From NCBI RefSeq assembly GCF_900105175.1, contig NZ_LT629771.1:6778622-6842621 (forward strand): a DNA stretch of 64,000 nt. The letters are read 5' to 3'. The position numbers were made by a program, and so were the translations under genes. The stretch comes from Jiangella sp. DSM 45060. GTDB taxonomy: Bacteria > Actinomycetota > Actinomycetes > Jiangellales > Jiangellaceae. Below are positions 1 to 64,000 of this stretch, in pieces; position 1 is the stretch's first letter, and every line of letters starts with the position of its first letter. A model generated the notes under the pieces. The model ran no database searches, was not told the DNA's origin, and saw only the letters and a program-made list of their open reading frames with translations.

Positions 1-52
1 ACGCTTCGAGCCTATGCCGAGGACGGCGGCGAGAACACCCGAGCCGTAACCG

Positions 53-745
53 TCAGGTGCGGAGGAGGGGCGGCATCAGTGTGCTCGTGGGTCCACGGCG
101 GTAGAGCTGGGCCGGCCGGCCGCCGCCGCGGGTGGTGGAGGCGCCGGTGGGTGCGAGGAAGCCGGGCGTGCCGGTGACCTTGCGGTGGAAGTTGCGCGGA
201 TCGAGGTCGACTCCCCAGACGGCCTCGTAGACGGCGCGCAGCTCGCCCACCGTGAACTCAGAGGGGCAGAACGCCGTGGCCAGCGACGTGTACTCGAGCT
301 TCGCCCGGGCGCGCTCGACTCCGTCGGCGAGGATCACCCCGTGGTCGAAGGCGAGGGAGTCCGCCGCTCGCAGCAACGAGTCGACCGGTAGGAACCGGCT
401 GGCCGCGGCATCGCTGCCGGCGACGGGTTCGGGGAGGTCCGGCATCAGCCCGAGGTAAGCGACGGACACGACACGTTGGCGGGGGTCGCGTCCGGGGGCG
501 CCATAGCTGGCCAACTGCTCGAGATGGCCCAGCGCCGGCGCCAGCCCGGTCTCCTCACGTAGCTCGCGCAGCGCCGCGTCGGGGAGGTCCTCGTCGGGAC
601 GGATGAAGCCGCCTGGAAGGGCGAGCCGGCCGCGGAACGGCTGCTCCCCGCGCTCGACGATCAGGGCGGCGAAGCGTCCGGAGCGCACCGTGAGGAGCAC
701 GAGGTCGACGGTGACCGCGAACGGTGGGTGGTCGGAACCGGCCAT
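53..745 (-). CDS. NUDIX hydrolase-like regulator (NrtR type)
   Basis: The 230-aa protein has an N-terminal NUDIX fold (about residues 8-140). The Nudix box is visible: GGFIRPDEDL followed by ALRELREETGL, so the REEtGL core is kept. The C-terminal part (about 150-225) matches the winged-helix region of NrtR-type proteins, including SEFTVGELRAVYEAVWG, RNFHRKV and RRGGRPAQLYR-like patterns. NrtR proteins are known transcriptional regulators of NAD metabolism that sense ADP-ribose. The gene is divergent from an SPFH + NAD-kinase-like operon, with a perfect inverted repeat between them, so local control of that operon is the simplest inference. A plain ADP-ribose or other nucleoside-diphosphate hydrolase is the alternative. 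The start ATG at 745 is the only good one. Confidence 0.85.
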   Translation of the reverse strand: MAGSDHPPFAVTVDLVLLTVRSGRFAALIVERGEQPFRGRLALPGGFIRPDEDLPDAALRELREETGLAPALGHLEQLASYGAPGRDPRQRVVSVAYLGLMPDLPEPVAGSDAAASRFLPVDSLLRAADSLAFDHGVILADGVERARAKLEYTSLATAFCPSEFTVGELRAVYEAVWGVDLDPRNFHRKVTGTPGFLAPTGASTTRGGGRPAQLYRRGPTSTLMPPLLRT

Positions 746-767
746 GCGGGCATCCTATCTCGTCACC

Positions 768-816
768 TTGACGATTATTGATGAGCTCCTTTATCGTCGA
801 AGCGACGATAAAGGAG
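768..816 (+). promoter_or_regulatory. promoter and perfect inverted repeat between nrtR-like gene and SPFH gene
   Basis: A -35-like TTGACG lies at 768-773, with a weak -10-like TTTATC about 16 nt downstream. A perfect 14-bp inverted repeat follows: CTCCTTTATCGTCG (786-799), loop AAG, CGACGATAAAGGAG (803-816). The right arm contains the ribosome binding site AAAGGAG of the SPFH gene. The repeat could be the operator of the NUDIX/NrtR-like protein, an RNA hairpin hiding the RBS, or both. Confidence 0.6.
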
Positions 817-830
817 AGAGGACACCAGAG

Positions 831-1835
831 ATGGCAGAGATCCGCAGGTTCGGCCTCGTCCGGCACCTCCGGTCGACCCCGACCGAACACGTCGTCCATC
901 AGCGCGGCGACCGTGTCGTGCACAGCGGCACCAGTTGCTCGTTCTGGTTCCGGCCACTGACGGCCGCGCTCAGCGAAGTTCCCGTCGACGATCGCGAGTT
1001 GCCGCTGCTGTTCCATGCCCGCACCAGCGACTTCCAGAAGGTGACTGTTCAGGCGACGGTGACGTACCGGTTCGCCGACCCCGAGCAGATCGCCGGGCGC
1101 CTCGACTTCGCCATCGACACCGCGACCGGCCGCTGGCGCTCGGCGCCGCTCGATCAGGTCGCCCACCTGCTGACGGAGACGGCACAGCAGCACGCCGCCG
1201 ACCTGCTCTTGACGACCGCGATGGCTGACGCGCTCGGTGCGGGCGCGACCGCGATCCGCGAGCGGCTGCGCACCGGTCTCGTCGGCGACGCCAGGCTGGG
1301 CGACACCGGCATCGTGGTGCTGGACGTGCGCGTCGTCGCGGTTCGACCCGATCCGGACCTCGAGCGCGCGTTGCAGACGCCGGCTCGCGAGCTGATCCAG
1401 GAGGACGCCGACCGCGCCACCTACGAGCGCCGAGCGCACGCCGTGGAACGGGAGCGGGTGATCAGCGAGAACGAGCTGCAGTCGAAGATCGAGCTCGCCG
1501 CTCGTGAGGAACGGCTGGTCGCCCAGCACGGCGCCAACGAACGGCGACGGGCGACGGAGGAGGCGGCGGCCGCACGGATCGCCGCCGCGGCCGAGGCGGA
1601 GCGGATCGGGCTGGCCGCCGCGGCCGAAGCCGACCGCGTCCGGCGGACGGGGACCGCCGCGGCGGACGCGGAGGCCGCGCGGATGGCCGTCGTGTCTGAG
1701 CTGGACCATGGCACGCTGCTGGCGCTGGCGCTGCGGGAGCTGGCCGGCGGACTGCCCGAGATCGGCATGGTCAACGTGACGCCGGATCTGGTCACGTCGG
1801 TGCTGGCCAAGCTGACCGACGGTACGGCGCGCTGA
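831..1835 (+). CDS. SPFH (band 7/prohibitin-like) domain protein
   Basis: The 334-aa product starts at the ATG at 831 because AAAGGAG sits just upstream; the open frame extends further 5' only through the divergent gene. Residues about 20-190 look like an SPFH/band-7 domain ([21 protein letters not shown], then [24 protein letters not shown]). Residues about 200-290 are an Ala/Arg/Glu-rich coiled coil. There is no clear membrane anchor. SPFH proteins form membrane-associated rings or scaffolds. Here the gene overlaps the next one (TGATG), an NAD-kinase-like gene, and is divergent from an NrtR-like regulator, so the unit probably serves NAD-linked stress or homeostasis. The exact role is unknown. 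Confidence 0.8.
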
Positions 1836-2728
1836 TGCTCGCGCCGCGGGTGGTGGTCGTTCACCGTCGCACCGAGTTGGAGGAACTGGTCGACCGGCAC
1901 GGCACGCGAGGCCAGGCCGAGTTCTTCCTGCGGGGACGCGGCCGTGACCTCGCAGCCGTCCAGCACCGGCATGACGCCGACGAGGCGGCGCGGCAGGAGG
2001 TCGCGGTCGCGGTGCCGAGTGACTGGCGACGCGGCGCGGTCGAGCGGGCCGACCTCGACCGGTTCCGGTTCGAGGGCGGCGACATCGTGGTCGTCGTCGG
2101 ACCGGATGGGCTGGTCGCGAACGTGGCGAAATACCTGGACGGCCAGCCGGTCGTCGGTGTGAACCCGGACCCGGACCGCAACCCGGGTGTCCTCGTCCGG
2201 CATGCGCCGAACCGGGCCGCCCGGCTGCTGGCGGACGTCGTCGCGGATCGGGCGGGCACCGAGCGGCGGACGATGGTCGCGGCGGAACTGGACGACGGTC
2301 AGCGCCTCGTCGCGGTCAACGAGGTCTTCGCCGGTCACGCCAGTCACCAGTCGGCGCGCTACCTGCTGACGGCGCCGGGTCGCGAGCCGGAGCGGCAGTC
2401 GTCGTCGGGGGTCATCGTCGGGACCGGCACCGGGGCGACCGGGTGGTGCGCATCGCTCGTGCGAGGCCGGCCCGCGCCGCTACGGCTGCCTGGTCCGGCC
2501 GACCGCACGCTGGCGTGGTTCGTCCGCGAGGCCTGGCCGTCGCCGTCGACCGGGACGAGCCGCGTCGAGGGGCTGCTGGCGGCCGGCGACCGGTTGGCGC
2601 TGACCGCCGAGACGGACGGCCTGGTGGTGTTCGGCGATGGCCTGGAGGCGGACCGGCTCGTGCTGAGTTGGGGCCAGCAGTTGCTGGTGGGCGTGGCGGA
2701 GACGACGCTCTGCCTGGTGACCGGGTGA
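1835..2728 (+). CDS. NAD(+) kinase-like protein
   Basis: The ATG overlaps the stop of the SPFH gene by one base. The 297-aa protein keeps the layout of ATP-NAD kinases: a GGDG-like motif reads [16 protein letters not shown], an NE motif reads AVNEVFAGH, and the Gly-rich Ser/Thr motif reads [15 protein letters not shown], near the canonical GLIvsTPTGSTAY. The first Gly-Gly pair has become Gly-Pro, so activity cannot be assumed. NAD kinases phosphorylate NAD to NADP in the cytosol. This is probably a second, diverged paralogue rather than the housekeeping enzyme. Co-transcription with SPFH and the neighbouring NrtR-like gene support a link to pyridine nucleotide control. Confidence 0.7.
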
Positions 2729-2734
2729 GACCGC

Positions 2735-3112
2735 TCAGCCGAGGTGGTGGCCGAGGACCTTGCGGTGGGTGTCGCGGGCTTCGGCATGGCGGGCGCGGCC
2801 GTCGTCGGTGGGTTTGACGAACATAGCGCGGCGGTCGTCCATGCACATGGAGCGTCCGACCAGGCCGGCCCGTTCGAGCCGGGCGACGGTGCGGGAGAAG
2901 GCGCTCTGGCTGAGGTACATGCCTTCGGCGAGCTCGTGCATGCGGAGCTTCTCTTGCCCCGATTCGATCAGCCGGTCGAGCGCCTCGAACTCGCTGAGGC
3001 CGAGCCCGTGCTGGTCCTGCAGCTCGCGATCGAGGTCGCACGCGATCTTGTTGTAGCAGGTCATGAGGTCGCGCCACTGGCCTACCAGCTCACGCTCCCC
3101 GGTCCTGCCCAT
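2735..3112 (-). CDS. MarR-family transcriptional regulator
   Basis: From ATG 3112 the protein has 125 residues. It shows the MarR winged helix: LSEFEALDRLIESGQEKLRMHELAEGM, recognition helix SQSAFSRTVARLERAGLV, and the wing R(SMCMDD)RRAMFVKPTDDG. An in-frame ATG at about 3124 and others further upstream would add Cys/His-rich residues of doubtful value. The gene is divergent from an MFS pump and the space between them carries palindromes, which is the usual layout for a repressor released by the drug that the pump exports. Confidence 0.88.
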   Translation of the reverse strand: MGRTGERELVGQWRDLMTCYNKIACDLDRELQDQHGLGLSEFEALDRLIESGQEKLRMHELAEGMYLSQSAFSRTVARLERAGLVGRSMCMDDRRAMFVKPTDDGRARHAEARDTHRKVLGHHLG

Positions 3113-3157
3113 GCAGCGCACCATAGCACCGGGACCACATCTATGCAAGGACATTAA

Positions 3158-3184
3158 ATGCTTGTGCATCTCATGCACGTGCAT
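3158..3184. promoter_or_regulatory. MarR-type operator palindromes
   Basis: The marR-MFS intergenic region contains ATGCTTGTGCAT (3158-3169) and the perfect 12-bp palindrome ATGCACGTGCAT (3173-3184). The junction TGCATCTCATGCA is also an inverted repeat. Closely spaced TGCAT half-sites between divergent genes fit MarR dimers controlling both promoters. Confidence 0.6.
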
Positions 3185-3199
3185 GTAACGTCTCGCCTC

Positions 3200-4684
3200 G
3201 TGACTGCAATCGCCGCACCGCGTTCCACCTCTTCCGCACACGACGATCAGCGTTGGACCCCGCGTCTGTGGGGCGTCCTCGGTGTGCTGTGCCTGGTGAT
3301 GTTCCTCGACGGGCTCGATGTGTCGATGGTGGGCATCGCGCTCCCGTCGATCGGCACCGAGCTGGGGCTGTCGACCACCTCGCTGCAGTGGATCGTCAAC
3401 GGCTACGTGCTCGGCTACGGAGCGCTGCTGCTCCTCGGCGGCCGCACGGCCGACCTGCTCGGCCGCCGCCGGGTGTTCCTGATCGCCCTCGCCGTCTTCG
3501 CCGTCGCCTCGCTGATCGGCGGGCTCGTCGACGACGGCACGCTGTTGATCGTCACGCGGTTCGTCAAGGGTGTCGCCGCCGCGTTCACCGCGCCCACGGC
3601 GCTGTCCATCCTGACCACCACCTTCCGCGAAGGGCCGGCGCGCAACAAGGCGCTGTCGATCTTCGCCGTCTTCGGCGCCAGCGGCTACTCGTCCGGGCTC
3701 ATCCTCGGCGGCCTGCTGACCAGCGCCGGCTGGCGCTGGAACTTCCTCATGCCGGTGCCGCTCGCGATCCTGGCGCTGGTCGCCGGCATCGCGTTGATCC
3801 CGCGCGACCGTCCCGCCGACGCCGGTGGGCACGACCTCGCCGGTGCGGCCACGCTCACCGCGGGCATGCTGCTCGCCGTCTACTCCGTCGTGTCCGCGCC
3901 GGAACGCGGCTGGGCCGACCCCGTGACCATCGTCCTGTTCGTTCTGGCCGTCGCGCTGCTGACGGCGTTCGTGCTGATCGAGCAGCGGGTCGCGCATCCC
4001 CTGGTCCGGCTCGGCATCCTGCGCATCGCCACGATCGTGCGGGCCAACCTCGGGATGATCGCGCTGTTCGGGTCGTACCTGAGCTTCCAGTTCATGCTGA
4101 CGATCTACTTCCAGGCGGCGCTCGGCTGGACGCCGCTGCGGATGGCGCTCGCGCTGCTCCCGGCCGGCCTGATCGTCGCGTTCGGCTCGCCGTACATGAG
4201 CCGGGTGATCGACCGTTACGGGACGCAGCGGCCGATCATCGCGGCGCTGGTGTCGCTGAGCGGGGCGTACCTGTGGTTCCTGGCCTTCGGCGGTGACCCG
4301 TCGCCGGCCTACGCGACGGACATCCTGCCCAGCGTGGTGCTGATCGGGCTCGGCTTCATGCTCGCGTTCTCCGCGCTCATGTCGCAGGCCACGGCCGGCG
4401 TCGACGACTCCGAGCAGGGGCTCGCGGCCGGGCTGGTCCAGACGTCCGGGCAGATCGGCGGCGCCGTGGTGCTCGCGGCGACCACGGCGCTCGTGACGGC
4501 CGGGTCGCACTCGGCCGAGGGCATGGACGCCGCGACGTTCGACCAGTTCCGGCCCGGCCTGGTGCTGGTGACGGGGGTCGCGATCGCCGGCCTGGCGGTG
4601 ATGGTGCTCAGGCGGCGCCGTCGCGACGACGTCGAGCCGGACCCCGTCGAGGACGACAAGGTGCTGGAGCCGGCCGCGTCGTGA
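3200..4684 (+). CDS. MFS drug exporter, DHA2 (EmrB/QacA) family
   Basis: The protein has about 494 residues from GTG 3200. Upstream ATGs at 3158 and 3173 lie in the operator palindromes, so the later GTG is preferred, though no clear RBS decides it. About 13-14 membrane segments are visible. MFS signatures include the motif A region GGRTADLLGRRRVF after the second helix, DVSMVGIALPSIG in the first, and the motif C-like GASGYSSGLILGG. The family exports drugs using the proton gradient. Control by the divergent MarR protein is expected. The substrate is unknown. Confidence 0.87.
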   Translation: MTAIAAPRSTSSAHDDQRWTPRLWGVLGVLCLVMFLDGLDVSMVGIALPSIGTELGLSTTSLQWIVNGYVLGYGALLLLGGRTADLLGRRRVFLIALAVFAVASLIGGLVDDGTLLIVTRFVKGVAAAFTAPTALSILTTTFREGPARNKALSIFAVFGASGYSSGLILGGLLTSAGWRWNFLMPVPLAILALVAGIALIPRDRPADAGGHDLAGAATLTAGMLLAVYSVVSAPERGWADPVTIVLFVLAVALLTAFVLIEQRVAHPLVRLGILRIATIVRANLGMIALFGSYLSFQFMLTIYFQAALGWTPLRMALALLPAGLIVAFGSPYMSRVIDRYGTQRPIIAALVSLSGAYLWFLAFGGDPSPAYATDILPSVVLIGLGFMLAFSALMSQATAGVDDSEQGLAAGLVQTSGQIGGAVVLAATTALVTAGSHSAEGMDAATFDQFRPGLVLVTGVAIAGLAVMVLRRRRRDDVEPDPVEDDKVLEPAAS

Positions 4685-4738
4685 CCAGAGGGTCCGTGGG
4701 GCCGGGGCCACCCCGGCCCCACGGACCAGCCGGGGGCT

Positions 4739-5617
4739 TCAGCGCACCCGCGAGAGGTTGGGGGTGCGTTGCGACGGGATGGCCCCGCCCGGCGAGCCGT
4801 CGTCCTCGTCGGACTCGGGCGAGGGTGAGGACGACTCGTGCGCGTCGTCGATGGCGGCCTGGACCGCGCGCTTGCGCTTGGTCCGCTCGATCAGCACGGC
4901 CACCCCGATGCCGGCGACGACCACGCCGCCACCGACCAGGGCGTCGACGACGTAGTGGTTGCCGGTGAGCACGATGGCGGCGAACATCAGCAGCGGCATC
5001 GTGGCGCCGATGATGCGGACGACCAGCACCCGCGACAGCGCCACCCACGCGATGCCCAGCAGCAGGATCCAGCCGAAGTGCAGGCTGGGCATGGCCGCGT
5101 ACTCGTTGACGAACGTCGGCGAGTTCATCTCGCGGTACGTCGGCGCCTCGAGCGAGATGGTGTCGACGAAGCCGTGCCACGGCAGGAACCGCGGCGGCGC
5201 GAGTGGGTAGAACGCGAAGATGACCAGGCTGAACGCGCCGGACGCGAGCAGCGCGTTGCGGTAGAACGGATAGGCCGCCGGACGGCGGGCGATCAGCCAG
5301 ACCAGCGTCAGCACGAACACCGGCCAGTAGCCGTAGATGTAGAACCCGTTGGCGGCGTCGACCGCCCATTCGTGGTCGAGGATCAGGCCCTGGAGGTCGG
5401 TCTCGACGTTGATGCCGAGCGTCTTCTCGAACGAGATGACGTCCTCGGCGTGACGGAACGCGGCGTCAACGCGGTCGCTGGTGAGACCGCGGACGAGCGT
5501 GTAGAGCAGTGCGGCGGAGAGCAGGAATCCGATCTCCTTCACCGCCGTGGCGAGTCGTGAGTCGGAGCGGACGCGGCGCAGCGTGGGTGGTCGCCGCGAC
5601 ATGGTGTCCGAGGCCAT
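4739..5617 (-). CDS. PAP2 superfamily membrane phosphatase
   Basis: ATG 5617 is chosen for the GGAGG just upstream and gives 292 aa. Six or so membrane helices run from about residue 25 to 235. The PAP2 signature is present: the APPRFLP region, MPSLHFGW with its conserved SLH, and GNHYVVDALVGG with the catalytic-type His and Asp. This is the inositolphosphotransferase-like branch (PAP2_3), which acts on lipid phosphates at the membrane. The C-terminal 45 residues are charged and Ser/Pro/Asp-rich. The divergent TetR gene and two operator copies between them suggest that TetR represses it. Confidence 0.85.
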   Translation of the reverse strand: MASDTMSRRPPTLRRVRSDSRLATAVKEIGFLLSAALLYTLVRGLTSDRVDAAFRHAEDVISFEKTLGINVETDLQGLILDHEWAVDAANGFYIYGYWPVFVLTLVWLIARRPAAYPFYRNALLASGAFSLVIFAFYPLAPPRFLPWHGFVDTISLEAPTYREMNSPTFVNEYAAMPSLHFGWILLLGIAWVALSRVLVVRIIGATMPLLMFAAIVLTGNHYVVDALVGGGVVVAGIGVAVLIERTKRKRAVQAAIDDAHESSSPSPESDEDDGSPGGAIPSQRTPNLSRVR

Positions 5618-5674
5618 CGGTCCTCCAAGCTGGCGACGTGCGAGGAGCGCCAGCACCCCCTGAAGTGTGCCTCT

Positions 5675-5735
5675 ACTTGTCGGCCGACAAGTGCTGTGGG
5701 TCTCACGCTACGACCGCACTTGTCGGCCGGCAAGT
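5675..5735. promoter_or_regulatory. two TetR operator copies
   Basis: There is a perfect 18-bp palindrome ACTTGTCGGCCGACAAGT (5675-5692) and a near-perfect copy ACTTGTCGGCCGGCAAGT (5718-5735), 43 bp apart start to start. They lie between the divergent PAP2 and TetR genes. This is the expected form of a TetR-family binding site, probably for the adjacent regulator. Confidence 0.8.
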
Positions 5736-5790
5736 AGTTAACGTATTGTGTGGCCGCCCTCACTTCCCGATCAGCGAGGCGGCGACGGAG

Positions 5791-6378
5791 ATGACCGACG
5801 AGGGACGACCCGGCGCGGATACAGCCGGAAACATCCGCGAGGTCGCGCTCGACCTGTTCTCCCGGCAGGGCTACGAGCGCTCGACGCTGCGTGAGATCGC
5901 CGACGCACTGGGCATCACCAAGGCGGCGGTCTATTACCACTATCGGACCAAGGTGGAGATTCTCGACGACCTGTTGCGGCCGATGGTCGACGGCGAGGAC
6001 TGGATCATCGCCGACGCGGAATCCGACACCGCGGCCATCGGCAGCGCGGGCTGGCGGCTGACGCTCGTCGAGCGCTACATCGACCTCCTGCTGGCGCACC
6101 GGCGGGTCGCCACGTACGCGATGAACGATCTCGCCGGCGTGTCGAACTCGACCTTGCTCAGCCGCATGCGCGCCAACGACGCGCGGCTGGCGGCGCTGCT
6201 GGCCAACGGCGATCTGTCGGTCGAGCAGCGGGTGCGGACGTCGGCGGCGCTGGGCGTCATCGTCGCGATCCTGGCGCTGCCCGACGTCTCGAACGAGGAG
6301 CTGCGCCCGCAGCTGCTGCGGGTGGTGCGCGACGTGCTGGGGCTGACGGAGCACGTGCGCGACGTGGCGTCGGCCTGA
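5791..6378 (+). CDS. TetR/AcrR-family transcriptional regulator
   Basis: ATG 5791 with GACGGAG upstream gives 195 aa. Residues 13-60 form the TetR HTH (REVALDLFSRQGYERSTLREIADALGITKAAVYYHYRTK). The rest is a helical ligand-binding domain of unknown specificity. It is divergent from the PAP2 gene with twin palindromes between them, so it probably represses both genes. Confidence 0.92.
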   Translation: MTDEGRPGADTAGNIREVALDLFSRQGYERSTLREIADALGITKAAVYYHYRTKVEILDDLLRPMVDGEDWIIADAESDTAAIGSAGWRLTLVERYIDLLLAHRRVATYAMNDLAGVSNSTLLSRMRANDARLAALLANGDLSVEQRVRTSAALGVIVAILALPDVSNEELRPQLLRVVRDVLGLTEHVRDVASA

Positions 6379-6499
6379 CGCGGGCGACACCAGGCCCGGG
6401 TACGCCCGAGCGGCACCACCCCGGGGGGCGAGAATGGTGCCGCTCTTGACACGAGGCTAGTCCGGCCGACGTCGAACGCGAAGGGAACAGGGGAAAAAC

Positions 6500-7525
6500 T
6501 TGCGCGCCGCCGTGACACGTGGGGCAACGGGGAGTCGTGTGCTTGTCGTGACGCTTGCGGCGGTCCTGCCGCTGGCGGCCTGCTCGGATGCGACGGAGCC
6601 CGGCTCACCCTCCGGCGGGGGTACTCTCGGCGCGACCTCGGCGCCGTCGTCGCAGCCGCAGGAGGAGCCGCAGGAGCCCGACTGCGACAGTCCCTGCTAC
6701 GGCGAGGCCGAGAACGTCGGCACGCTCGGTGACGACACCGTCGTCGAGGTCAGTGGCATGGCGGGCAGCGTCCGCACGCCGGGCCTCTACTACGTCGTCA
6801 GCGACGAGCCCGGCACGTCGGAGGTGGCCGTGGTCCGCGACGACGGCACGCTCGTCGCGACCATCGAGCTGGCCGGCATGGACACCGAGAACGCCGAGGC
6901 GCTCGCCGTCGGCCCATGCGGCGACGACGCCAGCACCTCGTGCCTGTACGTCGGCGACATCGGCGACCACGTCGGCCGCGACCACGTCGTCGTCTACCGC
7001 GCGCCGGAACCGGACCTCGACGACCCGCCGGGCAGCGTCGACGCCGACGCGCTGGAGTACCGCTACGAGGACGGCCCGACCGACGCCGAGGCGCTGCTCG
7101 TGGACCCGGACGGCCGCCCGCTGATCGTCAGCAAGGCCCCGTTCGACGAGGACACCGGCGAGACCGGCAGCACCCGGCTCTACCGGGGCCCGGCGGACGG
7201 CGGTGAGCTGGCGCTGCTGGGCGAGATCGCGCTGCCCGAGCCGGAGAACGGGTTCCTCGCGGGCATCGTCGGCAACGTCGTCACCGACGCGTCCGCCGAC
7301 CTCGCCGCCGGCCGCGTCCTGCTGCGCACCTACGACGAGGTGCTGGAGTACCGGTCGCCCGATCCGGGCGCCGACGTCGCGACGTTCCCGGACTGGCCGT
7401 CGCGGCGGGTCCCGCCCGGGAACGTGCTGCAGGCCGAGACCGTCGCGTACGTCGTCGGCGGCTGCGGCTACCTGACGACGTCGGAGCTGACGGGGGCGCT
7501 CGACGCGGTCGGCTGCACGGACTGA
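6500..7525 (+). CDS. secreted lipoprotein, unknown function
   Basis: The TTG at 6500 follows AGGGGAA; an in-frame GTG at 6512 is an alternative. A signal peptide with lipobox LAAC (Cys about residue 28) is followed by a Ser/Gly/Pro/Glu-rich linker. The mature part has a Cys-containing CDSPCYG segment and repeated beta-strand patterns (VSGMAGSVRTPGLYYVVSD, CLYVGDIGDHVG, LLVDPDGRPLIVSK) that suggest a beta-propeller. It is likely anchored to the outer face of the membrane. No enzymatic motif was recognised. Confidence 0.75.
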   Translation: MRAAVTRGATGSRVLVVTLAAVLPLAACSDATEPGSPSGGGTLGATSAPSSQPQEEPQEPDCDSPCYGEAENVGTLGDDTVVEVSGMAGSVRTPGLYYVVSDEPGTSEVAVVRDDGTLVATIELAGMDTENAEALAVGPCGDDASTSCLYVGDIGDHVGRDHVVVYRAPEPDLDDPPGSVDADALEYRYEDGPTDAEALLVDPDGRPLIVSKAPFDEDTGETGSTRLYRGPADGGELALLGEIALPEPENGFLAGIVGNVVTDASADLAAGRVLLRTYDEVLEYRSPDPGADVATFPDWPSRRVPPGNVLQAETVAYVVGGCGYLTTSELTGALDAVGCTD

Positions 7526-7636
7526 CCGACACCCTGTGGGGACGTTCCCACAAGGCCGTAACGTTGTCGTCCGGGCCGCCGTCCCCGCGTCGCGGCCCCC
7601 GCATCGCAGTCCGTCCGACGGAGGCTGGAACCCCGC

Positions 7637-10600
7637 ATGCACGACAACCGAGCCCTGGTCGAGAAGCGCCTGAAGCGAGTCCTGGGCCAGCGGCTCAGGC
7701 CGGCCGTCCACCGCACGGTCGCTCCCTTGTCCCTGACGGTCTGGCACGTCGACGGCGGCCAGGGCGAGCCGGTGCCGCCGCGGGTCGCGCTGCCCGGCGG
7801 CGAGGCGGTCGCCGACGGCCGCTACGTCCCGGTCGAGGTGGGTGAGCGGTGGGGGCCGCCGTGGGGCACGTCGTGGTTCCACGTGACCGGCGAGGTGCCG
7901 GCCGGGGCGGCCGGCCGCCGGGTCGAGCTGGTGCTCGACCTCGGCTGGGAGAACCGGTTCGCCGGGTTCCAGGCCGAGGGCCTGGCCTACCGTCCGGACG
8001 GCACGGTCGTGAAGGGCCTGCACCCGCGCAACGTGTGGCTGCCGGTCGGCGACCCGGTGTCCGGCGGCGAGCTGATCGACCTCTACGTCGAGGCCGCCGC
8101 CAACCCGCGGCTGGAGGGCGACTCGCCGTTCGCCGTGACGCCGCTCGGCGAGAAGTCGACCGCCGGCAGCGAGCCGCTGTACCGCGTCAACCGCGCCGAC
8201 GTCGCGGTGTTCGAGCAGGACGTGTGGGAGCTGTGGCAGGACCTCGAGGCGATCGGCGGCCTGATGCCGCAACTGCCCGAGGGCGAGCCGCGACGCTGGC
8301 AGCTGCTGCGCGCCGTCGAGCGGGCGCTGGACGCGCTGGACCTGCAGGACGTCGCCGGCACCGCGGCGGCGGCCCGGGCCGAGCTGATCGGCGTGCTCGC
8401 CAAGCCGGCCAACGCCAGCGCGCACCGGCTGTCCGCCGTCGGGCACGCGCACATCGACAGCGCGTGGCTGTGGCCGGTCCGCGAGACCGTCCGCAAGGTC
8501 GCGCGCACGACGTCGAACGTGGTCAACCTGCTGGACGAGTACCCCGACCTCGTCTACGCGATGTCGTCGGCGCAGCAGTACGCCTGGATCGAGGAGCACC
8601 GTCCCGAGGTGTTCGAACGCGTCGCCGAGCAGGTCGAAGGCGGGCGGTTCGTGCCGGTCGGCGGCATGTGGGTCGAGTCCGACACCAACCTGCCGGGGTC
8701 AGAGGCGATGGCCCGGCAACTGGTGCACGGCAAGCGGTACTTCCTGGACCGGTTCGGCATCGACACCCTGGAGGTCTGGCTGCCCGACTCGTTCGGCTAC
8801 TCGCCGGCGTTGCCGCAGCTGGTGACGTTGTCGGGGTCGCGCTGGTTCCTCACCCAGAAGATCTCCTGGAACAAGCAGAACGTCTTCCCGCACCACTCCT
8901 TCTGGTGGGAGGGCCTCGACGGCACCCGCGTCTTCACCCACTTCCCGCCGGTCGACACCTACAACTCCGACCTGTCCGGCGGGGAACTGGCGCACGCCGT
9001 GCGCAACTTCCGCGACAAGGGCGACGCGAACCGGTCGCTGGTCCCGTTCGGCTGGGGCGACGGCGGTGGCGGCCCGACCCGCGAGATGATCGCGCAGGCC
9101 CGCCGGACGGCCGACCTGGAGGGCTCGCCGCGGGTCGCCATCGAGAAGCCGTCCGAGTTCTTCGCCGCCGCCGAGGCCGAGTACCCGAACGCGCCGGTGT
9201 GGACCGGCGAGCTGTACCTCGAGATCCACCGTGCCACGTACACGTCGCAGGCCAAGACCAAGCAGGGCAACCGGCGCAGCGAGCACCTGCTGCACGAGGC
9301 CGAGCTGTGGTCGGCGACGGCGGCCGTGGCGGGCGCGGCCGACTACCCGTACGACGACCTCGACCGCATCTGGAAGCTGGTGCTGCTCAACCAGTTCCAC
9401 GACATCCTGCCCGGCTCGTCCATCGCCTGGGTGCACCGCGAGGCCCGCGACCAGTACGCGGCGATCACCGCCGAGCTGACCGAGATCGTCGGACGGGCGC
9501 AGCGCGCGCTCGCGGGCGACGGCGACACCACGGTCGCGTTCAACGCGGCGCCGCACGGCCGCCGCGACGTCCCGGCCTTCGCGGCGGCTCCGGTCGCGTC
9601 GTCGTCGCCGTCGACGGAGGTCGTCGCGGCCGACGGCGGCTACGTCCTCGACAACGGCCTGCTCCGGGTGACCGTCGACGGACGCGGGCTGCTCACGTCG
9701 GTGCTCGACCTCGAGGCCGGCCGCGAGGTGCTGGCCGGTCCCGGTAACCTGCTGCAGCTGCACCAGGACCTCCCCAACCAGTGGGACGCCTGGGACGTCG
9801 ACGAGTTCTACCGCAACACGGTCACCGACCTCGTCGGCGTCGACGAGCTGAGCGCTGGCGGCGACACCGTCAGGGTGGCGCGCACCTTCGGCGACTCGCA
9901 CGTCGTCCAGGAGCTCACCCTCGCGCCCGGCGCCAAGCGCGTCGACGTCAGCACCGAGGTCGACTGGCACGAGCGGGAGAAGTTCCTCAAGGCGGCGTTC
10001 CCGCTGGACGTGCAGACGCAGCGGGCGGCGTACGAGACGCAGTTCGGGCACCACTACCGGCCCACGCACGAGAACACGTCGTGGGACGCGGCGCGGTTCG
10101 AGGTGTGCGCGCACCGGTTCGTGCATCTCGAGGAGCCCGGCTACGGCGTGGCGCTGGTCAACGACTCCACCTACGGCCACGACGTCCGCCGCGGCGCGGC
10201 GCCGTCCGGCGGCACCACGACGACCGTGCGGCTGTCGCTGCTGCGGGCGCCGCGCTACCCCGACCCCGAGACCGACCAGGGCGTGCACACGCTGCGGTAC
10301 TCGCTGGTGCCGGGCGCGTCCATCGACGACGCGGTGCGCGAGGGGTACGCGCTCAACCTGCCGGCGCGGCTGGTCGAGGGCGCCGGTCACGAGGTCGAGC
10401 CGCTGGTCCGGGTGAGCGGCGGGTCCGTCGTCGTGTCGGCGGTCAAGCTGGCCGACGACCGCTCCGGCGACGTCGTCGTGCGGCTCTACGAGTCGGGCGG
10501 CGGGCGAGCGACGGCGACGCTGACGGCGTCGTTCCCGCTGGCCGGTGTCGAGGAGACCGACCTGCTGGAACGGCCGATCGAAGCGTCGGCGCTGGTCACC

Positions 10601-10720
10601 GGGGGTGACGGCGTGACGCTTCGACTGCGGCCGTTCCAGATCGTGACGCTGCGGCTTACTGCCCGATCTGACGGTTCCGGCGCCCGCGCAGGCGACGCCG
10701 CTGGGATGGGTCGAGCATGA
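7637..10720 (+). CDS. alpha-mannosidase, glycoside hydrolase family 38
   Basis: The 1027-aa protein has GH38 features: an N-terminal beta domain, HAHIDSAW at about 270-277 giving metal ligands His272 and Asp274, and WLPDSFGYS with the expected nucleophile Asp384. The second metal-binding His lies near LLNQFHDILPGSS. The C-terminal half is the beta-rich GH38 region. GH38 enzymes release mannose from alpha-mannosides using a divalent ion. No signal peptide is seen, so it is cytosolic. The last 22 or so residues after VTLRLTA are unlike family ends and overlap the convergent small membrane gene. Confidence 0.9.
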   Translation: MHDNRALVEKRLKRVLGQRLRPAVHRTVAPLSLTVWHVDGGQGEPVPPRVALPGGEAVADGRYVPVEVGERWGPPWGTSWFHVTGEVPAGAAGRRVELVLDLGWENRFAGFQAEGLAYRPDGTVVKGLHPRNVWLPVGDPVSGGELIDLYVEAAANPRLEGDSPFAVTPLGEKSTAGSEPLYRVNRADVAVFEQDVWELWQDLEAIGGLMPQLPEGEPRRWQLLRAVERALDALDLQDVAGTAAAARAELIGVLAKPANASAHRLSAVGHAHIDSAWLWPVRETVRKVARTTSNVVNLLDEYPDLVYAMSSAQQYAWIEEHRPEVFERVAEQVEGGRFVPVGGMWVESDTNLPGSEAMARQLVHGKRYFLDRFGIDTLEVWLPDSFGYSPALPQLVTLSGSRWFLTQKISWNKQNVFPHHSFWWEGLDGTRVFTHFPPVDTYNSDLSGGELAHAVRNFRDKGDANRSLVPFGWGDGGGGPTREMIAQARRTADLEGSPRVAIEKPSEFFAAAEAEYPNAPVWTGELYLEIHRATYTSQAKTKQGNRRSEHLLHEAELWSATAAVAGAADYPYDDLDRIWKLVLLNQFHDILPGSSIAWVHREARDQYAAITAELTEIVGRAQRALAGDGDTTVAFNAAPHGRRDVPAFAAAPVASSSPSTEVVAADGGYVLDNGLLRVTVDGRGLLTSVLDLEAGREVLAGPGNLLQLHQDLPNQWDAWDVDEFYRNTVTDLVGVDELSAGGDTVRVARTFGDSHVVQELTLAPGAKRVDVSTEVDWHEREKFLKAAFPLDVQTQRAAYETQFGHHYRPTHENTSWDAARFEVCAHRFVHLEEPGYGVALVNDSTYGHDVRRGAAPSGGTTTTVRLSLLRAPRYPDPETDQGVHTLRYSLVPGASIDDAVREGYALNLPARLVEGAGHEVEPLVRVSGGSVVVSAVKLADDRSGDVVVRLYESGGGRATATLTASFPLAGVEETDLLERPIEASALVTGGDGVTLRLRPFQIVTLRLTARSDGSGARAGDAAGMGRA

Positions 10721-10838
10721 GGTAGCCGGCGACCGGGATGCCGATCAGCAGCACGACGAAGAGCCAGAAGGGCAGCAGCCAGAGCGCGAGGATCGCCGCG
10801 GCCGCACCTCCGACGATCCAACCGGTGTTCTTGCCCAT
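10656..10838 (-). CDS. small membrane protein
   Basis: The product is 60 aa from ATG 10838, preceded by AAAGGA. Two hydrophobic stretches (WIVGGAAAAILALWLLPFW and FVVLLIGIPVAGYLML) are followed by a very basic tail (RRRLRGRRNRQIGQ). It overlaps the 3' end of the mannosidase gene by 65 bp on the other strand. No function was recognised. Confidence 0.55.
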   Translation of the reverse strand: MGKNTGWIVGGAAAAILALWLLPFWLFVVLLIGIPVAGYLMLDPSQRRRLRGRRNRQIGQ

Positions 10839-10990
10839 GGCGGGTCCTTTCTCAAGGGTTGCTCCTTCCATTGTCCCCGGTGGAGGCCGTTTCGTCTCCA
10901 TCCACGGGAGGGGCCGTCCCCTACGGGACCGACCAACACGTGGCAAACCCCTGTCGATCACCCCCGCCCGACCGGTAACGTCTGCGGGCG

Positions 10991-12115
10991 ATGAAGGTCG
11001 TCGTCGCTGCCGAGACCCGTGAACACGAGCGCCGGGTCGCGCTGGTTCCTGACCTCGTCGGGCGGCTGACCAGCGCCGGCCTCGAGGTCGTCGTCGAGTC
11101 CGGCGCCGGGCTGGGCGCCCTGCACACCGATGCGGCGTACGAGGCGGTGGGCGCCGCCGTGGCCGGGCCGGACGCGTGGGCGAGCGCCGACGTCGTCGTG
11201 TCGGTGCAGCCGTTGCCGCCGTCGCGCCTCGCCGGACTGCGCTCCGGCGCCGTCACCGTCTCGTTCCTGCCCGCGACTCAGGAGCTCGACGTCGTCCGCG
11301 CCGCCCGCGACGCCGGGGTGACGGCGTTCTCGCTGGAGCTGGTGCCGCGCATCTCGCGGGCGCAGTCGATGGACGCGCTCACGTCGCAGGCGCTGGTCGC
11401 CGGGTACCGCGCGGTGCTCGTGGCGGCCGAGAAGCTGCCCCGGTTCTTCCCGCTGTCGATGACCGCCGCCGGCACCATCCCGCCGGCCGAGGTGCTGGTG
11501 CTCGGCGCCGGCGTGGCCGGGCTGCAGGCCATCGCGACGGCGCGCCGGCTCGGCGCCCGCGTCCAGGCCTACGACGTGCGCGCCGCGTCCGCCGACGAGG
11601 TGCGCAGTCTCGGCGCGAAGTTCGTCGAGCTCGACCTCCCCAGCCTCGAGGGCGCCGGCGGCTACGCCCGCGAGATGACCGAGGACCGCGCCCAGCTGCA
11701 GCGCGACCTGCTGGCGCCGCATGTGTCCGCGTCCGACGTGCTGATCACGACCGCCGCCGTGCCCGGCCGGGCGGCGCCGCTGCTGGTGGAACGGCCCGCC
11801 GTCGAGGCGATGAGGCCCGGCAGCGTCGTCGTCGACCTCGCCGCGGAGTCCGGCGGCAACGTCGAGGGCAGCGTCGCGGGTTCGGAGATCGCCATGGGCG
11901 GGGCACTGGTCTGGGGCGCGCGGAACGTGCCCAGCCAGCTGCCGGTGCACGCGAGCCGCCTCTTCGCCGCGAACGTCGTCAACCTGGTGCTGCTGATGAC
12001 GGCCGACGGCAAGGTCACGCCCGACTTCGCCGACGAGATCGTCGACGGCGCCGCCGTCACCCACGACGGCGCCGTCCGGCACGCACCGACCCGCGAGCTG
12101 CTGGAGGCCGAGTGA
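10991..12115 (+). CDS. pntAA: NAD(P) transhydrogenase alpha subunit, NAD-binding part
   Basis: The 374-aa protein is the soluble dI domain of proton-translocating transhydrogenase, of the alanine dehydrogenase/PNT fold. It has an N-terminal EHERRVALVPD pattern and a Rossmann motif VLGAGVAGLQA (about 172-182). It binds NAD(H) in the cytosol. It overlaps the next gene (GTGA), and the three genes form one operon. No clear SD sequence precedes the ATG, so the transcript may be leaderless. Confidence 0.93.
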   Translation: MKVVVAAETREHERRVALVPDLVGRLTSAGLEVVVESGAGLGALHTDAAYEAVGAAVAGPDAWASADVVVSVQPLPPSRLAGLRSGAVTVSFLPATQELDVVRAARDAGVTAFSLELVPRISRAQSMDALTSQALVAGYRAVLVAAEKLPRFFPLSMTAAGTIPPAEVLVLGAGVAGLQAIATARRLGARVQAYDVRAASADEVRSLGAKFVELDLPSLEGAGGYAREMTEDRAQLQRDLLAPHVSASDVLITTAAVPGRAAPLLVERPAVEAMRPGSVVVDLAAESGGNVEGSVAGSEIAMGGALVWGARNVPSQLPVHASRLFAANVVNLVLLMTADGKVTPDFADEIVDGAAVTHDGAVRHAPTRELLEAE

Positions 12116-12423
12116 CCGAGGGCGTCGCGCTACTGACGGTGTTCGTGCTGGCGGTGTTCGTGGGGTTCGAGGTCGTGTCGAAGGTCTCGTCCACGCTGCA
12201 CACGCCGCTGATGTCCGGCGCCAACGCGATCCACGGCGTCATCCTCGTCGGCGCGGTCATCGTGGCAGGGACGGCGGACGAGGCCGGCGTGCTGGTGGTC
12301 GCGCTGATCGCGGTCGTGCTGGCGACCCTGAACCTGGTCGGCGGGTTCGTCGTCACCGACCGCATGCTGGAGATGTTCGGCGGGAAACCGCGCTCCGCCC
12401 CTGACGAGGAGGGCGGCGCGTGA
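12112..12423 (+). CDS. pntAB: NAD(P) transhydrogenase alpha subunit, membrane part
   Basis: The GTG start overlaps the pntAA stop. The 103-aa product has about three membrane helices and the conserved segment TPLMSGANAIHGVILVGA. It is the short dII part that sits beside PntB in the membrane in actinobacterial split transhydrogenases. The next gene again starts by overlap (GTGA). Confidence 0.92.
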   Translation: MTEGVALLTVFVLAVFVGFEVVSKVSSTLHTPLMSGANAIHGVILVGAVIVAGTADEAGVLVVALIAVVLATLNLVGGFVVTDRMLEMFGGKPRSAPDEEGGA

Positions 12424-13790
12424 TCCCCGTCTGGGCCCAGGTCTGCTACGTCGTCGCCGCCGTCTGCTTCATCCTCGCCCTCAAGGGCCTCTCGTCGCCG
12501 AAGTCCGCCCGGCGCGGCAACCTGATCGGCGCGGTCGGCGCGCTGCTCGCCGTCGTCGTCACGTTCATCGCCTACGACATCGACAACCTCGGCTGGATCC
12601 TGCTCGCCGTCGTGGTGGGTGCGGTCCCGGGCGCTCTGGGCGCCCGGCGGGTCGCGATGACGGCGATGCCGCAGCTGGTCGCCCTCTTCAACGGCGTCGG
12701 CGGTGGCGCCGCCGCCCTCGTCGCGATCCTCGAGCTGCGCCACGCCGACCTGCTGTCCGACGGCGCCCTCGCGGCGTCCGCGTTCACGATCCTCATCGGC
12801 GCGGTGTCGTTCTCCGGCTCTGTCATCACCTTCCTCAAGCTGCAGGAGCTGATGACCGGCCGCCCGATCACGTTCCCCGGCGGCCCGTTCGTGTTCGGCG
12901 GCGTGCTGGTCGCCGCGGTCGGCCTGGGTATCTGGACGGTCGCGACCGGCAGCGTGACGCTGGCGATCATCCTGGCGATCGTCGGGCTGCTGGCCGGTGT
13001 GCTGCTGGTGCTGCCGGTCGGCGGCGCGGACGTGCCGATCGTCATCTCGCTGCTCAACGCGTTCACCGGGCTGGCGGTCGCCGCCGGCGGGTACGTGCTT
13101 GAGAACGCGCTGCTGCTGGTGGCCGGCACGCTGGTCGGCGCGAGCGGCACGATCCTCACCCGGGCCATGGCGCGGGCGATGGGCCGCTCGGTGTCGTCGA
13201 TCCTGTTCGGCGCGTTCAAGGGCGGCTCGTCCGCGGGCGGCGGCGAGGTGTCGGACCGCCCGGTCCGCTCGGCCGGGCCGGACGACGTCGCGATCATGCT
13301 CGCGTATGCCCGCAAGGTCATCGTCGTGCCCGGGTACGGGCTGGCGGTGGCGCAGGCGCAGCACACGATCCGCGAGCTGGTCGACCTGCTGGAGAAGCGC
13401 GGCGTCGAGGTAGGCTATGCCATCCACCCGGTGGCCGGGCGCATGCCGGGACACATGAACGTGCTGCTCGCCGAGGCGAACGTGCCGTACGAGCAACTGC
13501 TCGAGATGGACACCGCCAACGGCCAGCTGCGCACGGCCGACGTCGCGCTGGTGGTCGGGGCGAACGACGTGGTCAACCCGTCCGCGCGGACGTCGCCGGG
13601 GTCGCCGATCTACGGCATGCCGATCCTCGACGCCGACCACGCCGGCGCGATCGTGTTCCTCAAGCGCTCGATGCGGCCCGGGTTCGCCGGCATCGAGAAC
13701 GAGCTGCTCTTCGACGCGAAGACGACGCTGCTGTTCGGTGACGCGAAGGCGTCGCTGACGGCGCTCGTGACGGCGTTGAAGTCGCTCTGA
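12420..13790 (+). CDS. pntB: NAD(P) transhydrogenase beta subunit
   Basis: The 456-aa protein has an N-terminal membrane domain of about eight helices (to about residue 255), including PQLVALFNGVGGGAAA. The C-terminal dIII NADP-binding domain has VPGYGLAVAQAQ, a HPVAGRMPGHMNVLLAEA segment and GANDVVNPSA. The complex reduces NADP with NADH using the proton gradient. Confidence 0.95.
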   Translation: MIPVWAQVCYVVAAVCFILALKGLSSPKSARRGNLIGAVGALLAVVVTFIAYDIDNLGWILLAVVVGAVPGALGARRVAMTAMPQLVALFNGVGGGAAALVAILELRHADLLSDGALAASAFTILIGAVSFSGSVITFLKLQELMTGRPITFPGGPFVFGGVLVAAVGLGIWTVATGSVTLAIILAIVGLLAGVLLVLPVGGADVPIVISLLNAFTGLAVAAGGYVLENALLLVAGTLVGASGTILTRAMARAMGRSVSSILFGAFKGGSSAGGGEVSDRPVRSAGPDDVAIMLAYARKVIVVPGYGLAVAQAQHTIRELVDLLEKRGVEVGYAIHPVAGRMPGHMNVLLAEANVPYEQLLEMDTANGQLRTADVALVVGANDVVNPSARTSPGSPIYGMPILDADHAGAIVFLKRSMRPGFAGIENELLFDAKTTLLFGDAKASLTALVTALKSL

Positions 13791-13797
13791 GCGGGCG

Positions 13798-14439
13798 TCA
13801 GTCGACGACGCCGTAGAGGCGGTCGCCGGCGTCGCCGAGGCCGGGCACGATGTAGCCCTTCTCGTTCAGCCGCTCGTCGATCGCCGCCGTGACGACGGTG
13901 AGCGGCACGCCCAGCTCTCGGGTCTCTCGCTCCAGGTGCTCGACGCCCTCGGGCGCGGCCAGCAGGCAGACCGCGGTGATGTCGTCGGCGCCGCGGTCGA
14001 CCAGGAAGTGGACCGCCGCCGCCAGCGTGCCGCCCGTGGCCAGCATGGGGTCGAGGACGTAGCACTGCCGCCCGGTGAGGTCGTCGGGCAGCCGGGTGGC
14101 GTACGTGGTGGCCTGCAGGGTGTCCTCGTCGCGGATCATGCCGAGGAAGCCGACCTCGGCCGTGGGGACCAGCCGGGCCATGCCGTCGAGCATGCCGAGG
14201 CCGGCGCGCAGGATCGGCACGATCAGCGGCTTCGGCGAGCTGAGCTTCACGCCCGTGGTCGGCGAGACGGGGGTCTGGATCTCGACGGTGTCGACGCGCG
14301 CCTCGCGGGTGGCCTCGTAGGCCAGCAGCGTGACCAGCTCGTCGGCCAGCCGGCGGAACGTGGGCGAGTCGGTGCGGACGTTGCGCAGCACGGTGAGCTT
14401 GTGTGCGACGAGCGGGTGGTCGACGGCCAGCAGACGCAT
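13798..14439 (-). CDS. upp: uracil phosphoribosyltransferase
   Basis: The 213-aa protein converts uracil and PRPP to UMP in pyrimidine salvage. The PRPP loop is clear ([15 protein letters not shown], about 128-142), as are the family C-terminal uracil-binding segment ([16 protein letters not shown]) and N-terminal [13 protein letters not shown]. Length is normal for the family. Confidence 0.96.
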
Positions 14440-14543
14440 GCCAGGAACTTATATGAATACGGGCACGCTCTCGACCAGTTGGGTGTGCTGGTGCTAGCGT
14501 CCCCGAGAGTGTGCAGGGGTTGCGTCTGAAGAACGGAGGCCAG

Positions 14544-14753
14544 ATGCCCGAGGGCGCCATAGCCGAGCCTGTCGGCTCGGGTACAGACGATCCCCCACCC
14601 GCCGGCGGCGAGCTCGTCGCCGATGCCGCACGCCTGCGTCAGCGGGCGGTCTTCCTCCGCGAACTGGCGGAGGCCCGCGCGCTGCTCGCCCGCTCGACCC
14701 CCTGGCACGGCCGCACCGCCGGCCTGCGCGGCCGGCTACGGCAGAGCATGTAG
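14544..14753 (+). CDS. small hypothetical protein
   Basis: ATG 14544 follows GGAGG at normal spacing, giving a 69-aa protein with an acidic/Pro-rich start and an Arg/Ala/Leu-rich amphipathic C-terminal half (ARLRQRAVFLRELAEARALLA). It lies just ahead of the tRNA deaminase-associated gene. No family was recognised; the good RBS is the main evidence. Confidence 0.4.
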   Translation: MPEGAIAEPVGSGTDDPPPAGGELVADAARLRQRAVFLRELAEARALLARSTPWHGRTAGLRGRLRQSM

Positions 14754-14768
14754 AAACCCGCTCCGCCG

Positions 14769-15242
14769 GTGTCCGACACTGAGGGCGTTGTCGACTTCGT
14801 GGTCGTGGCGTACCGCGAGGCCGGGCACTGGCTGGTCGAGACCGCGCCGCGAGAGCTCGGGAACGACCTCGGCAAGCTGGTCGGCCTGCTGCGCGAGCGG
14901 CCGGGCGACAACGGGTCGCTGGCGTTCGTCTCCGTCGACGAGGACTTCTTCTACGCGGCCCGGCTGATCGGCGACGACCTGCGGCTGCTGCTGTCCGACG
15001 TCACCGCCGCGACCGACTGGCCGATGGCCCGCGACGTCGTCGAGCGGCTCGGGCTGCCGTTCCCGGACGACGACGACCCGGCGCAACCGGCCGGTGACCT
15101 GACGATCTTCGCCGACCTCGGCGTCGACCCGATGTCGCTGGCCGCGATCTGTGACGACCTCGACACCTACCCCGACGAGCTGCTGCTGCGCATCGCCACC
15201 CGCGCCGGCTTCGGCGCGCAGCTGGACGACGCGCTGCCCTGA
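14769..15242 (+). CDS. tRNA adenosine deaminase-associated protein
   Basis: The GTG start gives 157 aa, acidic and mixed alpha/beta. The sequence (VVDFVVVAYREAGHWLVE, DLRLLLSDVTAATDWPMA, CDDLDTYPDELLLRIATRAGF) matches the actinobacterial family usually found beside tadA. Here tadA lies 1.4 kb away across one inserted opposite-strand gene. The molecular role is not established. Confidence 0.85.
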   Translation: MSDTEGVVDFVVVAYREAGHWLVETAPRELGNDLGKLVGLLRERPGDNGSLAFVSVDEDFFYAARLIGDDLRLLLSDVTAATDWPMARDVVERLGLPFPDDDDPAQPAGDLTIFADLGVDPMSLAAICDDLDTYPDELLLRIATRAGFGAQLDDALP

Positions 15243-15245
15243 TGG

Positions 15246-16517
15246 TCAGAGGCCGCCGCGCAGTTGCATGGCCGACGCGACGCGGTCGACGGCGAGCGCG
15301 TAGGCCGCCTGCCGGTAGCTGCCGTGGTGCTCCTCGCTGAACTCCGCGACCTCGGTGAACGTCCGCTCGAGGCGTCCGCGCAGTTCTGTCGCCAGCCGCA
15401 GCTCGTCCCACGGCACGCCCGCGACGCCCTGCGCCCACTCGGCGTACGCGGCGATGGCCGCCCCGCCCCCGGCCAGGAGGTCGGGCACGACCCGCACCCC
15501 GCGCGCGTCGAGGACGGCGTCGGCCTCCGGCGTGACGGGGTGTGCGGCGCCCTCGACCACGATGCCCGCGCGCACGCCGTCGACGTTGAACGCCGTCAGC
15601 ACCTCGCCGGTGGCCGCCGGGATCAGCACGTCGCAGTCGAGCGTCAGCAGCTCGTCCGGCGCGATGCGCTGCAGCGGCGCCCGGGAGTCGGCGACGGAGT
15701 ACCCGGCGGCGGTGGCGCGCAGCAGCTCGGGGACGTCCAGGCCGCGCTCGTTCAGCACCGCGCCGCCGGCGTCGCCGACCGCGACCACCCGCACGCCGCG
15801 CACGAACAGCTCACGCGCCACCCACGAGCCGACGTGGCCGAAGCCCTGGATCGCCACGCGTTGCGCACCGAGGTCGATGCCCCAGCGCCGGGCCGCCGCC
15901 TCGAGCACGTACACCAGCCCGCGCCCGGCCGCGGCGTCGCCGCCGGCCACGCCGCCGAGGCCGAGCGGCTTGCCCGTGACCACGCCCGGCGCGTGTCCGT
16001 ATCGGCTGCCGTACGCGTCGAGGAACCACGCCATGACGCGCGCGTCGGTGTTGAGGTCGGGTGCGGCGATGTCGAGCCGCGGCCCCATGACGTGGCTGAC
16101 GGCGAGCGCGTAGCGCCGCGTGAGCGCCTCCAGCTCCGTCGTCGAGTAGTCGGACGGGTCGATCAGCAGGCTGCCCTGGGCGCCGCCGAACGGCAGGCCG
16201 TGCAGCGCCGAGCGCCACGTCGTCAGCGCCGCCAGCGCGCGGGTCTGCTGGACGTCGGCGCGCGGGTGGAAGCGCAGCCCGCCGAGGTACGGCCCGCGGG
16301 CGGCGTTGTGCTGGACGCGGTACCCCTGCACGACGGCGATGCTGCCGTCGTCGCGGCGCAGCGGCAGCTGCACGCCGAGCTCGCGGTCGTGCAGTTTGAG
16401 CAGCTCGTTCACGCCGGGACGGAGTTCGAGCTGCTCGGCCGCGCGGTCGACCGACGCGGCCACGGCGATGTCGGGGGTGAGCCCGCGGTCGATCATCGAG
16501 AGGGAGGTGAGGGTCAT
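15246..16517 (-). CDS. Glu/Leu/Phe/Val dehydrogenase-like protein, catalytic lysines substituted
   Basis: The 423-aa protein has the two-domain fold of hexameric glutamate dehydrogenases: an N-terminal dimerisation/substrate domain (RGPYLGGLRFHP, LPFGGAQGS, LDIAAPDLNT) and a Rossmann domain (VAIQGFGHVGSWVA, about 226-239). Three lysines that are invariant in active family members are replaced: KGG-type Lys by Leu78, the TWK Lys by Arg102, and the catalytic GGAKGG Lys by Gln114. The Asp of APDLNT remains. The late ANAGG motif also reads AGGGA. Classical glutamate deamination is therefore doubtful; it may be a pseudoenzyme or act on another substrate. GGGAGA precedes the ATG. Confidence 0.8.
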   Translation of the reverse strand: MTLTSLSMIDRGLTPDIAVAASVDRAAEQLELRPGVNELLKLHDRELGVQLPLRRDDGSIAVVQGYRVQHNAARGPYLGGLRFHPRADVQQTRALAALTTWRSALHGLPFGGAQGSLLIDPSDYSTTELEALTRRYALAVSHVMGPRLDIAAPDLNTDARVMAWFLDAYGSRYGHAPGVVTGKPLGLGGVAGGDAAAGRGLVYVLEAAARRWGIDLGAQRVAIQGFGHVGSWVARELFVRGVRVVAVGDAGGAVLNERGLDVPELLRATAAGYSVADSRAPLQRIAPDELLTLDCDVLIPAATGEVLTAFNVDGVRAGIVVEGAAHPVTPEADAVLDARGVRVVPDLLAGGGAAIAAYAEWAQGVAGVPWDELRLATELRGRLERTFTEVAEFSEEHHGSYRQAAYALAVDRVASAMQLRGGL

Positions 16518-16665
16518 GGAATCTCCCGTAAAGCGAACGCTCGTTCTTCTAAGCTTTGCATCAGATTGCGGATCTCGTCAAAGGATTTCGCGCGCTTCCT
16601 GTGGTGACGCTGAGAAGTCGCGGGGTGTGACACGTCTTACCGCCGCGGCACGTATCGTCGACGGC

Positions 16666-17136
16666 ATGTCCGCGGGACCGGCCGGCCGGCGCTACGAGCC
16701 GCTCATGCGCCTCGCGCTGGCCGAGGCCGAACTGGCGCCGTCGACCGGCGACGTCCCGATCGGCGCCGTCGTGGTCGACGCGGACGGCGCGGTGCTCGGG
16801 CGCGGGCACAACCGGCGCGAGGCCGACGCCGACCCGACGGCGCACGCGGAGGTGCTGGCGCTGCGCACCGCGGCGGCCGCGGCCGGCACCTGGCGGCTGG
16901 AGGGGTGCACGCTGGTCGTGACGATGGAGCCGTGCTCGATGTGCGCCGGCGCGCTTGTGCTGGCCCGCGTCGACCGGCTCGTCTACGGCGCGCCCGACCC
17001 CAAGGCCGGCGCCGTCGGCTCGCTCTGGGACCTCGTCCGCGACCGCCGGCTCAACCACCGCCCGGAAGTGCTGGCGGGCGTCCTCGCCGACGAGTGCGGT
17101 GCGCTGGTTCGCGACTTCTTCGCCGCCCAGCGCTGA
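16666..17136 (+). CDS. tadA: tRNA-specific adenosine deaminase
   Basis: From ATG 16666 the protein has 156 aa. The zinc and catalytic motif is complete: HAE (His60, Glu62) and PCSMCAG (Cys90, Cys93). TadA converts A34 to inosine in tRNA-Arg(ACG). GAPDPKAGAVGSL after the second motif is also typical. The start has no strong SD sequence; starting at the internal Met at residue 14 is possible. Confidence 0.92.
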   Translation: MSAGPAGRRYEPLMRLALAEAELAPSTGDVPIGAVVVDADGAVLGRGHNRREADADPTAHAEVLALRTAAAAAGTWRLEGCTLVVTMEPCSMCAGALVLARVDRLVYGAPDPKAGAVGSLWDLVRDRRLNHRPEVLAGVLADECGALVRDFFAAQR

Positions 17137-17255
17137 CCCCCTGGGCCGCGCAGGTCGTGGCGGGGCAAGGCGATCGAGCCGGTCGTCCGCGGCGCCGTGC
17201 TGCGGCCGGCCGCCCGATTTCCTACAGCGCCCGAGGCTCCGGTACCCTCGACGGC

Positions 17256-17342
17256 GGTAGCGTGTCCGAGCGGCCTAAGGAGCACGCCTCGAAAGCGTGT
17301 GTGGGGGCAACTCCACCGTGGGTTCAAATCCCACCGCTACCG
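17256..17342 (+). tRNA. tRNA-Ser(CGA)
   Basis: The acceptor stem GGTAGCG pairs with CGCTACC, and a discriminator G and encoded CCA (17343-17345) follow. The anticodon arm is CACGC-CTCGAAA-GCGTG, anticodon CGA, reading UCG. The long variable arm (GTGGGGGCAACTCCAC) is typical of tRNA-Ser. The T-loop GGTTCAAATCC is present. Confidence 0.97.
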
Positions 17343-17349
17343 CCAGCCG

Positions 17350-17390
17350 AAGGGCCCCAGTCGCGCGACGTCGCGAATCTGGGGCCCTTT
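17350..17390 (+). terminator. rho-independent terminator after tRNA-Ser(CGA)
   Basis: An 11-bp perfect stem AAGGGCCCCAG / CTGGGGCCCTT encloses a second small stem (TCGCG/CGCGA) and ends in TTT. It follows the tRNA by 5 nt. Confidence 0.85.
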
Positions 17391-17499
17391 CGTCGTTCCC
17401 AGGTCAGCGCACACCCACCGGACCTTGCCGGACCAGACGACTCGCCGGTCCGTGGTCGCCTTCCTAGCCTGGTGGGAGAACCGGGAGCAGGGGGCAACC

Positions 17500-18744
17500 A
17501 TGGCCGCGCACGAGAACATCGCCGTCGATCCGACCCTCACGGACCTGTACAAGGACCTGCATCGGCATCCGGAGCTCGGCTTCCAGGAGCATCGCACCGC
17601 CGGGATCGTCGCGCATCGGCTACAGGCATCAGGGTTCGACGTGACGACCGGCGTCGCCGTGACCGGGACCGTCGGCGTGCTGAGGAACGGGTCCGGCCCG
17701 ACGGCGCTGCTGCGTGCCGACATGGACGCTCTACCCGTCGAGGAGGACACCGGACTGGACTACGCCAGCACCGCGACGACGACCGACCGGAGCGGCACGA
17801 GCGTCCCGGTCGATCACGCGTGCGGCCACGACCTGCACACCACCTGCCTGCTGGGTGCCGCCGCCGCGCTGGCCGCCGACCGGGCGAGCTGGACCGGCAC
17901 GTTGCTCGTGGTGTTCCAGCCGGCCGAGGAACTCGGCGAAGGGGCGCAGGCGATGGTCGACGACGGCCTGTACGACCGCTTCCCCACGCCTGATGTCGTC
18001 CTCGGCCAGCACGTGGCGCCGTTGCCGGCCGGCAAGATCGCGGGACATCCCGGCGCGTCCTACGCGGGATCGGACTCTCTGCGCGTGCTTCTGGTCGGCC
18101 GGGGCGCTCACGGGTCGATGCCGGAGGCCTCGATCGATCCGGTCGTGATGGCCGCCGAGACGGTCCTGCGGCTTCAGGCAGTGATCTCCCGTGAGATACC
18201 GAGCACGGCGACGGCCGTTCTCACCGTCGGCTCGATCCATGCCGGCGACGCGGCGAACGTGATCCCCGGCGAGGCCGAACTGCAGCTGAACATCCGCAGC
18301 TACGACACCGGCGTGCGCCGGCGCATCCTCGACGGCATCGAACGCGTCGTCCGGGGCGAGGCCGCGACCGCCGGCGCGACCGACGAACCCACGATCACCG
18401 AGATCGAACGGTTCCCGGTCGTCGTCAACGACCCCGCGGCTCTCGGCACGACACTGGACGCGTTCGCCAAGTGGCTCGGACCGGACAACATCCTCGACCC
18501 TGGCGCCGGGGCGGGCAGCGAGGACGTCGGAATCCTGGCGACGAGCGCCGGCGCGCCCTTGTCCTACTGGCTGCTCGGCGGCACGGACCCGTCGCTGTTC
18601 ACGACCGGTGACATGAGCGACCCGGCGCTGCTCACCGTGCCGTCCAACCACTCACCCCACTACGCGCCGGTCATCCAGCCGACGCTCGCGAACGGGATCA
18701 CCGCGCTGGTCACCGCCGTCCGCACCTGGCTGCCACCGTCGTAG
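17500..18744 (+). CDS. M20-family amidohydrolase
   Basis: ATG 17500 after AGGGGG gives 414 aa. Family M20 features: HRHPELGFQEHRTA, LLRADMDALPVEE (metal Asp), DHACGHDLHTT (metal Cys/His), FQPAEELGEGAQAM (catalytic Glu) and the dimerisation lid AHGSMPEASIDPVVMAA. Such enzymes cleave N-acyl amino acids or similar amides in the cytosol. The exact substrate cannot be told. Confidence 0.9.
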   Translation: MAAHENIAVDPTLTDLYKDLHRHPELGFQEHRTAGIVAHRLQASGFDVTTGVAVTGTVGVLRNGSGPTALLRADMDALPVEEDTGLDYASTATTTDRSGTSVPVDHACGHDLHTTCLLGAAAALAADRASWTGTLLVVFQPAEELGEGAQAMVDDGLYDRFPTPDVVLGQHVAPLPAGKIAGHPGASYAGSDSLRVLLVGRGAHGSMPEASIDPVVMAAETVLRLQAVISREIPSTATAVLTVGSIHAGDAANVIPGEAELQLNIRSYDTGVRRRILDGIERVVRGEAATAGATDEPTITEIERFPVVVNDPAALGTTLDAFAKWLGPDNILDPGAGAGSEDVGILATSAGAPLSYWLLGGTDPSLFTTGDMSDPALLTVPSNHSPHYAPVIQPTLANGITALVTAVRTWLPPS

Positions 18745-18925
18745 CGCGCCGGTCGCAAGGCACTGAGCCGCCGTCGGCGCGGCACTGAAGCACGCTCCGG
18801 CGCCGAGCGCACCGTTACCGCCGTGTATCGCTCTACCTGCTCGCCGCGCACCAGGGGTCGGTCGCACTTTAGGCTCTAGACCTGCCGCGACGTGGGTGCA
18901 GGGACAAGGGACGGGGGGTGCGGGC

Positions 18926-20437
18926 GTGACCGTTGACTCGCTCAACGTCTTCCTGCTCGCCGGCGCCCTCGTGCTCATCGCCGCCGTCGTCGCGGTCCGC
19001 GCCAGCGTGAAGCTCGGACTTCCGAGCCTCGTGCTGTACCTGCTGATCGGCGTCGTCATCGGCGAGTCCGGTCTCGGCGTCCAGTTCTCCGATCCGGAGA
19101 TCGCGAGGTCGTTCGCCTACGCCGCGCTCATCGTCATCCTGGCCGAGGGCGGCCTCACGACGCACTGGGACGAGGCGCGACCGGTGTTCGGCATCGGGCT
19201 GTCGCTGGCGACCGTCGGCGTCGTCGTGAGCACGGCGGTCGTCGCGATCATCGGGCACTTCCTGCTCGGGCTCGACTGGCTGCCCGCGATCCTGCTCGGC
19301 GCGATCTTCGCCCCGACAGACGCCGCCGCCGTGTTCTCGACGCTGCGGCGGCTGCCGTTGAAACGGCGGATGTCCGGCGCTCTCGAGGCCGAGTCCGGTC
19401 TCAACGACGCGCCGGCCATCGTGCTGGTGACGATCCTCAGCGCCGAGCACGGTGCCGGCGAGGGGTTCCTGATGATCGGGCTGACGGTCGTGTACGAGCT
19501 GATCGGCGGCGCCGCGCTGGGCTACGTGGTGGGGCGGGTGGGTGCGGCCATCCTGCGCCGGACCGCGCTGCCGGCGTCGGGGCTGTATCCGCTGGTCGTG
19601 CTGACGCTGACGGTGCTGGCGTACGCCCTCGGCGCGTATGCGCACATGAGCGGGTTCGCGGCGGTGTACATCGCGGCGCTCGTGCTGGGCAACTCGCGGC
19701 TGCCGCACCGCGCGGCCACGCGGTCGTTCGTCGAAGGGCTGGCGTGGCTGGCGCAGATCGGGCTGTTCGTCATGCTCGGCCTGCTGTCGTCGCCGTCGGA
19801 CATGCCGGGCGCGTTCGTCACCGCCGTCGTCGCCGGGGCCGCGCTGACGTTCGTCGCGCGGCCGATCTCGGTGTGGGCCGCGACGGCGCCGTTCGTGATG
19901 TCCGTCCGCGAGAAGGTGTTCGTGTCGTGGGCCGGGCTGCGTGGTGCGGTGCCGGTCGTGTTCGCGACCATCCCGCTGGCCGAGGGCGTCGAACGGGCCG
20001 CGTGGCTGTTCGCCGTCGTCTTCATCGTCAGCGTCCTCTACACGCTGATCCAGGCGCCGACGCTGCCCTGGCTGGCGACCCGCCTCGGCATGGTCCCGGC
20101 GTTCCCGACCCGCGACGCCGACGTCGAGTCCGCGCCGCTGGAGCGCCTGGACGCCGACCTCATCCACGTCCGCGTGCCGCCCGGGTCCAAGCTGCACGGC
20201 GTCGAGATCGGGGAGTTGCGCGTGCCGCCGGGGGTCGGCGTCGCGCTGATCGTCCGCGGCGACACGTCGATGGTGCCGGGTCCGCGGACCAAGCTGCAGC
20301 ACGGCGACGAGATCCTCATCGTCGCGCCCCGGGCGCTGCGCCGCGCCACCGAGGCCCGGCTGCGCGCCGTCGGACGACGCGGCCGGCTGGCCGGCTGGTT
20401 CGGCGAGCGCGGCGGCGCACCGGACGAGGACGACTGA
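18926..20437 (+). CDS. potassium(sodium)/proton antiporter, CPA family with TrkA_C domain
   Basis: GTG 18926 is chosen for the GGGGGG upstream; a GTG at 18896 would add 10 residues. About 12 membrane segments form a Na+/H+ exchanger core, with the paired acidic motif region FAPTDAAAV and ESGLNDAPAIV. The C-terminal about 90 residues (RVPPGSKLHGVEIGELRVP...HGDEILIVAP) form a TrkA_C-like regulatory domain. This is the layout of NhaP2/CvrA-type K+/H+ antiporters used in ion and pH balance. Confidence 0.88.
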   Translation: MTVDSLNVFLLAGALVLIAAVVAVRASVKLGLPSLVLYLLIGVVIGESGLGVQFSDPEIARSFAYAALIVILAEGGLTTHWDEARPVFGIGLSLATVGVVVSTAVVAIIGHFLLGLDWLPAILLGAIFAPTDAAAVFSTLRRLPLKRRMSGALEAESGLNDAPAIVLVTILSAEHGAGEGFLMIGLTVVYELIGGAALGYVVGRVGAAILRRTALPASGLYPLVVLTLTVLAYALGAYAHMSGFAAVYIAALVLGNSRLPHRAATRSFVEGLAWLAQIGLFVMLGLLSSPSDMPGAFVTAVVAGAALTFVARPISVWAATAPFVMSVREKVFVSWAGLRGAVPVVFATIPLAEGVERAAWLFAVVFIVSVLYTLIQAPTLPWLATRLGMVPAFPTRDADVESAPLERLDADLIHVRVPPGSKLHGVEIGELRVPPGVGVALIVRGDTSMVPGPRTKLQHGDEILIVAPRALRRATEARLRAVGRRGRLAGWFGERGGAPDEDD

Positions 20438-20447
20438 CGCGCCGGCG

Positions 20448-21008
20448 TCAGGACGCGGCCTGGCACGGCGGCAGCTCGGCCGACGGTGTCGGCGGCGGCG
20501 CCGCGGGGTCGGTCAGCGCCTCGAACGTGTCGCCGAGGACGAGGTCGATGGTCGCCTCGGTGCGCTCGTCCGGCACGTACACCGCGCCGGGCACCAGCGT
20601 CGCGACGAGCTCGGCGGCGGCTTGGTCGTCGGGCCGCGACCGCACCTCGGCCGTCCCGGTGATGGACTTGCTCAGCGGGTCGTTGTCGACGTCGACGACG
20701 GTGAAGCCGCGGTCGCGGACCTGCCGGGCCACCGCCGACGCCAGCCCGTTGCGGTCGGTGGCGTTGTAGACGTTCACCTGCACGTCCGCCGGCGCCGGCG
20801 CGGACGTCGGCACACCCGGCGCGCACGGCTGGCTGGTGGAGCCCGCGGCGCCCGGCTCTTCCTCGCCGACGACGTTGGCCCAGCTGTACCAGGCGGCGCC
20901 GATGACCACGCCGATGAGGACCAGCAGCGTCACCGAGGTGCGGATGCGCCGCCAGTGATGCCGGCGTGCGCTCTCCTCCTCGGTGAGCTGCTCATCCTCG
21001 AACGCCAT
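20448..21008 (-). CDS. LytR C-terminal domain membrane protein
   Basis: The 186-aa protein has a basic cytoplasmic start, one membrane helix (about 25-47, SVTLLVLIGVVIGAAWYSW), then an outside LytR_C domain (VQVNVYNATDRNGLASAVARQVRDRGFTVV, residues about 75-155). This domain also occurs in LytR-CpsA-Psr cell-wall ligases, but the catalytic part is absent here. It is adjacent to the next gene, a pairing common in actinobacteria. Confidence 0.88.
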   Translation of the reverse strand: MAFEDEQLTEEESARRHHWRRIRTSVTLLVLIGVVIGAAWYSWANVVGEEEPGAAGSTSQPCAPGVPTSAPAPADVQVNVYNATDRNGLASAVARQVRDRGFTVVDVDNDPLSKSITGTAEVRSRPDDQAAAELVATLVPGAVYVPDERTEATIDLVLGDTFEALTDPAAPPPTPSAELPPCQAAS

Positions 21009-21094
21009 GGGTGCTCCGGGGTCGGCGGCGATGCCGCAGGGCAGGGGTCTGGGGTGATGTGATCAGCCTAGTGTGCAGGTCCCGTTTCCGCAGG

Positions 21095-21400
21095 TCATGC
21101 CTCGGCGTCGGGAACCAGGAGGACGCGGGCGTGGATGACCGGGCGCTGTTGCAGCGCCGCACGGAGCGCACGGTGCAGCCCGTCCTCGAGGTACAGCTCG
21201 CCGCGCCACTCGACCACGTGGGCGAAGAGGTCGCCGTAGAACGTGGAGTCGTCGGCCAGCAGGGTCTCGAGGTTCAGCGTGCGCTTGGTGGTGACCAGCT
21301 CGTCCAGGCGGATCTGGCGCGGGGGGAGCTCGGACCACGCCCGCAGACCCGTGTCGTGCTCGGGGTAGGGCTTGCCGTCTCCGACGCGCTTGAAAATCAC
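21095..21400 (-). CDS. conserved actinobacterial protein (labelled VapB-like by pipelines)
   Basis: The 101-aa protein begins MIFKRVGDGKPYPEHD and contains PPRQIRLDELVTTKRTLNL, FYGDLFAHVVEWRGELYLEDGLHRALRAALQ. The family is conserved beside LytR_C genes. From memory, automated annotation calls it a VapB antitoxin, but no toxin gene is adjacent. A RelA- or ParB-like nucleic-acid role is possible; function is unknown. Confidence 0.75.
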   Translation of the reverse strand: MIFKRVGDGKPYPEHDTGLRAWSELPPRQIRLDELVTTKRTLNLETLLADDSTFYGDLFAHVVEWRGELYLEDGLHRALRAALQQRPVIHARVLLVPDAEA

Positions 21401-21503
21401 CTAGCGCAGTCTAAACGGCGGGCGTCGTTTTGCCTGGCATATGCCGGACCACGTGCGAACGCGGCCGGCGAGGAGCTCGCCGGCCGCGTCCACGCCACGG
21501 TCG

Positions 21504-22028
21504 TCAGGACCATGCCTCCATGGTGTTCGAGCAGTTGCGCAGCTGTCCGGTGGACATCTTCTTCTCGCAGGCCCGGAAGATGACCCGGCGGCCTTCCTCG
21601 AACTCGTAGTCGTACCTCTGCTTGTCGACGGCGCCCTGGTCCGGGCCGCTGTCGCGGTGCTGCCAGCCGCTGGACGTCGAGGGTGACTCGCGCCAGACGC
21701 CCTGGCCGAGGAAGGGCCCCTCGCACCAGGTGAACAGGCCCACCACGCGCCACCCGTTGGACTTGGTGTCCGTCACCTCGAGGATCTCGCCGCGCTCGTA
21801 GAACTTCACGGACCCGCCGGAGGTCCACGCCGTCCAGGTCTTGCCGTCCGGGTTGGGGTGCTGCCAGCAGCCCGTGGTGGCGATGTCGCCGGGCTTCAAC
21901 CCGCTCGGCGCGGCCACGCCCGGCAGCGCGACGGAGGTGAGGGCGACGGCGCCGGCGACCGCGACGGCCCATCGGGTCAGCCGGCGCGACCGCTGCGGCC
22001 GGGTGCGGGTCGTTGTACGTAGCGTCAT
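21504..22028 (-). CDS. secreted hypothetical protein
   Basis: ATG 22028 with GGAG upstream gives 174 aa. A long Arg-rich n-region and hydrophobic core (WAVAVAGAVALTSVALPGVAA) form a signal peptide with an AxA-type cut near residue 40. The mature domain is small, Trp- and Cys-containing (CWQHPNPDG, FTWCEGPF, RACEKKMSTGQLRNC), likely disulfide-bonded. No family was recognised. Confidence 0.65.
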   Translation of the reverse strand: MTLRTTTRTRPQRSRRLTRWAVAVAGAVALTSVALPGVAAPSGLKPGDIATTGCWQHPNPDGKTWTAWTSGGSVKFYERGEILEVTDTKSNGWRVVGLFTWCEGPFLGQGVWRESPSTSSGWQHRDSGPDQGAVDKQRYDYEFEEGRRVIFRACEKKMSTGQLRNCSNTMEAWS

Positions 22029-22125
22029 GCGTCGTGCTCCAAGCTCGGTCGGACAGATGCTCGGAGTGTGCCGTCGGCCGCTTACCTGCTGCTTGCTCCG
22101 CACTTGTCGCCGCGACGTCCGGCGT

Positions 22126-23562
22126 TCAGCCCGGCGCCAGCTCGGCGATCCGCCGCGCCAGGTAGCGGCGCTCGCCGTCGTTGCCGGCCGCCGCCAGGGC
22201 CGCGCGATACTGCGTCGCGGCGGCCTCGTGGTCTCCGGCCCGGCGGAGCAGGTCCGCACGGGTCGCGGGCAACAGCCCGTAGCCGTCCAGCTCGGCCGCG
22301 ACGGCGTCGACCTGCGCGAGCCCGGCCGCCGGGCCGTCCGCCATCGCGACAGCGACCGCCCGGTTCAGCCGCACCACCGGCGTCGGCTGATGCTCCAGCA
22401 GCTGGTCGTAGAGCCGGACGATGCGCGGCCAGTCGGTGTCCTCGGCCCGTTCCGCGACGGTGTGACAGGCGGCGATCATCGCCTGCAGCTGGTATGGGCC
22501 GGGACGCTCCCACGCCAGCGCCCGCTGCAGCAGCTCGACGGCGCCCGCGATGGCCGGGCGGTCCCAGCGGCCGCGGTCCTGCTCCTCCAGCGGGACCAGC
22601 TCGCCGTCCCCGCCGGTGCGCGTCGCCGCGCGGGCGTCGTGCAGGCGGAGCAGCGCGAGCAGACCGAGCGGCTCGGGCTCGCCGGGCAGCAGCTCGGTCA
22701 CCAGGGTGGCCAGCCGCAGCGCCTCGCGGGTGAGCTCCGGCCGCATCAGGCCGTCGCCGCTGGTGGCGCCGTAGCCCTCGTTGAAGAGCAGGTAGACGAC
22801 GCCGAGGACCGCGTTCGTGCGCTCCGGGAGCTCGTCCGGCGGCGGCACGCGGTACGGGATCGCGGCGGCCCGGATCTTGCCCTTCGCCCGGACCAGCCGC
22901 TTCGCCATCGTCGCCTCGGGCACCAGGAACGCCCGTGCGATCTCCGCCGTCGTCAGGCCGGTCAGCGTGCGCAGCGCCAGCGCGACCTGCGCCTCGAACG
23001 CCAGCGCCGGATGGCAGCACGTGTAGAGCAGCCGCAGCCGGTCGTCGTCGGGGCCGTCCGGCGCTTCGCCCGCGGGGCTGCCCGGCCGCTCGTCCGCGAG
23101 GCCGCCCGGCCGCTCGTCCGCGGACCCGCCGGACCGCTCGTCCGCCGTCGCCGCCAGCAGCCGCAGCTTCGCGGCGCCCGCCTTCGCCCGGCGCAGCCGG
23201 TCCAGCGCCCGGCGCCGCGCCGTCGTCGTCAGCCAAGCGCCGGGCCGGTCCGGGACACCGTCGCGCGGCCAGGTCTCCAGCGCCGCGGCGAACGCGTCGG
23301 CGGCTGACTCCTCGGCGAGGTCCCAGTCGCCGCCCCACGCGATCAACGTCGCGACGACCCGCCCCCACTCGTCCCGGAACGCCTCGGCCACGGCGGCGTC
23401 GACGTCCACCCGCGCGCCGCCCACCGCGGAACCATCCGCCCGTGCGCGGTCGACCCCGGCACCGTCCGCTCCTGCGCCGCCGGCCCTCGCGCCGTCCGTC
23501 CCAGTACCGCTCACCCCGGGCCGTCCCCCTCCGTCACGTCGGCTCGGCGTCGACGTTGGCAT
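22126..23562 (-). CDS. ECF sigma factor, ECF42 type
   Basis: The 478-aa protein has sigma region 2 (about 55-120, DLAEESAADAFAAALETWPRDGVPDRPGAWL), sigma region 4 (about 185-245, LTTAEIARAFLVPEATMAKRLVRAKGKIR) and the long C-terminal SIG42/DUF6596 domain (YLLFNEGYGATSGDGLMRPELTREALRLA). The next gene on the same strand encodes a DGPF protein, the known partner of ECF42. The first 50 residues are Gly/Ala/Asp repeats and the linker between regions 2 and 4 holds a tandem (A)DERxGG repeat, both low-complexity. The true start may be further inside. Confidence 0.88.
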   Translation of the reverse strand: MPTSTPSRRDGGGRPGVSGTGTDGARAGGAGADGAGVDRARADGSAVGGARVDVDAAVAEAFRDEWGRVVATLIAWGGDWDLAEESAADAFAAALETWPRDGVPDRPGAWLTTTARRRALDRLRRAKAGAAKLRLLAATADERSGGSADERPGGLADERPGSPAGEAPDGPDDDRLRLLYTCCHPALAFEAQVALALRTLTGLTTAEIARAFLVPEATMAKRLVRAKGKIRAAAIPYRVPPPDELPERTNAVLGVVYLLFNEGYGATSGDGLMRPELTREALRLATLVTELLPGEPEPLGLLALLRLHDARAATRTGGDGELVPLEEQDRGRWDRPAIAGAVELLQRALAWERPGPYQLQAMIAACHTVAERAEDTDWPRIVRLYDQLLEHQPTPVVRLNRAVAVAMADGPAAGLAQVDAVAAELDGYGLLPATRADLLRRAGDHEAAATQYRAALAAAGNDGERRYLARRIAELAPG

Positions 23563-23622
23563 GACCCGCCCGGATCGGGAGGGATCCCACCCTACGGGCG
23601 GGAACTGACAACTCGGCGTCGT

Positions 23623-23967
23623 TCATCGGACCGGACGGATCTCGACCTGCCCGAACCGGGCGGCGGGGTGGCCGGCGGCGATCTCGACCGCCTCGTCCAG
23701 ATCGGCGCACTCGATCAGCGCGAAGCCGCCGATCTGGTCCTTCGTCTCCATGAACGGCCCGTCCGTGCGCAGCACGTCGCCGTCGCGGACCCGTACCGTT
23801 GTCGCCGTCCGGCTCGGGTACAGGCCCTCGTGTGCCCGCAGCACCCCGCGTCGCTCGAGGTCGGCCATCCACGCGTGGAACCGGCGCAGCCCGTCGCCGT
23901 CGGCGATGTCGGACTCGCGCTCCTCGTCGGCGCTGATCAGCAGCAGGTACCGAATCGGCTGGCTCAT
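23623..23967 (-). CDS. YciI/DGPF-domain protein
   Basis: The protein has 114 aa from ATG 23967, or 117 from 23976. It has the DGPF motif (RTDGPFMETKDQIGGF) and the start IRYLLLISADEE of this family. It lies 60 bp upstream of the ECF42 sigma gene. Such proteins are the typical partners of ECF42, but their activity is not known. Confidence 0.88.
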   Translation of the reverse strand: MSQPIRYLLLISADEERESDIADGDGLRRFHAWMADLERRGVLRAHEGLYPSRTATTVRVRDGDVLRTDGPFMETKDQIGGFALIECADLDEAVEIAAGHPAARFGQVEIRPVR

Positions 23968-24032
23968 GGTGTCCATCGTGCGCCATCCCGTTCGTCGTGG
24001 GGTCGACCCGTCGCTACTTCGAGGAGCATCCG

Positions 24033-24812
24033 ATGTTCACCACCACGTCCGCCGACGGCACCACGATCGCCTACGACCGCTCCGGATCCGGCGCCCCGAT
24101 CGTCTTCGTCTCCGGCGCGTTCAACGACCGGCACACCCTGGCACCCGTCGCCGCCGAGCTGGCCTCGTCCCACACCGTCGTCTGCTACGACCGGCGCGGC
24201 CGCGGCGACAGCGGCGACACCGCCCCCTACTCCGTCGACCGCGAGATCGAGGACCTCGACGCCGTCCTGGCCGACGTCGGCGGATCGGCGGCCGTGTTCG
24301 GCTTCTCGTCCGGGGCGAACCTCGCCCTGCTCGCCGCCTCCCGCGGCGTCGCCGTGTCCTCGCTGGTCCTCTACGAGGTGCCGTTCGCTCTGACGGCGGA
24401 CGACCGGCGGCCCGCCGACCTGCCCTCCCAGCTCGCGACGCTGATCGCCGCCGGTCGCCGCGCCGACGCCGTCACGACGTTCCAGCTGGAGGGGATCGGG
24501 CTGCCGCCGGAGATGGTCGCCGGGATCAGGCAGTCGCCGTTCTTCCCGCAGCTCGAGGCGATCGCCCCCACCGTCGTCTACGACGCCACCCTCACCGCGC
24601 CCCCGTACGACCAGCCGACCCCGGAGATGCGGGCGGTGCGGGTGCCGGTGCTCGTCCTGACGGGTGAGGAGACCTGGCCGGTCCTGCGGCAGACGGCCGA
24701 AGCCCTGCCGTCCCTCCTGGCGGACGCCCGCTACCTCACCGTCGCCGGAGGCGCGGACCACACCATCTCGCCGCCCGACACCGCCGCCGTCGTGCGGGAG
24801 TTCCTCACCTGA
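24033..24812 (+). CDS. alpha/beta hydrolase
   Basis: GAGGAG precedes ATG 24033, giving 259 aa. The fold shows VFVSGAFNDRHT (oxyanion region), CYDRRGRGDSG, the nucleophile elbow GFSSGANLALL (Ser), and late acid/His residues near VLTGEET and GGADHTISP. The substrate is unknown. It is divergent from the DGPF/ECF42 pair and could belong to that regulon. Confidence 0.85.
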   Translation: MFTTTSADGTTIAYDRSGSGAPIVFVSGAFNDRHTLAPVAAELASSHTVVCYDRRGRGDSGDTAPYSVDREIEDLDAVLADVGGSAAVFGFSSGANLALLAASRGVAVSSLVLYEVPFALTADDRRPADLPSQLATLIAAGRRADAVTTFQLEGIGLPPEMVAGIRQSPFFPQLEAIAPTVVYDATLTAPPYDQPTPEMRAVRVPVLVLTGEETWPVLRQTAEALPSLLADARYLTVAGGADHTISPPDTAAVVREFLT

Positions 24813-24888
24813 CCGCTGCTCGACGCGTTGTGTCGGACCCCGCCGCGAAGATCGAGCTCTCGATGTCGGCGAAGGGACGTGGATCGCG

Positions 24889-25866
24889 GTGGGCGTCTGC
24901 AACGAGGTCTACAAGAGCGACAGCGCGCTGCGGCGCTTTCTGGACGAGCGCCTTCCCGCCCGCCATCAGGTCGCTGACGAGTGGAGCCTCGTGGTCGGCA
25001 GATCGCGGCGGCAGCCGGTGCGACTCGGGATGTGCGGCGACTACGCAGCCATTGGGACGGCTCTGGAGATGCGGATCGGCCTCGACCTGGCATCGAAGCC
25101 GGCGTACCTGCCAGTACTGCGCAGTCTGACGGCCGAACGGTGCGAAAAGTTGCTGCGGGTCGCCGGCTTCGATCGCATAGCACCAGAGTGGCAGATGCCT
25201 GACATGACCGAGCCGACGATCTTGAGCTGGACGAGAGTGAAGCACCCGACGGTCGTCGATGACGATCAGATCGAAGCGCTTCTGGCCTGTTACGCCGCAG
25301 CTGCCGACGAGCGCATTGCGCGGGTGTGCCGGCACGAGTCCACAGAGATCCAGCGACGCATCGCTGTCAGGGGGCTCAACGGCGGCGGGCGCCAGAGACA
25401 CCCTGATCACGACCGCGAGGTCACCCGGGCGATGACACCGCTCTGGCAGGCCTACCTTGACGTCGGTCGGTCCAGCCTGAGTGATCTCGGCGAGCTCTCG
25501 CTTGTCCAGATCGAGCTGGCCGCCGGCTACGCGGTTGCCGACCTGCTCATCGGGACGACTCTCGTCGAGGTGAAGAACTATGGTGATCCGGCTGCGGAGA
25601 TGCGCGCCGTGCTCGACCAAGTGCTCACCTATGCTCTGCTCAACCGCTGGCGTCCGCATCTCGCCATCGATACCGTCGCCGCCTATTTCGGCTGGCATGC
25701 GGTGACGGTCTCGGTGCAACTGGATGACCTCCTGAACGTCTCGAGCCCAGGACCGACGCCGGGACTGCACGAGATCTCATCGGATCTTCGGCAGGCGATC
25801 GCCAACGACTTGGAGGACGCAAGGTACTGGCACGAGTGCGACGAACTCAGCCGCCGCCGGGTGTGA
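24889..25866 (+). CDS. hypothetical protein with PD-(D/E)XK nuclease-like core
   Basis: No ATG start is found; GTG 24889 follows GAAGGGA and gives 325 aa. Near the C-terminus, residues 207-251 read like a PD-(D/E)XK core: helix QIELAAGYAVADLLIG, Asp218, strand VEVKNYG with Glu227-x-Lys229, then VLDQVLTYALLNRW, a Q-x3-Y-type helix. The rest is mixed and unrecognised. It lies in an accessory stretch left of the tRNA-Ser(GGA) element. A nuclease or defence role is inference only. Confidence 0.55.
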   Translation: MGVCNEVYKSDSALRRFLDERLPARHQVADEWSLVVGRSRRQPVRLGMCGDYAAIGTALEMRIGLDLASKPAYLPVLRSLTAERCEKLLRVAGFDRIAPEWQMPDMTEPTILSWTRVKHPTVVDDDQIEALLACYAAAADERIARVCRHESTEIQRRIAVRGLNGGGRQRHPDHDREVTRAMTPLWQAYLDVGRSSLSDLGELSLVQIELAAGYAVADLLIGTTLVEVKNYGDPAAEMRAVLDQVLTYALLNRWRPHLAIDTVAAYFGWHAVTVSVQLDDLLNVSSPGPTPGLHEISSDLRQAIANDLEDARYWHECDELSRRRV

Positions 25867-25950
25867 CGTGACACACCAGGAAGGCTGAGTTCGGGACGTC
25901 ATCACGCGCCCCCACTCGCTTGACTCGGGTGGCTGCTGACCGGGCGTCTG

Positions 25951-25970
25951 TGTTGCTGACTGTGGCAACA
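25951..25970. promoter_or_regulatory. inverted repeat upstream of 25,979 gene
   Basis: TGTTGC and GCAACA are perfect 6-bp arms separated by 8 bp, ending 9 bp before the ATG. It could be an operator or a small hairpin covering the translation start. Confidence 0.35.
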
Positions 25971-25978
25971 TCTTCGGC

Positions 25979-26659
25979 ATGCCAGTCGTCCCTGGCAGGA
26001 GAGCCATCGTACGAGGCCTCCGCGACCCGATGCAGACCTTGGGCTGGCGAGCCCGGGCGGCAGGTTGGTGGACTCTGGATGCCTCGGCTGGGTGGACCTA
26101 CGTCGTCACCGTGGGAACGGCGGTCGCGGGCCTTCCTGCGGGGCATGCGCGTGCAACCTCGTACGTCGGAGCCCGCAGTGAATCCATCGAGGTTGAGGTC
26201 GCGCGCGCATGTGGCCTCGCCGACTCCTATCGCAACCGCACCCTTGTGATTCCACTTGGCTACATGTTGCCGAAGCGTCGGCGGCGTGAGTTGCTCGTCG
26301 CGCCCGAAACGGTGACCGACGTTGCGGGTGAACTGGCCGACGAGCTGGCGTCGTATGCCGTGCCCTACCTGAGCGATCTCGTCGAGAGTTCTGACGCCGT
26401 GCTGTCCGAGACGGCCAAGGGATGGCTCCAATTGTCCGTGGTCGAGTTGACCCGTCACCTGATTGCCACGGAGCACCTTCGGGGTCGGGACCCGGCCCTC
26501 GAACTCGTTCGAGAGGCCCGGCGAGCGTTGGCTGGCCAGAACAACCCTGCCGCTGCTCAGAAGCGCAGCCTGTTGGACGGGCTCATGCGCGGCGACCACC
26601 GGCCCGGTCCCGGTAGGGACCGGGCGATGCGTCCGCCCGGCAGCGTTGGCGGAGGATAG
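25979..26659 (+). CDS. hypothetical protein ending inside the att repeat
   Basis: The 226-aa product is not recognised. The N-terminal half is Gly/Arg/Trp-rich (RARAAGWWTLDASAGWTYVV); the middle is helical (VTDVAGELADELASYAVPYLSDLVE). The last about 25 residues are low-complexity and its stop codon (TAG) is formed by the tRNA-Ser att repeat, so the natural 3' end may have been changed by integration. No clear RBS is present. Confidence 0.45.
   Translation: MPVVPGRRAIVRGLRDPMQTLGWRARAAGWWTLDASAGWTYVVTVGTAVAGLPAGHARATSYVGARSESIEVEVARACGLADSYRNRTLVIPLGYMLPKRRRRELLVAPETVTDVAGELADELASYAVPYLSDLVESSDAVLSETAKGWLQLSVVELTRHLIATEHLRGRDPALELVREARRALAGQNNPAAAQKRSLLDGLMRGDHRPGPGRDRAMRPPGSVGGG
26603..26624 (-). 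terminator. hairpin downstream of the left att site
   Basis: A perfect 9-bp stem CCCGGTCCC / GGGACCGGG with loop GGTA lies just past the displaced tRNA-Ser 3' half. It is probably the original terminator of tRNA-Ser(GGA), now separated from the gene by the element. Confidence 0.6.
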
Positions 26660-26704
26660 GGGATTCGAACCCCTGAGGGATTGCTCCCAACACGCTTTCC
26701 AAGC
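26647..26704 (-). repeat. left attachment site: displaced 3' half of tRNA-Ser(GGA)
   Basis: These 58 bp are identical to 41,086-41,143, the 3' half of tRNA-Ser(GGA) from the anticodon loop to the CCA end. Identity stops sharply at both edges. This is the core direct repeat made by site-specific integration. Confidence 0.93.
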
Positions 26705-26799
26705 CCGTGACCAGCAGTTTTCCTGTGTCCGGAACCGTCCGACCTGCAGACGATGGCTAGCACCTGCCTGTGCTATGGACGGGTCTGAACGGGCCCGAA

Positions 26800-26818
26800 T
26801 GAGACGGAAACTGAGACG
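26800..26818 (+). repeat. candidate left integrase arm sites
   Basis: Two TGAGACG units (26,800-26,806 and 26,812-26,818) are spaced 12 bp apart. The same pair with the same spacing lies near the other end at 41,008-41,026. Paired direct repeats just inside both att sites fit arm-type integrase binding sites. Confidence 0.5.
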
Positions 26819-26941
26819 GAAGCGGACGGCTCGCGGTCCGCCTGGAGGCGGGATCTGCCTCATCAGTTAGACGCCCCCGGCCGGTGCGGGAACACCGGAC
26901 CGGGGACTTGATCCCAACCTGACTACACCAGGGAGAGACCC

Positions 26942-27493
26942 ATGGTCACCGTATCGAAGCCGAAGAAGCGGGAGATCATCACCCGTGCTCCGTTCGTGAG
27001 TGATGACATCGGAGAGATCGTCGCGTACCACGATGAGGAAGGCCCGACCATTGATGTGACGATCCGCCCGGAGGACAGCGGTCAGTACGCGCAGTTCGGT
27101 CTCACTGCGGCCGAAGTGCACGAGCTGGCCGACGAGCTGCACCGCATTGCGAACAAGGTTCAGCGTGCCGGGTGGACCCCGACCATCCTCACGGACGCTC
27201 GGACGTACCTGCCGGGCATGACCGACGAGCAGATCATCGAGCGCCTGGACCGGCTCTACCGCCGCTGGGGCGGGCTCGTGATCGGGTTCCGCGGTCGCCT
27301 GGATCGCCGTGCCGGACGTGCGCTGGCGGTCGAGGTTCAGATGGAGACGCTGGAACGCTCTGTCGGCCTGGTCGAGCAGCACGCAGAGACCTTCTCCGGG
27401 GTTCCGGAGCTGGCGGACGGGCTGGCGGAGCTGCGGTCCTCGCTGGAGGCCGTGCGACAGTTGTACGTCGCGGAGTGGGAGCGTCAGCCGTGA
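26942..27493 (+). CDS. hypothetical AICE protein
   Basis: ATG 26942 with AGGGAGAG upstream gives 183 aa. The first half is beta-rich (VSDDIGEIVAYHDEEGPTIDVTI), the second half helical and charged (ADELHRIANKVQRAG; LERSVGLVEQHAETF). It overlaps the next gene (GTGA), so the two are translated together. No function was recognised. It is the first gene after the left att site. Confidence 0.6.
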   Translation: MVTVSKPKKREIITRAPFVSDDIGEIVAYHDEEGPTIDVTIRPEDSGQYAQFGLTAAEVHELADELHRIANKVQRAGWTPTILTDARTYLPGMTDEQIIERLDRLYRRWGGLVIGFRGRLDRRAGRALAVEVQMETLERSVGLVEQHAETFSGVPELADGLAELRSSLEAVRQLYVAEWERQP

Positions 27494-27804
27494 GGGCCGT
27501 CGAGGACCGCAATGCTGCGTGCTCGGTGAAGTGGTGCGACGAGACCGGAACCCACGCCGTGCACCGCAAGTACGTGGCGTCGGTGCCCGGAGGGGTCCGC
27601 GGTGGCGGCCTCGTTGGCGTGAACCTCGCGCAGCGGGTCCAACCGCGGGCGTCGGTGTGTGTCGAGCTGACGGTGACTACGCCGTGGGCGTCGACGGCCG
27701 GCTTCCTGTTCGCCGCCGCGTCCGTGCCCGACATCGCGACGGCGCTGGCCGAGGCGGCTGAGCGAGCGATCGAGCTGGGCGGAACGCGTGAACGGCGCGA
27801 TTGA
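27490..27804 (+). CDS. hypothetical AICE protein
   Basis: GTG 27490 overlaps the previous stop. The 104-aa protein has two Cys early (CSVKWCDETGTHAVHRKY) and a C-terminal helix (DIATALAEAAERAIELG). The Cys/His set may bind a metal. No family was recognised. It is co-transcribed with the preceding gene. Confidence 0.5.
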   Translation: MRAVEDRNAACSVKWCDETGTHAVHRKYVASVPGGVRGGGLVGVNLAQRVQPRASVCVELTVTTPWASTAGFLFAAASVPDIATALAEAAERAIELGGTRERRD

Positions 27805-27967
27805 TCGCTAGCGGCTCCGTGACGGTGGCCGGTTCGTTGCCCCAGATTCCCATGCCGGGACGAGCGACGAGCCGGCCGCCGTGAGCGGTCCTCGTACGGA
27901 TGGCTTGGCGATGACCGTGGGCTGACGTGAGATACCGCCTGCCTACTAGAAGTTGTGAGGTATATTG

Positions 27968-28330
27968 ATGGGTGCCTGGGTGATTCACGAACACCCTGAC
28001 GTGGCCAAGTGGTTGGAGGGCCTGACTGGGACGACGGCGGTGACTGTTGCCGCAGCCCTCGACCGGCTGGCCGAGGATGGGCCGGCGCTGGGTCGGCCGA
28101 CGGTGGACAGCATCAAGGGCAGCCGGCACCACAACATGAAGGAGCTGCGTGCGCGCACGGTGCGGATCTTGTTCGTGTTCGATCCACGACGCGCTGCCAT
28201 CCTCCTGGTGGCCGGCGACAAGCGTGGCGAGTGGGAACGCTGGTACAAGGCGTCGATCCCGCTCGCAGACGACCGATACGACGAGTGGCTGACCATGCTC
28301 GACGAGGGCAAGGCAAAGGGGGCGAGATGA
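27968..28330 (+). CDS. RelE/HigB-type toxin
   Basis: The 120-aa protein begins at ATG 27968, with only GAGGT close upstream. The RelE/HigB fold is suggested by VAKWLEGLTGTTAVTVAAALDRLAEDGPALGRP, MKELRARTVRILFVFDPRRAAILLVAGDKRG, and EWERWYKASIPLADDRYDEWL. Toxins of this family cut mRNA on the ribosome. It overlaps an XRE antitoxin gene by 4 bp, toxin first, as in higBA. Confidence 0.88.
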   Translation: MGAWVIHEHPDVAKWLEGLTGTTAVTVAAALDRLAEDGPALGRPTVDSIKGSRHHNMKELRARTVRILFVFDPRRAAILLVAGDKRGEWERWYKASIPLADDRYDEWLTMLDEGKAKGAR

Positions 28331-28668
28331 CACAGGAGATCGAGACCGCGACCAACACCGCGCGCTGGCCGACGTGGGCGGAGACCCGCGCGAAGCTGAA
28401 CGTCGACGAGGTCGCCGTTGCTCAGGCTCGTGCGGAGCTGGAGGCGGAGGAAGCCGCGTACCGCCTGGCGGAGATTCGGCGTGAGCAGCACCGCACCCAG
28501 ACTGACGTCGCCCGCGACATGGGCGTCAGCCAGAAGCGCGTTAGCGAGATCGAGCGCGGCGACTTGACCCGCACCGAGGTCGACACCATCAGCCGCTACG
28601 TCGCCGCCCTCGGCGGCCGCATCCGCATCGTCGCCGACTTCCCCGGACACAGCATCACTGTGCGTTGA
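28327..28668 (+). CDS. HigA-type XRE antitoxin
   Basis: The ATG overlaps the toxin stop (ATGA). The 113-aa protein has an N-terminal coiled region and a C-terminal XRE HTH (RTQTDVARDMGVSQKRVSEIERGDL). It should neutralise the preceding toxin and repress the pair. The pair may stabilise the element. Confidence 0.9.
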   Translation: MTQEIETATNTARWPTWAETRAKLNVDEVAVAQARAELEAEEAAYRLAEIRREQHRTQTDVARDMGVSQKRVSEIERGDLTRTEVDTISRYVAALGGRIRIVADFPGHSITVR

Positions 28669-28954
28669 TGTCCGCCTGCCACTGCGGGCAGCGGAGCGCG
28701 TTGGTCCAGGACGGGTAGTCGTCCGGGTGGCTTGGTCGTGCACGCCAGGCGCGCCAGATGGCCACGCCGTTCTATGTTCACAGACAGGGCGGACTGACAC
28801 CATGCGGACTGCCGATGTGCTCGCCGCAACCCTGACGGCGTTGGGTAGTGGTGAAGCGAACGAGGTCGCGGCGCCTGAGACCACCGTTCCCCGTCGACGC
28901 CTTCGTGACTGTCGCGCGGGTGGTGCGTGATCGTGTTCGTACTGCGCTGGCCAA
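28669..28954. other. intergenic region between higA-like and apeA-like genes
   Basis: The 286 bp separate convergent genes. A 42-codon frame starts at ATG 28,802 but has no RBS or recognisable sequence. Nothing else stands out. Confidence 0.4.
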
Positions 28955-30403
28955 TCAATCGCCTTCAACATCCAGTAGGAGCGTGTTCCTCGCAACGTCT
29001 CGTAGTGAGTAGTAGTCCCGATGACGTTGTACTAGCTGATTCGCCGATTCCACTGGAAATCCAAGCTCTACAAGCCATCGAGTGTCGAAGAGGACTCGGA
29101 GTGCTGCCGTCGCGCCTTGGACCTGACGAACATCATTGACCAGCTCCTTAGACGGGGGCAGTCCGTGCGAAGCGATGTTGCGGAGATATGCCACGCGGTT
29201 AGCCCAGCGATCTTCATCGTCTTCGGGTATGAGGCTTCGTACGGGGTGACCCGCTTCACGTTCCATCGCAAGTAATCGTTGCTCTAGTGAAGGGCCCAGA
29301 ATTGAATTGACTATCCCCTTCACGGGCTTTCGCCTGCGAGCATTCCACCCCATTTCCTGCAAGGCGCTACCGACAGCGCTAACGAGCACATCGCGGTCCC
29401 CCAGCTTTTCGGGAGGAACTCCATCGACACCCTCGTCGCCCTCGCGGCTGAATGACTCCACCATACGAACCCAAGACATGAAGGCCTCAACGTGTCGAGT
29501 TTGTCGACGCGACATCAGTGATGCATACTGCTCGATCGAGTATCTGTGTGAATTCACGATGGCCGAGGCGCGTGTGATGAGACTTGGAAAGTCGAGGTCC
29601 TTGAGAGTGTACAGCGTGTCATGGTGGCTTAGATCCGTCATGCCATCACGCGAGGAGTGACTAGTTCGGATTGTCATCCATTTGTTGGGACCTTTCAGAT
29701 CCTTCCCGTCGACTTGCCAGGTCGAATTGGTGACAGCGAGGGACCGGATTCCGGATAGTCGCCGTGAGGAGGTTATGATCAGGAGCTCAATGGGGATGAG
29801 CCATACGTTCGTGATCTCCTCGAACGATAGGGGCTGGTCAAACTTAATTCGAATTGCACTTTCGTCCCTAAGCTCGACCGGGCGCCCGGCCGAAGGCATT
29901 GGTATTGTTGTCGCGTCCTCCAGCTGAATTCTGGCACCTGGGAACTCCGCGACGATTGGGTCGGGCGTGGTTCGCTTGATTGTGCTTTCGTGAAAGTCCT
30001 TACTTAGAACATACGAGTAGGCCGCCCATGCCGACCAGGGCTCTTGGTCCCAGAACTGAATTCTGAGCTCATCGTAACGGCACTCCTCAGGTTCAAGCCA
30101 GAGGCTACCTTCTAGCGCATACGTGGCTCGAACCGTTGCTTGAGTGCCACCAGGAACTACGGTCCGATGGTTAACGACACGTGTTCCGATCAAGGTCACG
30201 GCCTTGCCGAAAACTCTGCCGTATAGGTGGTTCGGAACCATGTGCCATGTGTCGATAGAAGCGTCTTGGATGTCTTCATCCCAGATCCCATCGAGCGCAG
30301 CCATGCCGGCGCCGGTCGTCGCGTCTACCCAGTAGCGTCCCGGGATACCAGATTCGTCATTAGGCTCTCGTACCCACTGTGCTGGCTCCTCAGTTGCGAC
30401 CAT
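28955..30403 (-). CDS. ApeA-like anti-phage HEPN protein
   Basis: From ATG 30403 the protein has 482 aa. The N-terminal about 300 residues are beta-rich (GRVFGKAVTLIG, ATYALEGSLWLEPEE, DELRIQFWDQEPWSAW, NVWLIPIELLIITSSRRLSG), as in ApeA N-terminal domains. The C-terminal helical part has the HEPN ribonuclease motif R-x4-H in RNIASHG (Arg408, His413). ApeA proteins cause abortive infection by RNA cleavage; that is family knowledge. Base composition is lower in GC than the core genes. The conserved intergenic element copy A lies directly upstream, in the same direction. Confidence 0.75.
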   Translation of the reverse strand: MVATEEPAQWVREPNDESGIPGRYWVDATTGAGMAALDGIWDEDIQDASIDTWHMVPNHLYGRVFGKAVTLIGTRVVNHRTVVPGGTQATVRATYALEGSLWLEPEECRYDELRIQFWDQEPWSAWAAYSYVLSKDFHESTIKRTTPDPIVAEFPGARIQLEDATTIPMPSAGRPVELRDESAIRIKFDQPLSFEEITNVWLIPIELLIITSSRRLSGIRSLAVTNSTWQVDGKDLKGPNKWMTIRTSHSSRDGMTDLSHHDTLYTLKDLDFPSLITRASAIVNSHRYSIEQYASLMSRRQTRHVEAFMSWVRMVESFSREGDEGVDGVPPEKLGDRDVLVSAVGSALQEMGWNARRRKPVKGIVNSILGPSLEQRLLAMEREAGHPVRSLIPEDDEDRWANRVAYLRNIASHGLPPSKELVNDVRQVQGATAALRVLFDTRWLVELGFPVESANQLVQRHRDYYSLRDVARNTLLLDVEGD

Positions 30404-30451
30404 GGTTAATGGTGGCACTTCAGAACTGCCGAGTCGAGACTGCCGACCCAT

Positions 30452-30754
30452 TCTGAGGCGTCGTTCTCGTAGCTGCCCCGGTGTAGGTCGAAGCGGAGCG
30501 GGTCCAGGGTGCCGTAGGCATCGCGCAGCGACGGCTTGATGTTTCGTCTGCAAGGGGTGAGCTGTTCGTGCGAGCCGACAGCGCTTGACGAAACTTCAAG
30601 CCGCCCTTGACGCGCGTAGCGGAGGCCGCAGACTGGCCGCGTAGAGGGCGGAGCCGGGCGGTGACTGTTGAGGCTGGCTTGCATGGAGCGCGGTGCGACC
30701 CGTCTTCGTTCCGCCCGGTCGCGCCCCGGAACGGCCGCCAGGCCGCATGCCCGG
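30452..30754 (-). repeat. conserved intergenic element, copy A
   Basis: Read on the minus strand, this stretch shares ordered blocks with 60,907-61,147: an identical 23-nt block (30,732-30,754 and 60,907-60,929), CCCTCTACGCGGCCAGTCT, CGCGCGTCAAGGGCG, GACCCGCTCCGCT and GACGAC-CTCAG. Between blocks sits an inverted repeat, GCTTGATGTTTCGTC (30,534-30,548) against GACGAAACTTCAAGC (30,587-30,601), with one mismatch in 15. It ends about 48 nt before the apeA-like start. A frame across it exists in each copy, but a 1-nt indel breaks agreement, so it is probably noncoding: a leader RNA, promoter module or dispersed repeat. Confidence 0.7.
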
Positions 30755-30862
30755 GCGCGACCGGGCGGAGACGGCGCGTCAGCGCCGCTTGATCTCGAAA
30801 AGGTGGACTCGGCAACGGCGGCCTCGTTGGCCTTGTTGGCGTGCTGGCAAATAGGACCCTCC

Positions 30863-30900
30863 AGTCCGCGCAGCAGGATCTGGGACTATGCGCGCGGACT
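30863..30900 (+). promoter_or_regulatory. hairpin upstream of membrane-gene pair
   Basis: AGTCCGCGC (30,863-30,871) and GCGCGGACT (30,892-30,900) form a perfect 9-bp inverted repeat with a 20-nt spacer, 78 nt before the GTG of the next gene. It may be a leader hairpin or operator. The remaining bases between copy A and 30,979 show nothing else. Confidence 0.4.
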
Positions 30901-30978
30901 GTTGCCGTCCGAGGATGTGTCCGGCTCCTGTTGTACCGTCCGCGCGAGTGGGGAGCTCGGATCGCGGAAGGGGGACCT

Positions 30979-31353
30979 GTGGCGGGTTTGACGGTCGGAG
31001 ACCTGGTCGATCTTGCTGTGGCCGAAGGGGAGAGCGACGATGAGCACATCTACAGGATCTTTCAATGGAGATTTGAGCGCTCGATGAGCCTGGCCCGTGC
31101 GCTGGCTGGTGGCGGTTCGGGTCTTCTAATTGCGCTGGCTTTAGCTGTTGCACAGGAGGACGCGCCGAGCTCATCATGGGTAGTGCGACTAGGGTTCGTG
31201 GGCGCGATCGTCGCAATAGTTATGGCAGCGGGCGTCGGATGGCGCGTGCGGAGCATGCATCGGGAGTTCATTGCGGCACAATTCCTGGCATCGGAGCTCA
31301 GGACGATAAGGCCATTCCTGAGGCTGTACCGTCTCGGACGGGGCACGCGATGA
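30979..31353 (+). CDS. two-helix membrane protein of unknown function
   Basis: GTG 30979 follows GGAAGGGGG. The 124-aa product has an acidic start (VAEGESDDEHIYRIFQWRFERS), two membrane helices (about 41-57 and 64-82), then a basic tail (RVRSMHREFIAAQFLASELRTIRPFLRLYRLGRG). It overlaps the next gene by 4 bp (ATGA), so the two proteins probably act together at the membrane. No family was recognised. Confidence 0.6.
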   Translation: MAGLTVGDLVDLAVAEGESDDEHIYRIFQWRFERSMSLARALAGGGSGLLIALALAVAQEDAPSSSWVVRLGFVGAIVAIVMAAGVGWRVRSMHREFIAAQFLASELRTIRPFLRLYRLGRGTR

Positions 31354-32057
31354 GCCTCGACGCGGTGATCAGCTTGTTAGCGATAGGCCTAGGCGCGACT
31401 TCAGTGGCAACTGCTCTTGTTGGATACCTGAAGGAACTACAATCACGCTCGACCTCGTCGAATGCGTTGGAAAAGGCCGACGTATCGACGGTACTCACTA
31501 ATCCGGACATCGACAAGCTTGGTTCCGTGCTGCGCAATGATATCGGCAAGGTTAGAGTCAGTGATTACACACGAGATCAGGCCGTGAGGCGAAGGTTCAA
31601 TGACCTTGTTGGGGAAATTCTGGATTTCGTAGGCGACGATAGGGAAGCAGAGTTGAGTCCTGCGCAAGGACGGGACAATAGGGAGCGTTTTGGCACACTC
31701 GACGGCGAGGTGTTTCCGGAGCTAACAGATGCCTACAGGGAGGTCGCTGGCGGTGAGGTCTGGAACGGTCTCGCTCGTGCCCGGAGAGCGGTTGAGATCG
31801 AGTTTCGCCAGCTGCTAGGTATTCCGCTGGAGGTTGCTGGCTCGTCCAAGCCCATATCTCTAGGCGCGATGACTGGCCAGCTGTTGGCTGGGGGCGCGTT
31901 GAACGAGGGCGACGCCATCGATCTCAGATATGCCATAGATCTATGCAACCGCGCGGTTCATGGGTATCCGGTGGGGATTGCGAATGCGGCCGAGGCATTG
32001 TCTATACTGAATCGCATTCTGCTCAATCTCCACGGCCGCAACGAGCCGTCGGTGTGA
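31350..32057 (+). CDS. membrane-anchored DUF4145/HEPN-like protein
   Basis: The ATG overlaps the previous stop. The 235-aa protein has one N-terminal membrane helix (about 5-27), a charged middle, and a helical C-terminal domain. That domain contains ARARRAVEIEFRQLLGIPL and DLRYAIDLCNRAVHGYPVG, which resemble the DUF4145/HEPN pattern ending in an RN/NRxxHG motif. Family members are often found in defence or toxin settings. A partner relation with the upstream two-helix protein is inferred from the overlap. Function is unknown. Confidence 0.6.
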   Translation: MSLDAVISLLAIGLGATSVATALVGYLKELQSRSTSSNALEKADVSTVLTNPDIDKLGSVLRNDIGKVRVSDYTRDQAVRRRFNDLVGEILDFVGDDREAELSPAQGRDNRERFGTLDGEVFPELTDAYREVAGGEVWNGLARARRAVEIEFRQLLGIPLEVAGSSKPISLGAMTGQLLAGGALNEGDAIDLRYAIDLCNRAVHGYPVGIANAAEALSILNRILLNLHGRNEPSV

Positions 32058-32127
32058 TCGAGCCACGAACGCTCTATCTGAATCTCATCAGGCCATCGGA
32101 TACGTGGTTATGCGTGCGAGCGCCGCT

Positions 32128-32289
32128 CTAAGGCTTGTCCGTTTGGGCAGTGAGCTTCGCTAAGATTTCTGGATCCGCTTCTTCTCGAAGAGGGATGTGG
32201 GACGCAAGCCAACGCTTCGCATCGTCTAGTAGTGCCTCGATGTTGGCGCCACAGAAGTCGGCGAATCGGAGCGTGCCGTACTTGGTCAT
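32128..32289 (-). CDS. small 53-aa protein translationally coupled to HEPN-like gene
   Basis: The ATG overlaps the stop of the preceding gene (ATGA). The sequence starts MTKYGTLRFADFCGANIEAL and continues as an amphipathic, acidic helical protein (DDAKRWLASHIPLREEADPEILAKL). It shows no frame problem. Tight coupling suggests a partner or antidote of the HEPN-like protein; this is inference. Confidence 0.5.
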   Translation of the reverse strand: MTKYGTLRFADFCGANIEALLDDAKRWLASHIPLREEADPEILAKLTAQTDKP

Positions 32290-33023
32290 GGTTCGGCCGC
32301 TTCAAGAGCCTCAGTCATGCCGACGACGTCCGGTATTCGTACGGTACGAAAATGGCCGGGCTCATATTCAGCCAGGGGAACGACATGCTGAAGGTCTATC
32401 GCTGGCCAAACTTTACCGTGAGCCGAACCGCTTGCCGCACGCCATATGCGCTCCAGGTCTTCGGGCACGTAATCAATTATTGGCGCTGTAGCTTGAAGGA
32501 CGGTAAAGTGGTTAGGCCGTTTCAATTCGACTTCTTTATACGCGGGTGCAGTGCGCTCCAGCAAGAGCCTGTCCATTTCTTGCACGTGCTGCTTCGCGTT
32601 CGTGGTCGGCAGACTCTTTCGATGTTCCTCGTAGTCCCACCTTATAAGGCAAAGATGCCTCCGAGCGCACTCGCGCGCGGAGCCTCCCGCCATTGTCCAC
32701 ACTGCCTGTGAGGCTGATTCCAGCGCAGCGCGTGCGAGCGTATACGCTGGCCGGAAGCTGTGCGTCACCTCGTGGTCCGGTGGGAAATTGAGTGGAGCGA
32801 CATACTCCGCCCAGAGAAGCAAATGCTCCAAGGCTGCCCGGAGGTAGGAGCGACACCAGTCGGATGCCTTCTCGTGGACATATATTTCGTTGATCTTCAC
32901 GAAATTGGAGATGGGGGACGGGTCGCCGAGTTGCGTCATGATTCGATTGCATATGCGTGCGCTATGCGCCACTGCGGTCCATTTGAGAATTGTTACAGGG
33001 TCAATCGGAATCCGTGGCTCCAT
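32286..33023 (-). CDS. HEPN-like helical protein
   Basis: The 245-aa all-helical protein starts 23 bp inside the preceding PP2C-like gene. Characteristic patterns are YLRAALEHLLLWAEYVAPLNFPPDHE, FRPAYTLARAALESASQAVWTMAG, RRHLCLIRWDYEEH and RIWRAASGSAHGKVWP. The last is similar to the R-x(4-6)-H ending of HEPN-type helices. I know this pattern from unannotated actinobacterial proteins only. A ribonuclease or Abi-like effector role is possible but unproven. It overlaps the 53-aa gene downstream. Confidence 0.55.
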   Translation of the reverse strand: MEPRIPIDPVTILKWTAVAHSARICNRIMTQLGDPSPISNFVKINEIYVHEKASDWCRSYLRAALEHLLLWAEYVAPLNFPPDHEVTHSFRPAYTLARAALESASQAVWTMAGGSARECARRHLCLIRWDYEEHRKSLPTTNAKQHVQEMDRLLLERTAPAYKEVELKRPNHFTVLQATAPIIDYVPEDLERIWRAASGSAHGKVWPAIDLQHVVPLAEYEPGHFRTVRIPDVVGMTEALEAAEP

Positions 33024-33867
33024 CCCACGATGATATAAGCTGGTCGAGGCGATCTGGCTGAATGTAGATCGCGGTGGCGTCGTCGCTCGCTTTGCCCCGG
33101 GGCCACCGGTGGCCCTTGGGATCGCTGGCTTCGGCTTCGCGTACCCGGTCGAGAAGCGCCGCCGGCCCGTGCGACCGGAGTTGAGCTAATAGGTCAGTCC
33201 AGTCCATCAGGTGGAAACGATCAACGGTCCTGCTAGCTCCGTCAGTTAGCAGCGCGGCGGCACGTAGATCGTGAGCCCGAACTGCACCTATCAAGGCATG
33301 TTCTGCAGCTATCGCTTCGGTGCTGGCCACCCAGAATCCGCCATCCCGGTTGCGATGGGCTCGCATGGCTTCGACGTAATCGCGCAGTGCGCTAGCGTGC
33401 TCGACGCTTCCGTTCGCAGTGGCGTCCATCGCGGGCCGGTAGCGAGCGCCGATGGCGGCTTCGCGGTCGTCGCAGATGATGACGAGACCGCTCGCGAGAT
33501 CGAGGATGAGCGGTGAGTCGGCCAGGACGAGGTATTCGATGGTGTCACCTTGATCGCGGATGGCGGTGACAGTGGCAGACGGTGACCCAGGGTGTCCGAG
33601 ATCGCAGGTGCTCGCATGGAGGGCATTGACGCTATTGATGGCGACGGCGAGGCAGTCAGTCATCGGCCGGTGGAGGTCAGCCAACTGGCCGACGTAGGAA
33701 GCGCCGAGCATGTGGCTATACCAAGCGACGCCATGGCGACAGCCAGATTCCGAGTCGGGAGGTACGCCTGCGCCGTCAATGACCACCGCGACGTTGCTTG
33801 TGACCGCGGCGAAGTCTTCGTTCTTCTGATCGGCGGTCGCGGGAATCGACGCGAGTTGAGCGCGCAT
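33001..33867 (-). CDS. PP2C-like protein phosphatase
   Basis: The 288-aa protein keeps PP2C landmarks: NEDFAAVTSNVAVVIDGAGVP near the start (metal Asp/Gly motif), YLVLADSPLILDL, AALLTDGASRTVDRF and KASDDATAIYI near the end (metal Asp). These proteins remove phosphate from Ser/Thr. The start overlaps the stop of the HTH gene upstream (TGATG) and the gene overlaps the HEPN-like one downstream, so it is in the middle of a four-gene operon. No kinase gene is present in the element. Confidence 0.75.
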   Translation of the reverse strand: MRAQLASIPATADQKNEDFAAVTSNVAVVIDGAGVPPDSESGCRHGVAWYSHMLGASYVGQLADLHRPMTDCLAVAINSVNALHASTCDLGHPGSPSATVTAIRDQGDTIEYLVLADSPLILDLASGLVIICDDREAAIGARYRPAMDATANGSVEHASALRDYVEAMRAHRNRDGGFWVASTEAIAAEHALIGAVRAHDLRAAALLTDGASRTVDRFHLMDWTDLLAQLRSHGPAALLDRVREAEASDPKGHRWPRGKASDDATAIYIQPDRLDQLISSWDGATDSD

Positions 33868-34712
33868 CAGCCGCCTGCCTCGTGGCGGTAGAGAGGGGTA
33901 AGCAATCGAGCTGCTGTGGGGTCGTGCGTCGCGGGGTCGTAGTCGACCTCGACAAGCGCCGAGAACTGTTCTGTGCCGGCCTGTTCGTAGAGATCAGCTA
34001 GGTCCGCGGTGAGCAACTGTACGACGCCGAGTGAGCCCGGTGGATGGATGCCGGTGAAGAGCAGAAGTGTGCCCTTGCCGTCTGGGCGGCGCAGTCGAGC
34101 AAGGTACGCGGGGTCCGTGGCCCGGGGTGGTTCCTGGTCTTGTCCGGAGCGGTAGACGGCATCAGCTCGGGAGTCGCGTAGCGTCCACACGCCGTCAGCC
34201 GCTCGTTCGAAGCGGATCGCGGGGTCTTGTGCGAGCGTCGCGGCAACGGGCTCGGACAGTCTCGGGCCGCAGATGACGATGAGGTTGTCTCGGTTGAGGT
34301 CGACCTGACCGTCTGTCGGGATCTGCTCGTGCTCGACGTCAAGGCGGAGGGAGCGCGCGAGCTCGCCAAGGCGTTGCGCCGCTGTGAAGTCCTCCGCTGC
34401 GACAACGGGTCGGGAGTTGCCGGCCTCGTGCTTGAGAGGTGTCAGGATCACGACCCGGCCGCGCCCGAGGAACGCCGCTTCGGGTGCCGCTCCAGCCTGG
34501 CGGAGCTGGAAGATCCGTCCGCGGCTCAGTCCCGCGGCGTTGGCAATGTCGGCGTAGGACATGCCCTGATCGCGAAGGTCCTGGATTACCTTCCGGCGCA
34601 GACGAGCAAGCTCGGTGACTTCGCGCTGCGCGGTCGTGATCCGACCGCTTGCTTCCCGCAGCAGCTCGAAAGGGTCCTTGATCGCTGCGATGCGTTCTAC
34701 CTCGTCATTCAC
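33867..34712 (-). CDS. sigma-like HTH DNA-binding regulator
   Basis: The 281-aa protein has an N-terminal helical region and a sigma-70-region-4-like HTH (IQDLRDQGMSYADIANAAGLSRGRIFQLRQAG, about 43-75). The remaining about 200 residues form an unknown alpha/beta domain (VVILTPLKHEAGNSRPVVAAEDF, LIVICGPRLSEPVAATLAQD, TLLLFTGIHPPGSLGVVQLL) reminiscent of nucleotide or ligand sensing. It heads the operon with the PP2C-like gene and is divergent from the pra-like gene, with operator-like repeats between. It probably controls both directions. Confidence 0.7.
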   Translation of the reverse strand: MNDEVERIAAIKDPFELLREASGRITTAQREVTELARLRRKVIQDLRDQGMSYADIANAAGLSRGRIFQLRQAGAAPEAAFLGRGRVVILTPLKHEAGNSRPVVAAEDFTAAQRLGELARSLRLDVEHEQIPTDGQVDLNRDNLIVICGPRLSEPVAATLAQDPAIRFERAADGVWTLRDSRADAVYRSGQDQEPPRATDPAYLARLRRPDGKGTLLLFTGIHPPGSLGVVQLLTADLADLYEQAGTEQFSALVEVDYDPATHDPTAARLLTPLYRHEAGG

Positions 34713-34740
34713 TGTGCTCCCCGATCGCTCGTGCCGCTGA

Positions 34741-34840
34741 GTTTAGGGGGGATAGACGGGTCCATCGCAAGACGGCTGTGTAGGGGGTCTAGACAATCGT
34801 CGGCCTTGCAACTACCTTCGTTGTGTAGCCCCCCTATACA
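34741..34840. promoter_or_regulatory. three operator-like repeats between HTH gene and pra-like gene
   Basis: Three related sites are visible: GTTTAGGGGGGATAGAC (34,741-34,757), GTGTAGGGGGTCTAGAC (34,778-34,794), and TGTGTAGCCCCCCTATACA (34,822-34,840), the last in the opposite direction. Consensus is about GTGTAGGGGGnCTAnAC. They probably bind the adjacent HTH regulator. Confidence 0.65.
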
Positions 34841-34855
34841 AATGGAGGTTGGATC

Positions 34856-35335
34856 ATGGCGCTACAGCGAGGGCACCGGTTCCCGGTGGAGTTCGGTGAG
34901 GCGTTTCCGCGGGGTCTGGTGTTGGTCGGTGAGATCGAACCGGATCTGGAGTATCAGTCGCAGGAGGATCGCGCGCGCGGTCGTGAGGCGCGGCAGCTGA
35001 TGGACGAGGTGACGGGGTTGCGGCAGTGGCGGGCGACGGTGACTGATCCGGATGAGCAGAAGGCGAAGCGGGCGTCGTTCGAGGTGATCTTCACTGCCGA
35101 GGTTCAGCCGGCGCCGCTGCCGGATGAGGTGTTGCCGGGGATGCGGCCGGTGGAGCTGGTCGGGTTGACGGCGTCGCCGAAGGTGATGGGTCAGGGCGAG
35201 TTCAAGTTCCTCGGGTACGAGTACCGCGCGACCGGCGTCAAGGCACCAGGTGCCGCTGAGACGGCTCGTCCGGCGGGGCGGTCCGAGGGATCGGCGCAGG
35301 ACGCGGTCAAGGCCGGCGAGAAGAAGGCCGGCTGA
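34856..35335 (+). CDS. AICE replication/integration/excision activator (Pra-like)
   Basis: ATG 34856 has GGAGG at good spacing. The 159-aa protein starts MALQRGHRFPVEFGEAFPRG and contains RQWRATVTDPDEQKAKRASFEVIF and VLPGMRPVELVGLTASP. This is the pattern of the Pra-type activator that switches on rep, xis and int in pSAM2-like elements. Its promoter region holds three operator-like repeats. The next gene begins at the overlapping TGATG. Confidence 0.75.
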   Translation: MALQRGHRFPVEFGEAFPRGLVLVGEIEPDLEYQSQEDRARGREARQLMDEVTGLRQWRATVTDPDEQKAKRASFEVIFTAEVQPAPLPDEVLPGMRPVELVGLTASPKVMGQGEFKFLGYEYRATGVKAPGAAETARPAGRSEGSAQDAVKAGEKKAG

Positions 35336-35868
35336 TGGCGGCCGCGACAGTGAAGGCGCCGTCGGACGTGTACCGGGCGGCGGAGTGGCTTGCGGAGCGG
35401 CATCCGTGGGTGCGGCAGCTGGCCGAGCGGATCGCCGGGCGCATCGATCTGCATCCGGACTGGCCGGACACCATCACGGCGGCTGTCAATGGGCACTTGG
35501 CGCACTCGACGGCGTGGGCGGAGTACGAAGACCGCTTCCCGCCGCCGGACGACGACGCGGCGTTCTGGGAGTGGCAGGCGGGAGGTCCGCAGGCGTCGCG
35601 TGAGGTGCGGGCGTACGGGGTCATGTCGAGCGGTGAGAAGAACCTGGTCCGGCTGGTCGCCACTCTGGGTGGCCGGGTGGCGTGGTCGCCGATGGATGTG
35701 TCGTTCGACCAGCGCGGCGCGGCTGTGCTCGCGGACTGGCTCGCGGTCGTGCACGCCCAGCTGCCGGCGTGGCTGTACCCGGCGGCGTCGGATGACGCGC
35801 TGGTGGTGCGGCTGGCTGCCGTGAGCGACGCGACGAACGGTGAAGGAGCGATCGCGCTCTCGCGATGA
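35335..35868 (+). CDS. hypothetical AICE protein
   Basis: The ATG overlaps the stop of the pra-like gene. The 177-aa product is Trp-rich and helical (YRAAEWLAERHPWVRQLAERIAGR, AAFWEWQAGG, AAVLADWLAVVHAQLPAWLYP). Its place after pra is typical of AICE-encoded proteins of unknown role. Confidence 0.6.
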   Translation: MAAATVKAPSDVYRAAEWLAERHPWVRQLAERIAGRIDLHPDWPDTITAAVNGHLAHSTAWAEYEDRFPPPDDDAAFWEWQAGGPQASREVRAYGVMSSGEKNLVRLVATLGGRVAWSPMDVSFDQRGAAVLADWLAVVHAQLPAWLYPAASDDALVVRLAAVSDATNGEGAIALSR

Positions 35869-35952
35869 GTCCCCACCGGGGACGGGTCAAGGCCTAGGAA
35901 ACCGCCCGTCCCCGGTGGCCCCAATCAACACCCCCGAATGGAGGGGATTGGT

Positions 35953-36117
35953 GTGTCCCAACCTACCTCGTGGCGACTCCCGCTCGCCGTCTACGCGGCC
36001 GTGGCGGTTGCACTGCTGATCGTCGCCCCATGGGTCGTCGCGACCGTCGACACCGACCTTGACCACACGTTCGAGCAGCAGACCACCGACGCGAACCGGT
36101 GTGGTGAGCGGGCATGA
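35953..36117 (+). CDS. small single-pass membrane protein
   Basis: The GTG at 35,953 follows GGAGGGG; an in-frame ATG at 35,938 would overlap that SD. The 54-aa product has one membrane helix (LAVYAAVAVALLIVAPWVVA) and an acidic outside tail. It overlaps the next gene by ATGA. It may belong to the transfer genes downstream. Confidence 0.55.
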   Translation: MSQPTSWRLPLAVYAAVAVALLIVAPWVVATVDTDLDHTFEQQTTDANRCGERA

Positions 36118-36302
36118 ACGGCGACCCAGTCCTGTTCGGTGTCCTCCCGCACGACCTCACCGCGACGGCCTACCTGTTCCGCTGCCCGGCCTGTGGGCGT
36201 CACCTGGCTGCCGATCCCGAGACGCCGTGCAAGGGCTGCGCGAAGCCGTCTCGCCGGCCCACGCGCACAACCGCGCGGCGACGGACGAAGGCCGTGTCGT
36301 GA
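36114..36302 (+). CDS. small zinc-ribbon protein
   Basis: The 62-aa protein has CPACGRH and CKGC (C-x2-C...C-x2-C), then a basic tail. It overlaps genes on both sides (ATGA, GTGA), so it is part of the transfer/replication operon. Metal and nucleic-acid binding are likely; the role is unknown. Confidence 0.6.
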   Translation: MNGDPVLFGVLPHDLTATAYLFRCPACGRHLAADPETPCKGCAKPSRRPTRTTARRRTKAVS

Positions 36303-36532
36303 TCACCGCACTCGTCGACTGCTCGCGCTGCCCGCGCCTCGTCACGACCGCTGAGGCGTGGTTCTACCCCGCCACCGGCGAACGGCTGTGCTCCGGCTGC
36401 CACGCGGCCGCACACGCCCGCCACCTGGCGCTGACGACTCGGCGCACCTCCGAGGTGACCCCGATGCCACGAACGAACGCGATGACGCCTGAACGGGGCG
36501 TCCCGAGCCCGGCCGGGAGGTGGGCGCGATGA
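36299..36532 (+). CDS. small zinc-binding protein
   Basis: GTG 36,299 overlaps the stop before it. The 77-aa product has CSRC and CSGC pairs (LVDCSRCPRLV, RLCSGCHAAAHARH), a likely zinc site, and a low-complexity tail. It overlaps the translocase gene start. Confidence 0.55.
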   Translation: MITALVDCSRCPRLVTTAEAWFYPATGERLCSGCHAAAHARHLALTTRRTSEVTPMPRTNAMTPERGVPSPAGRWAR

Positions 36533-37941
36533 TGTGGCTGCTGAAGCTCGTGACCGGTGTCTGGCTGCTCCAGCTGGCCTGGCGATTCAAGCGCGCCCTG
36601 GCCGTAGCAGCTCTGGTCGTGCTCGTGTTCGCCGCCTACGGGTGGGCCAGCCTTGTCGTCCTGGTAGTGGGTCCGCCGCTGCTCGCTGTCGTGTGGCGGT
36701 GGGTGCACCCCTGGTCGTACTGGCGGTACGTGGGCTGGCTGATGGCCCGTCACCGCCTCCGCACGACATACGGGCTGCGCTGGGTCGAGGTCATACAGTC
36801 CTGCGGCCTGCACCGCCCGATCCCCGGACGGCCCGGTGACGTGGCGATTCCGCGGTTGGTGCGGGTGAGTGAGAGCGCAGTCGGTGACGTGCTGCACGCA
36901 CGGTTGCTCACTGGTCAGGAGCCGGGTGACTTCGAACGCCAGGCCGCCGAACTCGCCCATGCTCTGGGCGCGACCGCCGTGCGGGTCACCTCCACCGGTC
37001 CCGGCCTGGTCGACCTGACCCTGGTCGAGCGTGACGTGCTCGATGACGGCGTCGTGTTGGAGGACGTCGAGCCGGTGACGGATCTCCGGGCGGTGCGGTT
37101 CGCGGTCGGTGAGGACGGCCAGTGGCGCACGAGGGATTACGCGAACATCGCCGCCGAGGTCGGCGGTGGTGTCCCCGGCAGCGGGAAGACGGCCGGCGAA
37201 ACGGGCCTGGCGTGTGGGCTGATCCAGAACCCGGCCGTGCAGTACGTCGTGATCGACGGCAAGGGCGGCGAGGACTGGTCCTGGATCGCCCCACGCGCGG
37301 CCGCCTACACGAATGAGGACGAAGACCTGAACGTCGTTCTCGAGTTGGTGGAGTCCGTGCACCGGCTGATGCGGGCACGGTTGAAGACGCAGAAGACCCA
37401 GCGGGGACAGGCGAACTTCTGGAACCTGCCGCTCGATCCAGCCCACCCGGTCGTGTTCTTGGTCGTGGACGAGGTGCAGACGTTCACCGACTCCAAAGGC
37501 ATGGACAAGGACACCAAGACCGTCGCGGCCACGATCACGGCCCGGTTGTCGGCGCTGGTGAAGAAGGGCCGCTCCGCCGGCATCATCACCCGGCTACTGA
37601 CCCAGAAGCCCACCAGCGATGCCATCCCGACCGCCATCCGCGACAACGCCTCCGTCCGGACAGCCTGGCGAGTCCTCTCCGACGACGCAGCCGAAGCCAT
37701 CCTCGGACCCGTCGTCCGCGGCTCCGCCGTATCTCCCGTCGACATCCCGGTCGGCATGCCCGGTGTCGCCGTGGTTGCCGACGCTGGCGGGCAGCTCGAA
37801 CGGGTCCGCTTCCCCTACGTCGACGAGCACACCGCCGAACAGATCGCCACCCGGACAACGGAGCTGCGCCGCGACCTGGCCGACCTCACCGGCCCCACAG
37901 CGGCCGACAAGGCGCCCGCAGATGAGGAGGCGACGACGTGA
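36529..37941 (+). CDS. FtsK/SpoIIIE-like DNA translocase (TraSA-type transfer protein)
   Basis: ATG 36,529 is placed 8 nt after GGGAGG; an in-frame GTG at 36,520 is possible. The 470-aa protein has two N-terminal membrane segments (about 5-60), then the motor domain with Walker A GGGVPGSGKTAGE (about 222) and Walker B VVFLVVDEVQTF (about 313), and the FtsK-like segment AVSPVDIPVGMPGVAVVA. In AICEs one such protein moves double-stranded DNA into the recipient. It overlaps rep (GTGA). Confidence 0.88.
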   Translation: MMWLLKLVTGVWLLQLAWRFKRALAVAALVVLVFAAYGWASLVVLVVGPPLLAVVWRWVHPWSYWRYVGWLMARHRLRTTYGLRWVEVIQSCGLHRPIPGRPGDVAIPRLVRVSESAVGDVLHARLLTGQEPGDFERQAAELAHALGATAVRVTSTGPGLVDLTLVERDVLDDGVVLEDVEPVTDLRAVRFAVGEDGQWRTRDYANIAAEVGGGVPGSGKTAGETGLACGLIQNPAVQYVVIDGKGGEDWSWIAPRAAAYTNEDEDLNVVLELVESVHRLMRARLKTQKTQRGQANFWNLPLDPAHPVVFLVVDEVQTFTDSKGMDKDTKTVAATITARLSALVKKGRSAGIITRLLTQKPTSDAIPTAIRDNASVRTAWRVLSDDAAEAILGPVVRGSAVSPVDIPVGMPGVAVVADAGGQLERVRFPYVDEHTAEQIATRTTELRRDLADLTGPTAADKAPADEEATT

Positions 37942-39515
37942 CGGCCCTGCCCGATGACGCGACCATGCGCGAGCTCGCAGCATCTGAGCGGGTGTGCGTG
38001 CGGCCGATCCTGCAACGCGTCACCGACACCATCACTGGCACCGTCCGCACCGTGGTTATCCCGTGTGGGGCCACGCGGGCGAAGGTGTGCCCCTCGTGCG
38101 CGGACGCGGCCCGCAGGCTGCGGATCCAGCAGTGCCGCGAGGGGTGGCACCTCACCGAGGACCCACCCAAGCCCGGCGACACCGAGCCTGACGACAGCGA
38201 CACTGACGATGCGGACGGCGACGTTGACGGTGAGGACGCGGACGCTCACGATGTCGACGAGGCCGGTCGGCGGGTGCGCTCGACGCGGCGGCGGCAGGAC
38301 GCACCGGACCTCCCGCGGCTGGCCGTCTCCGACCGCACGACGGGTCGCGTGTTCGAGTCGCCGGACGGGAAGACGTACCGGCCGTCGATGTTCGTCACCC
38401 TCACCCTGCCGTCCTACGGGCGCGTCACCAGCGAGGGCGTGCCCGTCGATCCGCGGTCGTACGACTATCGGCGGGCTGCATTGGATGCGATGCACTTCCC
38501 GAAGCTGGTCGACCGGTTCTGGCAGAACCTGCGCCGCGCGACCGGGTACTCGGTGCAGTACTTCGCCACCGTCGAACCCCAACGCCGCCTCGCCCCGCAT
38601 CTGCACGCCGCCATCCGGGGAGCCATCCCCAGGAAGCTGCTCAAGCAGGTGGTGGCCGCGACCTACCACCAGGTGTGGTGGCCGCAGCTCGACGACCCGG
38701 TCTATACCGACCCGGACGAGCTGCCGGTGTGGGACGAGCTGGGCCAGGCCTACGCCGACCCGACCACCGGTGCGGTACTGCCGACGTGGGATGAGGCGCT
38801 GGATGCCATCGACGACGACCCGGAAGCGTCGCCGGCACACGTGATCCGCGCCGGGTCGCAGGTCGACATCCAGGGCGTCATCGCCGGAACACCGCTGGCG
38901 GATCGGGTCATCGGCTACCTCACCAAGTACCTGACCAAGTCGATCACGGACCCGCTCCACGACGGCGACAGCGACGGCGAAGCACCTGTCTCGGCAGCGC
39001 GCAGGGCGCACATCGACCGGATCGCCGAGGAGGTCCGTTGGTTGCCGTGCTCGCCGACGTGCGCGAACTGGCTCCGTTACGGCGTCCAGCCCAAGGACGC
39101 GAAGGGCGGTATGGAGCCGGGCCGGTGCGGGTCGAAGGCGCACGACCGGGATCATCTCGGCCTCGGCGGTCGCCGCGTCCTCGTCTCCCGGCGGTGGACC
39201 GGTAAGACCCTCGACGACCACCGCGCGGACCGCGCCGCCGTCGTCAGGGCCGTCCTGGCCGAGGCCGGGATCGAGATGGACGACCACGACGAGCTTTCGG
39301 CAACCGCGGCCCGTCCCGATGGCCTGCCTCGGTTCGTGTGGACGACGACGAAGCCCGGCGACCTCGACGCCCCGGCCTACGCCCGGCTCATCGCGCACGC
39401 CATCGCGCAGAAACACCGCTGGCGAACCCAGTACGAGGACGCCAAGACCCGCGCCGGCCCACAGGCGCCCGGTCCTTCGGCAACCGCAGCACGTGCCGCT
39501 GCCCCGGCGGCGTAA
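37938..39515 (+). CDS. RepSA-like replication initiator (HUH family)
   Basis: GTG 37,938 overlaps the translocase stop. The 525-aa protein begins with a Cys-rich zinc-like region (CGATRAKVCPSCADAARRL). Rolling-circle Rep motifs follow: motif 1 SMFVTLTLPSYG, HUH motif PHLHAAIRG (His221, His223) and the tyrosine motif YLTKYLTKS (Tyr327, Tyr331). Late Cys (LPCSPTCANW) may bind metal. An acidic low-complexity stretch (about 75-110) follows the zinc region. The product should nick the element origin. It is a close relative of the Rep at 53,572-55,146. Confidence 0.88.
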   Translation: MTALPDDATMRELAASERVCVRPILQRVTDTITGTVRTVVIPCGATRAKVCPSCADAARRLRIQQCREGWHLTEDPPKPGDTEPDDSDTDDADGDVDGEDADAHDVDEAGRRVRSTRRRQDAPDLPRLAVSDRTTGRVFESPDGKTYRPSMFVTLTLPSYGRVTSEGVPVDPRSYDYRRAALDAMHFPKLVDRFWQNLRRATGYSVQYFATVEPQRRLAPHLHAAIRGAIPRKLLKQVVAATYHQVWWPQLDDPVYTDPDELPVWDELGQAYADPTTGAVLPTWDEALDAIDDDPEASPAHVIRAGSQVDIQGVIAGTPLADRVIGYLTKYLTKSITDPLHDGDSDGEAPVSAARRAHIDRIAEEVRWLPCSPTCANWLRYGVQPKDAKGGMEPGRCGSKAHDRDHLGLGGRRVLVSRRWTGKTLDDHRADRAAVVRAVLAEAGIEMDDHDELSATAARPDGLPRFVWTTTKPGDLDAPAYARLIAHAIAQKHRWRTQYEDAKTRAGPQAPGPSATAARAAAPAA

Positions 39516-39532
39516 CGGAAGGAACAGCTCGC

Positions 39533-39763
39533 ATGAACGACGACGAGACGTTGATCGAACTGCGATCAGCCGGTGACGTCCTGACCATCGAGGAAGCTGC
39601 GCGCTATCTGCGCATCGGCCGGACCACGATGTATGCGCTGGTCATGGGTGGACAGGTCCGTTCCATCAAGATCGGCTACCTCCGCCGGGTTCCGCTGGAG
39701 TGCCTGCGTGAGTACGTCGCCGACCAGCTGCGCCACGCCGAAGCCGCGGGACAGGTGGTGTGA
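39533..39763 (+). CDS. excisionase (Xis), MerR-like HTH
   Basis: ATG 39,533 with GGAAGGA upstream gives 76 aa. The helix-turn-helix is plain: LTIEEAARYLRIGRTTMYALVMGGQVRSIKIGYLRRVPLECLREYV. It lies between rep and int, and its stop overlaps the int ATG. It should bend the att region and favour excision. Confidence 0.88.
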   Translation: MNDDETLIELRSAGDVLTIEEAARYLRIGRTTMYALVMGGQVRSIKIGYLRRVPLECLREYVADQLRHAEAAGQVV

Positions 39764-41010
39764 TGGCCACGCGCAGACCCAACGGTGCGTCGAGCATCTA
39801 CCTCGGGAAGGACGGCGACTGGCACGGCCGCGTCACCGTTGGCATCAAGGATGACGGCTCGCCGGACCGCCGCCACGTGCAACGCAAGACCGAAGCCGAG
39901 GTCATCGCCGCCGTGCGCAAGCTCGAACGTGACCGCGACGCCGGAGCCGTCCGCAAGGCAGGGCAACGATAGACCGTCGAGACCTGGCTCATGCACTGGA
40001 TCGAGAACATCGCCGCTCCGCCCGCGATCAGCGAGTACACGCACGACGGGTATCGCCGGGACATCAGGGTTCACCTGGTGCCCGGTGTCGGGAAGCACCG
40101 CCTCGAACGCCTGCAACCCGAACATCTGGAGAAGCTGTACGCGACCATGCAGAAGGAGAAGGGTCGCAGCGCGGGAACGGCTCACCACGTGCACCGGACC
40201 ATCCGGGCCGCGCTGAACGAAGCCGTGCGACGCAAGTACCTGACCTCGAACCCGGCCACCCAGGCGAAGGCTCCAAACGTCCAGGAGATCGAGGTCGAGC
40301 CGTACGACGTCGACGAGGTCAAGCGGCTGCTGAAGGTGGCAGGCGAGCGCCGGAACAGTGCTCGGTGGGCGGTCGCGCTGGCGCTGGGTCTTCGTCAGGG
40401 TGAGGCGCTGGGGTTGAAGTGGTCGCATCTCGACCTGGAGACCGGGACCTTGCGCGTCCGCCGTAGTCGGCTGCGGCCGAAGTTCGCCCACGGCTGCGGC
40501 GAGACGTGCGGACGGCAGAAGGCCGGCGACTGCCCGAAGCGCATCCAGGTCAACGCCGACACGAAGGACACGAAGTCGCGCGCCGGCCGTCGCGTCGTCG
40601 GACTACCGTCACAGCTCGTCACGCTGCTGGAGGAGCACCGTGAGGAACAGAACGCGGAGCGGGCCGCCGCTGGGGATGACTGGAAGGACGAGGGCTGGGT
40701 GTTCGCGAAGCCCAACGGGACCGCGCTCGCCCCGGCGACCGACTATCACGAGTGGAAGCGGCTGTTGAAGTCCGCCGGCGTTCGTGACGGCCGGCTGCAC
40801 GATGCCCGGCATACGGCGTCGACCGTGCTGCTGATCCTCGGCGTGCCGGAACGCACCGTCATGTCCATCATGGGATGGTCGTCGACAGCGATGGCGGCCC
40901 GATACCAGCACGTCACCGACCCGATCCGACGAGCGGTCGCGGCGCAGGTGGACGGGCTGTTGTGGGCCGACCAGGGCGACGACGAGAAGCCTGTTGACGA
41001 GGGCAAATGA
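39763..41010 (+). pseudogene. tyrosine integrase with in-frame amber codon
   Basis: The reading frame runs from ATG 39,763 to 41,010 but codon 70 (39,970-39,972) is TAG, between GAVRKAGQR and TVETWLMHWIE. A Trp (TGG) is a likely ancestor. The remainder is a complete catalytic part: core-binding domain, ALGLRQGEALGLKW (catalytic Arg), HDARHTAS (His-x2-Arg), IMGWSSTAMAARYQHV (nucleophile Tyr). An ATG at 39,991 could start a 339-aa protein without the N-terminal arm-binding domain. Either the element is locked in place or it depends on stop readthrough or a truncated integrase. The gene lies next to the tRNA target. Confidence 0.85.
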
Positions 41011-41026
41011 GACGAGAACTGAGACG
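41008..41026 (+). repeat. candidate right integrase arm sites
   Basis: TGAGACG occurs at 41,008-41,014 (including the int stop codon) and 41,020-41,026, matching the pair and spacing near the left end (26,800-26,818). Confidence 0.5.
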
Positions 41027-41035
41027 AGCGACCTC

Positions 41036-41062
41036 ACCGGCCCGACCTCGCTTGAGGCCGGT
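41036..41062 (-). terminator. element-borne terminator for tRNA-Ser(GGA)
   Basis: ACCGGCC (41,036-41,042) pairs with GGCCGGT (41,056-41,062), and CCGACC/GGTCGG gives an alternative stem. The region resembles the hairpin beyond the left att site, so the element seems to supply its own terminator downstream of the rebuilt tRNA. Confidence 0.5.
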
Positions 41063-41085
41063 CGGTGCGTCTGCCCTGGTGAGCG

Positions 41086-41143
41086 TGGCGGAGGATAGGG
41101 GATTCGAACCCCTGAGGGATTGCTCCCAACACGCTTTCCAAGC
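41086..41143 (-). repeat. right attachment site within tRNA-Ser(GGA)
   Basis: This is the second copy of the 58-bp direct repeat, forming the 3' half of the intact tRNA-Ser(GGA). The other copy is at 26,647-26,704. Confidence 0.93.
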
Positions 41144-41173
41144 GTGCGCCCTAGGCCACTAGGCGAATCCTCC
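41089..41173 (-). tRNA. tRNA-Ser(GGA)
   Basis: On the minus strand the acceptor stem GGAGGAT pairs with ATCCTCC, discriminator G, and encoded CCA at 41,086-41,088. The anticodon arm is CACGC-TTGGAAA-GCGTG, anticodon GGA, reading UCC/UCU. A long variable arm follows (TTGGGAGCAATCCCTC), then T-arm GGGGTTCGAATCCCC. It is the integration target of AICE-1. Confidence 0.97.
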
Positions 41174-41261
41174 GCCGGAGAGGGTATCGGACAACGGTGC
41201 TCCGCCTGAAATCGACGGTACGGATGTGGCTCCGGGCGGGCGAGCACGTACACTGGCAGCC

Positions 41262-41350
41262 GACCCCTCGCGTGGCGGCACCCCGCCTAACTCCCCCAGG
41301 GCCGGAAGGCAGCAAGGGTAAGTGGGCTCTACCGGGTGCGCGAGGGGTCC
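41262..41350 (+). ncRNA. ffs: signal recognition particle RNA (4.5S, small bacterial type)
   Basis: The ends pair (ACCCCTCGCG with CGCGAGGGGT). The apical loop has the SRP core CCAGGGCCGGAAGGCAGCAA and GGGTAAGTGGGCTC, which hold the GGAA tetraloop and the Ffh-binding internal loops. It is directly upstream of dnaX, a common actinobacterial location. Confidence 0.95.
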
Positions 41351-41401
41351 TTTCACGTCCGCGATGGGAATCTGTCGGTGCGGACGACTAGGGTTCGCAA
41401 G

Positions 41402-43780
41402 GTGTCGTCGCTCGCTCTGTATCGCACCTATCGGCCAGGCCGGTTCGCTGACGTGGTCGGGCAGGAGCATGTCACCGTCCCGCTGATGCGAGCGCTGGCC
41501 AACGACCGCGTCCACCACGCCTACCTGTTCTCCGGCCCGCGCGGCTGCGGCAAGACGTCGTCGGCGAGAATTCTGGCGCGGTCGCTGAACTGCGAGAAGG
41601 GCCCCACCGACGAGCCGTGCGGGCAGTGCCAGTCGTGCCTCGACCTCGCGCCGAACGGGTCCGGCAACATCGACGTCGTCGAGCTCGACGCCGCCACGCA
41701 CGGGCTGGTCGACGACGCGCGCGACCTGCGCGAGAAGGCGCACTTCGCGCCGGTGTCGTCGCGGTTCAAGATCTACATCATCGACGAGGCGCACCAGCTC
41801 GGGCCGGGCGCGGCGAACGCGCTGCTCAAGCTCATCGAGGAGCCGCCTGCGCACCTCAAGTTCATCTTCGCCACCACGGCCCCCGACAAGATCATCGGCA
41901 CCATCCGGTCGCGCACGCACCACTACCCGTTCCGGCTCATCCCGACGAAGACGCTGCAGCAGAACCTCGGCTGGATCTGCGAGCAGGAGGGCGTGCCCAT
42001 CGAGCCCGCCGCGCTGGCACTGGTCGCCCGGGCCGGCGCCGGGTCCGCGCGCGACGCCCAGTCGATCCTGGGCCAGCTCATCGCCGGTGCGGGCGACGAC
42101 GGCGTGACGTACGACCTCGCGGTGGCGCTGCTGGGGTTCACCGACGCCGCCATGCTCGACCAGGTCGTCGAGGCCGTGTCGGCGAGCGACGGGCGATCCG
42201 TCTACGCCGCGGTCGACCAGGTGATGGACGCCGGGCACGACCCGCGCCGGTTCCTCACCGACCTGCTCGAGCGGTTCCGCGACCTCATCGTCCTGCGCGC
42301 CGCGCCCGACGCCGTCGCCGAGGGCCTGCTCGATCTCCCGCGCGAGCAGGCGGAGCGCATGGCCATCCAGGCGTCGCAGTTCGGGCCGTCCGACCTCGTC
42401 CGGCTCGCCGCCGTGGTCGACGAGGGCATCACGGCCATGAAGGGCGCCACGCCCACGCGGCTGCAGCTGGAACTGGTGTGCGCGCGGCTGCTGCTGCCCG
42501 GCGCCGACGACACCGTGTCCGGCGTCCAGGCCCGCCTCGACCGCGTCGAGCGACGGCTGACCGGTGGCGAGCCGCTGCCGCCGGCCGCCACGAAGGCCGA
42601 CGCCGCTCCGGCACCGGCGCCGGCTCCGGTGGCCGAGGGGGCATCGGGGATGTCCAAGCGAGCGGCCGCGTTCGCCCGGGTCAGCCCGCCTGCCGAGGCG
42701 TCGACGACGACGGCTGCGGCTCCTCCTGCGGCGGCCGGAACCCCCGCCGCTGCGCCGGCGACGCCCGAGCAGGCACCGAGCACGCCGCCGGCGGAACCGC
42801 CCGCCGACGTCGCGCCGCCGGCGCCCGAGCCCGTCGCCGAGCCGGGGCCCGACCCCGAGCCGGCCGCGCCCGAACGGCCGACGGCGCCCCCGGCCGACCA
42901 GGCGCCGCCCACCCAGGCGCCGCCCACCCAGAGCCCGCCTGTGCCGGCCACGCCAGCCGAGCCGGCCGCACCGGCGGCTCCGTCTGCGCAGACCGCGCCA
43001 CCGGCGCAGACGGCACCGCCTGCGCAGGCCGCCCCGCCCGCGCAGGCCGCGACACCACCGCAGGCCGCACCGCCCGAACCGGCCACCACGCCGCAGCCGA
43101 TCCCGTCGGCAGGCGCGTCCGCGGCCTCGGGCGGCGTCGCCGACCTGCGCCGCATGTGGCCCGAGGTGCTGGTCCGGCTCAAGGAGATCAAGCGCACCCC
43201 GTGGAGCCTGATCTCCCAGGAGTCCGTCGTCTCCGACGTCTCCGACGGCGTGCTGACGCTGGCCTTTCGCCAGCCGACTTTGCGAGACACGTTCGCCCGC
43301 CGCGCGGACTTCCAGGAGAGCCTGCAGCAGGCCATCAAGGACGTCCTGCTGCTCGACCTTCGCATCGACGCCATCGTCGACCCGTCCGCGGACCCGTCGG
43401 CGCAGAACCGCGCCGCCGCGCCGTCCGCACCGGCCCGCCCCGCGCAGCCGGCGGCGTCCCCACCGGCGGCCGAGCCCGCCGCCCCTACACCGCCCGCCGG
43501 CCCGGCGCCCAGCGCCCCACCGGCCGACGCTGAGGCACCGGCACCTGAGGCGCCCGCCGCCCAGGGCCGGGCCGCCGCGGCCAAGGCGGCCGCCCGCCGC
43601 GTCCAGGAGCAGGGCGCCGCCACGGCACCCGCCACCGGAACCGCGCCCACCCACCGCCAGGCCACCGACGACGATGCCGACCCCGATGACGAAGATCTGG
43701 CCGACGACGGCGTGTCCGAGCGCGAACTGCTCGAACGGACCCTCGGGGCCACCGTCATCGCGGAGATCGAGCACGAGTGA
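41402..43780 (+). CDS. dnaX: DNA polymerase III subunit gamma/tau
   Basis: The GTG at 41,402 gives SSLALYRTYRPGRFADVVGQEHV, the normal family start; 792 aa. The AAA+ clamp-loader core has Walker A GPRGCGKTS (about 45), a zinc module (CGQCQSCLDL), Walker B IIDEAH and sensor 1. Residues about 415-580 are a long Ala/Pro-rich linker, followed by a tau-like domain V region (WPEVLVRLKEIKRTPWSLISQE) and a second Ala/Pro linker. It loads the beta clamp in replication. Confidence 0.95.
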   Translation: MSSLALYRTYRPGRFADVVGQEHVTVPLMRALANDRVHHAYLFSGPRGCGKTSSARILARSLNCEKGPTDEPCGQCQSCLDLAPNGSGNIDVVELDAATHGLVDDARDLREKAHFAPVSSRFKIYIIDEAHQLGPGAANALLKLIEEPPAHLKFIFATTAPDKIIGTIRSRTHHYPFRLIPTKTLQQNLGWICEQEGVPIEPAALALVARAGAGSARDAQSILGQLIAGAGDDGVTYDLAVALLGFTDAAMLDQVVEAVSASDGRSVYAAVDQVMDAGHDPRRFLTDLLERFRDLIVLRAAPDAVAEGLLDLPREQAERMAIQASQFGPSDLVRLAAVVDEGITAMKGATPTRLQLELVCARLLLPGADDTVSGVQARLDRVERRLTGGEPLPPAATKADAAPAPAPAPVAEGASGMSKRAAAFARVSPPAEASTTTAAAPPAAAGTPAAAPATPEQAPSTPPAEPPADVAPPAPEPVAEPGPDPEPAAPERPTAPPADQAPPTQAPPTQSPPVPATPAEPAAPAAPSAQTAPPAQTAPPAQAAPPAQAATPPQAAPPEPATTPQPIPSAGASAASGGVADLRRMWPEVLVRLKEIKRTPWSLISQESVVSDVSDGVLTLAFRQPTLRDTFARRADFQESLQQAIKDVLLLDLRIDAIVDPSADPSAQNRAAAPSAPARPAQPAASPPAAEPAAPTPPAGPAPSAPPADAEAPAPEAPAAQGRAAAAKAAARRVQEQGAATAPATGTAPTHRQATDDDADPDDEDLADDGVSERELLERTLGATVIAEIEHE

Positions 43781-43881
43781 TCAGTTCGTCAACGCACCTG
43801 GTCAGATCGGGCCGGGTCGGTGACGTAGGCTCGCTGTGACCATGTGCCATGACAAGACCCCGCGTGGGTGAGGAGGCAGCC

Positions 43882-44346
43882 GTGTTTCCGCCTGGTTCCG
43901 AAGGCTTCGACATGAGCCAGCTGCTGCAGCAGGCCCAGCGCATGCAGGAGCAGCTCCTCTCCGCCCAGCAGGACCTCACCGAGGCCGAGGCCACCGGCAG
44001 CGCCGGCGGCGGACTGGTCCGGGCCACCGTCACCGGGGCCGGCGAGCTCACCGAGCTGCAGCTCGACCCGTCCGTCGTCGATCCCGAGGACGTCGAGACG
44101 CTCGCCGACCTCATCATCGCCGCGGTCCGCGACGCGCACGCCGAGATCCAGCGCCGCGCCAACGAGCAGCTGGGCTCGATCAACGACGACGTCGCCGGCC
44201 TGCTGGGTGGTGCGGGCGGCGCCGGCAACCCCCTGGCCGGTCTGTTCGGCGGCGGCGCGCCCGGTGGTGCCCCCGGCGGCGCCCCAGGCCCCGACACCGT
44301 GCGCGGCGAGATCGAGGGCGACGACCGCCCCGGCCAGGGCAACTGA
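43882..44346 (+). CDS. YbaB/EbfC nucleoid-associated protein
   Basis: GAGGAGG lies 5 nt before GTG 43,882, giving 154 aa. The core (MSQLLQQAQRMQEQLLSAQQDL, GGLVRATVTGAGELTELQLDPSVVD) is the YbaB fold, a small DNA-binding dimer. The C-terminal 40 residues are Gly/Ala/Pro-rich, unlike the short E. coli form. dnaX-ybaB-recR order is conserved in bacteria. Confidence 0.92.
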   Translation: MFPPGSEGFDMSQLLQQAQRMQEQLLSAQQDLTEAEATGSAGGGLVRATVTGAGELTELQLDPSVVDPEDVETLADLIIAAVRDAHAEIQRRANEQLGSINDDVAGLLGGAGGAGNPLAGLFGGGAPGGAPGGAPGPDTVRGEIEGDDRPGQGN

Positions 44347-44358
44347 GCCGAGTTCGTC

Positions 44359-44958
44359 ATGTACGAGGGCGTCGTCCAGGACCTGATCGACGAGCTGGGC
44401 CGGTTACCAGGCGTCGGGCCGAAGAGCGCCCAGCGCATCGCGTTCCACCTGCTCGCCGCCGACGCCGACGACGTCCGGCGGCTGGTCGCGGCGCTCACCG
44501 AGGTCAAGGAGAAGGTCCGGTTCTGCACGGTGTGCGGCAACGTCGCGCAGCAGGAGCAGTGCCGCATCTGCCTCGATCCTCGCCGCGACCCGTCCGTCCT
44601 CTGCGTGGTCGAAGAGCCGAAGGACGTCGTGGCGATCGAGCGCACACGCGAGTTCCGCGGCCGCTACCACGTGCTGGGCGGCGCGATCAGCCCCATCGAG
44701 GGCGTGGGTCCCGACGATCTGCGGGTACGTGAACTGATGACGAGACTTGCCGACGACACCGTGCAAGAGATCATCCTGGCCACCGACCCCAACCTCGAAG
44801 GCGAGGCGACGGCGACGTATCTGGCCCGGATGATCAAGCCAATGGGCTTGCGCGTCACGCGGCTGGCCAGTGGACTGCCTGTGGGCGGTGATCTCGAGTA
44901 CGCCGACGAGGTCACTCTGGGCCGCGCATTCGAAGGACGGAGACTGCTGGATGTCTAG
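44359..44958 (+). CDS. recR: recombination protein RecR
   Basis: The 199-aa protein has the N-terminal HhH ([20 protein letters not shown]), zinc finger ([16 protein letters not shown]), Toprim domain ([44 protein letters not shown]) and C-terminal Walker-like part. It works with RecO and RecF in gap repair. Its end overlaps the DUF5063 gene by 8 bp. Confidence 0.96.
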
Positions 44959-45553
44959 CGCTGTTGTACGACCTGCCGACGACCCTGCCGCCGAGTACGG
45001 CGACTTCGCCGCGGAGATCGCCGACCAGATCGAGAGCTTCCTGCTGGCCGTCCGTGAGATCGCCCGCGGCAACGACCCCGGCAGCACGCTGTCGCTGCTG
45101 CTCCTCGAGGTCAGCCAGCTGTGCTTGGCCGGCGGCCGCCTCGGCGCCATCAGCGACGTCGTGCCGGACGAGCGGTTCGAGCCCGACGCGGGCCCCGACG
45201 CCGACGTCGACGAGCTGCGGCTGCGCATCGCCGCCCTGCTCGAGCCGGTCGACGGGTACGTCGAGGTCGTCGACCCCGTCGACCCCGAGCGCGGCGCCAC
45301 CGGGTTCCGGCTCTCCGACGACCTCGCCAGCATCGCCCAGGACCTCCTGCACGGCCTGACGCACTACAAGGACGGACGGGTCATCGAGGCGCTGTGGTGG
45401 TGGCAGTTCTCCTACCTGTCCTCGTGGGGCTCGACGGCGGGCTCGGCGCTGCGGGCGCTGCACTCGCTGATCGCACACACCCGTCTCGATCACCACGACG
45501 AGCAGATCGAGGTCACGCAGGAGGAACTGCTCCCCGCGCAGGCCGAACTGTAG
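44951..45553 (+). CDS. DUF5063 domain protein
   Basis: The 200-aa acidic helical protein ([75 protein letters not shown]) matches the DUF5063 family found between recR and lysC in actinobacteria. The ATG lies within the recR end. Function is unknown. Confidence 0.85.
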
Positions 45554-45657
45554 GCCGGAATCTGAACAACCCGTCCCGCGATCCGGACGTCTCGGGGCAC
45601 AGCCACCGGGTCGCCTAGACTGCCATGGGCACGTGCTGGCTGTGGGAGGAGTGTGCC

Positions 45658-46932
45658 GTGGGGCTGGTTGTGCAGAAGTACGGGGGTTCCTCCGTCGCTG
45701 ACGCCGCGGCCATCAAGCGGGTGGCGCAACGCATCGTCGCCACCAAGAAGGAGGGCCACGAGGTCGTCGTGGTCGTCTCCGCCATGGGCGACACGACGGA
45801 CGAGCTGCTCGATCTCGCGCAGCAGGTCTCGCCGCTGCCACCGGCCCGCGAACTCGACATGCTGCTCACGTCCGGTGAGCGCATGTCCATGGCGCTGCTG
45901 GCCATGGCCATCGGCGACCTCGGCCACGAGGCCCGGTCGTTCACTGGCAGCCAGGCCGGCGTCATCACCGACTCCGTGCACGGGCGGGCCCGCATCATCG
46001 ACGTCACGCCCGGCCGCATCCGCCAGGCGCTCGACGGCGGCGCCATCGCCATCGTGGCCGGCTTCCAGGGCGTCAGCCAGGACAGCAAGGACATCACGAC
46101 GCTGGGCCGCGGCGGCTCCGACACCACGGCCGTCGCGCTGGCGGCGGCGCTGAACGCCGACGTGTGCGAGATCTACACCGACGTCGACGGCGTCTTCTCC
46201 GCCGACCCCCGCATCGTGCCGACCGCGCGCCGTCTCCCGACCATCACGTACGAAGAGATGCTCGAGATGGCCGCCTGCGGGGCGAAGATCCTGCACCTGC
46301 GCTGCGTCGAGTACGCGCGCCGCTACGGCATCCCGATTCACGTGCGATCCAGTTTCTCGACGCTCACCGGCACGTGGGTGTCCGATTCCGACGGAAGCGA
46401 GCAGGCCGACATGGAGCAGGCGATCATCTCCGGCGTCGCGCACGACCGCAGCGAGGCGAAGATCACGGTCGTGGGCGTGCCCGACAAGGTGGGCGAGGCG
46501 GCCACCATCTTCAGCTCGGTCGCCGCCGCCGACGTCAACATCGACATGATCGTGCAGAACGTCTCGGCCGTCGACACCAACCGCACGGACATCTCGTTCA
46601 CGCTGCCGGCCAGCGATGGGCGCAAGGGCGTCGAGGCGCTGACGGCCATCCAGGGCACGGTCGGCTTCGAGTCGCTGCGCTACGACGACGGCATCGGCAA
46701 GGTGTCGCTGATCGGCGCCGGTATGCGCAGCCACCCGGGGGTCAGTGCGAAGTTCTTCAGCTCGCTGGCCGACGCCGGCGTGAACATCGAGATGATCTCG
46801 ACGTCCGAGATCCGCATCTCTGTGGTGGTCCGCGCCGACGACGTCGACGCCGCGGTCACCGCACTCCACCGAGCCTTCGACCTCGATGCCACCCAGGTCG
46901 AGGCGGTCGTGTACGGGGGTACCGGGCGATGA
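45658..46932 (+). CDS. lysC: aspartate kinase
   Basis: GTG 45,658 with GGGAGGAG upstream gives 424 aa beginning [15 protein letters not shown]. The kinase domain has the KYGGSSV motif, [10 protein letters not shown], and [16 protein letters not shown]. Two ACT domains follow from about 255. It makes aspartyl phosphate, the first step to lysine, threonine and methionine. An in-frame ATG at 46,411 ([18 protein letters not shown]) matches the start of the beta subunit known in Corynebacterium, so an internal start is likely. It overlaps asd (ATGA). Confidence 0.95.
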
Positions 46933-47993
46933 GCGACAACCTTCCCACCCTCGCCGTCGTCGGTGCTACGGGCGCCGTCGGCACCGTCATGCGCGACATC
47001 CTCTCGACCCGCCAGAACGTCTGGGGCGAGATCCGGCTCATCGCGTCGGCCCGGTCGGCCGGCCGTCGGCTCACCGTCCGCGGCGAGGAGGTCGAGGTCC
47101 AGGAGCTGACGGCCGACGTCTTCGACGGCGTCGACGTCGCCATGTTCGACGTCCCCGACGAGGTGTCCGCCGAGTGGGCGGAGGTCGCCGTCGAGCGCGG
47201 CGTCGTCGTGGTCGACAACTCCGGCGCGTTCCGCATGGACCCCGACGTCCCACTGGTCGTGCCCGAGGTCAACGCGCGCATGGCTCGCAACCGGCCGCGC
47301 GGCATCATCGCGAACCCCAACTGCACAACGCTGTCGATGATCGTCGTACTGGGCGCGCTGCACGCCGAGCTGGGGCTGACGGCGCTCAACGCGTCGTCGT
47401 ACCAGGCCGCGTCCGGCGCGGGTCAGGCCGGCATCGACACCCTGCACGACCAGCTCAACAAGGTCGCCGGCAACCGCGAGCTGGGCACCCACCCGGGCGA
47501 CGTCCGTCGCGTCGTCGGCTCCGACCTCGGCCCGTTCCCGGCACCGCTCGCCCTGAACGTCGTTCCGTGGGCGGGGTCGCTGAAGAATGACGGCTGGAGC
47601 TCCGAGGAGCTGAAGATCCGCAACGAGTCGCGGAAGATCCTCGACCTCCCCGACCTCAAGGTCTCGGCCACCTGCGTCCGGGTGCCGGTCGTCACCACCC
47701 ACTCGGTGGCCATGCACGCCACGTTCGAGAACGAGGTCACCACCGAGCGGGCCTGGGAGATCCTGCGCGACGCCCCCGGCGTCGTGCTCTACGACGACCC
47801 CGCCCGCGGCGAGTTCCCCACCCCGGCCGACGTCGTCGGCACCGACCCCACGTGGGTCGGCCGCATCCGCCGTTCGCTCGACGACCCGAACTCGCTCGAT
47901 CTCTTCGTCTGCGGCGACAACCTGCGCAAGGGTGCGGCGCTCAACACCGCGCAGATCGCCGAGCTGCTGGCGGCCGAGCTCACCACGGCCTGA
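46929..47993 (+). CDS. asd: aspartate-semialdehyde dehydrogenase
   Basis: The 354-aa protein has the N-terminal NADP fold ([12 protein letters not shown]), the catalytic Cys132 in ANPNCTT, and the substrate/His region ([17 protein letters not shown]). It reduces aspartyl phosphate to the semialdehyde. It is translationally coupled to lysC. Confidence 0.95.
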
Positions 47994-48334
47994 GGACTCC
48001 TCGGGCAGCTCCTCGGCCGCCTCGACGAGGTGACGTGCTCGGCGGAGCGCGGCGGTCACGCGCTGGTGGCTGACGTTCAGGGCGCCGCAGTGGGCGTCGT
48101 CCTTGACGGAGAGCAGCCTGCCCAGGTCGCGTGCCATGGCGTTCCGAGAGAGGTCAAGATCTCGACCGCGGGCCACGCCAGGTGATCGCGATTGGCTACA
48201 GAGAAACGGCGGCAGCTCGTTCGTCAACGTGAACGACGCCCTGTCGCACCAGCGAGCGAGAGCCAAACGGATCCCGTTCGGGACCCGACCCCGGGCTTGT
48301 GCTCACCATTCTGCGCACCTTCGAAGACTGCACG
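47994..48334 (-). pseudogene. possible remnant of a HEPN-type helical protein
   Basis: In this gap the minus strand from ATG 48,137 encodes MARDLGRLLSVKDDAHCGAL followed by [29 protein letters not shown]. This looks like the short helical proteins (KD-Q/H-YG...A-RQA-RLVEAA pattern) seen in actinobacteria. The frame then runs antisense into asd without a stop, so the gene is cut short or decayed, or ends by chance. 48,138-48,334 shows nothing. Confidence 0.35.
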
Positions 48335-48961
48335 TCAGGCCGGCGGCCGCACCGCGGCGAGCGTGGCCGGGCCGCCGTTAGCCCACGTGCCGGTCAGGAC
48401 GTGCTCGGCGGCGGGCTCGGCGCCGACCACGCGGACGACGACGAGGTCGAGGTCGCCGGTTCGCACGACGGTGGCCGGGCCGTCGTCGTGCGGGGTGAGC
48501 GGAGCGTCGGCGGGCAGAGCGGGGTCGGCTTCGCGTCCACTGCCCGTCACCCGGGCCGACGGCTCGCGCGGGACGAGTTCGCCGTCGACGTCGACCAGTT
48601 CCTCGGCCTGCGGCGCGCCCGTCAGGACGGCGCGGGTCAGTGCCGCGACCCAGACGGGGTCGGCGCAACCGTCGTAGACCCAGCGGGTGCCGAGGACGGA
48701 GTGCTCCATGGTGCCGAGGAGCGCGTGCTCGGCACCGGGCAGCGGGGCGCCGCGGTAGCTGAGCGGGACGTGCAGCACCGCGCCGCCGTCGGTGCGCAGC
48801 AGGTGTGCCTCGAGGCCGACCTCGCCGGCGGGGTCGTCGTACCGGTAGGCGCCGGCCGCCTCGAGCCCCGCGGCGCCGGCGGCCCACGGCCGGCCCGGCA
48901 GCCACGTCGCCAGCAGTTCCAGCTTGCTCGGCCGCAGCGTCGCGCGGTGGAGGAGCGCCAT
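48335..48961 (-). CDS. maltokinase N-terminal cap-like domain protein
   Basis: The 208-aa protein begins MALLHRATLRPSKLELLATWLPGRPW, the pattern of the N-terminal cap seen on maltokinase-like proteins, with AHLLRTDGGAVLHVPLSYRGAPL and GTMEHSVLGTRWVYDGCADPVW. No kinase domain follows. The gene stands 2 bp from the GatB/YqeY gene and may share its promoter. Role unknown. Confidence 0.75.
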   Translation of the reverse strand: MALLHRATLRPSKLELLATWLPGRPWAAGAAGLEAAGAYRYDDPAGEVGLEAHLLRTDGGAVLHVPLSYRGAPLPGAEHALLGTMEHSVLGTRWVYDGCADPVWVAALTRAVLTGAPQAEELVDVDGELVPREPSARVTGSGREADPALPADAPLTPHDDGPATVVRTGDLDLVVVRVVGAEPAAEHVLTGTWANGGPATLAAVRPPA

Positions 48962-48963
48962 CG

Positions 48964-49416
48964 TCAGGCCAGCTTCGCCTTGACGGCGGCGGCGACCTTG
49001 CTGCCCTCGACCCGGCCCAGGACCTGCGGCTGCACCAGCTTCATCACCTTGCCCATGTCGCGCGGCGACTCGGCGCCGGTCTCGGCGACGGCGGCCGTGA
49101 CGATGGCGTCGAGCTCGTCGTCGGTGAGCGGCTGCGGCAGGTACTCGGCGATGACGGCGGCCTCGGCCTCCTCGTTCTCGGCGCTGTCGTCGCGGCCACC
49201 GGTGCGGAACGCCTCGGCCGCCTCGCGCCGCCGCTTGACCTCACGGGTCAGCAGGGCCGTGACCTCGTCGTCCGTGAGCTCACGGGCGGCCGAGCCGGCC
49301 ACCTCCTCGGTGCCGATGGCGGCGAGCACCATGCGCAGCGTGGCCTTGCGCACGTCGTCCTTGGCGCGCATCGCGGCGGTGAGGTCGGTACGGAGTCGGT
49401 CCTTGAGGGCTGCCAT
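48964..49416 (-). CDS. GatB/YqeY domain protein
   Basis: ATG 49,416 gives 150 aa. The sequence (LKDRLRTDLTAAMRAKDDVRKATLRMVLAAI, FRTGGRDDSAENEEAEAAVIAEYLPQPLTDDEL, SPRDMGKVMKLVQPQVLGRVEGSKVAAAVK) is the complete YqeY family. It resembles the GatB tail that touches tRNA. Function of the stand-alone form is not settled. Confidence 0.93.
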   Translation of the reverse strand: MAALKDRLRTDLTAAMRAKDDVRKATLRMVLAAIGTEEVAGSAARELTDDEVTALLTREVKRRREAAEAFRTGGRDDSAENEEAEAAVIAEYLPQPLTDDELDAIVTAAVAETGAESPRDMGKVMKLVQPQVLGRVEGSKVAAAVKAKLA

Positions 49417-49430
49417 GCGCCTAGTCTGCC

Positions 49431-50918
49431 TCAGCTGCCGTGCGACGGCGGCAGCCCCGGCGCCGAGCACGGCGCGGGCGCGGCGGCCTCGTGCTCGTGC
49501 AGTTCGGCGGCCGGCGCGGTGGTCGGCGGTTCGGTGAGCGCCCGCGGCCGCAGCGTCATGGCCGCGACGGCGCCGACGGCGAGCAGACCGGCGCAGACGC
49601 CCATGGCGATGCGGTAGGCGTCGGTGAGCAGCTCGGGGTCTTCGTACGCCGCGCCGGACAGCCCGGCGATGGCGGGCAGCGCCGCGACGGCGAGCAGGCC
49701 GGCCGCGCGGGCGACGCCGTTGTTGACACCGCTGGCGACGCCGGCCAGGTGCTGCGGCGCCGACGCCATGACCGTCGCCGTCAGCGTCGGGACCAGCGTG
49801 GTGAGGCCGATGCCGAGCAGCGTGACGCCCGGCAGCACGTCGGTCAGGTAGTTGTCGCCGTCGCCGACCGCCACCAGCAGCACCACCCCGGCGGCGCCGC
49901 ACAGCGAGCCGACGACCAGCGGCGGCCGGATGCCGAAGCGCTTCGCGAGGTCGGCCGACTTGCCGGAGAACAACAGCATGAGGATGGTCGTCGGGATGGT
50001 CGCGATGCCGGCCTCGAGCGGCGACCAGCCCAGCGTCACCTGCAGCTGGATGACGATGAAGAACATGACGCCGGACAGCCCGGCGTACACGGCGAACGTC
50101 ATGAGGTTGATGCCGCTGAACGTGCGGTCGGAGAACAGCGACAGCGGGACCATCGGGTGCGCGGCGGTGCGCTCGCGGTAGAGGAACCCGGCCGCCGCCG
50201 CGACGGACAGCACGGCCATGCCGACGTTGAGCGCCGAGGCGCCGTCCTCGGGCCAGCTGATCAGCGCGTACGTGCTGGCCCCGAGCGCGACGGCGCCGAG
50301 AGCCGCCCCCGAGACGTCGAACTTGCCGCTGGCTTGCTCGTCGCGGCTCTCCGGGGCGCTGACGACGATCAGCCACACCGTGACGACCGCCAGCGGGACG
50401 TTGATGGCGAACACCCAGCGCCAGTCGTACTCCAGCAGCCAGCCGCCGAGCAGCGGGCCGAGCACGCCGGAGACGCCCGTGAGACCGGCCCACGTGCCGA
50501 TGGCCCGCGGCCGGTCGTCGGGGTGCATGGTGGTCTGCAGGATGGCCAGCGCGCCGGGCGTCAGCAGCGCGCCGCCGATGCCCTGCAGCGCCCGCGCCGC
50601 GATGAGCACCTCCGCCGTCGGCGCCAACGCGCACAGCACCGACGCCGCCGTGAACCACACCACGCCGACCAGATAGATGCGCCGCCGGCCGAGCCGGTCG
50701 CCCAGCGAGCCGCCGAGCAGGATCAGCGCGGCCAGCGTCAACGTGTACGCGTTGACGGTCCACTGCAGCGCCGCCAGGCTCGCGTCGAGCTCACGCCCGA
50801 TGGTCGGCAGCGCGACGTTGACCACGGTGCTGTCGAGGAACGCCATACCGGACCCGAGGGCCGTCGCGGCGAGCAGCGCGCGGCCGCGCGGAGTGGCGAG
50901 GCGTACACCGTCGGTCAT
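49431..50918 (-). CDS. MFS drug exporter, DHA2 (EmrB/QacA) family
   Basis: ATG 50,918 gives about 495 aa with 14 membrane helices. Motifs: FLDSTVVNVALPTIG in helix 1, LGGSLGDRLGRRRIYLVG (motif A), and LTGVSGVLGPLLGGWLLEYDWRWVFAINVP (motif C and the WRW loop). It is a proton-driven multidrug-type exporter with unknown substrate. No local regulator is present. An upstream in-frame ATG at 50,966 would run into the divergent metallophosphoesterase promoter. Confidence 0.88.
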   Translation of the reverse strand: MTDGVRLATPRGRALLAATALGSGMAFLDSTVVNVALPTIGRELDASLAALQWTVNAYTLTLAALILLGGSLGDRLGRRRIYLVGVVWFTAASVLCALAPTAEVLIAARALQGIGGALLTPGALAILQTTMHPDDRPRAIGTWAGLTGVSGVLGPLLGGWLLEYDWRWVFAINVPLAVVTVWLIVVSAPESRDEQASGKFDVSGAALGAVALGASTYALISWPEDGASALNVGMAVLSVAAAAGFLYRERTAAHPMVPLSLFSDRTFSGINLMTFAVYAGLSGVMFFIVIQLQVTLGWSPLEAGIATIPTTILMLLFSGKSADLAKRFGIRPPLVVGSLCGAAGVVLLVAVGDGDNYLTDVLPGVTLLGIGLTTLVPTLTATVMASAPQHLAGVASGVNNGVARAAGLLAVAALPAIAGLSGAAYEDPELLTDAYRIAMGVCAGLLAVGAVAAMTLRPRALTEPPTTAPAAELHEHEAAAPAPCSAPGLPPSHGS

Positions 50919-50964
50919 GGTGAAGGAGCGTACCCGCGGGGTCCGACTGTGGGACTCTAGACAC

Positions 50965-51885
50965 ATGGTCGTGAAACGGGTGGCGCTCGGACTGGCGGCG
51001 ACGGCCGCCGCCGGGCTCGTCTACTCGGCCGGGTACGAGGTGCGGTCCTACCGGCTGCGTCGCTTCGACGTCCCCGTCCTGGCGCCGGGCAGCCGCCCGT
51101 TGCGGGTGCTGCACCTGTCCGACCTCCACCTCACCCCCGGTCACCGCGGCCGGGCGGCCTGGGTGCGCAGGCTCGCGGCGCTCGAGCCTGACCTCGTCGT
51201 CAACACCGGCGACAACCTCGCGCACCGCGACGCGATCCCGACGGTGCTCGACGCGCTCGGGCCGCTGCTCGACGTGCCCGGGGTGTTCGTCTTCGGCTCC
51301 AACGACTACTTCGCGCCGCGCCCCAAGAACCCGGCGCGGTACCTGCTGCCGCTCGAGCGCATCCGCCACCAGAACGCCCGCGACCACGCCGACGCCGTCG
51401 ACCTGCCGTGGAAGGAACTGCGCGACGAGCTCAGCTCGGCCGGCTGGCTCGACCTCACCAACACCTTCGGCTCCCTCACCGTCGACGGCCGCCGCCTCGC
51501 CTTCGCCGGCGTCGACGACCCGCACCTGAACCGCGACCGCCTCGGCGACGTCGCCGGGCCCGCGGCCGACGCCGACCTGGCGATCGGTGTGGCGCACGCG
51601 CCGTACCGGCGGGTCCTCGACGCCTTCCATCGTGACGGGTATCAGCTGCTGCTCGCCGGCCACACCCACGGCGGCCAGCTGTGCGTCCCCGGCTACGGCG
51701 CGCTGGTCACCAACTGCGACCTCGACACCGCCCGCGTCAAGGGCGTCTCACGGCACCCCCGGGTCGGCGGCGCCGGCGCCGCCTGGATGCACGTCTCCGC
51801 CGGCCTCGGCACGTCGCCGTACGCGCGGGTCCGGTTCGCCTGCCCGCCCGAGGCGACGTTGCTGACCCTGACCGGCGAGCGCTGA
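50965..51885 (+). CDS. metallophosphoesterase, membrane-anchored
   Basis: ATG 50,965 has no SD and TCTAGAC just upstream, so the message may be leaderless. The 306-aa protein has one N-terminal membrane helix (about 4-22), then the calcineurin-like fold: LHLSDLHLTPG (D-x-H), VVNTGDN (GDN in place of GDx2G), FGSNDYF (GNHD variant), AHAPYRR and GHTHGGQLCVPGYG. The family acts on lipid-linked or cyclic phosphate esters outside the membrane; the substrate is unknown. Confidence 0.88.
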   Translation: MVVKRVALGLAATAAAGLVYSAGYEVRSYRLRRFDVPVLAPGSRPLRVLHLSDLHLTPGHRGRAAWVRRLAALEPDLVVNTGDNLAHRDAIPTVLDALGPLLDVPGVFVFGSNDYFAPRPKNPARYLLPLERIRHQNARDHADAVDLPWKELRDELSSAGWLDLTNTFGSLTVDGRRLAFAGVDDPHLNRDRLGDVAGPAADADLAIGVAHAPYRRVLDAFHRDGYQLLLAGHTHGGQLCVPGYGALVTNCDLDTARVKGVSRHPRVGGAGAAWMHVSAGLGTSPYARVRFACPPEATLLTLTGER

Positions 51886-51958
51886 CGCGAGCGGCCCGCC
51901 CGAGTGCTGAACCGGATTTCGCTCCGAGGTCTGGCTCGGATATGCTGGCTCAGCACTT

Positions 51959-52036
<78 letters not shown>

Positions 52037-52049
52037 CCATCATCGCAGC

Positions 52050-53309
52050 TCACGAGCCCTCTTCGGAGGGCTCTTCCGTTTCTCCGGGCTCGCTCTCGTC
52101 GGCCGGAGTCAGCGGAAAGTCAGCGAAGGCGTCCGTGAGGCGCGGGTCGAAGCCCAGCCGCGCGTGCGTGTACAGGTCGAGCGTGGTCGACGGGCGCTCG
52201 TGGCCCATGACGCGCTGGACGTCATTGACGGGCACGCCGTCGGACACCAGCCAAGTCGCGTACGAGTGGCGCAGGTCGTGGAAGCGCAGCCCGCCCGAGC
52301 AGCGGCGGGCGACCTCGTGTACAGCGTGCTGCTCCTTGGCGAACGTTGCCGTGTGCTCGTGCCCGGCGTCGTCGCGCCAGGTGGCTTCGAACTGGTCGAC
52401 CGCCACTTGGGCGACCTCACCCAGCAGCCCGGCCCGCACGAGCGACGGGCGCCACACCCGAGCCCGGAACAGCGTCCGGCGCGGCGGTCCGCCGACCTCG
52501 TTGGTGAAGACCTCGCCGGCCGGACCGGGCGCAAAGGTGCCCTGGTGGTGACGCAGCGCCTCGACGACGAACGGCGGCAACGGGACCACGCGGCGGCCAG
52601 CGCGCGACTTCGGGAACGGCTTGCCCGTCACGGTGCCCGCGACCTCGACGGCGACGCGGACGACATGCACCTGGCGGGCGGCCAGGTCGACGGCGTTCCA
52701 GCGCAGCCCGACGCACTCGCCCCACCTCAACCCCGTCCCGCCGGCCACCGCCACCAGGGCCACATACCGGTCCGGAATCACGGGCAGCAGCTTGTGGAGG
52801 AACGCCTCGCGGGTGATGGTGCGCTCGTCGGTGTCCTTGCGCCGCCGCTTCGGGAGGCGGACACCCTCAGCCGGGTTGTACGCGATCACTCGGTCACGTA
52901 CGGCCGACCGCAGGATCGACGACAGAAGCCGGTAGCACTCCCGCACGGTCGCGGCGGAGCGTCGCGCCGACAGCTCGGCGACCCATGCCTGAACGGACGA
53001 GTGATCGATCTTTGCCAGCGGGACCGTGGCCCAGCGCGGGACCACGTGCGTGCGCAGGATCGAACGGTCGCGGGCATCCGTGGTGATCTCGTGGCTGCGA
53101 CCGGCGAGCCAGGTCGGCAGGTAGTCACCGAGCTTTACTCGGCCTGCGTGCGGGTCGACGTAGAACCCGCGGTTCCGGGTCGACTCGACCTCGGCGAGGA
53201 ACCTCGACGCGTCGCGCTTGGTCGGAAACGTCTTGGCGCGCTGGCGGCCGGACGGATCGCGCCAGTTCGCCCGCCAGCTCCCGGCATCGGTCTTGACGAT
53301 GTGGCCCAT
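52050..53309 (-). CDS. tyrosine site-specific integrase
   Basis: The 419-aa protein has an N-terminal AP2-like arm-binding domain (GSWRANWRDPSGRQRAKTFPTKRDASRFL), core-binding domain (LGDYLPTWLAGR...LSARRSAATVRECYRLLSSILRSAV) and catalytic domain: GGTGLRWGECVGLRW (Arg), HDLRHSYATWL (His-x2-Arg), VMGHERPSTTLDLYTHA (His, Tyr nucleophile). The frame is intact. Its stop is 15 bp from the tRNA-Pro CCA, as expected for an element using that tRNA. Confidence 0.93.
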   Translation of the reverse strand: MGHIVKTDAGSWRANWRDPSGRQRAKTFPTKRDASRFLAEVESTRNRGFYVDPHAGRVKLGDYLPTWLAGRSHEITTDARDRSILRTHVVPRWATVPLAKIDHSSVQAWVAELSARRSAATVRECYRLLSSILRSAVRDRVIAYNPAEGVRLPKRRRKDTDERTITREAFLHKLLPVIPDRYVALVAVAGGTGLRWGECVGLRWNAVDLAARQVHVVRVAVEVAGTVTGKPFPKSRAGRRVVPLPPFVVEALRHHQGTFAPGPAGEVFTNEVGGPPRRTLFRARVWRPSLVRAGLLGEVAQVAVDQFEATWRDDAGHEHTATFAKEQHAVHEVARRCSGGLRFHDLRHSYATWLVSDGVPVNDVQRVMGHERPSTTLDLYTHARLGFDPRLTDAFADFPLTPADESEPGETEEPSEEGS

Positions 53310-53587
53310 CAGAACAGCCCGCCTTGGCCGGGGAGCAGCGGTCCGGGTTCCGGATCGGGCTCGACGGTGACGTCCTCGAGCCAGTCGTGGAACGCCTGTT
53401 TGGGGATCACCCAGCGTCCGCCGAGCTTGCGCGCCGGGATGTCGCCGGACCGGACGAGGGCGTAGGTGCCGCCGAGGGCGAGGTTCAGCAGCTCCGCGAC
53501 TTCGGCGACGGAGTAGACCAGGGCGTCGACGCGGGGTTGTTGTCCTGGCGGTCTGTGGGCGTCGAGGCGGATCACGTTGTCGGGCAT
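53309..53587 (-). CDS. excisionase (Xis), HTH
   Basis: The 92-aa protein has the excisionase HTH (YSVAEVAELLNLALGGTYALVRSGDIPARKLGGRWVIPKQAFHDWL). Its start overlaps the rep stop region and its stop touches the integrase ATG, so rep-xis-int is one operon. It controls the direction of recombination. Confidence 0.88.
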   Translation of the reverse strand: MPDNVIRLDAHRPPGQQPRVDALVYSVAEVAELLNLALGGTYALVRSGDIPARKLGGRWVIPKQAFHDWLEDVTVEPDPEPGPLLPGQGGLF

Positions 53588-55146
53588 GGCGGGGTTCCTT
53601 CCGGGGAGGACGGGTCGGTTGCCGAAACATCACCGGACGGTGGTCCGGTGGCTTGTTTGGCGGTGTCGTACTGCTCGCGCCAGCGGCGACGTTGCTCGAT
53701 CGACTTCGCGATGGCCCACACGTAGGAGGGCGCGTCGGGGTCGCCGGGTCGGACCGGTGTCCAGATGTAGCGGGGTTTGCCGTCCGGTGCGGTGGCGGTG
53801 GCCGAGAGCTGGTCGTGGTCGTCCATCTCGATGCCTGCTTCGGCGAGGGCGGCGCGGACGACGGCGGCCCGGTCGGCGCGGTGCTCGGTCAGGGTCTTGC
53901 CGGTCCACTTGCGTGAGACGAGGACGCGGCGGCCGCCGAGCCCGAGGTGGTCGCGGTCGTGCGCCTTGGACGGGCAGCGGCCGGGTTCCATGCCGGGCTT
54001 GGCGTTCTTCGGCTGGGTGCCGTAGCGCAGCCAGTTCGCACACGTCGGCGAGCACGGGAGCCAGCGGACTTCCTCCGCGAGGCGGTCGATGTGGGCGCGG
54101 CGGGCGGCCGAGATGCGGTCCGGGTCGTCGATGTCGAGCGGTTCGGCGATGGACTTGGTCAGGTACTTCGTCAGGTAGCCGACGCGTCGGTCAGCGGCCG
54201 GCGTCCCGGCGAGGATGCCTTGCAGGTCGACCTGGACGCCGAAGCGCAGCACGTGCACAGGCTCCGGTTCCTCGCCGACGTCGAGACCGTCGCCGTTGTC
54301 GACGTAGTCCATGGCCTCGTCCCAGGTGGGTAGCATCCAGCCGCCGCTGTCGACGTAGCCGCCTTGCTCGTGGTCCCAGACGGGTCGGCTGTCGCGGTAG
54401 TGGTGGACGTGGTCGATGTCGGGCCACCAGACCTGGTGGTACGTGGCGGCCGCGACCTGCTTGATGAGCTGGCGCGGGATGGCTCCGCGGATGGCGGCGT
54501 GCAGGTGTGGGGCGAGGCGGCGTTGCGGTTCGACGGTGGCGAAGTACTGCACGTTGTAGCCGGTGGCGCGGCGCAGGTTCTGCCAGAACCGGTCGACGAG
54601 CTTGGGGAAGTGCATCGCGTCGAGCGCGGCGCGCCGGTAGTCGTACCGGTCCGGGTCGACCGGGACGCCCTCGTCGGTCACGCGCCCGTAGGACGGCATC
54701 GTGAGCGTGAGGAACATCGACGGCCGGTAGGTCTTGCCGTCCGGTGCCTCGAAGGTCCGCCCGACGGTGTGGCCCGAGACCGGCAGCCGAGGCAGGTCCG
54801 GCACGTCCTCACGCCGCCTGGTGGACCGTACGCGCCGTTCTGTCGCGTCATCCTCGTTTTCGGCCGTGGGCGCGTCGTCGTCGCCCTCAGCGGCGCCGGG
54901 GTCGTCGAGCTCGGGTTCGGTGTCGAGGTGCCAGCCCTCGCGGCACTGCTGCATCCGCAGACGGCGAGCCCGCTCCGCACAGGACGGGCAGATCGCCTCA
55001 CGGGTCGCGCCACACGCGATCGTCACGGTCCGCACGTCTCCGGTCGTCGTGTCGGTCACCCGCGACAGGATCGGACGCACGCAGGCGCCGAGGAGGACGG
55101 CGGCGCTACGGACCAGCTCGTCGGACAGCGCCGGGCCGAGCACCAT
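53572..55146 (-). CDS. RepSA-like replication initiator (HUH family)
   Basis: ATG 55,146 overlaps the stop of the upstream gene. The 524-aa protein has the Cys-rich start (ACGATREAICPSCAERARRL), motif 1 SMFLTLTMPSYG, HUH motif PHLHAAIRGAIP and YLTKYLTKS. Long stretches match the Rep of AICE-1 almost residue for residue (for example YDYRRAALDAMHFPKLVDRF), so the elements share a recent backbone ancestor. Role: nicking and rolling-circle replication of the excised form. Confidence 0.88.
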   Translation of the reverse strand: MVLGPALSDELVRSAAVLLGACVRPILSRVTDTTTGDVRTVTIACGATREAICPSCAERARRLRMQQCREGWHLDTEPELDDPGAAEGDDDAPTAENEDDATERRVRSTRRREDVPDLPRLPVSGHTVGRTFEAPDGKTYRPSMFLTLTMPSYGRVTDEGVPVDPDRYDYRRAALDAMHFPKLVDRFWQNLRRATGYNVQYFATVEPQRRLAPHLHAAIRGAIPRQLIKQVAAATYHQVWWPDIDHVHHYRDSRPVWDHEQGGYVDSGGWMLPTWDEAMDYVDNGDGLDVGEEPEPVHVLRFGVQVDLQGILAGTPAADRRVGYLTKYLTKSIAEPLDIDDPDRISAARRAHIDRLAEEVRWLPCSPTCANWLRYGTQPKNAKPGMEPGRCPSKAHDRDHLGLGGRRVLVSRKWTGKTLTEHRADRAAVVRAALAEAGIEMDDHDQLSATATAPDGKPRYIWTPVRPGDPDAPSYVWAIAKSIEQRRRWREQYDTAKQATGPPSGDVSATDPSSPEGTPPCPTT

Positions 55147-55475
55147 CACTGCCGCCCCGCCGGTCGCGGCGTGACCATGAACGCTGGCTCGTCGTCCTCC
55201 GGCCGGTACACGGGCAGCGGCCGGCGCAGCTCGGCGGGATCGACGGCCGGCGTGGCCTCCATCAGGCCATGCACGCAGTGGCACGCGTCCAGCGGTCCGA
55301 TCACGCCGAAGCCGTCGCAGTCGATGCACACGATCCACACCGACCGCTCGTGCAGGCCGATGCAGCGCGGCGAGGCGCACCACCGGTAGCCGCACCAGAT
55401 GCACACCTGGGCGAAGTTCAGCCGCAACGGCCGCAGCGTCGCCGCCATGGCTTGGGCGAGTGTCTGGGTCGTCAT
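55146..55475 (-). CDS. small Cys-rich protein upstream of rep
   Basis: GGAGG with ideal spacing sets ATG 55,475, giving 109 aa. It has CIWCGYRWCASPRC and CIDCDG...CHC patterns, so one or two zinc sites are likely. It overlaps rep by one base. It occupies the place that small zinc proteins and the translocase have in AICE-1. Function unknown. Confidence 0.65.
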   Translation of the reverse strand: MTTQTLAQAMAATLRPLRLNFAQVCIWCGYRWCASPRCIGLHERSVWIVCIDCDGFGVIGPLDACHCVHGLMEATPAVDPAELRRPLPVYRPEDDEPAFMVTPRPAGRQ

Positions 55476-55520
55476 CGTGACCTCCGGGGATAGGGGATGA
55501 CTCCATCCAGCACTCAACAC

Positions 55521-55547
55521 GTTATAACAAGTAGAACGACTGGACAA
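55521..55547 (-). promoter_or_regulatory. candidate promoter of the rep-xis-int operon
   Basis: On the minus strand TTGTCC (55,547-55,542) and TATAAC (55,526-55,521) are separated by 15-16 bp. The -10 sits in the palindrome GTTATAAC. It lies between the GntR gene and the operon start, so GntR control is likely. Confidence 0.35.
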
Positions 55548-55638
55548 CACGGATTCCGACACGCCACGCTGACCGCCTGAGTTACGCGGGCGACCGCCCA
55601 GGTGGAAGACTTGTTCTGTCGAGTAGAGGGGAGGGCCT

Positions 55639-56415
55639 GTGGCGGACTTCAGGGGTCGCCCTGCCTACCTGCAGATCGCTGACGACATCCGCAGCCAGAT
55701 CCTCGACGGCACGTTGCAGGCCGAGGACCGGTTGCCCAGCGAGGCCGACCTCATGGCCGACTACGGCGTCTCGCGCATCGTCGTGCGCAACGCCGTCGAA
55801 GTCCTCCGCTCCGAAGGACTCGTGGTCAAGCAGCAGGGACGCGGCAGCTTCGTCCGAGCCCAGCGGCCACAGCGCACCCGCGTCGTCGGCGACCTCTACA
55901 GCGAGCGTCCCGAGGCATCGCCATTCGCCGCGTCCGCCCGAGCCTCCGGCCAGGTGCCGGAGTGGGAGTACCAGACCCGCCGCACCACCGCCTCCAAGAC
56001 CATCGCCGACCGGCTCGGCATCCAGGCAGGCGACCCAGTGATGCGCACCAGCTACCGGTTCTTCGCCGACGGCGAGCCGGCGATGCTCTCCACGTCGTTC
56101 GAGCCGCTGGCCATAACCGAGGGCACGCCGGTAGAGCAGCCCGAAGGCGGCCCCGTGACCGGCGTCGTGCCTCGGATGGACGCCATCGGCATCCACATCA
56201 CCCACGTCGTCGAGGACGTCACCGGCCGGTCAGCACGGCCCTACGAGGCCGAAACATTGAAGGTTCCGGTCGGCGTGCCCATCCTCGCGATCGAACGCAC
56301 CTACTACGCCAAGAGCCGGCCCATCGAGACCGCCGACATCGTCGTCTCCTCAGACCGCTACGTCCTGTCCTACCGGCTCCCCGTGCCGCCACGGACGGAT
56401 CAGCCGACGCAATGA
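55639..56415 (+). CDS. GntR-family regulator, HutC/KorSA type
   Basis: The GTG start follows GGGGAGGG. Residues 8-75 are the GntR winged helix (PAYLQIADDIRSQILDGTL, LPSEADLMADYGVSRIVVRNAVEVLRSEGLV, QGRGSFV). Residues about 95-250 are the UTRA ligand domain. AICEs carry such a repressor (KorSA) to hold replication genes off, and this one is divergent from the rep operon. It overlaps the next gene by ATGA. Confidence 0.9.
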   Translation: MADFRGRPAYLQIADDIRSQILDGTLQAEDRLPSEADLMADYGVSRIVVRNAVEVLRSEGLVVKQQGRGSFVRAQRPQRTRVVGDLYSERPEASPFAASARASGQVPEWEYQTRRTTASKTIADRLGIQAGDPVMRTSYRFFADGEPAMLSTSFEPLAITEGTPVEQPEGGPVTGVVPRMDAIGIHITHVVEDVTGRSARPYEAETLKVPVGVPILAIERTYYAKSRPIETADIVVSSDRYVLSYRLPVPPRTDQPTQ

Positions 56416-56735
56416 AGCCCGAGGATGTGCGCGACGATGTTGCCAGGCTGGCGGAACTGCTGGGTGAGGCTGTCACTCTGCTGGAACGCTACGGCGAGAC
56501 TCGTTGGGCGAGCCTGCTCTCGGCTTCGAAGCGCGAACTTCTGGCTGGTGACGCTCACGGGCTGCTCCGCCTGCAGAACGCGTTCGGAGGCATGGGCAGT
56601 CTCAATGACCTGCTGATCATGGAAGCGAACGGTCATCCCGTTCAGCGCGACGACGAACGAAACGTCAACGAACGGCTGACCGCACTCCGCTCCGAGATTT
56701 CACAATTGGCGCGTAAGCCCAGTTTCGATGCCTGA
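56412..56735 (+). CDS. hypothetical protein coupled to the GntR gene
   Basis: The ATG overlaps the GntR stop. The 107-aa helical protein (DDVARLAELLGEAVTLLERYGETRWASLLSASKREL, GLLRLQNAFGGMGSLNDLLI) belongs to a pattern I have seen in actinobacterial hypothetical proteins. No function is known. Confidence 0.65.
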   Translation: MKPEDVRDDVARLAELLGEAVTLLERYGETRWASLLSASKRELLAGDAHGLLRLQNAFGGMGSLNDLLIMEANGHPVQRDDERNVNERLTALRSEISQLARKPSFDA

Positions 56736-56793
56736 GTCCATCACTATTCGGGCGCATCGCCGGACGGATGTCGACTGTTCCAATGCCCACGAC

Positions 56794-59700
56794 TTACGTC
56801 GAGGTATAGTCCACGCGCCTCGTTCTACCCAGGAATCCCTTGGACGTGGAGTATCCAAGTCGGGGCAGCACTCGCAACGCCTTTTCCTCAAGGGCCTTGT
56901 TGCCCTCGACGGCAGCCTTGAGTCGCTGCCCGAGCGCTCCCTTCACACCATGCGGCAAGGGGTTGCCAAGCTTGTCAAGGGCAGTTAGAGCAAGGTCCAC
57001 CGCGCTGGCGTTTCCGTTGCTGCCGGCGTGGAGGTCAATGAGGCCATAGACAATGGTTTCGATGAGCCTCTTCCGCGCGGCCGTATCGCGAATGTTCGCC
57101 TTTGCCCACAGGGTCACAACGGCCTGGCGTTGGTTGTTGTTCGTAGCTTGGGAGAAACGGCCGCTGAGAAGGTCGGCAAGCTCACCGTCGTCAGCGGTGT
57201 CAAGACCGATCGTCCGAAGGGTGAGGTCTGCGGGAACCTCGGCATCGGCCTTTGCGAGGTAGATGTCCAGGAAGGCGCGGTGCTGAGCCGGCGACCAAGT
57301 CCGCTGCGCTTGCCGTGCCGCTTCGGCGAACTCGGCCGAGACCGCCTTCTCGAACAGCAGCCGATCAAGGACGAGCGCAAGTTCGTCCTGCTCGGGTTGG
57401 ATGATGTCGACCCACAGTGTCGCAGCATGGGCAGCCGCACCTCCGTAGTTGCGCACGACTTCGGCGACAGCCTGAGCGGTCGGGAGCGCCTTGACCGCGG
57501 CTTCCGGCCGTCCAGCCTCAGTGGCGAGAATGAGCGGGAGCTCGCACTTCCCGAAGTCATCGAGCCACGGACTCGCCCCAGCTTCGCTCAGGATTCCGTT
57601 TAATTGCTCGTCGCTGATCGAACCGGAAAGGGCTGCCAAGGCGGCGGCTCCACGTACGGCGACGTACTTGTACATCGCGTCGTCGCGACCCACTGGACTC
57701 AAGGACTGAGCGAGGGTGTCCTGGAGCGTGGAGGCAACAGCCTCGGCGACACGTGAGTTGTTGACGAACCCGGCGATGGCGAACCTATCTGTTTGGACCA
57801 AGAGGCCACTACGCGCGGCTGCCCCCTCTGGCTCGGTGATCAGATCCTCAATCTTCTCCAGAACGTCAGAGGTGAGGTCTGGCCGACGATCCTCGGGCAA
57901 GGCTGCGACGAGTGGGGCGAGTGCGTCGAGGGCGGCATTCGTCTCATCCTCTGCGGGCTGTTGCGACCACAACTTCGACACGAGATGTCTGAGCCAAACA
58001 GCGTGGATTGGACGGATAGCCTCCGGAGCGATGCCCTTCAGCCAAATCGGCCACAGAGCGAATACACGGCGATAGGCGGCGGGGAGTATGGCGGTTGCGA
58101 GTTCAGGCTGTGCGGTGGGCTCGCTGCGACCGATGAGGCTCTCCGCGACGTCTCGTGCCTCCTGAACATCGATCGCGAGCATGAAACGAAGTGTCTCGTG
58201 TTGAACGGGTGTCTCGCGCGAACCAGCCTCGTCCGCCAGCGCCACGAGCAGCACCCTCGGATGGTATGGCTCCTCCTCGGGCTCTGGGGTCGATGCCTGC
58301 CTTGCAGCGGTCGGTCTGGTCGACGCCTGGGCGGCAGCAGCTTCCTTCCGTTCCGCGACCCAAGCCTCATGTTCTTTCACTGCGGCGTTGGCCTGCGCTG
58401 CAACGGGTGTGCGAAGGATCGTCAGGATCTGAACCACGTCGTCATCGGGAGCGGCGAACAGGCGAGTCAGCGTGCTACTGGCCTCATCGGAAACCAGCAA
58501 CGACGCGAGGTACGCCGACATTTCCGTTGACGCAGCGTCCAGAGCGACAAGCGCATCGTCCATGAGGAAGTCCGTCGACGCCTTCGAGTCGGGCGCGATA
58601 GTCGCTGCGACTACACGGCCGCGTAGAGCAGCCGCGCCCGCTTCGGATCCGGTCTTGGCGAGAGTCCAGGCGCTGACGACGGTGTCCTCGTCGAGGACAC
58701 CGGTGGCGTCGTCGTGGAGGACGCAGATCGCCTCTATTACGGCATCAACGACGTGCTTGATCGGAAGAGTGGGGACCGCCTCGATGAGCAGTAGGAAGGA
58801 ACGTGCAGCGTTCGGTCCGGCCACGCCACTACCCGTTCGGATCTGTTGCGCCAGTAGTTCGAGTGCAGCCTGTCGTTCCGCCTCGCCTAGACCTTCGACA
58901 CGACGGCGGAGGCTCGAGATGTCGCCGTCCTCCGCCGCCTGCTCGATGGCGAGTGCAAGTTCGCCGTCGAGACCAAACACCGTTCCGGTGCTCTGCATGT
59001 AAATCAGGTCTCGGGAAGGTCCACTGACTTGGCGCGTGCGACTCAGGTAGTTGAGCAGTTGCTTGTTGTGCGCCTTGACCGTCGGCTCGACCCGCTCGGC
59101 CTCCTCTTCGCCTGCTTCGTTCCCAGAAGGGAGGACAGTGGCGGGAGGAGCGCCATCCAACGCGTACGCCCGCGCCAGTTCCCGCGCACGATCGGAAACT
59201 CCCGAAGGGAATTCGGTTGCATTGTCACGAATAAGCTGGAGCACAAGGCTCGGGAGCTTCGCATCCACTTCCAAATGCCTGGCGAAGAGTGGGAACTCGA
59301 CGCGCAAACAAACCAGGCGCGCGATGGCGGCCGCGCTGTCGCGTGGACTTTCCGACAGAAGACCCGCCCGATGACGCTCCTCAGCTAGTCGGTAGGTGAG
59401 CGCGAAGGTGTTCAGCAGATGTTTGACGCGCCGTGGGCTCGTCACATGAGTCGGCACCAGCACCGAGAGCACGTACTCGGTGTTGATCTCACCCCATACA
59501 CCACCACGACCACCGACCAGTGTGTTCGCATACTTACTGACACTTTGGCTCAAGAGGGGCGGAAGGCTGACCTGATACTGGAAGACCTTGTCGAGGTAGG
59601 CACTGCCCGTACTGTAGTAGGGATTTGCCTCGTTGACGGGCGTCTCCTGCTTCGCGGCTCGCGTGAGTGCCTCTTCCAATACGTTCTGATCTGCCGCGAT

Positions 59701-60501
59701 GATGAAAACGCAAGGCTCGATGCCGAGGAAGGTGCGCACCGTGTCGAGCGTCGCGACTACCTCGGTGGCCGAACATCGGTCCAGTTCGTCAACGAAGACC
59801 ACCATTCGCTTCGCTCCGGTGTCTGAGACGAGGTCGCGAAAGAGTTGCTCGAACTGTTCGTCACTCTCCGGCTTGGCGAGACTTCGGTCGACGCTGAATG
59901 TCTTGCTCGCCAAAGTGATCAAGGCGGCGAGTAATGTCGCGGGAAGCAGACCCGCGAGAATGGCCTGCTTCGACAGGGATCGGAACGAGGGCCGGAAATC
60001 GCCCTGTTGAACGGCAGCGACGATCGCGACGATTGCACCAAGGATAAGAGTCAGTCCGACCATAAGGAGCGCAAAAACCCCGAGAAGCTTTAAGATCGTC
60101 GACGGAGGGACGCTGATGTCGGTCTTCGTACGCCCGCTGTACAGGTCGGCGTGGTACTTGCTGTCTTTACGGTCGAGGCCATTAGCGACCGCGCTAATGA
60201 AGTTGCGGCGCAGGGGCACATCGGCGTACTTGAACGCGTCGAAGCGGACGAAGCGTACCCCGTTCTTGCCATCGATTTTTCTTCGCAGCAGGTTCGCGAC
60301 CCCGCTCTTACCAGAACCCCATGGGCCATAGAGCGCGACGTTCGAAGGCGTGTTGACCGATGTCACCAGCGCCGCGAGCTGGTCCACGATGCCTTCGTGG
60401 GCAAGGCGGTCATCTTCGACGGCGGCAAGCTCCCGGTCGTCGACGAGGTCACCAGGATGGAGCTTGACCGCTCCGGCATTGCCAGCCGCTCCTCGTGCCA
60501 T
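56794..60501 (-). CDS. large KAP-family P-loop NTPase
   Basis: ATG 60,501 is chosen for CGGAG upstream; 1235 aa. Walker A GPWGSGKS is at about 59-66. Two membrane segments (about 138-164 and 178-200) are inserted between Walker A and Walker B (VVFVDELDRC, 234-243). This is the special build of KAP NTPases. A long helical C-terminal part of about 800 residues contains many Ala/Leu-rich repeats. KAP proteins occur on mobile elements and in phage defence; that is general family knowledge. It is divergent from the 61,173 gene and lies beyond conserved element copy B. Confidence 0.8.
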   Translation of the reverse strand: MARGAAGNAGAVKLHPGDLVDDRELAAVEDDRLAHEGIVDQLAALVTSVNTPSNVALYGPWGSGKSGVANLLRRKIDGKNGVRFVRFDAFKYADVPLRRNFISAVANGLDRKDSKYHADLYSGRTKTDISVPPSTILKLLGVFALLMVGLTLILGAIVAIVAAVQQGDFRPSFRSLSKQAILAGLLPATLLAALITLASKTFSVDRSLAKPESDEQFEQLFRDLVSDTGAKRMVVFVDELDRCSATEVVATLDTVRTFLGIEPCVFIIAADQNVLEEALTRAAKQETPVNEANPYYSTGSAYLDKVFQYQVSLPPLLSQSVSKYANTLVGGRGGVWGEINTEYVLSVLVPTHVTSPRRVKHLLNTFALTYRLAEERHRAGLLSESPRDSAAAIARLVCLRVEFPLFARHLEVDAKLPSLVLQLIRDNATEFPSGVSDRARELARAYALDGAPPATVLPSGNEAGEEEAERVEPTVKAHNKQLLNYLSRTRQVSGPSRDLIYMQSTGTVFGLDGELALAIEQAAEDGDISSLRRRVEGLGEAERQAALELLAQQIRTGSGVAGPNAARSFLLLIEAVPTLPIKHVVDAVIEAICVLHDDATGVLDEDTVVSAWTLAKTGSEAGAAALRGRVVAATIAPDSKASTDFLMDDALVALDAASTEMSAYLASLLVSDEASSTLTRLFAAPDDDVVQILTILRTPVAAQANAAVKEHEAWVAERKEAAAAQASTRPTAARQASTPEPEEEPYHPRVLLVALADEAGSRETPVQHETLRFMLAIDVQEARDVAESLIGRSEPTAQPELATAILPAAYRRVFALWPIWLKGIAPEAIRPIHAVWLRHLVSKLWSQQPAEDETNAALDALAPLVAALPEDRRPDLTSDVLEKIEDLITEPEGAAARSGLLVQTDRFAIAGFVNNSRVAEAVASTLQDTLAQSLSPVGRDDAMYKYVAVRGAAALAALSGSISDEQLNGILSEAGASPWLDDFGKCELPLILATEAGRPEAAVKALPTAQAVAEVVRNYGGAAAHAATLWVDIIQPEQDELALVLDRLLFEKAVSAEFAEAARQAQRTWSPAQHRAFLDIYLAKADAEVPADLTLRTIGLDTADDGELADLLSGRFSQATNNNQRQAVVTLWAKANIRDTAARKRLIETIVYGLIDLHAGSNGNASAVDLALTALDKLGNPLPHGVKGALGQRLKAAVEGNKALEEKALRVLPRLGYSTSKGFLGRTRRVDYTST

Positions 60502-60906
60502 TTGGTGTGCTCCGTCAGTAGGTCTCAGTAGGACTAGCCTCGACATGACATGGTTACCGGCCCTGATGAGTGGATACCGGGCATGTGTTGCGCCATATGC
60601 TAAGCGCTCGCCAATGGCCGCAATCTACCGCCGAATGAGCGGATCGGCCAATGGAAGCGAACCTAGGTTGTACTGCCCCGATCGAAGCTGCGCGCAGGCG
60701 AAGGAACTCGGCCGCGACCAGCGAGACCGAGCGCATCTCACGCTACGATCCGAGCGTTGACGTGCCAAGGTGTCCAGCATGGGGCTGCCACGATGCCGAG
60801 CAGCCCAAAACGCGACAACGACTCCGCGCCGCGCATTGCTGGATTGAGCTATTGAGGATCAAGGCGGCGCGCTCCGCGCGCCGCGTGGCCGCTCGCCGGC
60901 CCGCGT
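60502..60906. other. intergenic region upstream of the KAP gene
   Basis: The stretch holds the KAP gene promoter region and no convincing gene. Short frames are present on both strands without RBS or recognisable product. Conserved element copy B follows on its right. Confidence 0.4.
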
Positions 60907-61147
60907 CCGGGCATGCGGCCTGGCGGCCGGTCCCTCCCGATCGCCGGTGGCGGCCACACGCACGGGCACGACCCTTGGCTAGACAACCGGAACAGTCACC
61001 GACCGCCGTCCCCCTCTACGCGGCCAGTCTCCGGCCTCCACTCCGCGCGTCAAGGGCGCTTCTCGTCACTACGTGACCGGCTTTCGCCGACCCTTGACCC
61101 GCTCCGCTCCGACCTACGATCGGCGGCTACGAGGACGACGGCTCAGC
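60907..61147 (+). repeat. conserved intergenic element, copy B
   Basis: This is the partner of copy A (30,452-30,754, minus strand), with the same order of blocks but about 60 nt shorter in one interval. The variable interval holds another hairpin at the equivalent place (GTCAC-TAC-GTGAC). The copy ends about 25 nt before the ATG of the 61,173 gene. Both copies lie between divergent defence-type genes and run toward a start codon. Confidence 0.7.
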
Positions 61148-61172
61148 CCGGAAACGCCTAGGATCTTGGCTC

Positions 61173-61895
61173 ATGACGGATGTAGTTGACGTCGATGATG
61201 AAGATACCTGGCCAGAACCTGTCCGGGAGTTCGTCAGGCGCCACGCGAAGACCTTCGGCGCGGATGAGGAGGATACGGGGGACCTAGAAGACTACGGTTT
61301 TGCTGCGGGCAACTACCTTAGAGGGCGCCTACTCAAGGCGTATCACTGCACCCGGCTCCTTGATCACGAGAAGGCAGACATCCAACAGGACGGCCTTCGA
61401 AAGCTCGACTCCGCCATGATTGAGAAGAGGCTGGCCAAAGCAAGGGCGTGCGGACAGTTGACGCAGGAACGAGAGATTGGCCTCTTCGACGGATACAACG
61501 ACCACGATCAACAGTTCCGAAATGACCAGGTTTCCGCAGTAGTTGGCCGTCGAGCGTTCGACGACCAGCCAGAGGGATTTTGGCGACTTCTGAGCACCTG
61601 GGGTGGCGAGGCCATCTACCACTGGTATGACGATCACACGCCAGAACAACACTACCTTCGTAGCCTAGGGACACCAAGCATTGTCGTCGTACACCTCGAC
61701 CTCAACCTACGCGGTTCGAAGGACCACTTCTTCAGTCCCGCCCTAGGCCGAACATTCCTGCGAGCACACCTCAAGCGAGACAACGCCCACTGTGCGGTGA
61801 GCTACGCGTGCTCCATCCCAAGCGAACACATCATCGAGATCCAACAACCTGGTGACCCGGCGTATGACGCTCACCCTCACCTGCCGTCGAAATAG
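61173..61895 (+). CDS. hypothetical protein, possible ADP-ribosyltransferase-like fold
   Basis: The 240-aa product has an acidic start and a central segment LLKAYHCTRLLDHEKADIQQDGLRKL. This recalls ART/PARP-like proteins in which an early H-x-T/S motif precedes an I-x3-GL turn. Further on EAIYHWYDD and LGTPSIVVVHLDLNLRG could be later strands. The assignment is weak. Element copy B stands directly upstream and the KAP gene is divergent. Confidence 0.45.
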   Translation: MTDVVDVDDEDTWPEPVREFVRRHAKTFGADEEDTGDLEDYGFAAGNYLRGRLLKAYHCTRLLDHEKADIQQDGLRKLDSAMIEKRLAKARACGQLTQEREIGLFDGYNDHDQQFRNDQVSAVVGRRAFDDQPEGFWRLLSTWGGEAIYHWYDDHTPEQHYLRSLGTPSIVVVHLDLNLRGSKDHFFSPALGRTFLRAHLKRDNAHCAVSYACSIPSEHIIEIQQPGDPAYDAHPHLPSK

Positions 61896-62111
61896 CCGAC
61901 AATATGACGAGCAGGCAAAGGAGGCACGGTCCGCCATACCGCCCGGCCAGAGGCGAGGTTGTGCCCCGCATGACCCCAGGCGGTTCGACGACATTATCCC
62001 CGGGTTGAGCATCGGGCGTCCGCTGGTCGAAAATGCCCCACCCCCTGCGCCCTGCCTCTCCGAGCGCGTGCCCGCGAGTTCGGTGTCAGGCCCTCCGACT
62101 AGGGTCGGCAC

Positions 62112-63202
62112 ATGCAAGCCGAGCTGAAAGAGACACTCCTCCTCCAGGAGGAATGGACAGCCGACAACACAGAGGCGATGCAGCGGCGCGGTGTCCTCGT
62201 TCGGCAGGTGATCCCTCAGTGGCTTCGACAACAGCTCAATGAACCGACCTCCACAGCCGTCATGAGTGACCTCGCCGTGGAGGGACGTGATGGCACCGGC
62301 AGGAAGACTGAGATCCCCTGGACTCGTGTCTACTCAGCGCGCCGGTCACCCTCCGCAACCCAGGGCTGGTACATCGTCTATCTTTTCAGCGCGTTCGGAG
62401 ATCGGGTCTACATCTCCTTGAACCAGGGGACGACAAGGTGGGAAGGCGGCGAGTTCCGCCCGCGTGCTGGCGAGGAGCTTGCCGCCCGCGTCTCCTGGGC
62501 GCGGAGTGTCCTCGGCATCACCTGGGCCAATGAACTGGCCTTGGATATTTCACTGGAGGCTCGGCGGTCCAACCTGGGTCATCAGTACGAGCTCGGCAAC
62601 GTGGTGGCTATTGAGTATCCGCTCAACAGCATCCCGGACGATGCCGCCCTGGCCTCTGACCTGTGGCGCATGATCGACTGGCTCGGGCGGATCTACGAGG
62701 CTGAGGAGACCTCACTGACGATTCCGGGTGAGCCGGCGGCCGAGATCGCGGACGCCCTCGTCGCGATACGTCAGGCCGCAGGCTCGGCTCGCAAGACCGG
62801 GCAGGGTTTCCGCGCCTGAACACCGCTGAGAAGCTCGCGATTGAGAAGCATGCCGTTCAGGTTGTCACGAAGCACTACGAGGATCTCGGTTACAGCGTCG
62901 ATGATGTCGGAACCAGGCAGCCGTTCGATCTCGATGTGAAGCGAGGAGACATCGATCTAAGTGTGGAGGTCAAGGGCACCACATCCGTCGGTGCCGAGGT
63001 CATCCTGACCAGCGGCGAAGTGAATCACCACCGCGAGCGGTTCCCGAACAACTCCCTGGCCATCGTCCACTCGATCGAGCTCAACAGGTCTGATGAGGCC
63101 CCCATGGCCACCGGGGGCGAGCTGCACATCGTCAGCCCGTGGGAAGTCGAGGACTCCGACCTCATCCCACTGGCCTTCAAGTACCAGACCGGGCTGACCT
63201 GA
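62112..63202 (+). pseudogene. MrcB_N (DUF3578) - DUF3883 protein split by a frameshift
   Basis: The first frame (62,112-62,819, 235 aa) is a DUF3578/MrcB_N domain (EIPWTRVYSARRSPSATQGWYIVYLFSA, VYISLNQGTTRWE) ending GQGFRA-stop. The second, one frame over, runs from about 62,816 to 63,202 and holds a DUF3883/NOV_C domain (LAIEKHAVQVVTKHYEDLGYSVDDV, LSVEVKGTTSVGAEVILTSGEVNHH), a PD-(D/E)XK-like fold. The second has no start codon before GTG 62,936, inside the domain. A 2-bp excess in CGCGCC would explain the split of a once fused protein. Such proteins relate to McrBC-type restriction. Confidence 0.75.
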
Positions 63203-63240
63203 GACGGTGCACGAGCGATATGACGACCGCGCTTAGGTGA

Positions 63241-63618
63241 TTACACAGCGTGAAGACGGATGGGCTTGTTGAGTGCGTCGGCCAGATGAGCGAGGTCGCC
63301 GGGATCGCTGGTCACGGCCAGGTCGCCGCGTGACAGGGCGGAGATGACGACCGTGGCATCTACAACGTCGCTCGTCCCGGCCGCCGCGCAGGCTTGGCCG
63401 GCTTCGCGGGCGAGCTGTTCGGTCATCGGCTCGATCTTGCAGCCACGCAGCAAACGCGAGAGCTGGTGCTGCGGGCCACCGCGCCACGCCTGCGCCAGGA
63501 CGGCAGCGGGGACGACAGGGCGGATCTCGTGGCGTAGCGCATCACGGTGCAAGGCCCAGATGTCGACTCGGTTCGCTTCCGCCGCCACCAACGCGCCGGT
63601 GTCGTAAGTGATGCCCAT
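63241..63618 (-). CDS. VapC-type PIN-domain toxin
   Basis: The 125-aa protein has PIN-domain acidic residues: TYDTGALVAAE (Asp6), an Ala-Gln-Ala-Trp segment typical of actinobacterial VapC (VPAAVLAQAWRGG), VVDATVV and TSDPGDL. The start overlaps the stop of the antitoxin gene (ATGA), antitoxin first. PIN toxins cut RNA. Confidence 0.88.
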   Translation of the reverse strand: MGITYDTGALVAAEANRVDIWALHRDALRHEIRPVVPAAVLAQAWRGGPQHQLSRLLRGCKIEPMTEQLAREAGQACAAAGTSDVVDATVVISALSRGDLAVTSDPGDLAHLADALNKPIRLHAV

Positions 63619-63872
63619 CAGTCGGTGATGACGCCCTCGCGGACCAGCACGTCGTGCGCCTTGCGTGCCTCGTCGGCGGGGATCGGTCCGTGCTCGGCCT
63701 CGAACTCCTCAACGGCAAGCAGGCCATCGAGGACGGCGGCTCGTTCCGCCGGCATGATGGCGGCCAGGCGCTCCCCGTGGTCGGTCAGGTAGATGACCTC
63801 CCCGGTGGACGTGGCTCGGCTGATCACCTCACTGAGGTGATCCTTCGCGTCCTGCACCGGCATCTCGGACAT
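63618..63872 (-). CDS. Phd/YefM-type antitoxin
   Basis: From ATG 63,872 the protein has 84 aa; ATG 63,863 is also possible. MPVQDAKDHLSEVISRATSTGEVIYLTDHGERLAAIMPAE is the Phd/YefM N-terminal domain, with a C-terminal toxin-binding tail. It pairs with the PIN toxin downstream. Confidence 0.88.
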   Translation of the reverse strand: MSEMPVQDAKDHLSEVISRATSTGEVIYLTDHGERLAAIMPAERAAVLDGLLAVEEFEAEHGPIPADEARKAHDVLVREGVITD

Positions 63873-63927
63873 AGTCCCAGCGTACGGCAGAAGCTCAGCA
63901 GACACAGCAGTCCTCACTCTCGGTCGA

Positions 63928-63961
63928 GACGACGCACGCTCCGGAAGGATCGTGCATCGTC
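63928..63961. promoter_or_regulatory. imperfect inverted repeat upstream of the TA pair
   Basis: GACGACGCACGCTCC and GGATCGTGCATCGTC pair at 13 of 15 positions around the loop GGAA. It lies 56 bp upstream of the antitoxin start and may be its operator. Confidence 0.4.
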
Positions 63962-64000
63962 GCAGCTCGTACAGGGACACGGCTGGTCCCGTCGCGCCAT

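Follow-up and report, generated by a model that had tools for sequence, protein, structure and literature searches.

Each of two integrated islands of Jiangella sp. DSM 45060 carries one copy of an element that is a strand-polar site of actinomycete integrative elements (AICEs) tied to RepSA replication. Judging from its sequence, this element is probably a cis-acting replication site of RepSA-type AICEs, most likely a single-strand origin of the sso/sti type. The best reading of its two modules, LE and RE, is a bipartite form of such an origin, in which RE is new. The element is linked to RepSA across the genus in a constant orientation, its structure is conserved, and LE is homologous to an interval of the plasmid pIJ101 in which the sso is expected. 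A first-pass annotation had described noncoding, structured DNA common to two accessory islands, and this was borne out.

Two AICE-type islands

The window, that is, the whole stretch of 64,000 nucleotides that was analysed, holds two integrated elements of the AICE type, AICE-A and AICE-B, each with its own copy (A or B) inside. Both have att direct repeats at tRNA 3′ ends, an integrase and a RepSA rolling-circle initiator. The repeats are 58 bp of the tRNA-Ser end in AICE-A (at 26,647 and 41,086) and 47 bp of the tRNA-Pro end in AICE-B (at 51,989 and 65,105). The integrase of AICE-A was recognised by Pfam, and the integrase and excisionase of AICE-B by eye. The features of the two islands are the following.

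26,647–26,704, no strand: att repeat of AICE-A, 58 bp, 3′ end of tRNA-Ser
26,942–27,493, plus strand: conserved AICE protein c1 in AICE-A (by clustering; the representative has no Pfam match)
28,955–30,403, minus strand: ApeA-like HEPN protein, cargo of AICE-A (PF18862, PF18739; start uncertain)
36,520–37,941, plus strand: AICE-A candidate for a transfer-type protein (cluster c4), with a Walker A motif seen by eye and without a Pfam match
37,938–39,515, plus strand: RepSA replication initiator of AICE-A (PF20199, E 1.7e-100), on the strand opposite to element A
39,991–41,010, plus strand: tyrosine integrase of AICE-A (PF00589, E 6e-22)
41,086–41,143, no strand: other att repeat of AICE-A, inside tRNA-Ser(gga) at 41,086–41,173
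51,989–52,035, no strand: att repeat of AICE-B, 47 bp, 3′ end of tRNA-Pro (partner at 65,105–65,151, outside the window)
52,050–53,309, minus strand: integrase of AICE-B, 419 aa (resembles cluster c6 by eye; the c6 representative has PF00589)
53,309–53,587, minus strand: excisionase-like protein of AICE-B (resembles cluster c13 by eye)
53,815–55,110, minus strand: RepSA domain of AICE-B (PF20199 match), on the strand opposite to element B
55,639–56,415, plus strand: GntR/UTRA regulator of AICE-B, cluster c2 (by clustering; the representative has PF00392 and PF07702)
56,794–60,546, minus strand: KAP P-loop NTPase (QatA/PifA-like), cargo of AICE-B (PF07693, E 1e-37; PADLOC QatA, E 4e-23)
61,173–61,895, plus strand: cargo gene after copy B (no family found in Pfam or PADLOC)
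63,241–63,618, minus strand: PIN toxin of a toxin-antitoxin module, past the cargo of AICE-B (cluster c10; representative PF01850)

As for an FtsK-like transfer protein, the candidate of AICE-A (36,520–37,941) has no Pfam match. In AICE-B, no transfer gene was recognised by eye in 13 kb (51,989–64,000 of the window, and locus L131), and this island may be mobilised rather than self-transferring. In AICE-A, a PP2C-like gene adjoins another that has a weak match of the sigma-70 region 4 type (33,001–34,712), and the pair occupies the place that the GntR gene has in other islands.

The shared element and its coding status

Local alignment of copy A with copy B gives a score of 214, against a maximum of 63 in 300 single-letter shuffles (mean 38.7, SD 6.2) and of 84 among 149 other segments of the window. 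Identical blocks of 23 nt (CCGGGCATGCGGCCTGGCGGCCG) and 19 nt (CCCTCTACGCGGCCAGTCT) occur in both copies, together with further blocks in the same order. The near-identical blocks reported in the first-pass annotation are thus real, given the shuffle maximum. The limits proposed for them had to be revised, as the LE model places the upstream limit 61 nt farther out in A and 71 nt in B. In the same genome, blastn with copy A finds these two places, everything else having an E value of 0.004 or worse, and the LE model finds the same two copies.

30,453–30,815, minus strand: whole element, copy A (LE and RE model matches)
30,728–30,815, minus strand: LE module of copy A, with GC hairpins and a GATCAAG core (model R2, 74.3 bits, E 7e-19)
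30,655–30,727, minus strand: variable 73-nt middle of copy A (from the alignment)
30,453–30,654, minus strand: RE module of copy A, an imperfect palindrome with inner hairpins (model R1, 106.5 bits, E 8e-27)
30,533–30,602, minus strand: extra stem-loop of 15–16 bp inside the RE of copy A (fold, by eye)
60,836–61,146, plus strand: whole element, copy B (LE and RE model matches)
60,836–60,933, plus strand: LE module of copy B (model R2, 85.4 bits, E 3e-22)
60,934–61,005, plus strand: variable 72-nt middle of copy B (from the alignment)
61,006–61,146, plus strand: RE module of copy B (model R1, 138.7 bits, E 8e-36)
61,065–61,089, plus strand: two small hairpins in the RE of copy B, GTCAC-TAC-GTGAC and CGGC-TTTC-GCCG

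Each copy is spanned by a reading frame that had been judged not to encode a protein. Over 41 copies that frame is not kept: the best frame is open in 36 copies for LE and in 14 for RE, and the RE length, taken modulo 3, is spread over all three remainders (19, 11 and 11 copies). A protein reading was rejected, as a conserved frame is absent over these copies. The element is, in effect, noncoding DNA with no frame open throughout, and in both islands it belongs to a replicon with a rolling-circle initiator, RepSA.

Anatomy and structure of LE and RE

An alignment of 25 copies resolves two modules, LE followed by RE in fixed order, with a variable stretch between them. LE has about 93 nt, with a GATCAAG core and GC hairpins. 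RE has about 142 nt and forms a large imperfect palindrome (CGTC.CCTCATAGC.GCC ... GGCAGCTATGAGGACGACG) with inner arms GTCAAGGG/CCCTTGAC and small hairpins at its centre. Covariance models were built for RE (R1) and LE (R2). At E 1e-3, R2 finds 49 LEs in 12 Jiangella genomes, and an RE lies downstream on the same strand in 42 of them, at a gap of 67–1290 nt. Conversely, 42 of 48 REs of at least 62.9 bits have an LE partner; these RE counts leave out mirror-strand matches of the palindrome and the weaker of the listed R1 matches (from about 53 bits down, with many from a single genome), which were dropped as probable GC-hairpin noise.

In the RE structure of 33 pairs, 95.1% of cells are paired, compared with 26–47% when the structure is slid along the alignment, a control that favours the structure because it was derived from the same sequences. 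Fourteen pairs are changed on both sides, against 4.5 in shuffles (SD 1.3), a value reached by 0 of 500 shuffles, although the kinship of the sequences favours such a comparison. A weaker covariation measure, further pair types, gives 23 against 19.8, and 18 of 500 shuffles reach 23. These counts refer to 22 of the 25 aligned copies, as A, L022 and L036 were excluded for insertions or truncation. By these comparisons, RE is a covarying palindrome. Its wobble counts (14 G-T and 10 A-C) do not single out either strand.

It had also been claimed that a hairpin occupies the same place in both copies with a different sequence. This holds for the small hairpins: according to the folds, paired by eye, the counterparts in A of GTCAC-TAC-GTGAC and CGGC-TTTC-GCCG are TCGC-TGC-GCGA and TGCC-TAC-GGCA, and these differences amount to compensatory changes. 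It does not hold for the 15-bp stem of copy A, which is extra; its arms, at about 30,533–30,548 and 30,587–30,602, replace the first small hairpin.

Linkage to RepSA and distribution

The element follows RepSA. In the 12 Jiangella genomes, all 34 RepSA loci (35 match rows, two fragments of one locus having been merged) have an LE within 12 kb, always on the strand opposite to rep. The 34 loci pair with 34 distinct LEs, and LE is on the 5′ side of rep in 33. Orientation is shared by descent among related islands, so the 34 cases are not 34 independent events. The other 15 of the 49 Jiangella LEs are the nearest LE of no RepSA. Outside Jiangella, 16 of 26 LE matches lie within 20 kb of a RepSA gene, in six families, and all 16 are opposite to it; the remaining ten, some of them on short contigs, have no RepSA within 20 kb. 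Orientation relative to rep, judged by position only, is thus fixed in 34 of 34 and 16 of 16 cases.

The reverse count is much lower. Outside Jiangella, an LE occurs within 20 kb in only 16 of 81 RepSA loci (15 of the 66 near-full-length ones, with stricter search filters), so most RepSA replicons there use something else or something too diverged. This class-wide survey covered 118 genomes, part of them with the stricter filters, and three RepSA rows below the cut-off and all Jiangella rows were excluded.

Sequence searches show how far each module extends. In a blastn search with copy B, 23 of 60 genomes (own genome included) match at E 1e-4, including all 11 other Jiangella genomes, and RE-like stretches also appear in genomes of two further families (G033; G038 and G058). 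A 24-mer of LE retrieves 65 stretches, all from actinomycetes (for instance, Streptomyces, Amycolatopsis, Nocardioides and Nonomuraea), of which R2 confirms 63. None of these 63 loci exceeds 8 kb in length, and a backbone gene was detected in 36 of them by a quick phmmer search; all 7 Rep genes run opposite to LE, and GntR shares the LE strand in 20 cases and is on the other strand in 3. R1 finds an RE in all 18 loci of the 24-mer set from Jiangella, Phytoactinopolyspora and MAGs of the same family; of the remaining 45 loci, two have one, in Microbispora rosea (64.5 bits) and Saccharopolyspora (32 bits). Searches with blastn of copy A against plasmids and of copy B against phages and plasmids found nothing, and tblastn of c1 against plasmids gave no match; in viral contigs the LE 24-mer had 0 matches and the RE pattern 2. 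On this sequence evidence, LE appears to be the more widespread module, common to pIJ101, pSN22, pMR2 and many actinomycete genera, and RE a second, palindromic module of Jiangellales and a few other lineages.

Strand polarity of the hairpin loops

Hairpins of at least 4 bp with a 3-nt loop were counted in 41 copies, one truncated copy having been dropped. The elements contain 225 such hairpins. A C(GNA)G triloop is found in 100 of them on the strand that complements the LE reading and in 0 on the LE strand itself; as the copies are homologous, these counts are not independent. Two or more C(GNA)G hairpins occur in 33 of the 41 copies. The flanks have 32 on the minus and 42 on the plus strand, of 1346. 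A similar picture emerges outside Jiangellales, where 45 LEs hold 36 minus and 0 plus of 80, the 500 nt after these LEs lack polarity (3 minus and 5 plus of 107), and the rest of the loci has 37 minus and 53 plus of 1779.

The strand of the element that bears C(GNA)G is the rep-sense strand. In rolling-circle replicons, the rep-sense strand is normally the displaced strand. Loops of the GNA and GNNA type are described as forming unusually stable DNA mini-hairpins (PMC4686876). The loop polarity points to single-stranded DNA of the strand opposite to the LE reading. Structure is conserved on one strand by RE covariation and triloop polarity, and the wobble counts are neutral.

Relation to pIJ101 and other plasmids

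R2 detects an LE in pIJ101 at 7263–7343 (30.2 bits; next best 12.8), as well as in pMR2 (26.7 bits), pSN22 (24.2 bits) and an NBC_01454 plasmid. LE is opposite to rep in pIJ101, pMR2 and pSN22. In pJV1, a blastn match to the LE module is also opposite to rep, with a weak R2 match (12.3 bits). The open reading frames of pIJ101 include a 135-aa protein with an SRDE motif at 8377–7970 and a frame at 7208–6966, which we take to be korB. The rep gene of pIJ101 was assigned to a minus-strand frame by eye and from the published 8489–1970 segment (PMC11985553). The gene order of this plasmid is given as rep, spdA2 and sso(sti) in PMC4170104, where pIJ702, which lacks the sso, is reported to accumulate single-stranded DNA. 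Because of this order and of the frame positions, the pIJ101 sso should lie between 7970 and 7208, the interval that holds the LE. The pIJ101 sti is described as the site of second-strand synthesis, and pIJ86 replicates without it (PMC11985553); it measures 0.2 kb, and cop acts only on plasmids carrying sti in the natural orientation (PMC9761944).

Any homology to a mapped sso would be that of LE, which matches pIJ101 in an interval assigned by gene order; RE has no such match. RE compared with the second modules of pIJ101, pSN22 and pJV1 and with pMR2 scores within shuffles, and R1 on these four plasmids gives at best a truncated match of 17.1 bits, with no credible RE relative. A model of the second module of Streptomyces plasmids (R3), searched against 31 sources (the window, 19 loci of the same genus, pMR2 and 10 loci of other genera), reaches 16.8 bits at best (E 0.3). 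In Streptomyces plasmids (L122, L124, L125 and L129), an LE-like module is accompanied by a second conserved one, which precedes it in some and follows it in others, at a distance of up to about 0.5 kb. Since both order and spacing vary, the two are separable units.

The element resembles the sti/sso of pIJ101 in being noncoding, rich in GC hairpins and opposite to rep, besides the LE match. By contrast, pIJ101 has no RE that could be found, its different second module is not alignable to RE and is absent from the loci searched with R3, and the region has 0 C(GNA)G triloops among 5. The sso region of pSN22 likewise has an LE opposite to rep; it differs in the lack of a detectable RE, in the reverse order of its modules, about 0.5 kb apart, and in its triloops (0 of 7). 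Plasmid pMR2 of Micromonospora rosaria has an LE opposite to rep and a RepSA-type initiator, and its C(GNA)G triloops are confined to one strand, the same as in the element (3 and 0 of 6); no RE was found there. In pJV1 the triloops number 2 and 0 of 8. The integrative conjugative element ICEBs1 of Bacillus subtilis differs in host phylum and replication proteins. Its sso1 is an orientation-specific second-strand origin on an element of this kind (PMC4595007).

Perhaps the element is instead a transfer locus (clt/oriT-like) at which TraB-type translocases load on the island. The element does lie in a mobile island, in fixed orientation, and the LE of pIJ101 is near korB, close to which clt is described in PMC3583192. 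However, the clt-type GMAAC cluster of pIJ101 is at 6876–6915, past the 3′ end of korB, with two scattered copies in 7209–7673. Moreover, a count of 8-mers in the stretch from LE to RE (39 copies) gave at most 3 occurrences of any one, and AICE-B has the element, yet no transfer gene was recognised by eye in its 13 kb. A transfer function is unlikely.

Alternatively, the covarying helices of RE might belong to a structured regulatory RNA of the island, such as a copy-number or incompatibility RNA made from either strand. GNA loops occur in RNA too. It also fits that sti was first named for strong incompatibility (PMC11985553). Nevertheless, there is no excess of G-U over A-C pairs (14 and 10), and an Rfam search of the element gave no family at gathering score, which makes an RNA quite improbable.

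Gene neighbourhood

Clustering of the genes around 42 copies reveals a recurrent set. Upstream of LE-RE are a RepSA or Tra-type gene with others, a GntR or other regulator, and variable cargo; downstream are variable cargo, a toxin-antitoxin pair of varying type, and then c3 and c1, although c1 is missing from the fetched stretch in some copies (e.g., L100, L101, L111, L114, L115 and L119). Relative to LE, rep (c7) is opposite in 12 of 12 cases and c1 in 34 of 34, and GntR has the LE orientation in 26 of 26, two loci with two copies each being counted twice. The neighbours are variable and partly of defence type, in line with the first-pass annotation. The representatives of the two conserved AICE proteins, c1 (about 174–183 aa) and c3 (about 98 aa), have no Pfam match. 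The slot between cargo and c3-c1 holds differing toxin-antitoxin pairs (HigBA-, VapBC-, PIN- and BrnT-like, names partly by eye), in the window at 27,968–28,668 and 63,241–63,980. In 5 of 42 copies (L083, L098, L100, L103 and L108), two TGTC(A/G)NGnATC repeats stand 68–69 and 43–44 nt before the LE start; they may be an IS21-type end, which we take them to resemble, or an operator. An idea of Tn554 or IS ends, prompted by genes near RE, was dropped, as the neighbours are AICE backbone and toxin-antitoxin genes.

The first-pass annotation had favoured a structured leader RNA or a mobile promoter/leader module that accessory genes carry, ending 25–48 nt before a start codon. The element is indeed close to an ATG, at corrected distances from the RE end of 49 nt in A (ATG at 30,403, other same-frame starts being nearer or inside the element) and 26 nt in B (ATG at 61,173). 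In addition, 11 of 41 copies have their first downstream frame of at least 120 aa on the same strand as the element, and in seven of these the frame starts −18 to +48 nt from the element's end. However, in the other 30 copies that frame is on the opposite strand (by a crude ORF picker), and in seven copies the element is directly past the 3′ end of gene c15, which faces it at 21–30 nt. Listing the genes 3′ of the covariance-model matches, as had been proposed, revealed no fixed gene start on the same strand. Linkage and the fixed opposite orientation are to RepSA and not to any one cargo gene, and a leader or promoter role is very improbable. Equally improbable is a non-autonomous, MITE-like repeat or a pair of cargo-cassette ends, which the palindromic RE and the LE-RE gap of 67 to 1290 nt might recall, as the own genome has one strong copy per island and no other, and copies follow RepSA loci with order and strand fixed relative to the backbone.

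A possible route of second-strand synthesis

If the element is a second-strand origin, the island would first excise, and RepSA, by its Rep family, would nick it and start rolling-circle replication. The displaced strand would be of rep sense and, given the constant opposite orientation, bear the reverse complement of LE-RE. On this strand, LE and RE may form hairpins capped with C(GNA)G and GNNA mini-loops. Host factors, either primase or RNA polymerase, could then start the complementary strand at LE-RE, which would also give RE its role. Defence and other cargo genes have gathered on both sides of LE-RE.

More tentatively, the sequences may define a new class of bipartite second-strand origins, with arrays of C(GNA)G/GNNA DNA mini-hairpins on the displaced strand, a widespread LE, a second module that can be exchanged (RE in these islands, one unrelated to it in Streptomyces plasmids), and defence cargo alongside. 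No description of a second-strand origin in an AICE was found in the available parts of the open-licence literature, and one may exist. Cis-sites of this class are hard to find because sso's share little sequence (PMC4595007), and the LE and RE models provide a searchable handle on them. The element also specifies which strand and which hairpin loops merit testing, and it serves as a marker for the places in which defence genes are stored on these islands.
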